Part shown: positions 1 through 42,170 of the stretch, one piece after another
How positions within the stretch are numbered: position 1 is the first letter of the stretch
How the letters are laid out: each line of letters starts with the position of its first letter
NCBI GenBank assembly: GCA_017942035.1
Contig: JAGAVG010000014.1
Coordinates: 1-42,170, forward strand
Origin: a bacterium
GTDB lineage: Bacteria; Cyanobacteriota; Vampirovibrionia; Gastranaerophilales; Gastranaerophilaceae
Length of the DNA: 42,170 nt
Direction of reading: 5' to 3'
Translations under genes and position numbers: made by a program
Notes under the pieces: generated by a model
Seen by the model: only the letters and a program-made list of their open reading frames with translations
Told to the model about the DNA's origin: nothing
The model's database searches: none

Positions 1-50
1 ATATTATCCTCTTGCAAATTTTTGCCTTCCATAATTTTATATTCTAGCAT
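1..50 (-). CDS. N-terminus of an unknown protein, cut by the window edge
   Basis: Sixteen codons of a minus-strand reading frame start at an ATG (50-48) and run off the left edge; the visible protein begins MLEYKIMEGKNLQEDN. An AGGAG Shine-Dalgarno lies at 60-56, five bases before the ATG, which is good spacing and the main reason to believe the start. No family can be named from so few residues. The gene diverges from ssrA, so it belongs to the chromosomal side rather than to the accessory region. Confidence 0.55.
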   Translation of the reverse strand, partial: MLEYKIMEGKNLQEDN

Positions 51-337
51 CCTGTCTCCTTTCCAGCCATAAACTGACGTTTAAATTTTCGCACCATAAT
101 TTATATTTTGATGCATGTGGGCCTGAAATCCACTAAAACATACCCTTTTAAAATTCAAAAATTCACCTAAAAAATCAAAAACACCACTTGAAAAGTGTCT
201 GAAAATATTGTATAATAAGGCTATAAAAAACTCGCATCAAAATATAAAATTTGGTGTATTTTTTTATCAAATTCAGTCAAAAATTTTGTTATGGTAGAAT
301 CTCCAACTTACAATTAGATTGGATTTGCAGGAGGGGG
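51..337. other. AT-rich intergenic stretch upstream of ssrA
   Basis: This stretch separates the divergent partial gene from the tmRNA promoter. It contains one convincing plus-strand promoter (188-216, listed separately). Otherwise I see only AT-rich sequence, with no long reading frame that has a ribosome binding site and no repeat. Confidence 0.5.
188..216 (+). promoter_or_regulatory. Sigma70-type promoter, distal to ssrA
   Basis: TTGAAA (188-193), a 17-base spacer and TATAAT (211-216) form a near-consensus promoter. A transcript from here would start near 223, about 165 bases before the mature tmRNA. It is either a second ssrA promoter giving a long 5' precursor, or it serves a small unrecognised RNA. 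Confidence 0.6.
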
Positions 338-366
338 TTGAAAAAGATAATGGAATTGATTATAAT
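338..366 (+). promoter_or_regulatory. ssrA proximal promoter
   Basis: TTGAAA (338-343), exactly 17 bases, then TATAAT (361-366). The predicted start near 373 leaves a short leader before the mature tmRNA 5' end at 388, as expected for a precursor trimmed by RNase P. Confidence 0.75.
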
Positions 367-387
367 GGAAATACAACTAGAATTTGC

Positions 388-795
388 GGGGACGTAATGG
401 TTTTGACAGGATGTTCCGGTTGAATCAGGTTGCGAGTCCGGGCGCTGTTCCCGGTTATCAACGAGCAAAAAAATAAGTGCTAAATACACAGTAGATGCCA
501 CAGATGCATTTGCAGCAGTAGCTGCAAGAAACGCATTGGCTGCTTAGTTGCAGTCGGCCACTTTGCGAGCCCAGCTTGCCGGTTTGTAAGGTCAATTATG
601 CAAGACGCAGTACCGTAATGGTGGTAACGGTATCAAGACAACTGCCAGGGGTTTAGAGTTTCCCTAAAATAAAACCTAGGATATAGTTAACGGTTATGTT
701 ATTTTCCGGATTGTATCGAGAGAAAAATAACTACACTCGTAGAAACTTGCTTTGATCCATTTTGGACGTGGGTTCGACTCCCACCGTCTCCACCA
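388..795 (+). ncRNA. ssrA: tmRNA (transfer-messenger RNA)
   Basis: tmRNA rescues ribosomes stalled on broken mRNAs: it is charged with alanine like a tRNA, then supplies a short reading frame that tags the nascent protein for proteolysis. The 5' end GGGGACGTAATGG and the 3' end with GGTTCGA T-loop, GTCTCC and encoded ACCA form the alanyl-tRNA-like domain; 388-393 pairs with 786-791, including one G-T pair. The tag frame resumes at GCT (479-481) and stops at TAG (545-547). The 22-residue tag begins AKYTVDATDA, ends RNALAA, and has ten alanines. The hydrophobic -ALAA end fits ClpXP-type degradation tags. The one-piece arrangement is standard, not the permuted two-piece form. A recombinase-bearing accessory region starts just downstream, and ssrA is a frequent integration site for mobile elements. 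Confidence 0.97.
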
Positions 796-804
796 TTAAA
801 ATAC

Positions 805-829
805 AGAGGCTTACTACAGTCTCTTTTTT
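805..829 (+). terminator. Intrinsic terminator of ssrA
   Basis: AGAGGCT (805-811) pairs with AGTCTCT (818-824), with one G-T pair, over a six-base loop and is followed at once by five T. It sits ten bases after the tmRNA CCA, exactly where a tmRNA terminator is expected. Confidence 0.75.
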
Positions 830-870
830 AGTGCCAAATTTCCCGCATCACGCGGGCTTTCGCCAAATAA

Positions 871-929
871 AGAGAATTTACTTAAGCTGATTTTTAGAGA
901 ATTTCACTCCAATTGTGCCAAAATTCTCT
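871..929. repeat. AGAGAATTT motif cluster, left end of accessory region
   Basis: The nine-mer AGAGAATTT occurs forward at 871-879 and 896-904 and inverted (AAATTCTCT) at 921-929. The second and third copies form a hairpin extended by CAC/GTG. The same nine-mer recurs as one forward and two inverted copies at 16966-17025. The clusters may be terminators of a common local design or binding sites near the ends of the inserted region. Confidence 0.5.
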
Positions 930-954
930 TTCAGCAAATAAAAAGAGTCCTTTT

Positions 955-1452
955 TTAATTTTTATCTCTTTTATCAATATCTTTTATAAATAAGCGTAAT
1001 AAATCTTTTTGTTCTAAATTTTTATTTTTATGACCAGTATCACGTCTTATTGCATATAATAAATTTTCTAATTTTAGCATAGTTTCTTCTGGATTATTGT
1101 TATAATTAGTATCATCAATATTATATATGGCAGACATATATATACTAAATTGTTTAACCACAGAATCAGCACCCCAGAAAATCAATTTTTCAAAGAATTT
1201 TGGAAAAAATTTTTTAATTTTATCCATGTTCATATTTTTACCATTTCTTCCAATAACTTCTTCAAAAACTAATTGAGTAAATTCTCCATAAATTTTAACT
1301 TTCTGTTGTCTTATCTCTTCATCAATAATTTTCTGTTTTTCAATCATACGAGCATAAAAAATTGAGACTATTGATACAACAACTGGAATAATTATTTCAA
1401 TTATTTTTATCCAATTAATACTTATTATAAAATGAACAATATTATTCCACAT
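955..1452 (-). CDS. Unknown one-TM membrane protein
   Basis: This 165-residue protein has no family I can name. Residues about 15-34 (IKIIEIIIPVVVSIVSIFYA) form one hydrophobic membrane segment; the rest is a charged, probably cytoplasmic helical domain. The C-terminal third carries the pattern IRRDTGHKNKNLEQKDLLRLFIKDID, with RRDxGHKN the most distinctive part. Proteins with a short N-terminal anchor and a similar tail are common as unannotated cargo of mobile elements and defence islands, which fits this place between ssrA and the recombinase. An AAGGAA ribosome binding site precedes the ATG at 1452. Base composition is very AT-rich, like the rest of the island. Role unknown; a membrane-anchored immunity or defence factor is only a guess. 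Confidence 0.75.
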   Translation of the reverse strand: MWNNIVHFIISINWIKIIEIIIPVVVSIVSIFYARMIEKQKIIDEEIRQQKVKIYGEFTQLVFEEVIGRNGKNMNMDKIKKFFPKFFEKLIFWGADSVVKQFSIYMSAIYNIDDTNYNNNPEETMLKLENLLYAIRRDTGHKNKNLEQKDLLRLFIKDIDKRDKN

Positions 1453-1475
1453 TTTTATTCCTTAACTAACTGAGC

Positions 1476-1507
1476 AAATTTTGTAACTTGATAGAGTTAC
1501 AAAATTT
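1476..1507. repeat. Perfect 12-bp inverted repeat
   Basis: AAATTTTGTAAC (1476-1487) and GTTACAAAATTT (1496-1507) are perfect inverted repeats around an 8-base loop. The repeat lies between the end of the recombinase gene and the start of the next minus-strand gene. It lacks a T-tract on the minus strand, so an operator is as likely as a weak terminator. Confidence 0.6.
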
Positions 1508-1581
1508 AAAATCTCTTTATTGAATTTTCTACTGGACTTATTTTATTACAAAAATAATAATTTCAAAACCATATAATATTC

Positions 1582-3039
1582 TTATTTTATGCATTTTTCA
1601 GCCATCTCTATCAACTTCTTCACATTCAATTCAGGATCTTGAGTACCATTCATAATGCTTTCAATTATCTCAGGCGGTAGAAATCTTAGTTTACGCAAGC
1701 GTTTGTTATTGCCGTTTCTAGCTTCGATTGGGAGTTTCTTTTCGGCTTCAAGTTTGTTATACCAAAAACTTTTTACAATCGCTTGAATCAGTTTCATATC
1801 ATAATTTGCCTTACCTGGAATTATAATCTTATTCTGCCTTTGTGGAGTTAATGAAATCCTTACTTGGATATTATTTATAATTATTAGTTCATTTTCTTCA
1901 GAATGCTTAAATTCAGCATTAAAAGCCAGTGTTGCAAAATATTTGATAACATAATTTATATCGTAACTAATCGAAATACAATCCAACTTCAAATCAACTC
2001 TCTTAACCGCAGTTCTTAGAAACACTTTGTCAGGTTCAAATTTTTGCATTTGTTCTAATATAATTTTCTGTTGTTCGACAGGATAATTCTCAAGATAACT
2101 CTGTATTCGATGCGTATTTTGTAGTAATTTTACCAAATCATCTTGTACAAATTTTTCAATTTCACCGGCTGAAATTTTTGTAATCTCTCCTCGTTCGTAA
2201 TCAACAGGATTCTTTATCGCCATGCTAACATAATATCGATAATGTTTATTGTTGGCATTACTAGCGGATAGCGACATCTTATTTCCAATATCATCATATA
2301 ACAGCCCAGTAAGCAGTGACCCGTTTTTAGCATTGGTTGCATATTTATTTGAAAGTATATGGTATAAACTGCCTTTTGCCAATTCTTTTCCAGTTCTTGT
2401 GAGAATTTTTTGTTCTGCAAGATATTTTTTTAGTTTTAGCACATTTTTTATTTTAAGATAAGATTCAAAAATAATTTGAACATTATCAGAATAAGGAGGA
2501 TCAGGATGTAGCATGTGGTGATCGTCTTTGATATATCCGTAAGGACAAGTCCCGGATAGCCAAAGTCCTTTCTTACGTGAGGCTTCAAACTTATCCCGAA
2601 TTCTTTCGCCTGTAACTTCCCGTTCAAATTGAGCGAATGATAACAGGATATTTAAAGTTAATCGCCCCATTGAAGTTGTTGTATTAAAGTGCTGAGTTAT
2701 TGATACGAATGAGGCATTGTGCTTATCAAAGACATCAATAATTTTTGAAAAATCCATTAGTGAACGAGTTAAACGGTCAACCTTATAAACAACAACGATA
2801 TCTACTTCATCGTTTTCTATATCTTTCAAAAGTTCTTTAAATGCTGGTCGTTCCATTGTCCCGCCGGAATATCCGCCATCATTGTATTGTTTTTCTGATA
2901 ATATCCAACCTTCATGCATTTGAGATTTTATGTATGCCTCACAAGCTTCACGTTGTGCATCAAGTGAGTTAAAATCTTGTTCCAAGCCTTCTTCCGTTGA
3001 TTTTCTTGTATAAATCGCACATCTAATCTGTTTTTTCAT
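1582..3039 (-). CDS. Large serine recombinase (site-specific integrase)
   Basis: This 485-residue protein cuts and rejoins DNA through a serine-DNA linkage and probably integrates and excises the surrounding element. The N-terminal resolvase domain (about 5-155) has the nucleophile serine in CAIYTRKSTEEG (Ser14), the VVVYKVDRLTRS active-site arginine region and the long helix around FEREVTGERIRDKF. A 'Recombinase' domain follows (GTCPYGYIKD, RTGKELAKGSLYHILSNKYA). I chose the ATG at 3039, not one 33 bases upstream, because it overlaps the stop of the DUF2924 gene by four bases (ATGA) and the protein then starts at MKKQIRCAIYTRKS, as the family does. The two genes are clearly co-translated. 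I do not see an obvious CxxC zinc ribbon, usual in many large serine integrases, so it may be a compact member. Confidence 0.93.
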   Translation of the reverse strand: MKKQIRCAIYTRKSTEEGLEQDFNSLDAQREACEAYIKSQMHEGWILSEKQYNDGGYSGGTMERPAFKELLKDIENDEVDIVVVYKVDRLTRSLMDFSKIIDVFDKHNASFVSITQHFNTTTSMGRLTLNILLSFAQFEREVTGERIRDKFEASRKKGLWLSGTCPYGYIKDDHHMLHPDPPYSDNVQIIFESYLKIKNVLKLKKYLAEQKILTRTGKELAKGSLYHILSNKYATNAKNGSLLTGLLYDDIGNKMSLSASNANNKHYRYYVSMAIKNPVDYERGEITKISAGEIEKFVQDDLVKLLQNTHRIQSYLENYPVEQQKIILEQMQKFEPDKVFLRTAVKRVDLKLDCISISYDINYVIKYFATLAFNAEFKHSEENELIIINNIQVRISLTPQRQNKIIIPGKANYDMKLIQAIVKSFWYNKLEAEKKLPIEARNGNNKRLRKLRFLPPEIIESIMNGTQDPELNVKKLIEMAEKCIK

Positions 3040-3353
3040 AACGCAACTCCAAAAAACTTTTTGCCGTTCCATCTGGTTCCTGTAATTTCATTAGCTATTG
3101 CAGATAAACTTTTGTACTTTTTACCGTTGTATTCATAACCGTTTTGAATTACTGTTACCGAGTATCGTTTACCCCTAAACTCCCGAACCAACTTTGTTCC
3201 ATCAGTAATTGAAAGTGTCTTGTTTTCTTTTTCAACATTTTGAGTTCTGTCATAATGTTCGACTAATTTGTCGATTTTGCGTTGAATCTCAGATGATAAA
3301 GAACCATATTGATCTTCCCAATTTTTAATTCGTTTTTGAAAAATATTAGCCAT
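3036..3353 (-). CDS. DUF2924 protein, recombinase partner
   Basis: This 105-residue protein matches the DUF2924 pattern: a basic helical N-terminus followed by GTKLVREFRGKRYSVTVIQ, NGYEYNGKKYKSLSAIA and NEITGTRWNGKKFFGV. DUF2924 proteins are typically encoded directly before serine recombinases in phages and integrative elements; their biochemical role is not established, and an accessory DNA-binding or directionality role is plausible. The start at 3353 (MANIFQKRI) has a GAGG ribosome binding site and is preferred over an upstream ATG at 3380. Its stop overlaps the recombinase start in ATGA. It is divergent from the Mrr gene. Confidence 0.85.
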   Translation of the reverse strand: MANIFQKRIKNWEDQYGSLSSEIQRKIDKLVEHYDRTQNVEKENKTLSITDGTKLVREFRGKRYSVTVIQNGYEYNGKKYKSLSAIANEITGTRWNGKKFFGVAL

Positions 3354-3415
3354 ATATGATACCTCTTTAGCTGTATTCACATTAATCGCTCTTGTTGCAG
3401 GTTAAATCAAGTCCA

Positions 3416-3444
3416 TTGACACAATAGTTATCATTCGCTACAAT
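3416..3444 (+). promoter_or_regulatory. Promoter of the mrr-like gene
   Basis: TTGACA (3416-3421), a 17-base spacer and TACAAT (3439-3444) are close to consensus. Transcription would start near 3451, after the upstream ATG at 3446, so translation must begin at the ATG at 3464. The promoter sits in the divergent gap with the DUF2924-recombinase pair. Confidence 0.75.
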
Positions 3445-3463
3445 TATGAAAAAGGAGTTTAGA

Positions 3464-4372
3464 ATGGCTATTCCAAATTATCAAGAATTTATGCTTCCTA
3501 CATTAGAAGTTATTGCAGATGGGCAAGAACACAAAAACAGTGATGTTGTTCAAGCTGTTGCAAAAATATTAAATCTTACAGAAGAAGATATGCAAGAAAT
3601 GTTGCCTAGTGGCACTCAACAAACATATTATAATCGTGCAGGTTGGGCTAGAACTCATCTTAAAAAAGCGGGGTTGTTGGAATATCCATCTCGCGGTGTT
3701 ATGCAAATTACAGAAACAGGTAAATCTGTAATGGCGAATAAACCACTTAAAATCGATAATAAATTTCTTTCTCAATTTGAAGGTTTTAATCAATTTAAGT
3801 ATAATTCTGAAAGTAAAATTGAAGAAAAAGACAAAGAAGAACAAATTATAACTGATGCTCATACTCCTGATGAAATTTTTGAAGTCGCAGAAAAAGAATA
3901 TTTTAATTCTCTTAAACAAGATTTATTAGATGCATTAAAAAAAGTTGACCCTGTACGTTTTGAAAGAATAGTACTTGATTTAATGGAAAAAATGAATTAT
4001 GGTATCGGAGAAATGACAAAACGTAGTCATGATGGTGGTATCGATGGAATTATAAATGAAGATGAACTTGGATTACAAAAAATTTACCTGCAAGCTAAAA
4101 GATATTCTGAAAATAAAGTAAATGAAAAAGAAATTCAAAATTTTGTAGGTGCTCTTGATTGTTCAGATACAAATAAAGGTGTTTTTATAACTACAAGTTA
4201 TTTTTGCGAAAAAGCACAGAAAAAAGCGGCAGCAGCTAAAAATAAAATTATACGTTTAATCAATGGAGAAGAACTTGTGACACTAATGATTAGATATAAT
4301 CTTGGTGTTCAAACTAAAAAAACTTATACTATAAAAAGAGTTGATGAAGATTATTTGACTGGTGACTTGTAA
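3464..4372 (+). CDS. mrr: Mrr-family restriction endonuclease
   Basis: This 302-residue protein resembles Mrr, a type IV restriction enzyme that cuts modified DNA. Residues about 1-90 form the N-terminal winged-helix recognition domain (AIPNYQEFMLPTLEV, SGTQQTYYNRAGWARTHLKKAGLLE, RGVMQITETG). The C-terminal PD-(D/E)xK nuclease domain has RFERIVLDLMEKMNYG, then HDGGIDGIINEDELGL with the metal-binding aspartate, then YLQAKRY with the QxK catalytic lysine. All expected catalytic residues are present, so it should be active. The ATG at 3464 has AAGGAG six bases upstream and begins MAIPNYQ as in family members. It stands alone, with its own promoter, divergent from the recombinase. Loss of the element's own unmodified state, or entry of foreign modified DNA, would be its target; which modification it reads cannot be seen. 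Confidence 0.92.
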   Translation: MAIPNYQEFMLPTLEVIADGQEHKNSDVVQAVAKILNLTEEDMQEMLPSGTQQTYYNRAGWARTHLKKAGLLEYPSRGVMQITETGKSVMANKPLKIDNKFLSQFEGFNQFKYNSESKIEEKDKEEQIITDAHTPDEIFEVAEKEYFNSLKQDLLDALKKVDPVRFERIVLDLMEKMNYGIGEMTKRSHDGGIDGIINEDELGLQKIYLQAKRYSENKVNEKEIQNFVGALDCSDTNKGVFITTSYFCEKAQKKAAAAKNKIIRLINGEELVTLMIRYNLGVQTKKTYTIKRVDEDYLTGDL

Positions 4373-4403
4373 AAGATAAGTTTTATGTTAAAACACTTGA
4401 TAC

Positions 4404-4451
4404 AAAATCCTTTCGAGCGATGTATGTAAATACAAAACTTGAAAGGATTTT
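4404..4451 (+). promoter_or_regulatory. Long RNA hairpin covering a ribosome binding site
   Basis: AAAATCCTTTC (4404-4414) pairs perfectly with GAAAGGATTTT (4441-4451). AG/CT continue the stem across one mismatch, then an inner TGTAT/ATACA helix is capped by a GTAA (GNRA-type) tetraloop at 4426-4429. The 3' arm contains the GAAAGGA ribosome binding site of the 48-codon gene at 4455. The stem would hide that site, so it may regulate its translation, or partly terminate mrr transcription. Confidence 0.6.
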
Positions 4452-4454
4452 ATT

Positions 4455-4601
4455 ATGGCAAATTTAGAAGAAGTTATCGGAGTATTAAACGAAGTACAAA
4501 ACTTGGATCCCGAAAACAGAACTGCTGATGTTTATATCGCAGGTAAATATCTATTCATTACAAGACCGGATCAAGATGACGGATACTATATTGAACTGTA
4601 A
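4455..4601 (+). CDS. Unknown 48-residue acidic microprotein
   Basis: An ATG at 4455 with GAAAGGA eight bases upstream opens a 48-codon frame. The protein begins MANLEEVIGVLNEVQNLDPE and ends TRPDQDDGYYIEL, is acidic, and has no membrane segment. No family is recognised. The next small frame also contains a YYIEL stretch followed by acidic residues, so the two may be distant relatives. Its ribosome binding site is buried in a strong hairpin, which suggests translational control. Small acidic proteins beside a nuclease gene are sometimes inhibitors or DNA mimics, but nothing here shows that. Confidence 0.6.
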   Translation: MANLEEVIGVLNEVQNLDPENRTADVYIAGKYLFITRPDQDDGYYIEL

Positions 4602-4624
4602 TGATACGAATTGTGTTCTAAGAC

Positions 4625-4861
4625 TTGATTTCCTGTGCAACAAGAGTGATTAATGTATGTACAGGGAGGAACAACTTATGGACATCGCATTCTGAACAAA
4701 AATCATCAACAGAAAAACAAACCAAATCGGATTACTTATCAAAACTTGGCTTAACGAATACGCAGACAGTGGTATTTGTTTGGTATGCCACTTGCGTTGA
4801 TACAAAAGGGAAACGCTATTATATCGAACTTGATGAAATCGCACCACTTGAAGATGAATAG
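4625..4861 (+). CDS. Unknown small protein with uncertain start, possibly frameshifted
   Basis: The frame is open from a TTG at 4625 to the stop at 4859-4861 (78 residues). Only the part from about 4680 looks protein-like; it ends KRYYIELDEIAPLEDE, and the acidic C-terminus resembles that of the preceding microprotein. No ribosome binding site precedes the TTG. The strongest one (AGGGAGGA, 4663-4670) precedes an ATG at 4678 in another frame, which meets TGA after five codons. A +1 shift at TTC-TGA would join that start to this frame. So this is either a gene with a shifted start, a damaged gene, or a sequence with an unidentified start. Function unknown. Confidence 0.4.
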   Translation: MISCATRVINVCTGRNNLWTSHSEQKSSTEKQTKSDYLSKLGLTNTQTVVFVWYATCVDTKGKRYYIELDEIAPLEDE

Positions 4862-4963
4862 CTAAAAAGTTTTACAAAAATTTAAAAACAGCAAAACAGG
4901 CTTTACATAAAACTTTTCAAGCATTATCCCCCTACAAATAAGCTACCCACCTAACTTTACAGC

Positions 4964-4992
4964 TTGAGTATTTGCGCGACGTCTGATATAAT
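4964..4992 (+). promoter_or_regulatory. Promoter of the 5013 gene
   Basis: TTGAGT (4964-4969), a 17-base spacer and TATAAT (4987-4992) lie just upstream of the ribosome binding site and ATG at 5013, giving a short leader. Confidence 0.65.
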
Positions 4993-5012
4993 AAGCATGT
5001 TGAGGACATAAT

Positions 5013-5360
5013 ATGACAATCAAAATCAGTCAAAATATTAACGACAACTCGATAAAACATTCTAGCGGTCTGCAATCAATTGATGCAATAATCGGAAATA
5101 TTGCCTCTGCAATTAATGAACCGATTAAGCATAGATGTAAAAAAGTTTTTAGTCGTATGCAGGCATTTTTACTCGACCTCATACGTTCAATTTCCAGTTT
5201 TGAACTTTTTATTCAGCCTTTAACAAATTTAGAATCAGAATTACGAATTTGGGAATTTATAAAACTTCAAATCCAGATTTTATCAGAAATAAATATACAA
5301 AATTTAGTCCTTTTACATCAGATTTATAATGACGACACTACCCCTGATTTACTTGCATAA
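5013..5360 (+). CDS. Unknown 115-residue protein
   Basis: The gene has its own promoter (4964-4992) and a TTGAGGA-type ribosome binding site before the ATG, so it is probably expressed. The protein starts MTIKISQNINDNSIKH and is mainly helical, with amphipathic segments around AFLLDLIRSISSFELFIQPL and IWEFIKLQIQILSEINIQNL; neither is a clear membrane span. No family is recognised. It precedes a ParB-fold gene, separated by a terminator-like hairpin, so the two are not clearly one operon. It is likely island cargo of unknown role. Confidence 0.6.
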   Translation: MTIKISQNINDNSIKHSSGLQSIDAIIGNIASAINEPIKHRCKKVFSRMQAFLLDLIRSISSFELFIQPLTNLESELRIWEFIKLQIQILSEINIQNLVLLHQIYNDDTTPDLLA

Positions 5361-5388
5361 TGCAATTTTTATTGCACGGGTCTTTTTT
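5361..5388 (+). terminator. Possible intrinsic terminator
   Basis: TGCAAT (5361-5366) and ATTGCA (5371-5376) form a short hairpin with a TTTT loop, followed after CGGGTC by six T. It is right after the stop codon of the 5013 gene. The stem is weak and the T-tract is offset, so termination may be partial. Confidence 0.35.
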
Positions 5389-5450
5389 GCCTTTATCGGC
5401 ACAATTTGTGCTGTGAAGGTTTGATTACACTCTGTAAATAGGAGATAAAA

Positions 5451-5984
5451 ATGCAAAAAAATATAAAAAAATTAAACTCTGAAAACATTTCAGAATCACT
5501 GCGACACTTTAGAAAAATCGTATTAGAAGGGAAAAATCCGACAAACAACTTACAAATGATTGACATCAACTTAATCGTATTGAGATTGAAAAGTTTACGC
5601 AAACATTCGAAAAAGCAGATTCAAAAGCTGATAAATGCAATCATCAAAGTCGGTTACGTAAATCCCATACTGCTTGATAAAAAGTACAACATACTAGCAG
5701 GGGAATTACGGCTTTTGGCGGCAAAGGAACTCGGATTTACTCAAATTCCTGCAATAATACTCGAAAACCTTACTCAAGAAGAAGCTGACACAATCAGAAT
5801 TCTTGACAATAGAATTGCAGAAGATGGCGAATGGAACTTCGAAAACCTCAAAGAAGAAATCGAAAAGTTGATGAAATTTGATATAACTTTTGAAGATTTG
5901 GCTTTTGATACAATCGATTACGATAAAATATTTCTCGCTGATAATTCAGAGGAAGGGCACGTGAAAGTTAAAGTTCTCTTTTAA
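5451..5984 (+). CDS. ParB/Srx-fold domain protein
   Basis: This 177-residue protein contains a ParB-type N-terminal domain at about residues 40-130: INLIVLRLKSLRKHSKKQIQKLINAI, VGYVNPILLDKKYNILAGELRLLAAKELGFTQIPAIIL and LTQEEADTIRILDNRIAE. In the family this fold binds nucleotide (CTP) or carries nuclease activity, and many phage or island versions are fused to a DNA methyltransferase. Here the methyltransferase half is missing; the protein stops shortly after DNRIAEDGEWNFENL, the point at which such fusions would continue. It lacks the helix-turn-helix of chromosome-partitioning ParB, so a partition role is unlikely. The ribosome binding site ATAGGAG precedes the ATG, and a strong terminator follows at once. 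It may be a truncated relic of a methyltransferase fusion or a stand-alone regulator or nuclease. Confidence 0.8.
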   Translation: MQKNIKKLNSENISESLRHFRKIVLEGKNPTNNLQMIDINLIVLRLKSLRKHSKKQIQKLINAIIKVGYVNPILLDKKYNILAGELRLLAAKELGFTQIPAIILENLTQEEADTIRILDNRIAEDGEWNFENLKEEIEKLMKFDITFEDLAFDTIDYDKIFLADNSEEGHVKVKVLF

Positions 5985-5991
5985 CTTATAA

Positions 5992-6024
5992 AAACCCGAT
6001 TCTTAAAATGAATCGGGTTTTTGC
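5992..6024 (+). terminator. Intrinsic terminator after the ParB-fold gene
   Basis: AAACCCGATTC (5992-6002) pairs perfectly with GAATCGGGTTT (6010-6020) over a seven-base loop, ending in a short T-run. It is eight bases after the stop codon and separates this gene from rhuM. Confidence 0.85.
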
Positions 6025-6049
6025 CTATATTGCATAAATATGCTATAAT
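6021..6049 (+). promoter_or_regulatory. rhuM promoter with a dyad in the spacer
   Basis: TTGCCT (6021-6026), 17 bases and TATAAT (6044-6049). The spacer contains the dyad GCATAAATATGC (6032-6043) abutting the -10 box, a typical place for a repressor operator. The ATG of rhuM follows at 6074 with AAAGGA before it. Confidence 0.65.
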
Positions 6050-6073
6050 AACGTAAAATCAAAGGATTACGGC

Positions 6074-7069
6074 ATGGAAAATGAAATCATTATTTACCAA
6101 ACTCAAGATGGTCAAACCAAAATTGATGTAAGAATAGAAAACGAAACGGTTTGGTTGACTCAAAATCAAATGGTTGACTTATTTCAATCAAGTAAAGCAA
6201 ATATTAGCGAACATATTTCCCATATCTTTGAAGAAGGGGAACTGAATGAAAATTCAGTTGTTCGGAAATTCCGAACAACTGCACAAGATGGTAAAAATTA
6301 TGAAGTTAAACATTACAACTTGGACGTAATTATTTCTGTAGGTTATCGTGTTAAGTCATTGCGTGGTACGCAATTCAGAATTTGGGCAACACAGATCCTG
6401 AAAGAATATATGCGAAAAGGTTTCGCCTTAAATGATGACTTATTAAAACAATCAGGTGGCGGCGGATATTGGAAAGAACTTTTGGAACGTATCAGAGATA
6501 TTCGTTCATCCGAAAAAGTTTTTTACCGTCAAATTTTGGATATTTACGCAACAAGTACGGATTACAATCCTAACGCTGATGAAACCAAATTATTTTTCAA
6601 AGTTGTTCAAAACAAGATGCATTTTGCAGCTCACGGACATACCGCAGCTGAAATCGTATATTTAAGAGCTGATAGCACAAAAGATAATATGGGCTTGACT
6701 GTTTTTAAAGGCAATCATCCGAAAAAAGATGAAGTAACTGTTGCGAAAAATTATCTAGACGAGAAAGAACTGAATATTTTGAACCGAATTACATCAGCAT
6801 ATCTTGAATTTGCAGAATTACAAGCAATTAGACAAATACCGATGACAATGAAAGATTGGATTGCAAAACTTGATGATTTTATCAAAATGACAGGAAGCGA
6901 ACTTCTTGATAATCCCGGCAAAATCACAAAACTGGAAGCTGAAAATAAGGCACTTGCTGAATATGCAAAATACAAAGAAACAATAAAAGACGAACTATCC
7001 GAAGTCGAAAAACACTTCCTGGAATCAGTTAAACAGATTCAAAAACAATTAGAGAAGAGAAAAAGGTAA
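6074..7069 (+). CDS. rhuM: RhuM-family protein
   Basis: This 331-residue protein matches the RhuM (virulence RhuM) family over its full length. The start is typical: IIIYQTQDGQTKIDVRIENE, VWLTQNQMVDLFQSSKANISEHI, then SVVRKFRTTAQDGKNYEVKHYNLDVIISVGYRVKS and GTQFRIWATQILKEYMRKGF. The region around residues 150-245 (IYATSTDYNPN, FFKVVQNKMHFAAHGHTAAEIVY) is the conserved core. A coiled-coil (LEAENKALAEYAKYKETIKDELSEV) closes the protein. The family is named from a Salmonella pathogenicity island gene; its activity is not established, although such genes recur in restriction and toxin loci. It has its own promoter with a possible operator. Its stop is only two bases from the stop of the convergent helicase gene. 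Confidence 0.9.
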   Translation: MENEIIIYQTQDGQTKIDVRIENETVWLTQNQMVDLFQSSKANISEHISHIFEEGELNENSVVRKFRTTAQDGKNYEVKHYNLDVIISVGYRVKSLRGTQFRIWATQILKEYMRKGFALNDDLLKQSGGGGYWKELLERIRDIRSSEKVFYRQILDIYATSTDYNPNADETKLFFKVVQNKMHFAAHGHTAAEIVYLRADSTKDNMGLTVFKGNHPKKDEVTVAKNYLDEKELNILNRITSAYLEFAELQAIRQIPMTMKDWIAKLDDFIKMTGSELLDNPGKITKLEAENKALAEYAKYKETIKDELSEVEKHFLESVKQIQKQLEKRKR

Positions 7070-7071
7070 TA

Positions 7072-10000
7072 CTAACCAACATCTTTAAATTCTCTCCATA
7101 TATTTCCAGGTCTTTTAATAATATCAAATATATTTATATATTTAATATTTTGTGTTGATTTGTTTTTTGTTAGAGGGTGAACTATTTCATAATTATTTGT
7201 TGCATATTTTGTATTTTTAATTAATTCCTTCATGTTTAAAGTTGCTTTTGACTTAAGCTCAATCCAATATTTATTATCAAGAGATGGAATAAATTTTTTA
7301 TTAAAAAGCATATTTACCATGTCAAAACCTAATCGCCAGTCAAGTAAACCGTGATAATGTAAATTACTATAATCTTGCATACAGATATAACAAGAACTGT
7401 CACATTGTTTTAAATGTGTATCTTCCATAAATGTCTTTTTAAAATCACCTTCAAGAATATAGTTTAAAACTTTTTGAAAATTATTTTCATTACATAACCA
7501 ATTACTATATCCAGCACCATTTTCAAGAGCATCCGACAGAAATATTTGAGCTGTAACAGGTGAATATTCTCCACCATTTTTAATAGGACGTAACCCCGCC
7601 ATAATTTCCTTTTTATCTACATCTAATATAACTGCCAAAGCATCACGCAATAAAAAGGCTAGTGAATAGTAGGCACTTTTTGAATAAATATTATCTTTAT
7701 TAAAAGATAAGTCTATAGAACTTGGAATTTCTTTTATTTCTGTTAAGAAAACATTTGTCATTTTACTTGATAAAAGAGCAACTGCTTTTGGTTCTTGCTG
7801 TACATCTTTTTGATAATCTTTTAGATTTATATTTGACCCTAACTTTTCTTGATATGCATTGACAGCATCATCGGATATCCATAAATTTGTGTCTTTACCA
7901 TCTTTGTCTTTTAATGCATGAAAGTTATAATTTTCTCCTAAATTATCATTAATTGAAATAACTTGAACCAATTTTGATGTATCAAGATAATTATAATTAT
8001 ATTGCTTACTTGGAGTCAAGATAATTTCTGTTTGGTTTATTTGAGGTTTTTGTGAATATGGAGTATAGTCAAAATTACCATCATAATCAACAGCAGCTTT
8101 TCCATCAATACCTAGAGTAAAAAATTCTTCAGGCTGAATAGTATATACTATTTTCCCTTCTTCATTGCATTGGTCACAAATATTACTATCAGGATTTTCT
8201 TTTATATTTTTGCATGAGTTACAAACTAAAAAAGTTTTTGTTTTGTCTTGTGATAATTTTTCACTTTTTATACCTACTGCAATATGAATTTTTTTATCTT
8301 TAACCGTTTCCGCTTTAGGGGCAAATTGACTTATTGCAATATCTAAATCTCTGTTAATTAAATCTTTATCAGTTTTTTTATTGCTGATTTTTAAATTTCG
8401 GCTTCTTGTTGGAAATCCAAACATTGGTAGTACACCAGCATTTGCCAGAAGTTCACTCAGATATTTAAATTCATTATTATTTCTTGCAACAATTTCGTCA
8501 ATATCAATAATTAAATTTTCTTTAATTTGGTTAATTAAATTTTCTCTTTTATCAATACATTTGGTTTCTTTAAATAAAATATCCGCAAATTTTTCTAACA
8601 CATTTTCATTATTTTGTAGCCAATTTGCAACTATTATCCTATTATTATCCCATTCTGACACTGTTCCAAATTCTCCATGAACACTATCATAATTATTATC
8701 TTCAGAATTTATTCCAGATAATGCAACTCTCAAAATTTCTTTATTTAAAAATCTTTTCAGAATAACATCACTTCTCATATCTAGATATGGCGGAACAGTT
8801 AAATCATTTGTTATTTTTTGAGGATTATTAAAATAAAAAGAATCATGATTTCTATTACGACAAACCGTTAGTGAGATTGCAAGAGGGTTACCCCTACGAC
8901 CTGCACGCCCGACTCTTTGTTGGTAATTGAATCTTTCAGGAGGCATATTTGACATCATAACAGATTCTAATGAGCCAATATCAACACCAGCTTCCATTGT
9001 TGTTGTAACACTTAAAACTTCAATAGAATCTTTTATATGCCACTCAGTTTTATCACTATTATCACTATTAATGTAAATCTCTTGGAATTTACGCTGCCGC
9101 TCTTTTTGATCATTTTTGTTCGTTTGGGCTGTCAATTCTTCACTAATTAATCTTTGAGGTTTTTCTTGGGCAAGTTTATAATAAAAATTACCTTCGAAAA
9201 TATTATTAATATTTTCCTGTTCTTCTAAATCTGCACCATTACATGCCTTATTAATACATTTCCCGTTTGATGGATTTAAGTATAACTTACCACAATTTGA
9301 ACATTTATAATATGTAATATGTAAATCACTACTTGGTATAATACACAAGTTTTCAGGATTTAAAAAATAATTTGTTGTATCTACAACTTTTGTTCTGATT
9401 AATAAATTTTCTAGTTTTTGAATTGAAAATCCTATTGAATTAGCATATAATTTTAAAAAGTTTAAATTTGGACGAGTATTTGCATTTGTTCCTTTATACA
9501 AAGAATATTCACCCATAATTCTTATAGCGGAGTCAACAGCTTCTTGTTCATTTTGAGAAAGTTTATACGTGTTTCTATCATATGTAACAATACCTATTCC
9601 TATAGCTTCAAATCCTCTTTTGTTGTTAAATAACGTTTTTAATAACTCTGTTCTTAGTTCACCTATAATCTGCGCTCTAAAGTTACTTGCTTGAGGGTCA
9701 TTGATTTTCTTTTCTCCATTGAACTTTCCATCATCCCACGAAAATAACTCTGTCCAACTTTTATTATTAAAATAATTTCTTTTATATCCTCCAGGATTTA
9801 TACCTAACTTTAGTAATGAGTAATAAACTTTATTCTCAATCTGTTCAAATTTGTATAATGGTTTATCAATATTTTGAATAATGGTTTCGGCTTTTTCTAT
9901 ATCAGTTTTATCCAAATATTCATTATTTTTAAAATATTCAAACAGAATATTCCCATTTTCGTTTTTACGTAAATCCATTATTCTTTGTTTTTGTTCTTTT

Positions 10001-12180
10001 GTGTGTTCCGATTTTTTTAACAATTCAATTAATTCTTTGTCTGAACTGACAATATTTTGCAATGTTTGATATGTAACTTGTCTTAAAGTATCTCTATAAT
10101 GATCCATTTCTATGCCGGCAGAAAGCTTGGCCGCATCTTGCCTGCTATCAGTAAAGATGACTAAATTTCGTTTATGCTGTAGACAAAGTAACTTATCTGC
10201 CAAAAGCTGATTAAGTTTTTGAAATCCGTATGTAATTGGTTTAATTACATATCTTGTCTTTTTCGGATCTGTTGGTACAGCCCAGTTATCATTACAATAT
10301 GGGCATTCTGATGGCATGGCTGTTTCATTTTTAAAATCCTCAGAAACGTTGTAAGCATAACAATTATAATTTTGTACATCAAGGTTTAAAGAACCATTAT
10401 TAAAATCATACTTATATTTTTTCCATTCCCAAATTATTTTTCCTTTACTTTGATAACATTTATCATCGGGTTGATTACCATCCGGTTTAATTACTAGATA
10501 ATTTGAAACTGTTTTATTTATATTACAAACTTCAGGCATTGTTTCTAAATCGGTATTTTCAGGGAAAAGATATATTTCATTATCATCTTTATCTTGTTTC
10601 TTATTAAAATAACCACCTAATAAGGTTTCTCCACAAGTCTGGCATATTAACAGTTCTAATACTCTTGCACCACATTTACAGATAGATTTCGGTTCAGAAT
10701 ATATTTTACCAATTTTTCGACCTTTTTCTTTATATTTTTCATCCAGTTCAGTACAGTTCGGATTTGTACATGCCCACAATCCCTGAAAATTCTTAAAGAA
10801 ATAATGAACTCTTAGGGGGAAGTTATTTTCTTCAAATAGTTTTTCCAGTTGTTTCGAGGTTTTTCCACTAATTTTTTCTAACTCTTTTAAAGATTTTGTC
10901 AAATACCTTTTTTGAGTTTTATCATAAAAAAGAGATTTAAGTCCTTTTTCAATACTATTGCAGTCATCAGGTTTTATCAAATCACCAGAAATTATTTCAA
11001 ATTTATTCTTATCTTTGCAGCCAAAAAATGCCTGTAGAAATTGTTTACTATCCTCTTCATTATCACCAAGTGATGCTGAGGATGCAAGAATTTGTAATTG
11101 ATTACTATCAGGCGTAAGACCTATTCTGTCGAGAAAAGTTCTTAATAAGTATGCAATTTCTGTACCTGCAGTTCCTCTATAAGTATGAAGTTCATCAAGA
11201 ACAAGTTGAAATTTATGGTTTAATCTATCTTGTTCAAGCCATTGTTTTGTTTTTTCAAAAATATTGGTTTCAATATTTCTCATCAACATAATATTTAACA
11301 TTGAATAATTTGTAATTAATATATCCGGCGGGAATTTCTGCATATCCCATCTGGAATACATTTCAGCTCCATCAAGTCTTGGAATAAAATATTTACCTTT
11401 ACTAGTAATATTATTATCTTTATCCTTATATTGTACATTTTGCTTCAAATAAATAGATTCTAATTCTTCCTGTAAATCTTTAATCTTTTTATTTGTTATT
11501 GTACCTGATACAGGTGTTGAACTATTATATCTTCCAAAATATATAAGATTATTATTACGTCTTTCTTTTAAAAATTTTCTAGCATCATCACTGTCAAGTG
11601 TTTTCCTTAATCTTATTAATTGATCCTCTACTAAAGCATTTAATGGATATAAAATCAATGCCCTAACAGCAGCTTTTCTGTTTTCACCTTCTCTTTGATA
11701 ACACATAGTATCTTTTACGATATTTCTCCAAGGTGTTTGTTTAAATTCGCTACGGCTATTCCAAGTTTTAGATTCATTTAAAATATTTTGAATTACAGGA
11801 AGTAAAAAAGTTTCTGTTTTGCCTGAACCTGTTCCTGATGTTACAATTATATGTTTATTTTTATGTTGTAAAGCTTGTTTTTGATGAGTATACAAAGTAT
11901 ATGGAGTTTTACCGATTTGTGGGAATAGGCTATCCTTGAATGCAATAAAATCATATAAATCTTTATCATTCAAATCCTCCATAATATCTTTTTTAAGAGT
12001 ATTATCTGTAAATTTATATTTACTTATATGTTCAATATATGGGTCTTGAAAAAGCGTAGATTTTATTATATCAAGTCTTTCTTGATTAATACTTTCCAAG
12101 TTAAACTTATCTCTTGTTGTAATATAATCAATATAAGAACTCTTTAATTCTTCAAAAACTGTACTTGGTGAACTAGACAT
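7072..12180 (-). CDS. Giant DEAD/DEAH helicase with DUF1998, DruE-like
   Basis: This 1702-residue superfamily-2 helicase resembles DruE of Druantia anti-phage systems and more distantly YprA/Lhr and DISARM helicases. Motif I is GTGSGKT (116-122), motif II DELH (329-332), motif III SSAS (about 367), motif V TTTMEAGVDIG (about 1050) and motif VI QRVGRAGRR (about 1083), so ATPase residues are intact. Cysteine clusters that could bind zinc lie near 470-515 (CKCG, CQTC), 955-980 (CSNCGK, CINKAC) and 1318-1340 (CNSC, CDQC). The C-terminal DUF1998 part has LSDALENGAGYSNWL and CDSSCYICMQDYSN followed by LLDWRLGFD. It is last in a four-gene operon; its ATG overlaps the upstream stop in TAATG, with GGAGG as ribosome binding site. 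Assignment to DruE rests on size, architecture and operon position; helicase identity is certain, the system name is not. Confidence 0.9.
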   Translation of the reverse strand: MSSSPSTVFEELKSSYIDYITTRDKFNLESINQERLDIIKSTLFQDPYIEHISKYKFTDNTLKKDIMEDLNDKDLYDFIAFKDSLFPQIGKTPYTLYTHQKQALQHKNKHIIVTSGTGSGKTETFLLPVIQNILNESKTWNSRSEFKQTPWRNIVKDTMCYQREGENRKAAVRALILYPLNALVEDQLIRLRKTLDSDDARKFLKERRNNNLIYFGRYNSSTPVSGTITNKKIKDLQEELESIYLKQNVQYKDKDNNITSKGKYFIPRLDGAEMYSRWDMQKFPPDILITNYSMLNIMLMRNIETNIFEKTKQWLEQDRLNHKFQLVLDELHTYRGTAGTEIAYLLRTFLDRIGLTPDSNQLQILASSASLGDNEEDSKQFLQAFFGCKDKNKFEIISGDLIKPDDCNSIEKGLKSLFYDKTQKRYLTKSLKELEKISGKTSKQLEKLFEENNFPLRVHYFFKNFQGLWACTNPNCTELDEKYKEKGRKIGKIYSEPKSICKCGARVLELLICQTCGETLLGGYFNKKQDKDDNEIYLFPENTDLETMPEVCNINKTVSNYLVIKPDGNQPDDKCYQSKGKIIWEWKKYKYDFNNGSLNLDVQNYNCYAYNVSEDFKNETAMPSECPYCNDNWAVPTDPKKTRYVIKPITYGFQKLNQLLADKLLCLQHKRNLVIFTDSRQDAAKLSAGIEMDHYRDTLRQVTYQTLQNIVSSDKELIELLKKSEHTKEQKQRIMDLRKNENGNILFEYFKNNEYLDKTDIEKAETIIQNIDKPLYKFEQIENKVYYSLLKLGINPGGYKRNYFNNKSWTELFSWDDGKFNGEKKINDPQASNFRAQIIGELRTELLKTLFNNKRGFEAIGIGIVTYDRNTYKLSQNEQEAVDSAIRIMGEYSLYKGTNANTRPNLNFLKLYANSIGFSIQKLENLLIRTKVVDTTNYFLNPENLCIIPSSDLHITYYKCSNCGKLYLNPSNGKCINKACNGADLEEQENINNIFEGNFYYKLAQEKPQRLISEELTAQTNKNDQKERQRKFQEIYINSDNSDKTEWHIKDSIEVLSVTTTMEAGVDIGSLESVMMSNMPPERFNYQQRVGRAGRRGNPLAISLTVCRNRNHDSFYFNNPQKITNDLTVPPYLDMRSDVILKRFLNKEILRVALSGINSEDNNYDSVHGEFGTVSEWDNNRIIVANWLQNNENVLEKFADILFKETKCIDKRENLINQIKENLIIDIDEIVARNNNEFKYLSELLANAGVLPMFGFPTRSRNLKISNKKTDKDLINRDLDIAISQFAPKAETVKDKKIHIAVGIKSEKLSQDKTKTFLVCNSCKNIKENPDSNICDQCNEEGKIVYTIQPEEFFTLGIDGKAAVDYDGNFDYTPYSQKPQINQTEIILTPSKQYNYNYLDTSKLVQVISINDNLGENYNFHALKDKDGKDTNLWISDDAVNAYQEKLGSNINLKDYQKDVQQEPKAVALLSSKMTNVFLTEIKEIPSSIDLSFNKDNIYSKSAYYSLAFLLRDALAVILDVDKKEIMAGLRPIKNGGEYSPVTAQIFLSDALENGAGYSNWLCNENNFQKVLNYILEGDFKKTFMEDTHLKQCDSSCYICMQDYSNLHYHGLLDWRLGFDMVNMLFNKKFIPSLDNKYWIELKSKATLNMKELIKNTKYATNNYEIVHPLTKNKSTQNIKYINIFDIIKRPGNIWREFKDVG

Positions 12181-13049
12181 TACTTGCCTCCAACTTCTAG
12201 TAATCTTGTAACTTTTTCAGCTGTTTTATAATCAATATTTTCATATATGTAATAATTATTTTTAACGTGTGGATTCATACCACTTAACATAGTTAAAGCT
12301 CTATCAATTTGTTCAGGGAAATGTATATATAATAATATTTTTAAACAATTATCTTTATATTGAATTAAATTTTTGTTTTGAGCATACTTATGAGCAATAA
12401 AAATCCCATAATCTTTGTTTATTTTATACCAATTATTATCTTTGAAAAAATAATATTCATTATTTCCGGGAAATAATGCTCTATATAAACCATTTAAGGG
12501 AGTACTAAATTCTATTTGTTCAAATCTATAATTTTTTGTATTATATACATTTATATTTGGCTGAGAAATTATCAAAGGATATTCGACGGGTAACATCTCA
12601 TTTTCTATTTGTTCAATATTAGGAATTATATTAAGAATTTTTTGCGAAAAATCTTTAGATATTCTTATATCCGGAAATTCACTTTGAAATTTATCAATAT
12701 CATCAATTTCAACATTTATTAGTTTAGGAGCATTCTGATTGGCTATATCATTAATTTTGTATTTATTTGCAATTTCCATCAAAAAATCTTTTGTCCTATA
12801 GCCCGACAAAATTCCAATATTCTTGCTTATTAAAATAGTTGGCTTACAGACAGAAAAAGTTCTATTTGTATAATCAAATTCAATATGAGATAATCTTGAA
12901 AACATTCTTCTTATAGTAGAATATTCAAATATTTCTATCTCATTATTATAGTCTAAATTATCAACATATTTATTAAATTGCTGCAATGTACCTGTTTTTA
13001 AGTAGCTTAAATATTCTAATAAAATGTCAAAATCAATATTATTCAACAT
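12180..13049 (-). CDS. Unknown defence-operon protein, possible winged helix (DruD position)
   Basis: This 289-residue protein has no family I can name. The N-terminus looks like a winged helix: FDILLEYLSYLKTGTLQQFNKYVDNL, then STIRRMFSRLSHIEFDY, NRTFSVCKPTILISKNIGIL and SGYRTKDFLMEI. The C-terminal half is rich in aromatic residues and strands (NEYYFFKDNNWYKINKDYG, NLIQYKDNCLKILLYIHFPE). No catalytic motif is visible. Its ATG follows the stop of the upstream gene with no gap, and its own stop overlaps the helicase start (TAATG), so the product is probably made in step with both. In a Druantia-like reading it would occupy the place of DruD, but this rests on order only. A DNA-binding adaptor for the helicase is a reasonable guess. 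Confidence 0.7.
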   Translation of the reverse strand: MLNNIDFDILLEYLSYLKTGTLQQFNKYVDNLDYNNEIEIFEYSTIRRMFSRLSHIEFDYTNRTFSVCKPTILISKNIGILSGYRTKDFLMEIANKYKINDIANQNAPKLINVEIDDIDKFQSEFPDIRISKDFSQKILNIIPNIEQIENEMLPVEYPLIISQPNINVYNTKNYRFEQIEFSTPLNGLYRALFPGNNEYYFFKDNNWYKINKDYGIFIAHKYAQNKNLIQYKDNCLKILLYIHFPEQIDRALTMLSGMNPHVKNNYYIYENIDYKTAEKVTRLLEVGGK

Positions 13050-14801
13050 TTAAAAAACCTCATATTTCTTGAATGTTATTGGAATATCGAATGCATCTTT
13101 AGATTTTGATTTTACAAAAACAAATTTTAAATTATTAAGAAATTCTATCCTTTTAAAAACTTCATATTCTTTTTTTACATCAGTATCTGGATGAATTAAA
13201 TCCAAAAATCCTTTAACTTCAAGATTTTGAAAAAACGGCTCTAAATATATTTCTGGTAAAATTTTATTAAAATCATTAAATATAACTATCCCAAAAGGCA
13301 AATTAGGATTTAATTTTATTGATTTATAATAATCAGCAACCAAAGTGTTAGAAGGGATAAACTTATTATTTGTATCAAAAAATCCAAACCAGTCACTATA
13401 TGAAGTCCAATCATATTCTACTATAACTTCTAGCGGATTGCATCCAAATTTTTGGCATTTTAACCACACTGCAATATCTTTTTTATCTTCAACTATAATA
13501 ACATTATTATGCTTTAACTTTTCATGCAGTTTAAAATCATAATCATTTTCGGCTTTGTTCAGTTCAAATCTAAATTCTTCTTTAAACTCTTCATCATCAA
13601 TCAGCATCATCGAAGCTTTTTGGTAAATTCCCTGATTAAAATTTAAACCTTTCTCCGCCACGTATGAACTCTTTTGTGTTTCCATGCTAGAAATGTCAAT
13701 CAACAATTGTTCTTTTTGTTTATTTAGCTCTTCTAACTCTATATTTACATCAATAAACTTTTGCTCATAAAGCTTATCAGCTTCCAATAATAATTCTTCT
13801 TTTAGATTTAGCATTCTTATAACTAGTTTTGATGTTTTTTCATCTGATAAAATTAAATGTTTTAAAAACTTTCTAAATTCTTTATTTTCCATTTGTGCAT
13901 GAAAATCTCTTATATCAAGTTTCCTATATTGTTCAAGAGTTTTATTTGTAACTTGTAGCTTTTCATTTTGTGATACAATTTCATCATAATCTTCAAGTTG
14001 AGCTTTCAATTCATCAATTTCAATTTCTTTTTTAGATAATTGTTTTTCAAAATTCTGCTTCATCTTATCGATATTAGTATGTTCAAACTGTTTTATTTGC
14101 TTTTGAAGTTTATTATTTTCTTCCTGATAAAAATCTAATTCAAGATTTTTATCTTCAATTTCCTGATTTAATGAACTGATTAATTCATCTTTATGATTTA
14201 ACTTTGCTTCGTATTGAACAATTTCTTGATGCGAAGTTTGTGACTTATGAAGATGTTCTATAATGTCCAGTCTAGTTTTGCAATTATGTATTAGTTTATT
14301 TAATTCAGGACTAGGAATAATTGGGCCAAAATTATAAAAAATATCTATAGTTTCTTTTGATATAAGAAACTCTTTATTCTTTTTTATAAGAAATTTTAAA
14401 AAATCTATATCACCTATATCAAAATTACTTTTTTCTATTTTTTTTAAAGAAATATATTCCTCAATAAAAGTTAGTGAAAATTCAGAATTTGTTTCCATAA
14501 ACAATGAATATATCGTAGATAGCATTTCAAATGCACCATTTTCAGGCAAAGTTTTTTTTCTGTTAGTTGAATTTGTAAAACGACCAATCCCTTTTAATGC
14601 TTTGCAAAATCGTTCTTTTGTTTCTAATCCAAACTTTTTTGAATTGTCGCTTTCATGTTTAAGATGAGTTGGAACAAAAGGAGATAAGATTTTAATTAAA
14701 CAACTTCTGCCAGGACCATTCTTTATCTCATCAAGAAAATTAATTATATACTTATCTTCAAAACTTTGAATTATTTTTACTTTTTCATTAGGATACTTCA
14801 T
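13050..14801 (-). CDS. Coiled-coil protein with an apparently inactive AAA+ domain (DruC position)
   Basis: This 583-residue protein has three parts. Residues 1-180 are helical and unknown. About 190-300 and 350-380 are long coiled coils (e.g. QEIEDKNLELDFYQEENNKL). About 425-583 resemble the McrB-type AAA+ fold: NNVIIVEDKKDIAVWLKCQK stands where Walker A (GxPGxGKT) belongs, EYDWTSYSDWFGFFDTNNKF matches the strand-and-loop 'xPDWTxxxDLLGYxD' block, and PFGIVIFNDFNKILPEIYLE fits the Walker B block normally written ILDEMNLARVEYY. Glycines and lysine of Walker A and the DE of Walker B are missing, so ATP hydrolysis is unlikely. The domain reading is my inference from these blocks. The gene sits seven bases after the first gene of the operon, with AAGGAA before its ATG. 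It may be a structural or sensor subunit. Confidence 0.75.
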   Translation of the reverse strand: MKYPNEKVKIIQSFEDKYIINFLDEIKNGPGRSCLIKILSPFVPTHLKHESDNSKKFGLETKERFCKALKGIGRFTNSTNRKKTLPENGAFEMLSTIYSLFMETNSEFSLTFIEEYISLKKIEKSNFDIGDIDFLKFLIKKNKEFLISKETIDIFYNFGPIIPSPELNKLIHNCKTRLDIIEHLHKSQTSHQEIVQYEAKLNHKDELISSLNQEIEDKNLELDFYQEENNKLQKQIKQFEHTNIDKMKQNFEKQLSKKEIEIDELKAQLEDYDEIVSQNEKLQVTNKTLEQYRKLDIRDFHAQMENKEFRKFLKHLILSDEKTSKLVIRMLNLKEELLLEADKLYEQKFIDVNIELEELNKQKEQLLIDISSMETQKSSYVAEKGLNFNQGIYQKASMMLIDDEEFKEEFRFELNKAENDYDFKLHEKLKHNNVIIVEDKKDIAVWLKCQKFGCNPLEVIVEYDWTSYSDWFGFFDTNNKFIPSNTLVADYYKSIKLNPNLPFGIVIFNDFNKILPEIYLEPFFQNLEVKGFLDLIHPDTDVKKEYEVFKRIEFLNNLKFVFVKSKSKDAFDIPITFKKYEVF

Positions 14802-14808
14802 AATTTCC

Positions 14809-16632
14809 TTATTTTTGCAATGTTTGCATATATCGTAACTCTATATTATCAGTTAAATTACAATTTACAAAATTTTTATTAAAATTGTAACAAATATCTT
14901 TATTAAGATTATAAAATTTTTTATTTTTTCGTTTTTTATTAATAGATTTCAATATCATTAAGACTTTATGTTTCTTTAGATTTTTACTTATAACAGAAAC
15001 TGGCTTATAGTTCTGAATATAACAACCATTGATTAAATTAATTTCATTTGTATTAGACTCTGTTGTTCGATATATAAAAGAAACATCAAAATATTTAAAA
15101 AGAGGTTTAAAAGGTTCATCTTCTATTTTATCAACAATTCTGTAACTCAATGAACTATTGTTTTGTGTAATTATAAAGTGCAAACCAATTAAATTATCGC
15201 GAATTCTCAAATCTACAGGATAACCAGAATATGTTTCAAAATTTTTATTATCTATACAAAATTTTACTGTTTCATTTCCATTGTTGGATAAAAACAATAA
15301 AGGTTCGGCATTTTTCAAGTATTCAGATTTATACCCATTTTTTAAGCCTTTTTTAAGAAAAATTTTGTCCTTTGCAAAAATATTTAGACTACTACTTTCT
15401 TTCAAAATCTTTATTGAATCAATAATCATTAAATATGGCAAATTTTCATCAATAAAAATCGGTTTAACAATATTATTTGTTATAGACTTAATTAATCGAC
15501 TATTTTTCTTAAAAAAAGTCGGTGTTGCTATAATTGAAATACAATCACCAATTTCTGCAAAATTGCACTCAACATAATATCCTTCAAATACTTCGCTCTT
15601 TTTAAACAGTATAAAATCTCTTTTTGGATATCTTATTTTGAATTTATCATTAACCATAATTTCTTTTTTTTGCAATTTTATATCTTTTAAATCTATTGAA
15701 ATCGGTTTATAATAATTTTCAAAATCCGAAGTTTTTGTAAAAGTTTTATTTTCAAATATAAATTCATTTAAATTTTTATTATACTTAATTATTTCATAAA
15801 AGGAGAACTCAAAACGTTCTTTTGTATACAAAAGTTTAGGTGTAAGTATATAGAGTTCTTTATTAGTTTTTTCGTCAATTTCACAAACTTGTCCATCCCA
15901 ATTTTGATATAACAAATTAATTTTATCTTCTAATACATATTTATATTTTTCATGACTTGCTAACGTTTTAAAAGCATGACTGAACTTATTGATTTCCAAA
16001 TTAGAAATTAATATTTTATCGTTTTTTGCATTATCAAAAACACTTGTTAATAAAGCCCTATCTTTTTGAGAAATCATAGATTGAAAAATAGGGATTCCTA
16101 TCCAATCTTCTCTTTTTCTACTAATATTTTGGAATAATTTTTCAAATCTTATCTTTCCTAATTTACCATTTATCACATTATTTACATAATTTTCAAAATG
16201 ACTATATATCTCAAAATATTTTTCTTTATCATTAACCCTGAATCCTTTTTCAATAGAGTTGTCATAGAATTTTTCAGAAATAGCTTTTAAATGTAAGTAA
16301 TAATTTCGATTTGAAATATTTTTATCTTCTCCCATTTTACTTGCTGCAAATATAAAAAATGCAATAATTGCAGTTTGAGATGGGACATTATCATTAATTT
16401 CTAATTTTATATTATTTAATCTTATAATATTTTTATTTTTAGAATTCAAATATATTAATTGTTGAGAAACAGCTTTACAGAAATCATCTATAATTTCAGA
16501 TTTAACAATATTATATTCTTCGCCTATCTTTAAAAGAACATCCTCATCTACACAGAATAAAACTTCTTTATGTGCTTTATTCTCGTTAAAAAAATAATCA
16601 AATATTCTTTTATTCCAATACAGATAATCCAA
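14809..16632 (-). CDS. Unknown first gene of the helicase operon (DruB position)
   Basis: This 607-residue protein has no family I can name. It begins at TTG (16632-16630) with AAAGGAG six bases upstream; no in-frame ATG nearby fits as well. The N-terminus is distinctive: DYLYWNKRIFDYFFNENKAH then EVLFCVDEDVLLKIGEEYN, a WNxxIxxYFF start followed by a short strand-turn. A helical region (about 60-240) includes IIAFFIFAASKMGEDKN and WIGIPIFQSMISQKDRALL. The remainder is strand-rich with many phenylalanines and tyrosines and a basic tail. No membrane segment, nuclease or ATPase motif is visible. It leads the operon of four tightly packed genes ending in the DUF1998 helicase. By order it would match DruB of Druantia type I, with no druA ahead of it. 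Recognition of phage DNA is plausible but unproven. Confidence 0.75.
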   Translation of the reverse strand: MDYLYWNKRIFDYFFNENKAHKEVLFCVDEDVLLKIGEEYNIVKSEIIDDFCKAVSQQLIYLNSKNKNIIRLNNIKLEINDNVPSQTAIIAFFIFAASKMGEDKNISNRNYYLHLKAISEKFYDNSIEKGFRVNDKEKYFEIYSHFENYVNNVINGKLGKIRFEKLFQNISRKREDWIGIPIFQSMISQKDRALLTSVFDNAKNDKILISNLEINKFSHAFKTLASHEKYKYVLEDKINLLYQNWDGQVCEIDEKTNKELYILTPKLLYTKERFEFSFYEIIKYNKNLNEFIFENKTFTKTSDFENYYKPISIDLKDIKLQKKEIMVNDKFKIRYPKRDFILFKKSEVFEGYYVECNFAEIGDCISIIATPTFFKKNSRLIKSITNNIVKPIFIDENLPYLMIIDSIKILKESSSLNIFAKDKIFLKKGLKNGYKSEYLKNAEPLLFLSNNGNETVKFCIDNKNFETYSGYPVDLRIRDNLIGLHFIITQNNSSLSYRIVDKIEDEPFKPLFKYFDVSFIYRTTESNTNEINLINGCYIQNYKPVSVISKNLKKHKVLMILKSINKKRKNKKFYNLNKDICYNFNKNFVNCNLTDNIELRYMQTLQK

Positions 16633-16720
16633 AAAAACTCCTTTTATAATAAGATTATAGTAATAATAACATAAAATTTTTTTATATCAAAAAGAATATT
16701 TTTTGCTTAAAATTTCAGAG

Positions 16721-16750
16721 AATTCCCTGTTCTATACCTTACAGGGAATT
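16721..16750. repeat. Perfect 10-bp hairpin AATTCCCTGT
   Basis: AATTCCCTGT (16721-16730) and ACAGGGAATT (16741-16750) are perfectly complementary around a 10-base loop. The shorter hairpin at 16813-16839 repeats the TTCCCTG/CAGGGAA core. Neither has a clean T-tract, so both could be protein or RNA recognition elements. Confidence 0.6.
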
Positions 16751-16812
16751 TGTCCTGAAAAGCTCATGTGACAATAGTTTTAATCGCAAAAATTATCAAA
16801 AATCTGCTGATG

Positions 16813-16839
16813 TTCCCTGTTTTTTGATTTAGCAGGGAA
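16813..16839. repeat. Second TTCCCTG hairpin
   Basis: TTCCCTG (16813-16819) pairs with CAGGGAA (16833-16839), the same core as the hairpin at 16721-16750, 63 bases further on. A TTTT follows the second arm, so on the plus strand this copy could end transcription weakly. Confidence 0.5.
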
Positions 16840-16924
16840 TTTTCAGCCGAGCCTGTTGCTTGATAGACTGTTCGCACCATTTTTTAGTCTGCAAAAGAGC
16901 AATAAAACCATTTTGAAAGCATTG

Positions 16925-16949
16925 AAAGCCCGCAATTAGCGGACTTTTT
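16925..16949 (+). terminator. Likely intrinsic terminator
   Basis: AAAG-C-CCGC (16925-16933) pairs with GCGG-A-CTTT (16939-16947), with one mismatch and a five-base loop, and runs into T. On the minus strand the same hairpin is also followed by CTTTC, so it may work both ways. No plus-strand gene lies immediately upstream, so what it ends is unclear. Confidence 0.45.
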
Positions 16950-16964
16950 AAAGCAAAAATCAAA

Positions 16965-17025
16965 CAGAGAATTTATTTTACTAAAATTCTCTGCTTTTTA
17001 ATGCTTATTTCCATTAAAATTCTCT
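16965..17025. repeat. AGAGAATTT motif cluster, right end of accessory region
   Basis: CAGAGAATTT (16965-16974) and AAATTCTCTG (16984-16993) form a perfect 10-bp hairpin followed by CTTTTT; a further inverted copy is at 17017-17025. The same nine-mer forms the cluster at 871-929 beside ssrA. The clusters span about the same length, with orientations forward-forward-inverted on the left and forward-inverted-inverted on the right. Confidence 0.5.
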
Positions 17026-17040
17026 CTTTACCAGAAATCT

Positions 17041-17106
17041 AGTTTTGTAGGTCTGATTTACAAATCTGACAAAATTAAATTGTTGGCAATGCAAACCTAC
17101 AAAACT
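17041..17106. repeat. 12-bp inverted repeat, 42-base spacer
   Basis: AGTTTTGTAGGT (17041-17052) and ACCTACAAAACT (17095-17106) are perfect inverted repeats. The spacer contains a smaller dyad GATTT-AC-AAATC. The repeat lies directly upstream of the palindrome and direct repeats before the PP-loop gene, so it may be part of its control region or a recombination site. Confidence 0.55.
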
Positions 17107-17114
17107 GAGTTTCT

Positions 17115-17152
17115 TTTTACAATTGTAAAATAATTGTAAATATAATTGTAAA
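17115..17152. promoter_or_regulatory. Palindrome and three AATTGTAAA direct repeats
   Basis: TTTTACAATTGTAAAA (17115-17130) is a perfect 16-bp palindrome. Its right half starts a series of three AATTGTAAA direct repeats at 17121, 17132 and 17144, spaced 11-12 bases, about one DNA turn, on one face of the helix. This looks like an array of binding sites for a repressor of the gene starting at 17192. Confidence 0.6.
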
Positions 17153-17191
17153 GTAAGGCAAATTTATAAATTTACATGCGTTTAAGGAGTT

Positions 17192-18349
17192 ATGAATGTA
17201 GGTTCTTGTATTGTAGATAATGTTGTTAATAAAAAATTTGGGAAATTTATACGTAATAAGTTACCCAAAATGCAACAAAATAGTCGTGAACAAGCAATTA
17301 ATAGTGTTTCTGATTCAATACTAAGCGAAAAATTCTTTAAAGAAACAATGGAACGGAATTGGCAAATGCCTTATGGCGAAGCAAATGCAAGTTTTGCTAT
17401 GGATATGCTTGATTGGGGCGGAAAAGAGTTTGTAGCAGAAAGAGCTAACTTTCTATTAAATAAAACTTATTTAGTACTTGCAGAACTATATAAGGGTAAA
17501 AATGAAATAATTATTCCTTTTTCAGGTGGTAGAGATTCTTCTGCAATATTAGCAGCATCTTTGGCCTTTTTCCCAAAGAAAAGTTATACTTTGGTTTGTA
17601 TACAAAATGGAATGAGTAAAAATGCTGAAAATGTTCAAAAACAAGTTGGGTATTTGAAAAATATTTTTACAAATAAAGGTAATAAGCCTGACGTCAAAGT
17701 TGTATTTATAGATGCATCAAAGGATATTAAAAAACATGTAATCGATAGTGCATATAAGGATAAAAAGGAACTTGGTTCGCCGGCTTTATGTTCGGGTTGT
17801 AAGTTTGTTATGGAAAAAAATATCTGGAATTATGTTTTATCATCGCAATCTAAAAATAAAAGTAAAAATAAATCAATTATTTTAATGGGATATAATAAAA
17901 GTCAAGCTAATCAAAGTTGGCTTGAGCAAAGTCCTTTACAGGTTTCTCTTACTGAAAAAACTGCAAAGAATTTAGGGATAAAACTAGAAAGTCCATTGTA
18001 TAATGTTATTGAAACTCCTTATGACTCTAGAATTCTATTGGCATCATTAGGAATTCCCCTTAAACATCATAAAAATGAAATGAAATGTTGTGCCGGAGGA
18101 ATGAATCCACGTATTGTAGATTTGAAAAGACAAATCCAATTTTCATTGAAGAAGAATGAAGAAACTAATGCTTTATTATCAAAGACAGCTATTCATACAT
18201 ACGCTAAAACTAGTCCTATGCCACCTGAAATTGATTTGAGCCCCCGGGTTAGAGAACTTGAACTTGATAAATCTTTTATTGAAAATACTTTTAATACAAA
18301 AGTAGATAAACCAAAATTGGATTTGACGAACTTATATAATGTAACATAA
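17192..18349 (+). CDS. PP-loop ATPase of the PAPS-reductase/QueC/TtcA superfamily
   Basis: This 385-residue protein carries the PP-loop signature of N-type ATP pyrophosphatases: IIPFSGGRDSSAILAASLAF at about residues 107-126, with SGGRDS the ATP-binding loop. Such enzymes adenylate a substrate to insert sulfur or nitrogen into nucleosides or other molecules. Two cysteine patches follow, SPALCSGCKFVMEKNIW near 203-219 (TtcA-like PxxCSxC) and MKCCAGGMNPRIVDL near 305-320, which could bind iron-sulfur or zinc. The N-terminal 100 residues and C-terminal tail match nothing I know. The start has AGGAG only two bases before the ATG, tight but the best available. It sits beside a defence operon, so a role in DNA or nucleotide modification is possible, yet no modification partner (dnd, dpd or que cluster) adjoins it. 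Composition is AT-rich like the island. Confidence 0.8.
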   Translation: MNVGSCIVDNVVNKKFGKFIRNKLPKMQQNSREQAINSVSDSILSEKFFKETMERNWQMPYGEANASFAMDMLDWGGKEFVAERANFLLNKTYLVLAELYKGKNEIIIPFSGGRDSSAILAASLAFFPKKSYTLVCIQNGMSKNAENVQKQVGYLKNIFTNKGNKPDVKVVFIDASKDIKKHVIDSAYKDKKELGSPALCSGCKFVMEKNIWNYVLSSQSKNKSKNKSIILMGYNKSQANQSWLEQSPLQVSLTEKTAKNLGIKLESPLYNVIETPYDSRILLASLGIPLKHHKNEMKCCAGGMNPRIVDLKRQIQFSLKKNEETNALLSKTAIHTYAKTSPMPPEIDLSPRVRELELDKSFIENTFNTKVDKPKLDLTNLYNVT

Positions 18350-18440
18350 ATCAAGAATTTCTTATTTTAGTTGGTAGGAGGTGGTAAATCTGTAATTTAC
18401 AGCACCAAAAATTCAGGTGTTTCGGTAAATAAAATAATCC

Positions 18441-18458
18441 TTTTGGCAATCTCCAAAA
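18441..18458 (-). terminator. Possible terminator of the efflux operon
   Basis: TTTTGG (18441-18446) and CCAAAA (18453-18458) form a hairpin five bases past the end of the last permease gene; on the minus strand it is followed by GGATTATTTTATTT. The stem is short and the T-rich run is interrupted, so confidence is limited. Confidence 0.35.
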
Positions 18459-18462
18459 CAAA

Positions 18463-19572
18463 TCAATCCAGTTTTCTTTTAAATGTCCAGCCGGCAAGTG
18501 ATAATGTAATTATCGCTATGATGATTAATGGGATTAAATTAACAAAAACATCTTGAAATCCCATACCTTTTAAGAAAATTCCGCGTGTTAAAACCATAAA
18601 AAATCTAACGGGATTTATCCAGGTTAAATATTGCCAGAACAGTGGCATATCTTCTATTGGTGATATGAAACCTGAGAGTAAAACTGCAGGCATCTGAAAA
18701 GTTATTACACCCAAAATTGCCTGCTGCTGAGTTTTTGAAATTGACGATATAAAAAGTCCGACACCCACAATAGATAAAAGTGAGACAAAAACCGCAAGTA
18801 AAAATAACCAAATTGACCCTGCAAAAGGAACTTTAAAGCAGGTTATGACAATTAAAGTCATTATAAGCGTCAATACAAGAGCAATTATAAGCGGCGGAAT
18901 GGTTTTCCCGAGCAAAATTTCAAAAGACGATAACGGACTTACTATAAGCTGATCAAAAGTTCCCATTTCACGTTCTCTTGCGATTGAAAGAGCTGTCAAA
19001 AGCAGTGTTATAACAAGTGCCAGCATCGCAATTATTACCGTTAAAATATACCACCGATATTCTAAATTGGGATTAAACCAGTTTCTTATAACAGGATTTA
19101 TTGAAGTGCCTTGAACTCCTGTAATTTCTGAATTATAGCTGTTTATAATTTGCATTGCATAACCTCCTGCAATTGCGGCAGAATTGGTTTGTCTGCCGTC
19201 CGCTACAACAAGTACATTGACAGTTTTTTTAGATTTCACAGATGAGGCAAAATCGTTATTTATGTAAATTCCGATTTGAACTTTTTGGTTATCAATTTTT
19301 TCTTTAAATTCTTTTTCGTCAGCTACATAGGAAAATTTTCTAAATCTTGGCGAATGTTCAAATCTTGAAATAAGCTCGCGAGACTCAACAGAATTTGAGC
19401 GGTCAATTAGAGCAACATCAATATTTTTAACCTCCATAGTAATCGCGTTTGCAAAAACAAAAAGCTGTAATAGAGGCATTGCAATGATTATCCCGCGGGA
19501 CTTCGGGTCTTTCCAGATTGTAATAAATTCTTTTTTTATAAGTGCTAAAATTCGTCGGAAATATTCTATCAT
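18463..19572 (-). CDS. ABC-2 type permease, YbhR/YbhS-like
   Basis: This 369-residue inner-membrane subunit of an ABC exporter belongs to the ABC-2 permease group. A first membrane segment lies at about 26-46 (RGIIIAMPLLQLFVFANAITM). A large periplasmic domain follows to about residue 165 (NDFASSVKSKKTVNVLVVADGRQTN, GTSINPVIRNWFNPNLEYRW). Five membrane helices complete the fold, with the conserved REREMGTFDQLIVSPLSSFEILLGK coupling region and the LSGFISPIEDMPLFWQYLTWINPVRFF block. It pairs with the next-upstream permease as a heterodimer, in the pattern of E. coli ybhS-ybhR. GAGGA precedes the ATG at 19572. Last gene of the operon. Substrate unknown; the E. coli system is linked to drug and cation export. 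Confidence 0.9.
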   Translation of the reverse strand: MIEYFRRILALIKKEFITIWKDPKSRGIIIAMPLLQLFVFANAITMEVKNIDVALIDRSNSVESRELISRFEHSPRFRKFSYVADEKEFKEKIDNQKVQIGIYINNDFASSVKSKKTVNVLVVADGRQTNSAAIAGGYAMQIINSYNSEITGVQGTSINPVIRNWFNPNLEYRWYILTVIIAMLALVITLLLTALSIAREREMGTFDQLIVSPLSSFEILLGKTIPPLIIALVLTLIMTLIVITCFKVPFAGSIWLFLLAVFVSLLSIVGVGLFISSISKTQQQAILGVITFQMPAVLLSGFISPIEDMPLFWQYLTWINPVRFFMVLTRGIFLKGMGFQDVFVNLIPLIIIAIITLSLAGWTFKRKLD

Positions 19573-19619
19573 TTTAATCCTCTTTGTAGATATTTGAATT
19601 CATTTAATTAGCAATACAT

Positions 19620-20729
19620 TCAGTTTTTTAACCTCATATCAGTTGATTTGTAAACAAGAGCAAAAAGAAATAAGCCCAGAATTGTCAAGAAAAATGCATT
19701 TATCAGCCTTATACTATTTACCCCTCCCGCCATAAATTCGCTTTCAATAAAAGTTATAAAATATCTCGGCGGAAGAATCATGGTTAAAATTTGGAAAAAC
19801 TTAGGCATCGAATTTATCGGAAACATAAGCCCTGAAAGCAATAATGCAGGCAAAAATCCAATTCCTAAAGATACTTGACTCGCTAGAAATTGGTTTTTAA
19901 GTTTTGAAGAAATTGTCAATCCAACCCCGAGCAGTGTAAACAAAAACAGCGCACTGACTGAGAAAAGAACTAAAAAATTCCCTCTAAACGGGACCTTAAA
20001 AACTCCGACACAAAGAAAAACATTAAACATCATGGAAATCATTCCGAGCGTAAAATACGGAATGTATTTCCCGAGAACTATATCGATTTTTCTAACCTGC
20101 GTACTTAAAAGCGCTTCCATAGTCCCGCGTTCCCATTCACGTGCAACAACCAGCGCGGTGAGTAAAATACCGATAAGCGTCATTGTAACCGAAATTGACC
20201 CGGGCAGAATAAAATAGTGACTGTTTAAATCCTGATTATACCAGATACGCAGTTCGGGATTTACAACAACGGGATTTGCCAAACGTCTGAATTTACTTGT
20301 ATTCAGCCAGCCGTTTGCAATAGAAGTCGAGTAACTTTGAACATAATTTGCGGTATTAACTTCCGACCCATCCGTGATTATCAACAAATCACCAGATTGT
20401 CCGCGAGATAATTTTGTTGAAAAATCGTTCGGGATAATCACGGCCCCCTTAATTTTTGAGCGTGTTATAGCTTCAGTTAACTCTTTTTCATTATTAAAAA
20501 CAATTGAATTTACATATTTGCTGTGTCCGAAAGATTTAACTAACGTTGAAATTTCAGAGTTTGGATCATCATTTTTTATTCCGAGTGTAACTTTCACAGA
20601 ATCAAGATTTACTCCGTACATATAAATCAAAATTGACAATAACGGTAGAACAAATGCGATTATAATACTTGACGGATCACGAATGATTTGCAGGAATTCC
20701 TTTTTAATCAAAGCCATAAGAATTTTCAT
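19620..20729 (-). CDS. ABC-2 type permease, YbhS/YbhR-like
   Basis: This 369-residue permease is the partner of the one downstream and has the same layout: a first membrane helix (DPSSIIIAFVLPLLSILIYMYGV), a periplasmic domain with LSRGQSGDLLIITDGSEVNTANYVQ and PELRIWYNQDLNSHYFILPG, then five helices with AREWERGTMEALLSTQVRKIDIVLGKYIPYF and LLSGLMFPINSMPKFFQILTMILPPRYFI. Its ribosome binding site (GAGGAG) lies inside the last codons of the ATPase gene, five bases upstream, so the two are translationally linked. The intergenic gap to the next permease is 47 bases. It is an inner-membrane component of a TolC-coupled tripartite exporter. Confidence 0.9.
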   Translation of the reverse strand: MKILMALIKKEFLQIIRDPSSIIIAFVLPLLSILIYMYGVNLDSVKVTLGIKNDDPNSEISTLVKSFGHSKYVNSIVFNNEKELTEAITRSKIKGAVIIPNDFSTKLSRGQSGDLLIITDGSEVNTANYVQSYSTSIANGWLNTSKFRRLANPVVVNPELRIWYNQDLNSHYFILPGSISVTMTLIGILLTALVVAREWERGTMEALLSTQVRKIDIVLGKYIPYFTLGMISMMFNVFLCVGVFKVPFRGNFLVLFSVSALFLFTLLGVGLTISSKLKNQFLASQVSLGIGFLPALLLSGLMFPINSMPKFFQILTMILPPRYFITFIESEFMAGGVNSIRLINAFFLTILGLFLFALVYKSTDMRLKN

Positions 20730-20734
20730 ATTAT

Positions 20735-22360
20735 TTACTCCTCGGACTCCTTAATCAAAGTTATAAAAGTATCTTCCATTGTTGGCAATCCTTCCTCTTC
20801 CCTTGCGGGAGAGGATTTGGGTGAGGGGTTCAATAATGCAGCCTGACGTTTTAACTCATCAGGTGTACCGACCGCAATAGCTTCACCTTTATAAAAAAGG
20901 CTTATACGGTCGCAAAACTCAGCTTCATCCATAAAGTGCGTAGTAACAAGAATTGTAACACCTTTTTTGGCAAGAGAAGTTATATGATTCCAAAACTCTC
21001 GTCTTGCAATAACATCAACTCCCGAGGTCGGTTCATCCAAAAATAAAATCGGCGGATTGTGAATAAGAGCACAAGCAAGCGACAGACGCTGTTTGAATCC
21101 GAGCGGTAAATCTTCTGACTTTTGATTTTGTACATCTTGAAAGTCAAAAACTTCAATAATTTCATCAACGCGTTTTTTTCTATCAAGCAGTCCGATTCCG
21201 TAAGCTGCGGCAAAAAATTGCAAATTTTGTCTCACTGTTAATTGCCCGTAAAGCGAAAATTTTTGCGCCATATACCCCAAATTTGAGCGAGCCTTTGCAG
21301 GATTTTTCAAAATATCAATTCCCATAATTCTTGCTGTACCCGATGTCGGTTTAGTAAGTCCGCACATCATCTTAAAAGAAGTTGATTTTCCCGCGCCGTT
21401 TGGTCCTAAAAGTCCGAAAATTTCACCGCGGTTTATACAAAAAGAATTGTTTTTCACGGCGTAAAAATTCCCATATTTTTTCTCTAACTTGTCGGCTTCA
21501 ACCGTACAAGTAATTACATCTTTGCCTTTCTGAGGAGAATTCGGGAGTGAAATGCTGCTGTTTTCTCCCTCGCCCCTTGTGGGAGAGGGCTGGGGTGAGG
21601 GGTCAAAGTTGAAGGTCTTGTTATAAGTATAGTTTTCAGCAATTTTTGATGGTTCATTTTTGTATCCGCCCATAAGTTCAATAACTTTTTCCTCAAACTC
21701 CTGCGGTGTTGATGCTAAATCATGCGGTTTTCCGTTATAAATAACTTTACCCTTATCCAAAACAACTGCGGTATCAAAGCTGTGTGCTTCATCAAGATAT
21801 GCCGTTGACCAAAGAACTGTAGTTTCAGGCGAAATCATCTCCCTGACCATTTTCATCAAATCCCTGCGCGAAATCGGATCAACCCCAACTGACGGCTCAT
21901 CAAGCAGGAGAAATTCAGGAGTTCCTAAAAGCGTACAGGCAAGCCCCAGTTTCTGTTTCATTCCGCCTGATAAAGCTCCGGCAAGCCTATCTTGAAACGG
22001 TTCAAGTGAAGTAAATTCCAGCATTTTATCAAAATCGTAAGGTTGATTTTTCAAATCTGCATAAAGTTTTAAATTTTCAATAACTGTCAAATCCTCATAC
22101 AAACCGAATTTTTGAGGCATATAACCGATTTTTGAAACAAGTTCGGGCTTTTGCGTAAAAGGATTCAATCCCAAAACTTCTACATTCCCGCTATCAGGCA
22201 GAAGCAGACCGATAATCAGACGGATTAAGGTAGTTTTTCCCGCACCGTCAGCTCCGATTAAACCTGTGATTTTGCCCTTTTCTATATCAAGTGAAAGGTT
22301 ATTAATCGCAGTTAAGTTGTTAAATGTTTTTGTAAGATTTGTAATTGTGACAGTGTTCAT
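20735..22360 (-). CDS. Fused double ABC ATPase, YbhF-like, with in-frame repeat insertions
   Basis: This 541-residue ATPase has two nucleotide-binding domains in one chain and powers the two permeases. Domain 1 has Walker A GADGAGKT (36-43), signature LSGGMKQ (about 134) and Walker B LLLDEPSVGVDP, but the switch histidine is replaced in WSTAYLDEAH. Domain 2 has Walker A GPNGAGKS (about 317), a degenerate signature LPLGFKQRL (about 418), ILFLDEPTSGVD and an intact switch TTHFMDEAE. So each composite site is unequal, as in YbhF. The linker contains DPSPQPSPTRGEGE and the C-terminal tail LNPSPKSSPAREEEG: both are translations of a genomic palindromic repeat (21565-21603 and 20792-20831), inserted in frame. 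AAAGGAA precedes the ATG. A further repeat fills the gap to the upstream adaptor gene. Confidence 0.92.
   Translation of the reverse strand: MNTVTITNLTKTFNNLTAINNLSLDIEKGKITGLIGADGAGKTTLIRLIIGLLLPDSGNVEVLGLNPFTQKPELVSKIGYMPQKFGLYEDLTVIENLKLYADLKNQPYDFDKMLEFTSLEPFQDRLAGALSGGMKQKLGLACTLLGTPEFLLLDEPSVGVDPISRRDLMKMVREMISPETTVLWSTAYLDEAHSFDTAVVLDKGKVIYNGKPHDLASTPQEFEEKVIELMGGYKNEPSKIAENYTYNKTFNFDPSPQPSPTRGEGENSSISLPNSPQKGKDVITCTVEADKLEKKYGNFYAVKNNSFCINRGEIFGLLGPNGAGKSTSFKMMCGLTKPTSGTARIMGIDILKNPAKARSNLGYMAQKFSLYGQLTVRQNLQFFAAAYGIGLLDRKKRVDEIIEVFDFQDVQNQKSEDLPLGFKQRLSLACALIHNPPILFLDEPTSGVDVIARREFWNHITSLAKKGVTILVTTHFMDEAEFCDRISLFYKGEAIAVGTPDELKRQAALLNPSPKSSPAREEEGLPTMEDTFITLIKESEE
20792..20831. repeat. 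Palindromic repeat inside the ATPase gene, C-terminal copy
   Basis: A diverged copy of the repeat whose core reads CTCTCCC-ACAAGGG-GCGAGGG is found here as TCCTCTTCCCTTGCGGGAGAG followed by TTTGGGTGAGGGG. It encodes PSPKSSPAREEEG near the ATPase C-terminus without breaking the frame. Confidence 0.7.
21565..21603. repeat. Palindromic repeat inside the ATPase gene, linker copy
   Basis: CTCCCTCGCCCCTTGTGGG continues into AGAGGGCTGGGGTGAGGGG. On the coding strand it gives PSPQPSPTRGEGE, in the linker between the two ATPase domains. A 23-bp core is identical, in opposite orientation, at 29912-29934 downstream of yraN. Confidence 0.8.
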
Positions 22361-22373
22361 AAATTCCTTTATA

Positions 22374-22437
22374 TGTCACCCTGAACTTGTTTCAGGGTCT
22401 TGCAATAATGAGATGCTGAAACGAGTTCAGCATGACA
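22374..22437. repeat. Double-hairpin genomic repeat, copy 1
   Basis: Two small hairpins, CCCTGAA/TTCAGGG and GCTGAA/TTCAGC, are joined by a TTGCAATAATGAGAT spacer and flanked by GTCA...TGAC. The same design is found inside the MITE-like element at 28399-28461. It fills nearly the whole gap between the adaptor and ATPase genes and leaves the ATPase ribosome binding site intact. Confidence 0.75.
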
Positions 22438-22443
22438 GCATAA

Positions 22444-23295
22444 TTACTTTTTGTCGGACGTACTCAAATCCACATTTATAGTTACGGGCATTCCCTGCCT
22501 TAAATATTCATCTATATCGTTGATATAAACTCTTATTCTGTATACCAAATCTGTTCTCAAATCGGTTGATTGAACAGTTTTTGGAGTAAATTCGGCAACA
22601 GGTGAAATATATCCGATTTGACCTTTGTATGTACGCGTTTTTCCTGTTTGCGGGTCAATAGTATCTGTATTTACCTCTACCTCCTGACCGTATTTGATGT
22701 TTCCCAAATCCGTTTCATTGACATAAGCTCTGACCCAGACGGGTTTGTTTTTGGAGATTGAATATACGATTTGTCCTTTGTTAACGGTCGCTCCGGGCTC
22801 TTGAACTCTTACCATTACAATTCCGTCATCAGGTGCGTATATTTTTGTATAATCCAGTTGATTTTGTGCATAATTTTTTGCCGCAACAGATGCGTTATAA
22901 TCCGCCAAACTCTTATCACGTGTATTTTTTAAAGTGTCGTATTCCTGTTTTGAAATAGTATCGTCTTCCACAAGCGGAGCATTGCGATTGAACTTTTCCA
23001 AGCTGTCATTTTTTAAAGCAAGAGTTTTCTCAACTTCTGCCGTCGCTTTTTCAAGATTAGATTTGTAATCTCTGGCATCTAAAATAGCAAGAAGTTCACC
23101 CTTTTTAACGCTGTCGCCTTCTTCTTTAAGCATTTTTTCAATAATTCCCGACACTTGAAAACTCAAATCAACCTGACGTATTTCAATGTTGCCGTAAAGA
23201 GTCAGTTGATTCGGATTTTCTTTCTTTCGTGTCAAAAAGAAAACAGCAGTTCCGATGATTATAAGTATTAAAACTAATGCTATTATTTTCTTCAT
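22444..23295 (-). CDS. HlyD/MFP-family periplasmic adaptor, YbhG-like
   Basis: This 283-residue membrane-fusion protein links the inner-membrane ABC exporter to the outer-membrane channel. An N-terminal anchor (KKIIALVLILIIIGTAVFFL) is followed by the barrel/lipoyl start RQVDLSFQVSGIIEKMLKEE with GDSVKKGELLAILD, a coiled-coil hairpin (about 75-140, LEKATAEVEKTLALKNDSLEKF), the second lipoyl half APDDGIVMVRVQEPGATVNKG, and a beta-barrel end (KPVWVRAYVNETDLGNIKYG). The C-terminus DLRTDLVYRIRVYINDIDEYLRQGMPVTINVDL is the family's usual close. Its ATG overlaps the end of the TolC-like gene by four bases. A palindromic genomic repeat separates it from the ATPase gene. Confidence 0.92.
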   Translation of the reverse strand: MKKIIALVLILIIIGTAVFFLTRKKENPNQLTLYGNIEIRQVDLSFQVSGIIEKMLKEEGDSVKKGELLAILDARDYKSNLEKATAEVEKTLALKNDSLEKFNRNAPLVEDDTISKQEYDTLKNTRDKSLADYNASVAAKNYAQNQLDYTKIYAPDDGIVMVRVQEPGATVNKGQIVYSISKNKPVWVRAYVNETDLGNIKYGQEVEVNTDTIDPQTGKTRTYKGQIGYISPVAEFTPKTVQSTDLRTDLVYRIRVYINDIDEYLRQGMPVTINVDLSTSDKK

Positions 23296-24632
23296 AATTT
23301 ACCTCCAACAGCTTTGTATAGAGTGAAATAATTTACCAATCTCTGATTTTTTGTTTGAATTGCTTCTTTTTGGACGTCAATAAATTTAGACAAATCATTC
23401 AAATATTCAGGTGTCGAAATCGTTCCGCGAGCGTATTTTTTGCGCGAATTTTCCAAATTCCTGTATTCGTATTGAACCTTTGAAAGTGTATTTTTATCAA
23501 CTTTTGTATCGTGTTTTATCAAGCAAAGTGCAGTATTTACTTCTTTTACGGCATCCAAATCTGTTTGTCTGTATTTTTCAAAAAGTTCTTCATATTTTGC
23601 TTTTTGGATTTTTAAGTTTGCGATTTTTCTGCCGCCCGTAAAAATATCCTGACTTGCTCCGGCAAGAATTGCCGCCAAAGAAGATTCCCATGAGAAAAAT
23701 GTTCCTGGCGCAATTGTGTTAAAAATCCACAATCCCGTTATATTAAACCTCGGCAAGAATTCTTTCCTTGCAACACGAATATCAATTTTTGCTTTTTCCA
23801 ACATTTTTTCAGCCTGCATAACATCAGGTCTTGAAAAAATTACATCCGACTCTATTTCATCAGGAATTTTTTTCTGATATTCAATCGTTTCAAATTTTCC
23901 GCGCCTTAAATCCTGAGTATAATCCGCAGATTTTCCCGTCAAAACAGCAAGTTGCATTAATAAAATTTCTTGTTCTTTTTGTAAATTTTCTAACTCATTT
24001 TTTGAGGTTTCAAGATTTTTTTCAGATGTATTAAGTTGTGAAGTACTAATCGTACCGCGCTTAAATTTTTTGTTGTCACGTTTTAGAATTTCTGAATAAA
24101 TGGCAACTTTTTCCTGCGCAAGTCCAATCAGTTCATCATACGCTAAAATATTTGTATAAACCGTTGCAACATCTGATAAAAGCGACAAATACACGGCTTT
24201 CTCTTCAAATTTTGATGCCTCGTAAGATTTCTTTTCACTTTTTGTTTTGTCTCTGTTTTTCAAAAGAAAATCCGCCTCATAATTTGCAATAAACGGCAAA
24301 ATGAATGCATTTTTTTGCAATTCAAAATTATCTAATTGAGGAACATGAACTCCGAGATAATTTGCCGCAATATTAAATGACGGCAATTCTTTGGAAAACG
24401 AATATTTAACCTGCTGCCTGTACTGTTCAACCCTGTAAGTTGCCTGTTTGGCACTATGATTGTTCTCAATTGCCTCGTTAATATAAAAATATAAGCATTC
24501 ATCATTAAATCTGTTAAAAAACTCGGGATTAAGTTCGGCTCTGTCAATCGCAAAAACCGATTGGCCAACAAACATTATTGATAATATTAAAACAGCCTTT
24601 TTAAGCAATATCCGCCTCCTTAAGAAGTGCAT
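23292..24632 (-). CDS. TolC-like outer-membrane efflux protein
   Basis: This 446-residue protein belongs to the OEP/TolC family, forming a trimeric channel through the outer membrane for the ABC exporter. A signal peptide (LLKKAVLILSIMFVGQSVFA) is followed by two repeats of the helical-barrel fold, typical segments being YFINEAIENNHSAKQATYRVEQ, LSLLSDVATVYTNILAYDELIGLAQEKV and RPDVMQAEKMLEKAKIDIRVARKEFLPRFNITG. The start overlaps the TetR gene by 32 bases, which suggests translational coupling; the precise ATG is a little uncertain because the N-terminal HFLRRRI before the hydrophobic core is long. The stop overlaps the adaptor start. It is direct evidence for an outer membrane. Confidence 0.9.
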   Translation of the reverse strand: MHFLRRRILLKKAVLILSIMFVGQSVFAIDRAELNPEFFNRFNDECLYFYINEAIENNHSAKQATYRVEQYRQQVKYSFSKELPSFNIAANYLGVHVPQLDNFELQKNAFILPFIANYEADFLLKNRDKTKSEKKSYEASKFEEKAVYLSLLSDVATVYTNILAYDELIGLAQEKVAIYSEILKRDNKKFKRGTISTSQLNTSEKNLETSKNELENLQKEQEILLMQLAVLTGKSADYTQDLRRGKFETIEYQKKIPDEIESDVIFSRPDVMQAEKMLEKAKIDIRVARKEFLPRFNITGLWIFNTIAPGTFFSWESSLAAILAGASQDIFTGGRKIANLKIQKAKYEELFEKYRQTDLDAVKEVNTALCLIKHDTKVDKNTLSKVQYEYRNLENSRKKYARGTISTPEYLNDLSKFIDVQKEAIQTKNQRLVNYFTLYKAVGGKL

Positions 24633-25230
24633 TAATATAAAATTTTACGTTTTCTTTTATAATTTTAATATCTTCTTGAATAAAATCCTCTTGCCCAAGC
24701 AGGCTAAGAGAGAACGCCGGCAAAATTCTCGGTGAATTTACCTGAGCAATTATAAAAACCGTCTTAAGAATGATTTCTCTATCATTTTCAGGCTTATTAA
24801 ATATCGCGCCGATAAGTTTTCTCAAATAAGTAAATGCGGGAGAATGAATTGCCAACTTTTCCTCCTGCTGCGCTTTTAGCAAAAAGATAAGCAAATCTTT
24901 CGAAATTTTTTCAGAATAGAAAAACTCAATAATTTTATTGATAACTGTCATCAAAAGATTTATCTGACTTGTTTTGTCTAAAGCTGCAGGCTCAACATCA
25001 AAATCAATAAAAGTTTTTGCATACTCGGTTTGTTTTTCGATTAAATCCTCAATAATACCGTTATAAAGCTCCTGTTTACCGCCCCAGAAATACGAAATCA
25101 TGCAAATATTAGCATCCGCTTCTTTGCAAATATGCCTGACACTTGTACCTTCAAACCCTTGCGCGGCAAAAAGTTTTGTCGCAGCATTTAAAATTCTCTG
25201 TTTTGAATTTTCATCTTTAATCTTTTCCAT
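24601..25230 (-). CDS. TetR/AcrR-family repressor, CecR-like
   Basis: This 209-residue regulator heads the efflux operon, the place of E. coli cecR before ybhGFSR. The N-terminal helix-turn-helix is textbook: RILNAATKLFAAQGFEGTSV, RHICKEADANICMISYFWGG, KQELYNGIIEDLI. The C-terminal 140 residues are the ligand and dimer domain. A promoter (TTGACT-17-TAAAAT) ends six bases before the ATG and there is no ribosome binding site, so the mRNA is probably leaderless. A perfect CAAACGTTTG palindrome inside the promoter spacer is the likely autoregulatory operator. Release by an unknown toxic compound would induce all six genes. Confidence 0.93.
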   Translation of the reverse strand: MEKIKDENSKQRILNAATKLFAAQGFEGTSVRHICKEADANICMISYFWGGKQELYNGIIEDLIEKQTEYAKTFIDFDVEPAALDKTSQINLLMTVINKIIEFFYSEKISKDLLIFLLKAQQEEKLAIHSPAFTYLRKLIGAIFNKPENDREIILKTVFIIAQVNSPRILPAFSLSLLGQEDFIQEDIKIIKENVKFYINALLKEADIA

Positions 25231-25236
25231 AACTAA

Positions 25237-25265
25237 ATTTTAAAACAAACGTTTGATTTAGTCAA
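25237..25265 (-). promoter_or_regulatory. Efflux-operon promoter with TetR operator
   Basis: On the minus strand TTGACT (25265-25260), 17 bases, TAAAAT (25242-25237). The palindrome CAAACGTTTG (25246-25255) is in the spacer, so bound repressor would block RNA polymerase. The expected start falls on or next to the ATG at 25230. Confidence 0.75.
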
Positions 25266-25353
25266 GACTATAAGAATACGTCAAATTGATAGCTTAATAC
25301 AAGAAAGGCGTGACATAATAGTAATACTACAGGTAAAATGCCATATTTTTGCG

Positions 25354-25980
25354 TTATTTGCTTTTTCCGGCTCTATAACCGCAGTAGGCATAAATCGCAG
25401 GAAGAATTTTTTCGGCGTGCAGCTTATCAATTAATGGGATTCTGGCAAGCACAAGCGCGCCTATTACATCATCTGCATTGGCAAGGCAATCTTTAAATGT
25501 CAATTTTCTATCAGGATGTATATCTTTGGGATCAAATATTAAGTTTGAGATTTTTGCGGCTCCGAACATTCCGACAATTAGTCCGCCGAATACTGACAGC
25601 ACCTTTGTTGTCGGGTTATTAAATTTGCTGCTTGATTCTGGAAGCTTTAGCACTCCGCCGACTATCCAGGTTGGGATTGATGCATTTAGAAATTGAAAAA
25701 CACCTTCTTTTAACTTATTTTTTCTGGTGGCTTTATCCTCCCCAATCATTCCTGCGCATACGCCGGCTGAAACTGATGTTGCAGATAAAATCAACATATC
25801 TTGAAGTCCGTATTCCATTTTGAATGGATTTTTAATTTTACGGCTTTTCATAATTGCGGCTAGTGGAATCACCGTTCCTGCAATTGCACCGATTCCGGCT
25901 TTTATTTTATCAGAGGTCTTTTCCGGGGAAGTGTGCCTTGAGCTTTGAAAAGTCTGAGGCACGTTAGAATTTATAATCAT
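25354..25980 (-). CDS. Unknown multi-pass membrane protein
   Basis: This 208-residue protein has a short polar N-terminus (MIINSNVPQTFQSSRHTSPEK) and about four hydrophobic stretches: IKAGIGAIAGTVIPLAAI, MLILSATSVSAGVCAGMI, FLNASIPTWIVGGVLKL and VLSVFGGLIVGMFGAAKISN. Between the last of these and the C-terminus is a soluble segment with FDPKDIHPDRKLTFKDCLANADDVIGALVLARIP. No family is recognised. It is transcribed toward the efflux regulator but separated from it by the regulator's promoter, so it is not part of that operon. Only a weak GAGAA ribosome binding site is visible. Glycine-rich small helices suggest a packed membrane bundle. Confidence 0.7.
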   Translation of the reverse strand: MIINSNVPQTFQSSRHTSPEKTSDKIKAGIGAIAGTVIPLAAIMKSRKIKNPFKMEYGLQDMLILSATSVSAGVCAGMIGEDKATRKNKLKEGVFQFLNASIPTWIVGGVLKLPESSSKFNNPTTKVLSVFGGLIVGMFGAAKISNLIFDPKDIHPDRKLTFKDCLANADDVIGALVLARIPLIDKLHAEKILPAIYAYCGYRAGKSK

Positions 25981-26143
25981 TTTATTCTCGTTGGTTCTAT
26001 CCGTTTACATTACAACTTATAATAACCATTTTATCAATAAACTTTAAACAAAATTTTACAAATAAGCTGTTTATTCATTGAATAAAATTTTGATATAAAA
26101 TTCTGGAATGCACATTCTCTTCTTGATTTAGTATTTTATAATT

Positions 26144-26172
26144 AAAAAATCCCGCAATTTTCAGCGGGATTT
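26144..26172 (-). terminator. Intrinsic terminator
   Basis: AAATCCCGC (26147-26155) and GCGGGATTT (26164-26172) form a perfect 9-bp stem over an 8-base loop; on the minus strand a T-run follows. It lies 22 bases after the end of the 26195-26803 gene. Confidence 0.85.
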
Positions 26173-26194
26173 AAAAAACTATTCAGAATTTTTG

Positions 26195-26803
26195 CTAATT
26201 CATATCTACAATTTCTCTTTTTTCGCTATCGTTTATAGCAAACAAATGTCCTTCATGATCTTTAATACCGGCATATTGTTCATTTACTTCATCAACACCT
26301 TTGGCGCGAGCATCCGCGATTTGTTCATCCATATCTTCCGGTATCATATTTTCAGCTTCTTCTGGTGTATAGCCTTGAGCCTCCATTCTGTTAACCAAAC
26401 TTGCTCTTGTCGTCGGTTCTCCTTCAACCATTTTGACTGCTTGAGCTACTGAATATCCTTGTCCAATAAGCTTTTCTATCTCTTTCATCTGTTTTGCTGA
26501 GAGTTCTCCACTTTGCTCAGCCTCATTTTTGGTCTTAATAAGCTTTCCATAGAAGTTTCTTTCACCTTCTGTTTGAGCATTATCATACGCATTTTGAAGA
26601 TGATTTGTTTGATATCTTGAGTCAATTTCTTTCATTGCGGCTCGAAGATCCATTCTAGGCGGGCCGGAAGGTGTTTGCTGTTGTTTATGTGTTTTTTGCG
26701 GATTTGTTGTTTTGGCAGCTTTAACACCGCTGCTGAATGTCATTGTACCTCTTCTCAAATCTGTCGGTAATGAATACTGATTTCCGTTTGGGCCTGTTAC
26801 CAT
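26195..26803 (-). CDS. Unknown hydrophilic protein
   Basis: This 202-residue protein has no signal peptide or membrane segment. The first 50 residues are polar and low complexity (KTTNPQKTHKQQQTPSGPPR). The middle is helical and charged (DNAQTEGERNFYGKLIKTKN). Two short motifs look like UBA-type three-helix units: GQGYSVAQAVKMVEGE and AQGYTPEEAENMIPED. That is a resemblance only. Its ATG at 26803 has a strong GGAGG ribosome binding site and the gene ends in a clear terminator, so it is a real single-gene unit. No family is recognised. Confidence 0.7.
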   Translation of the reverse strand: MVTGPNGNQYSLPTDLRRGTMTFSSGVKAAKTTNPQKTHKQQQTPSGPPRMDLRAAMKEIDSRYQTNHLQNAYDNAQTEGERNFYGKLIKTKNEAEQSGELSAKQMKEIEKLIGQGYSVAQAVKMVEGEPTTRASLVNRMEAQGYTPEEAENMIPEDMDEQIADARAKGVDEVNEQYAGIKDHEGHLFAINDSEKREIVDMN

Positions 26804-26946
26804 TTTTTATACCTCCATCTCTCATCTAAAAATATATACATTATATATAAGTATTTGTATACTAAAAAATTGCTAAAAAAATAATGAATATTTTACAAAA
26901 GTTAAAAAAATATCTAGTTCAATACTATGATTTTTTAGGTATGCAA

Positions 26947-26975
26947 TTGATATTTAATAAAAAAGATAGTATAAT
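26947..26975 (+). promoter_or_regulatory. Promoter of the first symporter gene
   Basis: TTGATA (26947-26952), 17 bases, TATAAT (26970-26975). The ATG follows at 27010 with AGAGGAAAAG before it. Confidence 0.75.
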
Positions 26976-27009
26976 AAATCACGTTAAAGAAGAATAAGAG
27001 GAAAAGAGT

Positions 27010-28335
27010 ATGAAACTACATATGCAGATACTAATAGCCCTCGGGCTCGGGATTAAACGGAACTGGCATATCTTTTTTGGTATAATCGCCGGTATTATAG
27101 TGGGAATATTTATGCATTCTCACACTTTGCCGGTTGTTTCCGCAGTGTTAACATTTATCGGCCAGATGTTTATAAGACTTATTCAGATGGTCGTAATTCC
27201 GCTTGTTGTATCTGCAATAATCATTGGTATAACAAGTATCGGCGATAACAAACAGTTGAGCAAATTCGGAACAAAAATGATTTTGTATTACGGAATAATC
27301 ACAACGGCGGCTGTTGCTATCGGAAGTTTCCTTGCATTAATGATAAAACCGGGACTCGGTGCGGCACATTATATTACAGAAAACGCGGCATCAGCGGTTA
27401 AAGCCACTGTCGAAACTACAATGGCGCAGCAGCAGGGTAATATATTGAATTTATTCCTTGGATTTATTCCGAGCAATCCGTTAGAAGCTTTTTCAAGCGG
27501 AAATATGGTTGCCATAATTGTATTTGTCGTAATTTTTGCAGTAGCTCTGGCAAAAGTCGGAGATGTTAACAGACCGATTGTATCGTTCTTTGAATCAGTT
27601 TTTGCGGCAACAATGAAAATAACAGACTGGATAATGTTCTTGGCGGCTCCGGGTGTGTTTGCCCTGACTGCAAGCGCTGTTTCAAGCTTTGGTATTGATA
27701 TATTCTTTAGTATTTCAAAATATTTGGGAGTGCTGACTTTAGGATTTTTAATTCAATTATTTATAGTTTATCCAATATTCTTAAGATGTTTTTCAAAAGT
27801 TTCAATATGGATTTTGTATTCAGCAGTAGCAGAAGCTTTGATGGTTGCCTTTGGAACAGCAAGTTCATCTGCAACTTTGCCTTTAACTATTGCATGTTGT
27901 GAAAAACGAGGAATTTCGCACAAAATTTCAAGCTTTGTCCTTCCGCTCGGTGCAACCCTAAACTTTGACGGTACAGCACTTTTGCAGACTGTTGCAGTAA
28001 TCTTCTTGACACAGGCATATAATGTTCCGTTAACACCGTTTTTAGTTGTTCAAATCGCAATTCTTGCAATGATAGCATCAAGCACTTGTGCCGGAATTCC
28101 GGGTGCCGGATTGATTACGATAGCACTTATTCTTAACGGTATGGGATTGAGTCCGGAACAATTGGTTGTAGGCTTTGCGTTCTTGTTCACAATCGAAAGA
28201 ATTACCGATATGATGAGAACTCTTGTAAATGTTGCATCTGATACCGTTGTGGTTGCGGCGATTGCAGATAACGAAAACGAAATAAATTATGATTTGTTGA
28301 ATAATCCGCAGGCTTATGAAGATATTTCAAAATAA
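27010..28335 (+). CDS. Dicarboxylate/amino acid:cation symporter (DAACS family)
   Basis: This 441-residue protein of the GltP/DctA/SstT type takes up dicarboxylates or acidic amino acids with protons or sodium. The family hallmarks are present: FIRLIQMVVIPLVVSAIIIGI in the N-terminal part, the hairpin-1 serine-rich motif FGTASSSATLPLTIACCEKR, LPLGATLNFDGTALLQTVAV, hairpin 2 in AILAMIASSTCAGIPGAGLI, and TIERITDMMRTLVNVASDTVV with the substrate-binding aspartate. Eight membrane helices and two re-entrant loops are expected. It has its own promoter; a MITE-like element lies between its stop and its terminator. A second paralogue is at 37602-38927. Substrate cannot be told from sequence alone. 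Confidence 0.93.
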   Translation: MKLHMQILIALGLGIKRNWHIFFGIIAGIIVGIFMHSHTLPVVSAVLTFIGQMFIRLIQMVVIPLVVSAIIIGITSIGDNKQLSKFGTKMILYYGIITTAAVAIGSFLALMIKPGLGAAHYITENAASAVKATVETTMAQQQGNILNLFLGFIPSNPLEAFSSGNMVAIIVFVVIFAVALAKVGDVNRPIVSFFESVFAATMKITDWIMFLAAPGVFALTASAVSSFGIDIFFSISKYLGVLTLGFLIQLFIVYPIFLRCFSKVSIWILYSAVAEALMVAFGTASSSATLPLTIACCEKRGISHKISSFVLPLGATLNFDGTALLQTVAVIFLTQAYNVPLTPFLVVQIAILAMIASSTCAGIPGAGLITIALILNGMGLSPEQLVVGFAFLFTIERITDMMRTLVNVASDTVVVAAIADNENEINYDLLNNPQAYEDISK

Positions 28336-28361
28336 ATAAATTAATGTAATATATAAAATCC

Positions 28362-28511
28362 GGAACATATATCGCAAATTCCACTATAATATTGAACATG
28401 TCACCCTGAACTTGTTTCAGGGTCTCATTATTAGGAGATTCCGAAACAAGTTCGGAATGACTTTATGGTTATGTTTTGTGTTAATTTAGTGGAATTTGCG
28501 ATATATGTTCC
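28362..28511. mobile_element. 150-bp MITE-like element with 8-bp target duplication
   Basis: The ends are perfect 25-bp inverted repeats: GGAACATATATCGCAAATTC... (28362-28386) and the complement (28487-28511). Both sides carry TAAAATCC (28354-28361 and 28512-28519), a target duplication. It has no coding capacity, so it would need a transposase in trans. Its centre is the double-hairpin repeat at 28399-28461. It inserted at the left arm of the symporter gene's terminator. Confidence 0.8.
28399..28461. repeat. Double-hairpin genomic repeat, copy 2, inside the MITE
   Basis: CCCTGAA/TTCAGGG and CCGAA/TTCGG hairpins joined by a spacer with CTCATTATTAGGAGAT, flanked by TGTCA/TGAC. It closely matches the copy at 22374-22437, mainly differing in the second hairpin, where compensating changes keep the pairing. 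Confidence 0.7.
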
Positions 28512-28512
28512 T

Positions 28513-28544
28513 AAAATCCGGCGTTTACAATCGTCGGATTTTTT
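28513..28544 (+). terminator. Terminator of the first symporter gene
   Basis: AAAATCCG (28513-28520) pairs with CGGATTTT (28535-28542) across a 14-base loop and ends in T. The left arm is part of the MITE target duplication, so the insertion lies immediately beside the terminator and duplicated that arm. Confidence 0.65.
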
Positions 28545-28558
28545 GTTAGTGTGTATTT

Positions 28559-29458
28559 ATGAGTAATCTTACGGACAAAATTGCGTCAAAATATTTGGGC
28601 AAAAAAGTTGAAGGAAGTGTTGAATACAATCCGCAGTTTCTTGTTGCCATTCCGAGGTGCGAAAACCGCAGGCAGTATGACATTGAGGATAATAATCTGC
28701 CGTTTTCGGGTGCTGATGTGTGGCATGCTTACGAATTTTCAACTCTTACAGCTAACGGAATCCCTTTGACAAGACTTTTAAAGCTAAAATATAACTGTAA
28801 CAGCGAATATTTGGTCGAATCTAAATCGTTGAAATTATATTTGAATTCTTTCAACATGACAAGACAAGGTGAGACGATTGAGGATTGCCTTAAAATTTGC
28901 AAAGAGCTTATTGAAAAGGATTTAAGCGAAAAATTGCAAACAAAGGTTGAGATAAATTTTCTGGATAATTCCGCGAAAAGAGTTGAAATTTTTGAGGATT
29001 TTGAAAATTTAACAGAAATTATTGATGAAAAAAATCTCAAAATTGAAATTTTTAAAGAAGCTCCGGAACTTTTGCAAGTTGAACAAACGGCTTGCGAAAA
29101 AATATACAAATTAACTTTTGACTCGCTGCGTTCGAATTGCCGAGTTACGCACCAGCCGGATTTTGGCGATATTTTTATTTATTACAAATCCTCAAAACAT
29201 ATTCTTGAAGAAAGTCTTGTAAAATATCTATCCTCTTTCCGCTCTGAATTTCATTTCCATGAAGAGTGCTGTGAAATGATATTTAAAAGATTATACGATA
29301 TTTTAGATGCGGAAGATGAACTTTTAATCTGTGCACTATACACGCGCAGAGGCGGAATTGGTATTTGTCCTTGCCGGTACAGCCGGAACCTTACGGGAGA
29401 AATGGTATCGGATTTATTCAATTTGGCGTCTTACACAAGATACGGGATTAAACAGTAA
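28559..29458 (+). CDS. queF: NADPH-dependent 7-cyano-7-deazaguanine reductase
   Basis: QueF reduces preQ0 to preQ1 in queuosine tRNA biosynthesis. The 299-residue protein is the long, two-domain form like the E. coli enzyme. The N-terminal half has NNLPFSGADVWHAYEFSTL and ESKSLKLYLNSFNMTR, the substrate and NADPH-binding part. The C-terminal half has the catalytic cysteine in RSNCRVTHQPDFGD (Cys194, with Asp201), the YLSSFRSEFHFHEECCE block holding the zinc or substrate-glutamate region, and LICALYTRRGGIGICPCR. All key residues are intact. It overlaps yraN by one base (TAATG), so the two are co-translated. The other que genes are not in this window. Confidence 0.97.
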   Translation: MSNLTDKIASKYLGKKVEGSVEYNPQFLVAIPRCENRRQYDIEDNNLPFSGADVWHAYEFSTLTANGIPLTRLLKLKYNCNSEYLVESKSLKLYLNSFNMTRQGETIEDCLKICKELIEKDLSEKLQTKVEINFLDNSAKRVEIFEDFENLTEIIDEKNLKIEIFKEAPELLQVEQTACEKIYKLTFDSLRSNCRVTHQPDFGDIFIYYKSSKHILEESLVKYLSSFRSEFHFHEECCEMIFKRLYDILDAEDELLICALYTRRGGIGICPCRYSRNLTGEMVSDLFNLASYTRYGIKQ

Positions 29459-29802
29459 TGAATAAGAGAGAATTTGGAAATAATGGTGAGGATATAGCTT
29501 GTTCATATCTTTTAAAAAACGGATATGAAATACTGGAGCGCAATCGGCATTTTTCAAAATTTTGCGAAATTGATATTATTGCAAAGTATAAAAAACAGAT
29601 AGTTTTTGTTGAGGTTAAAACCCGTAAAACCGATAGTTTCGGCAATCCTCTTGAGGCAATTACCCCTAAAAAGCTTCAAAATATTAAAACAGGTGTGTTT
29701 TCGTATCTTCAGGAATATAAAATTAAGGATTACAGAATAGACGCAATCGGGATTACTTTTTATCCCCAAATTCAAATAAAACATCTCAAAAATATTGCCT
29801 AA
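29458..29802 (+). CDS. yraN: YraN family (UPF0102) endonuclease-fold protein
   Basis: This 114-residue protein of the UPF0102/YraN family has a restriction-endonuclease-like fold. Typical blocks: REFGNNGEDIACSYLLKNGYEILERN, FCEIDIIAKYKKQIVFVEVKTRK with the (E/D)xD...ExK metal site, then AITPKKLQNIKTGVFSYLQE. The family is thought to act in DNA processing or recombination, but a defined role is lacking. Its start overlaps the queF stop (TAATG). Downstream comes a repeat and a long leader before rpsH. Confidence 0.93.
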   Translation: MNKREFGNNGEDIACSYLLKNGYEILERNRHFSKFCEIDIIAKYKKQIVFVEVKTRKTDSFGNPLEAITPKKLQNIKTGVFSYLQEYKIKDYRIDAIGITFYPQIQIKHLKNIA

Positions 29803-29867
29803 TTGTTTGTGATAATAGATGTCAGGAAGGCAAGAGGGCAGGCGGATTACGTCATTGCAATAACCCC

Positions 29868-29936
29868 TCTCCCGAATTTGTAAGTTCGCATTCTGCTCAC
29901 TAACAAATTCACCCTCTCCCACAAGGGGCGAGGGTA
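29868..29936. repeat. Palindromic repeat, intergenic copy
   Basis: This copy contains the core CCCTCTCCCACAAGGGGCGA followed by GGG (29912-29934), identical in reverse to the linker copy inside the double ABC ATPase gene. An inverted repeat GAATTTGT/ACAAATTC (29874-29881 and 29903-29910) is present in the left half, which differs from the other copies. Confidence 0.7.
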
Positions 29937-30037
29937 TACTTACTTATTTGTTAAGAAATGTAAAATGAATTCCAAATCTTGCGCCTTATTCAATATATTA
30001 AAATTCATTAAACATCCCTTGCAAAAGGAGTTTTTCC

Positions 30038-30076
30038 ATGGTAATTTGGTTTTACAGTTCCAAACTACCAAAGTAA
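30038..30076 (+). CDS. Possible 12-codon leader peptide before rpsH
   Basis: ATG at 30038 with AAGGAG seven bases upstream encodes MVIWFYSSKLPK and then TAA. It overlaps a hairpin (30040-30069). Translation of this peptide could change folding of the rpsH leader. The signal is a good ribosome binding site plus structure; the tiny frame itself could be chance. Confidence 0.25.
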   Translation: MVIWFYSSKLPK

Positions 30077-30171
30077 GCTTCAATATGAAGCAAATTTAAT
30101 TTGGCAATTGGTGTAATAGAAAATATGTGGATACTGCCTTGTGACTGTGAGGTAAGTCCGGAGGAATTAAA

Positions 30172-30567
30172 ATGAATACAGATCCTATAGCAGATATGCT
30201 AACAAGAATTAGAAACGCTAACACAGTTTCTCACGAAAAAGTTGAAATGCCGTCATCAAAATTGAAAGTTGAATTGGCTAAACTTTTGAAATCAGAAGGT
30301 TACATTACTGATTTTGAAGTTAAAGAAGTTGGTAAATTCAAAGTTTTGGAAATCACTTTGAAATATGACGAAAACAATAAACCTGTAATTTCAAAATTAC
30401 AAAGAGTTTCAAAACCGGGCTTGAGAAACTATTCAAAAGCTAAAAATCTTCCGCAGGTATTGGGCGGAATGGGTATCGCTATCGTATCAACAAGCAAAGG
30501 CTTGATGACAGATAGAAAAGCAAGAAAAGAAAACATCGGCGGAGAAGTTCTCTGCTACGTTTGGTAG
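30172..30567 (+). CDS. rpsH: 30S ribosomal protein S8
   Basis: The 131-residue S8 protein binds 16S rRNA helix 21 in the central domain and in E. coli also represses its own operon. The sequence is full length and typical: [78 protein letters not shown] and a C-terminal [17 protein letters not shown] ribosome binding site precedes the ATG. Its neighbours are unusual: yraN before it and nrdD after it, instead of rpsN and rplF of the spc operon. A strong terminator follows, making it a one-gene unit. It may be a relocated sole copy or a second copy. Confidence 0.97.
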
Positions 30568-30593
30568 TTTTTTATACAATACTAATAATAACG

Positions 30594-30623
30594 AAACAGC
30601 GGAGAAAATTTCTCCGCTGTTTT
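30594..30623 (+). terminator. Terminator of rpsH
   Basis: ACAGCGGAGA pairs with TCTCCGCTGT around a short A/T loop, followed by TTTTGTTTTG. It is a strong GC stem and T-tract soon after the rpsH stop. Confidence 0.9.
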
Positions 30624-30754
30624 GTTTTGTAAATGCTATGAAAGCTTGCAATTGTATATGTTCCGGTATATAGAGATGTATTTTTGTAAATCAAAAGATT
30701 TAATTTTTGTAAAAAGTATTCCATGCTTTTATTTTTTAATGTAGAATATAAAAA

Positions 30755-30900
30755 CGATTTGAGGAAAGTGATGTGAAAATCATCCGCTGGTCCGCAGCCG
30801 TGTCAGGTTTACAGTGATGTAGATGACCTCAGCATGTAGTTGAGAAAGCCGGAATGCTCAAGTTGGGAGAAACCTCGAGACAGGAATTTGGGATAAGTTA
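30755..30900 (+). promoter_or_regulatory. Cobalamin riboswitch
   Basis: Conserved blocks of the B12 riboswitch appear in order: GAGGAAAGTGATGTGAAAATC (first 20: GAGGAAAGTGATGTGAAAAT), CGCTGGTCCGCAGCCGTG, then GTTGAGAAAGCCGGAATGC and CTCGAGACAGGAATTTG. It lies in the leader of nrdD. Downstream, CCTTTTT-AGT-AAAAAAAGG (30936-30952) would bury the ribosome binding site, so control is probably translational: cobalamin should lower nrdD-nrdG expression. Confidence 0.85.
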
Positions 30901-30960
30901 ATAGTTGTAAAATTCAGGAGTTCCCTTTTTCTGCCTTTTTAGTAAAAAAAGGAGTAAGTT

Positions 30961-33216
30961 ATGCAAAATTTAAACAGCGGGAAAGTTGTAGACCTTGTGT
31001 CTTGTGAAGAGCCGTCGATATTTAACAGTTCATCAGGTAAAAAGACAAAATCTATTCAAAAGATTGCCGGATTTTTTCCAAGAGCGGGATTGAACAATGT
31101 CAAAATAATTAAAAAAGACGGCACGAAAGAAGATTATAATGTTCAAAAAGTTGTTGCTGCAGTGAAAAAATCTGCAGCGAGAATGCTTGTTGAATTCAGC
31201 GAGGATGAACTTAAAGAGATATGCGATTTTGTAGATAAAAGTGTTCTTGATACTAAAAATTCTGAAATAGAAATATTCAAAATGCACTGTATTGTTGAAA
31301 ATGCGCTGGAAAATGTAAACCCGAAAGTCGCAAAAAGTTACAGAAATTACAGAGACTATAAAATCGACTTTGTAACAATGCTTGATAGGGTTTTTCAAGA
31401 AAGCCAGAGAATTATGTATATTGGCGACAAAGAAAATTCAAACGCTGATTCTACGCTGGTTTCGACAAAACGGTCGTTAATTTTTAACGAATTGAATAAA
31501 GAATTATACAAAAAATTCTTCCTTACAGTTCCGGAACTTCAAGCAATCCGTGACGGCTATATCTATATTCACGACATGTCAGCCCGCCGCGATACGATGA
31601 ACTGCTGTCTTTTTGACGTTTCAAATGTTCTGAAAGGCGGATTTGAAATGGGCAACTTGTGGTATAACGAACCGCAGTCACTTGAAGTTGCATTTGATGT
31701 AATAGGTGACATAATAATGGCGGCAGCAAGCCAGCAGTACGGCGGTTTTACTGTTCCGGAGGTTGATAAAATCCTTGCGCCTTATGCTCAAAAAACATTT
31801 GATAAATCATACAACAGATACCTTGAAATGGGATTGAGTGTTGAAAAAGCCGAAATCGAAGCGTCAAAAGATGTTGAAAAAGATTTCCATGACGGATTTC
31901 AAGGCTGGGAATATAAATTTAACACGGTAGCTTCAAGCAGAGGAGATTACCCGTTCATAACAATGACAATGGGGCTTGGTACAGGCAAATTCGAAAAAAT
32001 GGCCTCTTTAATTATGCTTGACGTTAGAAAATGCGGACAGGGCAAAAAAGGCAATAAAAAACCGGTATTATTCCCTAAGATTGTATTTTTATACGACGAA
32101 AATCTTCACGGCAAAGGCAAAGCGCTGGAGGAATTGTTCAATGCCGGTATTGAATGCTCGAAAAAATCCATGTATCCTGATTGGCTGTCATTGACTGGCG
32201 AAGGCTACATTGCAAGCATGTATAAAAAATACGGACGCGTAATATCACCGATGGGATGCAGAGCATTTTTATCACCTTGGTACGAAAAAGGCGGAATGAC
32301 TCCGGCCGATGCGGATGACAAACCGGTATTTGTCGGAAGATTTAATATCGGCGCAATCAGCCTTCATCTTCCGATGATTTATGCAAAATCTCAAAAAGAA
32401 GGCAAAAATTTCTATGAAGTTCTTGATTATTATATGGAAATGATTAGAAATCTTCACAAACGTACTTATGATTACTTAGGCGAAATGAGAGCGTCAATCA
32501 ATCCGTTGGGATTTTGTGAAGGCGGCTTCTACGGCGGGAATTTAAAACCTCATGATAAGATAAAACCGCTTTTAAAAGCCTCAACAGCTTCATTTGGAAT
32601 CACTGCATTGAACGAATTGCAGGAGCTTTACAATGGTAAATCTCTTGTTGAGGACGGAGAATTCGCACTTGAAGTAATGCAATATATTAATAAAAAAGTG
32701 ATTGAATTCAGAAATGCTGACGGAAACTTGTACGCTATATACGGAACTCCGGCGGAAAATCTTTGCGGACTTCAGGTTAAACAGTTCCGTAAAAAATACG
32801 GTGTTGTGGATCAGGTTTCCGACAGAGGTTATGTATCAAATAGCTTCCACTGCCATGTTTCAGAAAAAATCGGGCCTATCGAAAAGCAAGATTTAGAGGG
32901 AAGATTCTGGGAACTTTTAAACGGCGGAAAAATTCAGTATGTAAAATATCCGGTTTCATATAACACAAAAGCGATTGAAACCCTTGTTAAAAGGGCAATG
33001 GACAAAGGTTTTTACGAAGGTGTAAATCTTTCGCTTGCATATTGTGACGATTGCGGACATCAGGAGTTAAGTATGGATGTTTGCCCGAAATGCGGAAGCA
33101 AAAACCTCACAAAAATTGACAGAATGAACGGATATCTTTCTTATTCGCGGGTAAAAGGGGATACACGCCTTAACTCAGCGAAAATGGAAGAAATAAAAGA
33201 TAGGATAAGTATGTAA
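30961..33216 (+). CDS. nrdD: Anaerobic (class III) ribonucleoside-triphosphate reductase
   Basis: NrdD makes deoxynucleotides from ribonucleotides without oxygen, using a glycyl radical. The 751-residue protein has an unusual 45-residue N-terminal lead, an ATP-cone regulatory domain (about 46-135, VKIIKKDGTKEDYNVQKVV), the barrel with DGYIYIHDMSARRDTMNCCLFD and a zinc site CDDC...CPKC (Cys695, 698, 708, 711). The radical site is RMNGYLSY with Gly724. All catalytic features are present. The ribosome binding site AAAGGAG is in a hairpin under the cobalamin riboswitch. The stop overlaps nrdG (TAATG). B12 control suggests that the cell also has a B12-dependent class II reductase elsewhere. Confidence 0.97.
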   Translation: MQNLNSGKVVDLVSCEEPSIFNSSSGKKTKSIQKIAGFFPRAGLNNVKIIKKDGTKEDYNVQKVVAAVKKSAARMLVEFSEDELKEICDFVDKSVLDTKNSEIEIFKMHCIVENALENVNPKVAKSYRNYRDYKIDFVTMLDRVFQESQRIMYIGDKENSNADSTLVSTKRSLIFNELNKELYKKFFLTVPELQAIRDGYIYIHDMSARRDTMNCCLFDVSNVLKGGFEMGNLWYNEPQSLEVAFDVIGDIIMAAASQQYGGFTVPEVDKILAPYAQKTFDKSYNRYLEMGLSVEKAEIEASKDVEKDFHDGFQGWEYKFNTVASSRGDYPFITMTMGLGTGKFEKMASLIMLDVRKCGQGKKGNKKPVLFPKIVFLYDENLHGKGKALEELFNAGIECSKKSMYPDWLSLTGEGYIASMYKKYGRVISPMGCRAFLSPWYEKGGMTPADADDKPVFVGRFNIGAISLHLPMIYAKSQKEGKNFYEVLDYYMEMIRNLHKRTYDYLGEMRASINPLGFCEGGFYGGNLKPHDKIKPLLKASTASFGITALNELQELYNGKSLVEDGEFALEVMQYINKKVIEFRNADGNLYAIYGTPAENLCGLQVKQFRKKYGVVDQVSDRGYVSNSFHCHVSEKIGPIEKQDLEGRFWELLNGGKIQYVKYPVSYNTKAIETLVKRAMDKGFYEGVNLSLAYCDDCGHQELSMDVCPKCGSKNLTKIDRMNGYLSYSRVKGDTRLNSAKMEEIKDRISM

Positions 33217-33698
33217 TGAATTACCACGATATAACAAAAGAAGATATGCTGAATGGCGACGGATTACGTGTTGTACTATGGGTTTCAGGGTGTAATCATC
33301 ATTGCAAAAACTGCCAGAACCCGATTACCTGGGATGAAAACGGCGGATTACCTTTTGATGAAAACGCAGAGAATGAACTTTTTGAAGCGCTGAATAAACC
33401 GCATATTGACGGAATAACATTTAGCGGCGGAGATCCTTTGTTTCCGCAAAACAGAAAAGAAGTTTTCCGTTTGATTAAAAAATGCCGTAATTTATATCCG
33501 GAAAAATCAATCTGGCTTTACACAGGCTATACTTGGGAACAAATCAAAGACCTTGACGGAATTTCCGATATAGATGTTATTGCGGAAGGTGAATTCGTAG
33601 AAGAGTTAAAAGACAACAATTTACACTGGGTCGGAAGCTCAAATCAGAGAGTAATAAGGGTTAAAGAGTCATTAAACGGAAACATTGTTGTATTGTAA
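33216..33698 (+). CDS. nrdG: Anaerobic ribonucleotide reductase activase (radical SAM)
   Basis: NrdG uses S-adenosylmethionine and a 4Fe-4S cluster to create the glycyl radical on NrdD. The 160-residue protein shows the radical-SAM cysteines in SGCNHHCKNCQNPITW (Cys26, Cys30, Cys33) and the GITFSGGDPLFPQNR motif that binds SAM. The length is typical. Its ATG overlaps the nrdD stop in TAATG, so the two proteins are made together and share the riboswitch. Confidence 0.96.
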   Translation: MNYHDITKEDMLNGDGLRVVLWVSGCNHHCKNCQNPITWDENGGLPFDENAENELFEALNKPHIDGITFSGGDPLFPQNRKEVFRLIKKCRNLYPEKSIWLYTGYTWEQIKDLDGISDIDVIAEGEFVEELKDNNLHWVGSSNQRVIRVKESLNGNIVVL

Positions 33699-33743
33699 AC
33701 TTGCGCGTTTGATTATTATATGTGTTTCTGTTAATAATTAGGT

Positions 33744-34700
33744 ATGGCAATTTACTTTTTTTACGGCGACGAAGACTATCTTATAGATAAAGAGCTTGAG
33801 AAACTAAAGAAAGGGCTTGACAAAAACTTTCTTGACATGAGTTTCAAAACATACGATTGTCCTAATTTTCCGGAGCTGATTTCTATTCTCAGAACTCAGC
33901 CGATGATGTTTGGGAAAATGCTGATAGTTATTAATTGCTATGACTATTTTTCCAAAACTTTTGAAGATAAAGAAGTTAAGCAAATTGTTTCCGCGCTGGA
34001 AGATAATAATGACAATCTTGATATCGCGTTTATTGCAAAAATCCCGCGTAACAGCGGTAAAAAATTGGATAGCCGTAAAAAGCTTTTTAAAACTTTAAAG
34101 GGGTACAATTCAAAAGAAATAAATACCATACCTCTTTATAAAACTGCCGAACTTGAAGATTGGATTTCAAAACTTGCAAAATCAAAAGGTTTAAAAATCG
34201 AAAAAGACGCCGCAAATGCAATGATTACCCAAATCGGCAACAACATCAGGCAATTTGATATTGAGCTTGATAAACTTAAACTTTTTGCCCATCCAAAAAA
34301 TATTGTCACTGCCGCAATGGTAAAAGAGGATTGTATTTCAAACGAAGATTTGTTCGCTTTTTCTGATTTTCTGTTACAGGGTGAAAAAGACAAAGCATTG
34401 TTGGAATACAAAAGACTTCTTGACAAAAAATTCCCTTTGGAAATTCTTGCAACTCTCCAAACTCTTGTTCGGCGCTGGATTATCTTGAAAGCAAAGTCAA
34501 AACAGCTTTCGGGCTTTGAATTGTCAAAACTTACGGGGATGCATGAATACGTTATTCAACTAACCCTGAAAAAAATGAAACACATTTCGCTTAAAGATTT
34601 GGTTAAACTTAAAAAACAGCTTACACAGGCCGAATATTGTATAAAATCAGGCCAAACTGCAGATATGCAGGATGAGATTATGAAAGCGTTTATGGTTTAA
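33744..34700 (+). CDS. holA: DNA polymerase III delta subunit
   Basis: HolA is the clamp-loader subunit that opens the beta clamp. The 318-residue protein starts AIYFFYGDEDYLIDKELEKL, the usual start of the family, and continues with LRTQPMMFGKMLIVINCYDYF, the mid-domain ELEDWISKLAKSKGLKIEKDAA and QIGNNIRQFDIELDKLKLFA, and the C-terminal collar helices (LLQGEKDKALLEYKRLLDKKFPLEILATL, LKKQLTQAEYCIKSGQ). As in other delta subunits, there is no P-loop. It follows nrdG after 45 bases and converges on ileS. Confidence 0.93.
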   Translation: MAIYFFYGDEDYLIDKELEKLKKGLDKNFLDMSFKTYDCPNFPELISILRTQPMMFGKMLIVINCYDYFSKTFEDKEVKQIVSALEDNNDNLDIAFIAKIPRNSGKKLDSRKKLFKTLKGYNSKEINTIPLYKTAELEDWISKLAKSKGLKIEKDAANAMITQIGNNIRQFDIELDKLKLFAHPKNIVTAAMVKEDCISNEDLFAFSDFLLQGEKDKALLEYKRLLDKKFPLEILATLQTLVRRWIILKAKSKQLSGFELSKLTGMHEYVIQLTLKKMKHISLKDLVKLKKQLTQAEYCIKSGQTADMQDEIMKAFMV

Positions 34701-34716
34701 CTAAAAAACGTTAAAT

Positions 34717-34752
34717 AAAAAGGGCGGGATTGATAAAATCAATCCCGCCCTT
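34717..34752 (-). terminator. Strong terminator between holA and ileS
   Basis: AAGGGCGGGATTGA (34720-34733) pairs perfectly with TCAATCCCGCCCTT (34739-34752) over a 5-base loop. The minus strand runs on into TTTTTATTT, so it mainly ends ileS, but the stem would also stop holA transcription from the other side. Confidence 0.9.
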
Positions 34753-34767
34753 AAAGTCTTAAAATGT

Positions 34768-37596
34768 TTATTCTTGAATTGCCTCGAAACATTCATCACA
34801 AATAGTTTCGTGACCGGCATTGTGTCCGAGTTCTCTATATTTCCAGCATCTGTCGCATTTTTCGCCTTTTGCCTTTGTAACCCATACAGTATAGCCGTTT
34901 TCTGAGTATTCATTCATAACATTTTCCGGTTTTGTTTCTGTTATGTAGGCCTGAGAGGTTATGAATATATTTGCAAGTTCGTCCTCGTTAGCTTTCAGAA
35001 CTTCACTATTTTCAGCTTTTATGTAAACTGCAGCTTCTAGTGAACTTCCGATTTGTTTGTCTGCTCTTAAAGGTTCAATCGCGCGAGAAACAACTTCTCT
35101 GGCCTTAAGAATTTGAGTGAATTCTTCTTCTAACTTTTCATTTGTCCATTCCGGCTTGATTGTAACCCAATCGGTCAAAAGGACGCTTTCAATGCCGTCT
35201 CTCTGGCATTCCGGAATATTTTGCCAGATATCTTCAGCCTGATGAGGCATAACCGGTGTTAAAATTCTTACAAGTGAATGCAAAATTTCAAACATTACTG
35301 TCTGGCAGGCTCTTCTTGATAGAGATTTTTTGCCGGCTGTGTAAAGTCTGTCTTTTACGATATCAAGATAGAATGAGCTTAAATCTACAGCCGCGAAATT
35401 TTGGAGACATTGGAAATACTTGTAGAATTCGTAATTTTCAAATGCTTCCGTAACTTCTTCGTTGAGTTTGTTCAATTTATGGAGCGCAAACTTATCGAGA
35501 CTTTTTAAATCCTCATATTTTACATAATCAACGGCAGGGTCAAAATCGAAAAGGTTTCCGAGCAAGAATCTTGCCGTGTTTCTTGTTTTTTTGAAGATTT
35601 CGACGAGTTGTCCGATGATGTTGTTTCCGATTTTAATATCGTTTCTGTAATCAACTGATGCCGCCCATAATCTTAAAACGTCAGCGCCGTAAGTCTTGAT
35701 TATTTCATCCGGTCTGATGTAATTGCCTAAAGACTTAGACATTTTTCTTCCATCCTCACCGAAAACAAATCCGTGGGTCAAAACCTGTTTGTACGGAGCT
35801 TTGTTTTGAACGGCGACAGAAGTCAAAAGAGATGACTGGAACCAGCCTCTATGCTGGTCAGAGCCTTCCAAATATAAATCAACCGGAGTGTGTCCGAGTT
35901 CGTCACTTCTTTTTTCAACGACGGCTTTCCAAGTTACGCCGGAGTCGAACCACACATCCATAATGTCTTTTTCTTTTCTGAAATGCGTTTTGCCGCACTT
36001 AGGGCATACAAAACCTTGAGGGAGAAGTTCTTCGGCGCTATGGTTAACCCAGGCATCAGAACTTTCTTTTTCAAAGATTTTTGCAACATTTTCGATGGTT
36101 TCATCCGTGCAGATAACCTCTCCGCAATCTTCGCAGTAGAAAATTGGGATAGGAACGCCCCAGGCTCGTTGGCGGGAAATACACCAGTCAGAGCGGCTTT
36201 CAACCATGTTTGAAATTCTTGCTTCGCCTGATGCCGGAATCCATTTTACTCCTTTTATGGCATCAAGTGCCTGATTTCTGAATTTTTCAACTTTTACAAA
36301 CCACTGTGGAGTAGCTCTGTAAATTACCGGATTTTTACATCTCCAACAGTGCGGATAACTATGCTGAATATCTTGTTGCGCAAGCAATGCGCCGCAATTT
36401 TTCAACTTTTCAATAACAATTGAATTCCCTTTGTAATACGGAATACCTGCCAAATCTCCGGCTTCTTCTGTCCAAACACCTTTGCTGTCAAGCGGTGAAT
36501 AAACTTCAATTCCGTATTTTATACCGACTTCGTAGTCCTCAAGCCCGTGACCCGGTGCTGTATGAACAGAACCCGTTCCGGCATCGAGTGTAACGTGTTC
36601 GCCTAGAATTATCGGTGATTTTCTATCGTAAAGCGGATGTTTTGTGTTCAAAAGTTCTAAATCTTCGCCCTTGCAAGTTCCGATAACTTTTATGTCGTTT
36701 TCTTCCCATTCAACATCTTTTAAAAAGCTTGCCAGAAGTCCTTGAGCGGCAACGTAAACATCATTTTTATATTCAAAGAATGTATATTCAAATCTCGGAT
36801 GCATACTTATTGCCATGTTTGAAGGGATTGTCCAAGGGGTTGTCGTCCAGATTACGGCATAAATATCTTTGCTGTTTTGCGGAAGAATTTTGTCGTTAAT
36901 TTTCTTTGAGCTTTCTTCGTCAAACTTAAATCTTACATAAATTGAAGTTGAAGTGTGATCGGCATACTCAACTTCGGCCTCTGCTAGCGCGGTTTCACAG
37001 GCTGCACACCAGTAAACCGGTTTAAGACCTTTTTCGATATATCCTTTTTTGTACATATCGCCAAAAACTCTAATTTGTTCAGCTTCAAATTCAGGGGCGA
37101 TTGTAATGTACGGGTTATCCCAGTTAGCGCCGACACCGAGTCTTTTGAATTCTCTTTCCTGACCTTTGAGGTTTTTTGCGGCAAATTCGCGGCATTTTTG
37201 TCTTAATTCGCCCTCTGAAACAGCGTGTCTTCCGCCTTTAATGGTTTTTACAACAGCATTTTCAATCGGAAGTCCGTGTCCGTCATAACCCGGTACATAA
37301 GGCGCGTAATGTCCTCTTTGAGATTTATATTTAATAAGAATATCTTTCAAAATTTTGTTCAAAGCCGTTCCGACGTGAATTTTTTCGGAACTCAAATAAG
37401 GCGGGCCGTCGTGAAGAATAAAAGGATTCGTTTTATCCCTTCTTTCAAGATTTTTTTCATAAATTTTGTTTTCATTCCAGAACTTTTGGATTTCAGGTTC
37501 TCTAACCGTTGCATTAGCTCTCATAGCTAAAGTAGTTTGAGGCAGATTTAGAGAATTTTTGTAATCCGTTTTCAATGTTGTTTCCTGATTTGTCAT
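34768..37596 (-). CDS. ileS: Isoleucyl-tRNA synthetase
   Basis: This 942-residue class I synthetase charges tRNA-Ile. The KMSKS loop is intact (DGRKMSKSLGN, near 618), as are the editing region (VIWTTTPWTIPSNMAISMHP, HTAPGHGLEDYEVG) and the C-terminal zinc cysteines (Cys914, 917, 933, 936). The HIGH signature reads HVGT (74-77), a threonine in place of the last histidine, preceded by LHDGPPYLSSEKI. The rest of the active-site block (ALNKILKDILIKY) is normal, so I expect an active enzyme. Its ATG comes after the symporter stop with only five bases between, and the AAGGA ribosome binding site lies in the end of that gene. No T-box leader is possible in such a small gap, so transcription comes from upstream. 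Confidence 0.97.
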   Translation of the reverse strand: MTNQETTLKTDYKNSLNLPQTTLAMRANATVREPEIQKFWNENKIYEKNLERRDKTNPFILHDGPPYLSSEKIHVGTALNKILKDILIKYKSQRGHYAPYVPGYDGHGLPIENAVVKTIKGGRHAVSEGELRQKCREFAAKNLKGQEREFKRLGVGANWDNPYITIAPEFEAEQIRVFGDMYKKGYIEKGLKPVYWCAACETALAEAEVEYADHTSTSIYVRFKFDEESSKKINDKILPQNSKDIYAVIWTTTPWTIPSNMAISMHPRFEYTFFEYKNDVYVAAQGLLASFLKDVEWEENDIKVIGTCKGEDLELLNTKHPLYDRKSPIILGEHVTLDAGTGSVHTAPGHGLEDYEVGIKYGIEVYSPLDSKGVWTEEAGDLAGIPYYKGNSIVIEKLKNCGALLAQQDIQHSYPHCWRCKNPVIYRATPQWFVKVEKFRNQALDAIKGVKWIPASGEARISNMVESRSDWCISRQRAWGVPIPIFYCEDCGEVICTDETIENVAKIFEKESSDAWVNHSAEELLPQGFVCPKCGKTHFRKEKDIMDVWFDSGVTWKAVVEKRSDELGHTPVDLYLEGSDQHRGWFQSSLLTSVAVQNKAPYKQVLTHGFVFGEDGRKMSKSLGNYIRPDEIIKTYGADVLRLWAASVDYRNDIKIGNNIIGQLVEIFKKTRNTARFLLGNLFDFDPAVDYVKYEDLKSLDKFALHKLNKLNEEVTEAFENYEFYKYFQCLQNFAAVDLSSFYLDIVKDRLYTAGKKSLSRRACQTVMFEILHSLVRILTPVMPHQAEDIWQNIPECQRDGIESVLLTDWVTIKPEWTNEKLEEEFTQILKAREVVSRAIEPLRADKQIGSSLEAAVYIKAENSEVLKANEDELANIFITSQAYITETKPENVMNEYSENGYTVWVTKAKGEKCDRCWKYRELGHNAGHETICDECFEAIQE

Positions 37597-37601
37597 ATTT
37601 A

Positions 37602-38927
37602 TTATCCTTCTTCTTCTATTTTAACCGTTTCGTGATTGTGAGTAATCATATTTTCAATATCGTGCCTGATACTGTTTTCGTTTGACTCTTTTATAAAATC
37701 TTTCATCTTATCATAATCAAATTCGTTCTCCCATCTTGCAATAACTACAGTCGCAACGCAGTTTCCGATGAGGTTAACAGTGGTTCTTCCCATATCAAGA
37801 ATCTGATCAATTCCGAGGAGAATTGCGACGCCCAAAAGCGGGATGTTGAAACTTGCGAGCGAGCCGGCGAGCACAATCAGAGATACCCTCGGAACCCCTG
37901 CAATTCCTTTGCTTGTGAGCATTAATGCCAACATAATAACAATTTGCTGTTCAATATTCAAATGTATTCCGACGATTTGAGATGAAAACATAACCGCCAT
38001 AGCAAGATATAACGTGCTTCCGTCGAGATTGAATGTGTAACCTGTCGGCATAACAAATCCGACAATATTTTTAGGCACCCCGAATCTTTCCATAATGTCC
38101 ATTGCTTTCGGAAAAGCCGCCTCAGAACTTGCAGTGGTAAACGCAAGGAGCGCCGGCTCTTGAAGAGCCCTTAAAAGATTGCGGAAAGATATTTTAGCAA
38201 TCTTGCAGGCAATAATTAAAACGACAAGCACAAAAACCGCAAGCGCTGTATACAAAGCCCCGATAACCTTTGCGTAACTTTTCAAAACTCCGAGCCCGTT
38301 AGCTCCGACAGTCGAGGCGATAGCACCGAAAATCCCTAACGGCGCAAAATACATAACGTATTCCGTGAATTTGAACATAATTTGAGATACGGAATTCAAT
38401 ATATTTAAAACCGGTTTTGATTTTTCTCCGATAGCACACATTGCAAGCGCGAAAAATATCGAAAATACAACTATTTGTAACAAATTGCCTTCTGACATTG
38501 CCTGAAAAATACTTGTCGGGAATATATTAACAATAAGCTCGCTAATTGTAGTGTGTGTTTGATGTGCCGCCATAATTCCGGCCTCTTGCATACGAGCGGC
38601 AAAATTCGCGGTAGTAACGGTAAAACCTGCTCCCGGCTGGAATAAGTTTCCGAAAGTTAAACCGATTGCAAGTGCCAATGTTGTCACGATTTCAAAATAA
38701 ATAATTGTTTTAAGCCCGAGTTTACCGAGTTTTTTTGCATCGCCGTGTCCCGCAATCCCAACAACTAATGTCGCGAAAAGCAAAGGCGCAATAATCATTT
38801 TTACCATACGTAAAAATATCAGCGCGAACGGGCGCATCTTAACAGCGAGTTCAGGGGTAAAATGTCCCGCCAAAACACCAAAAACTAGCGCTATAAATAT
38901 CAGGGCTGTTAATTTAGATTGTTTCAA
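37602..38927 (-). CDS. Second dicarboxylate/amino acid:cation symporter
   Basis: This DAACS-family transporter (441 residues) is a paralogue of the one at 27010-28335. Diagnostic blocks: FLRMVKMIIAPLLFATLVVG, hairpin 1 AFTTASSEAAFPKAMDIMER, GYTFNLDGSTLYLAMAVMFSS, TSKGIAGVPRVSLIVLAGS and GIDQILDMGRTTVNLIGNCVATVVI. The serine motif TTASSEAAFP is of the GltP/DctA type and differs from TASSSATLP of the other paralogue, so substrates may differ. I chose the TTG start at 38927 (MKQSKLTALIF) because a TGAGGAA ribosome binding site lies nine bases upstream; an ATG at 38972 would add 15 odd residues with no binding site. ileS follows after five bases. Confidence 0.92.
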   Translation of the reverse strand: MKQSKLTALIFIALVFGVLAGHFTPELAVKMRPFALIFLRMVKMIIAPLLFATLVVGIAGHGDAKKLGKLGLKTIIYFEIVTTLALAIGLTFGNLFQPGAGFTVTTANFAARMQEAGIMAAHQTHTTISELIVNIFPTSIFQAMSEGNLLQIVVFSIFFALAMCAIGEKSKPVLNILNSVSQIMFKFTEYVMYFAPLGIFGAIASTVGANGLGVLKSYAKVIGALYTALAVFVLVVLIIACKIAKISFRNLLRALQEPALLAFTTASSEAAFPKAMDIMERFGVPKNIVGFVMPTGYTFNLDGSTLYLAMAVMFSSQIVGIHLNIEQQIVIMLALMLTSKGIAGVPRVSLIVLAGSLASFNIPLLGVAILLGIDQILDMGRTTVNLIGNCVATVVIARWENEFDYDKMKDFIKESNENSIRHDIENMITHNHETVKIEEEG

Positions 38928-39057
38928 TATTATAAATTCCTCATATATACATATATATAATATTACAAACATGCTATATGTGTAGTTGCTTTTAAGTTTT
39001 TTGAAGTTGTTTTTATAAACTTATGTAAAAATTAAAAATTCAAATTTGATTTTACAC

Positions 39058-39085
39058 TTGAAAAACTGAGAAAAAGTGGTATAAT
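39058..39085 (+). promoter_or_regulatory. Promoter of the pilin-adhesin gene
   Basis: TTGAAA (39058-39063), 16 bases, TATAAT (39080-39085). The AGGAG ribosome binding site (39119-39123) and ATG (39132) follow after a short leader. Confidence 0.7.
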
Positions 39086-39131
39086 GTAAATGTATTATTG
39101 TAACCAAAATGGATTTACAGGAGTTGAGTAT

Positions 39132-42100
39132 ATGAGGAATGACGATATGAAAAACATTGTAATTAACGGGTTAACCCCGATTAAGAAGAATTTTGCGTGT
39201 TTTTTGGACAACGTAAACAAATCAATGAAACGATTTAAAGCGCGGATTTCCGGTTTTACATTGGCGGAAATACTTGTTGCGTTAACCGTAGTCGGAATTG
39301 TTTCAGCATTAACAATTCCAACCCTGATGAACAGATATCAGGAAAAAACTTTTGACAGATTAACGTCAAAAGAAAAATTAAACATCCTCAATACTCTTGA
39401 TATGATAATGACTGATGAAGGCAAATCAAACCTTACAGCGGTCGGAATGAACACTGAAAACGGTGTTGAAACATATTTAAAAAATTATTACCGCGTAAAT
39501 ACCGTATGCGGTGATGACCCTTCCTCAAAAAACTGCTTAGCTGCTGGAACTTCCACAGAAGGTTTGCAATGTATAAAAACAAACGATGGCGCCACAATTT
39601 GTATGGGGCCTTTAAATAATGAAGGAAAAGGTGATATTCTTGTTGACGTAAACGCCTCTCAAGGGCCGAACGTAAGAGGTAAAGATATAGTTAAGCTAGC
39701 TTACCTTAATGACGGAAATTTTGGTGAGCCAAACTGCGAAGATAATGATCCTGCATGTATTAATGATCCACTAATCGGTAAAGAATATATATTGAAAGTT
39801 TTGCCTAAACGTCCGGGTGTGGAAACCGTCAGCCCAACACAGAAAGCTTTGTCAGAAGGTGAAACGACTACTATTTCAGCAACATACACAAAAGGATGGC
39901 GCTTAAAAGAATTCAAGATAGTTTCAGGAACCTGTGCTGTTGACAATACAGGCAAAGTCGTAATGGGTCGTAATAATTGTACAGTTCAAGTCTTGGCAGA
40001 AAAAATTCCGTTGAGATTAACTGTAAATCAAGGAAACTGCTATCGCGCATCCGGAAGCAAATATCCGATATATTATCTTGATACCGCAAGTATTGAAGCA
40101 GAACCGGAATGGCTCGGCTCATTCAATAACTGGACTGCATCAGGTGGATGCGAAGTATCAGGCAATACAGTAAAAATGACTGATGTTGCAGACTGTATAG
40201 TAACGCCATCTTGTAATCCTGCACCGTCTTATCCTGTAGAAGTTTCAGCCGGAAGCGGATGCAGTTATGTAGACCCGTCCAGTTTCTCATTAAAAATTGG
40301 TCGTGAAAAATCAGTATCAGTTGGAGCACAAGACGGATATAGTTTTGATTCTATGGGGACTAACAGCAACTGCAGCGCTAGCGGTCAAACAATAACAATG
40401 AGTCAACATGCAAGCGGAACATGTTATGCTACTGCATATTGCTCTGCAAATGATTATTGGCTTTCAGTAAAAGAAGGAGAATGTGAATCGGCGGGAACCA
40501 GCGGATACGTTACCTATGGCGATACCAAATCAATATCTGCAACTGCCGGCACAGGTAAAGATTTTAGCGGCTGGTCAATAACATCAGGCAGTTGTTCAGT
40601 ATCAGGCAACACCGTAACTATGGGAGCTGGCGATTGTACTGTAACAGCTCAATGCGGTGCTAAACCTACAATTACTGTTACTCCAGGCACTAATGCTGTT
40701 ACTGCAGGCGGATGTTCAGGCGTATCTGGCGGAGGTACAGTATATGAAGGCGAAAGTGTTACTGTTACTGCAAGCGTAGCTGAAGGTCAGACATTTGGAG
40801 GCTGGAGCGGCTGTGGTCAAACATCAATAAAAAATCCATTAACATTTACACCGACAGGAACCTGTGAAATCACAGCATCATGTACAACTCCGACACCTCC
40901 GACACCTGAAAAATATACAATAAGAGTAGATAAAGGAACTTGTAATGGTGCCTCTGGCGGTGGAGAAGTCGAATCCGGCAAGAGCGCAAGCATTTCTGCT
41001 ACAGCAGATGAAGGCGGAGCATTCACCGGATGGTCAGCAAGCTCTGGTTGTACAGTTGCAAACGCATCATCAGCAAGTACAACAGCATCAGCAACAGCAA
41101 ATTGTACTGTAACTGCTAGCTGTAGTGCAGCAGAGAAGAAAATAATTGTATCTGTAGCAAATAGCTCTACTAGCCCTTGTGAATCAGCCTCAGGCGGCGG
41201 AGAAGTTAAAGAAGGTGAATCCGTAACAGTAAAAGCAACAACAGGTACTGGTAAAAAATTTGCAAGCTGGAGTGGTTGCGGACAAACTTCAACTTCTGCA
41301 GAGCATACATTCACTCCAACAGAAAGCTGTACAATAACAGCTAGCTGTAATGATGAAGCAAAGCCAGAATATCAATTAACAGTAAACAAAGGCTCCTGTA
41401 CATCTGCCGAGAAATCAGGCAAGCATACCGCAGGCAGTAAAGTAACTATATCAAAAGTAGTTCCAGAAAACTATGACGATAATGGGTGGTCCATAAAAGC
41501 CGGTACTTGTACAGTAAGCGGCAATACCGTAACTATGGCCGCAGATAATTGTACAGTAGAAGCAAACTGTATTCCAAAAGATGTACCGAAGGTCAAAATT
41601 ACTGTAGATAAAGGCGTATGTTCTTCTGCAGCTGGAACAGCAACAGTAGAACAAAATACGAGTACAAGTATATCCGCAACGGCAGATACAGACAGTAACT
41701 TCCGTGGCTGGAGCGGTGAATGTACAGTAAAAGACCAAAATTCGGCCTCAACAACAGCAAGCAGTGCAAAAGATTGTACTGTAACAGCTAACTGTGACCA
41801 TAAATTAACAGTAATTGGCTATTGTGGAATAACAGATTTAACACCTGGAGATGCAAAATACTTATTACCAGGTGAGACACAGACAATTACATATAAGATA
41901 AAACCAGGCTATAGTCTTCGTGCAGGCGGCGGCAAAGATGGCGAAATATATGCAAGCGTACATAAAGGCGACGCGACCTTAACTAAAGACGCTAACGGCG
42001 GATTAACCTCCGTAACGATGGGCAAAGAATCGAGCATAATAGAGTTAATGAGCGGCTATGGTTTGCACTTAAGCTTAGGAAAAGATGCCGGAATAAAGAG

Positions 42101-42170
42101 TGCAAAATTTACATACAGCTATGCCGAGGATTGTACCCCCCACTCAAGTAGTGATAATAAAATAACACTG
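39132..42170 (+). CDS. Giant prepilin-type protein with InlB-B-like repeats, 3' end outside the window
   Basis: The frame is open for 1013 codons to the window edge, without a stop. After a long basic leader (about 48 residues, ending FKARISG) comes the type IV prepilin signal GFTLAEILVALTVVGIVSAL with the family glutamate at +5, so it should be cut by PilD-type peptidase and anchored by its hydrophobic helix. Residues 80-215 look like a pilin globular domain with paired cysteines. From about residue 218 follow about nine repeats of 65-72 residues ending CTVTAxC, with GxxFxGWSxxxGxC in the better copies (EGQTFGGWSGCGQTS, GKKFASWSGCGQTS, GGEVKEGESVTVKAT). They resemble divergent InlB B-repeats and may form disulfides. 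Such repeat-bearing proteins are typically surface adhesins. A last region near 41800-42170 differs from the repeats. AGGAG lies eight bases before the ATG. Confidence 0.88.
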   Translation, partial: MRNDDMKNIVINGLTPIKKNFACFLDNVNKSMKRFKARISGFTLAEILVALTVVGIVSALTIPTLMNRYQEKTFDRLTSKEKLNILNTLDMIMTDEGKSNLTAVGMNTENGVETYLKNYYRVNTVCGDDPSSKNCLAAGTSTEGLQCIKTNDGATICMGPLNNEGKGDILVDVNASQGPNVRGKDIVKLAYLNDGNFGEPNCEDNDPACINDPLIGKEYILKVLPKRPGVETVSPTQKALSEGETTTISATYTKGWRLKEFKIVSGTCAVDNTGKVVMGRNNCTVQVLAEKIPLRLTVNQGNCYRASGSKYPIYYLDTASIEAEPEWLGSFNNWTASGGCEVSGNTVKMTDVADCIVTPSCNPAPSYPVEVSAGSGCSYVDPSSFSLKIGREKSVSVGAQDGYSFDSMGTNSNCSASGQTITMSQHASGTCYATAYCSANDYWLSVKEGECESAGTSGYVTYGDTKSISATAGTGKDFSGWSITSGSCSVSGNTVTMGAGDCTVTAQCGAKPTITVTPGTNAVTAGGCSGVSGGGTVYEGESVTVTASVAEGQTFGGWSGCGQTSIKNPLTFTPTGTCEITASCTTPTPPTPEKYTIRVDKGTCNGASGGGEVESGKSASISATADEGGAFTGWSASSGCTVANASSASTTASATANCTVTASCSAAEKKIIVSVANSSTSPCESASGGGEVKEGESVTVKATTGTGKKFASWSGCGQTSTSAEHTFTPTESCTITASCNDEAKPEYQLTVNKGSCTSAEKSGKHTAGSKVTISKVVPENYDDNGWSIKAGTCTVSGNTVTMAADNCTVEANCIPKDVPKVKITVDKGVCSSAAGTATVEQNTSTSISATADTDSNFRGWSGECTVKDQNSASTTASSAKDCTVTANCDHKLTVIGYCGITDLTPGDAKYLLPGETQTITYKIKPGYSLRAGGGKDGEIYASVHKGDATLTKDANGGLTSVTMGKESSIIELMSGYGLHLSLGKDAGIKSAKFTYSYAEDCTPHSSSDNKITL

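Follow-up and report, generated by a model that had tools for sequence, protein, structure and literature searches.

Modular pilins have been surveyed as more than 1,200 proteins in 264 architectures, the most extreme reaching 860 residues, and one of them, the adhesin PilB of Streptococcus sanguinis, has been modelled at the tip of the pilus (PMC8179133). The initial annotation of the locus described here took pilins to be only 100-250 residues long, a range that overlooks this group. Shufflons have been described as hard to assemble (PMC9045228, PMC5430464), and a related Gastranaerophilus genome was reported to carry pilA, pilB, pilC, pilT and pilD (PMC5877343). We analysed a long prepilin gene of Gastranaerophilales that probably encodes a minor type IV pilin of modular design, with a rigid stalk of disulfide-braced repeats on display.

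The window, that is the whole stretch of DNA analysed (42,170 bases), is contig C43 in full and belongs to a draft genome of 1.99 Mb (84 contigs, 99.67% complete). The IleRS shares 83% identity with that of a Candidatus Gastranaerophilales bacterium, and Gastranaerophilales or Melainabacteria account for many of the top matches that carry a name. Its last gene is an open reading frame at 39090-42170 on the plus strand with 1,027 codons and no stop before the contig end. Because the window is the entire contig, the 3' end of the gene is missing. A 403-aa tail at C22:32500-31293 is a candidate 3' end, but no overlap ties it to the window. Elsewhere in the window, Druantia-like defence genes (DruE, DruL and DruF matches, interrupted by one gene of poor assignment) occupy 7072-16632, and a large serine recombinase, an Mrr-type restriction enzyme, a ParB-like gene and a RhuM-family gene adjoin them at 1582-7069. 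The features of the prepilin gene were placed as follows.

39058-39085, plus strand: sigma-70-like promoter, read directly and a consensus match only (TTGAAA at 39058-39063, 16 bp spacer, TATAAT at 39080-39085)
39119-39134, plus strand: ribosome-binding site AGGAG (39119-39123) and ATG start at 39132, read directly
39132-39254, plus strand: prepilin leader of 41 residues (10 with the ATG at 39225 as start); its last residue is Gly, followed by F(+1)TLAE
39255-39791, plus strand: type IV pilin module (TIGR02532/PF07963, paralogue alignment, AF2 model, PDB pilin profile matches)
39792-39998, plus strand: repeat 1, InlB-like, two cysteines (PF18998 22.7 bits, just below cut-off)
40011-40214, plus strand: repeat 2, four cysteines (alignment A1; 1.2e-22 with the A1 model, which includes this sequence)
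40227-40442, plus strand: repeat 3, four cysteines (alignment A1 and A1 model)
40455-40655, plus strand: repeat 4, four cysteines (PF18998 30.5 bits; A1 alignment and model)
40662-40883, plus strand: repeat 5, four cysteines (PF18998 25.4 bits; A1 alignment and model)
40911-41123, plus strand: repeat 6, four cysteines (PF18998 33 bits; modelled together with repeat 7)
41136-41348, plus strand: repeat 7, four cysteines (PF18998 32.8 bits; modelled together with repeat 6)
41367-41570, plus strand: repeat 8, four cysteines (PF18998 26.3 bits)
41589-41795, plus strand: repeat 9, four cysteines (PF18998 28.9 bits)
41796-42170, plus strand: degenerate repeat-like stretch truncated at the contig end, read directly, no stop codon
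42030-42170, plus strand: 141-bp segment that recurs headless, at the start of contig C21 (C21:1-141, 100%) and, for its last 58 bp, in contig C63 (98%)

The first ATG of the frame, at 39090, coincides with or precedes the expected transcript start. As the promoter puts this ATG at the transcript start, the ATG at 39132 with its AGGAG is likely the best start of the gene, and the combination of ribosome-binding site and promoter position favoured the same ATG that the initial annotation had chosen. The ATGs at 39147 or 39225 may serve as alternative later starts. Numbered from 39090, the GFTLAE motif falls at residues 55-60. The class III signal scored 25.0 bits with TIGR02532 in the genome profile search (cut-off 16.3), and PF07963 was marginal, at 20.7 bits just below its cut-off of 21.2. 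The leader had been proposed, for its unusual length and basic character, to support a special sorting route. This proposal did not hold, because the 41 residues found here fall within the range of 5-119 aa (median 34) of the leaders of 29 paralogous prepilins.

The pilin module was evaluated by alignment to paralogues and by structure prediction. The module contains a long N-terminal helix, a second helix, four strands and a conserved VDxNxxxxPNxxGxD motif. The paralogues matched through this motif, Glu5 of the mature protein was conserved, and the grafted repeats replace the final portion of the C-terminus seen in the paralogues. The AF2 model placed a 55-residue helix at residues 2-56 followed by the second helix and four strands, mostly at pLDDT 65-90. 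Alignment and model together show the long N-terminal helix and beta sheet of a pilin. When the pilin module was modelled together with repeats 1 and 2, the repeats (the second half of the model) and the linker joining them to the pilin were of low confidence, and a Foldseek search with this partly low-confidence model returned no match below E 0.001.

The extra, non-pilus domain that characterizes a modular pilin is present C-terminal to the pilin module in the form of PF18998 (Flg_new_2) repeats. The whole protein scored 124 bits with this family (gathering cut-off 23.6, E=2.3e-36) in seven stretches, while PF09479 matched at 9.5e-5, under its cut-off. About nine InlB-B-like repeats had been described after GFTLAE, and we also counted nine units, at residues 235-902 in the 39090 frame, the first with two cysteines and the other eight with four each. 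The array is not the end of the protein, as about 125 more residues, repeat-like but more degenerate, continue up to the contig end. In an alignment of the eight four-cysteine repeats with five from a second species of the genus, all four cysteines were invariant in 13 of 13 repeats. Modelling of the repeats, which the initial annotation had recommended, gave confident beta domains for repeats 6 and 7 with a mean pLDDT of 92.7 in a model built from only six sequences. Foldseek found no significant structural relative of this pair (best E 0.023), and the top rows, all at E of 0.023 or above, were Gram-positive pilins, a hook adhesin and FnIII arrays. As the Foldseek match was not significant, the picture of the repeats as beta beads is taken from the model only. 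A search of solved structures with the repeat profile likewise gave none.

To place the gene among its relatives we searched related genomes and other sequence collections. The second species of the genus (G001) carries a 619-aa prepilin on the minus strand at G001:C27:2-1870 whose parts come in the same order: a pilin part of 45% identity and then five complete four-cysteine repeats; this gene likewise runs off its contig. The same genome also encodes, in full, a prepilin of 461 aa that bears a single InlB repeat. A third genome of the genus had no four-cysteine repeat prepilin at the threshold used. Across 288 genomes of the family, the four-cysteine repeat model matched only in this genus and once in another genome, G191, and that single match was rejected as a related prepilin since its ORF begins like a Sec-secreted protein. 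PF18998 itself was found in 7 of 191 genomes of the family. A peptide-pattern search of the genome and viral contig collections (genome_contigs and viral_contigs) gave no close relatives, and tblastn of the repeat region in plasmids and phages gave none.

The genome was also assessed for processing machinery and for its prepilin repertoire. A prepilin peptidase was found at C84:50494-50883 in a 332-aa ORF (PF01478 38.5 bits, over cut-off). The search for cysteine-oxidising DsbA-type enzymes suggested in the initial annotation turned up a VKOR-DsbA-type disulfide oxidase: the VKOR domain lies at C39:15889-16308, in a 416-aa ORF that also bears a CPVC thioredoxin-like part (read directly). This enzyme could make the repeat disulfides. 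About 106 TIGR02532 matches, taken as prepilin genes, are present in the 2 Mb genome; among the family genomes listed, prepilin-like candidates ranged from 2 to 138 per genome. Only five prepilin ORFs exceed 400 aa, the window gene and four with S74-type C-termini.

L124:861-3221, L125:803-3154, L126:624-2834 and L127:738-3155: four S74-type prepilins of 737-806 aa

A search for further repeat-bearing prepilins in the genome had been suggested in the initial annotation. These four carry tandem repeats (GxxALxxNTTG) with units of about 23 residues that lead into an S74-type C-terminus, which was confirmed with PF13884 at 2e-15 in L124, the one of the four that was tested.

Several observations concern the DNA around prepilin genes. 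At least 27 of the 168 contig ends of the genome (table count) are found 5' of a prepilin gene at a distance of no more than about 600 bp, as would fit a repeat common to the upstream regions. Many prepilin genes are preceded by a shared region that measures about 140 bp or more, is roughly 80-97% identical and includes a GCACCA...TGGTGC inverted repeat; this region also stands at the starts of L020, L025 and L029. The left end of the window (1-141) is 100% identical over 138 bp to sequence upstream of a prepilin gene at the end of contig C15. Dispersed palindromic repeats (e.g. GGTAGACTTTAGTCTACC) occur in frame inside the cleaved leaders of prepilins in L007, L010, L015, L016, L020 and L023.

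In the proposed mechanism, Sec would insert the prepilin-repeat protein into the inner membrane, prepilin peptidase would cut after the Gly, and in the periplasm the VKOR-DsbA enzyme would close two disulfides in each repeat. The pilin helix would then pack into the type IV filament, most likely at its tip because the bulky graft fits there, and the rigid repeat chain would act as a stalk bearing a predicted variable distal binding part towards gut or bacterial surfaces. We infer the adhesion role from just the repeat type and precedent.

Other readings of the protein were weighed against this one. The protein may be processed like a pilin but not polymerised, its helix serving as an inner-membrane anchor and its repeats spanning the periplasm as a stalk. 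A prepilin signal can act as an anchor for a protein that is never assembled, and the size of the graft and the linker, which the model places between pilin and repeats at low confidence, would fit such an arrangement. However, a mere anchor would not need the complete pilin module that is conserved with about a hundred paralogues, including Glu5 and the beta sheet, and we consider this reading quite unlikely. It is more improbable still that the gene encodes the tip subunit of a type II secretion pseudopilus instead of a pilus adhesin. GspG was indeed the best NCBIfam match (E 5e-6), but this match covered the N-terminal helix only and reached 26.5 bits against a cut-off of 88.85 for the full-length equivalog, a score on which GspG identity was ruled out; GspG is not known to carry repeat adhesin grafts. 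That assembly error joined two genes is the least credible reading and can be given next to no weight: the genome is a draft metagenome assembly and the contig ends within the gene, but no stop or frame break follows the pilin part, where the initial annotation had allowed for a stop or an assembly join, and the independent G001 orthologue has its parts in the same order. This orthologue bears out the proposed fusion of prepilin and repeats, and together with the 1,027 stop-free codons it shows that the observed pattern is not due to chance. A modular minor pilin is the most probable reading.

A further proposal, made on top of the modular pilin, is that the 3' part of the gene is exchanged with headless donor copies, by a shufflon-like process or gene conversion, so that the distal part varies. 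The pieces at C21:1-141 and C63:1-147 are mid-gene fragments, and we call them headless because each borders non-coding DNA that precedes an unrelated, divergently oriented gene. A match of exactly 141 bases suggests an assembler k-mer junction, i.e. a repeat whose continuation was not binned. In the second species an intact headless tail of 724 codons (G001:C11:1861-4032) has no signal, and its first ATG, at codon 36, has no ribosome site; it and a second tail are arranged tail-to-tail and share a 67-bp inverted repeat (94%). In a third species (G103), two loci have matching flanks, 561 bp upstream at 99.8% and 854 bp downstream at 98.9%, but the C-terminal coding parts that these enclose differ (about 40-55% in an alignment with many gaps). 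Tail exchange would account for the headless pieces, the intact tail and the same-flank loci with different tails. Against it, all of the genomes are draft, probably short-read, metagenome assemblies, in which strain mixtures, paralogous repeat genes or fragmentary assembly could give the same contig ends, and the heads of the G103 loci lie outside view, so that these loci need not be prepilins. Neither a recombinase nor a common site was found at the tail boundaries or next to the window gene. We regard tail exchange as doubtful on this evidence, and it is similarly a tentative and rather unlikely idea that the repeat adhesin swaps its distal coding part with chromosomal headless tails for antigenic or receptor variation, outside the known shufflon and pilE/pilS systems. 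As a separate observation, a strong hairpin (-32.9 kcal/mol over a 182-base stretch, L141:4001-4182) lies between the headless tail and proS in the second species.

A modular pilin of this kind would extend the class to a stalk that is very long and rich in disulfides, from a gut lineage that is uncultured, and concrete genes are now given to test in Gastranaerophilales. With roughly one hundred prepilins in the genome and with the hints of tail exchange, variation of the surface by way of pili would become directly testable in this group by long reads.

Compared with known systems, the repeats belong by profile to the fold family of the InlB B-repeat or Listeria-Bacteroides repeat proteins (PF18998, PF09479), from which they differ by four invariant cysteines per repeat. 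InlB B-repeat proteins are delivered by a Sec signal and wall anchor, whereas delivery here would be by a pilin. The PilV minor pilins of IncI plasmids with shufflons resemble the present protein in having a pilin-borne adhesin with a variable C-terminal part (PMC9045228, PMC5430464); unlike in those systems, no invertase or sfx-type sites were found here. CofB and TcpB, tip minor pilins described in PMC8179133, are likewise large, with extra beta domains behind the pilin module, but CofB has two extra domains in place of a tandem array of four-cysteine InlB-like repeats. The closest likeness is to modular pilins such as S. sanguinis PilB and PilC, which share the class III signal and a complete pilin module with an adhesin-type graft behind it, and the survey of this group contains multi-repeat grafts and S74 grafts (PMC8179133). 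The graft here consists of InlB-B-like four-cysteine repeats in a Gastranaerophilales bacterium, and the mature protein has at least 970 residues as compared to 860 for the longest in the survey (PMC8179133).
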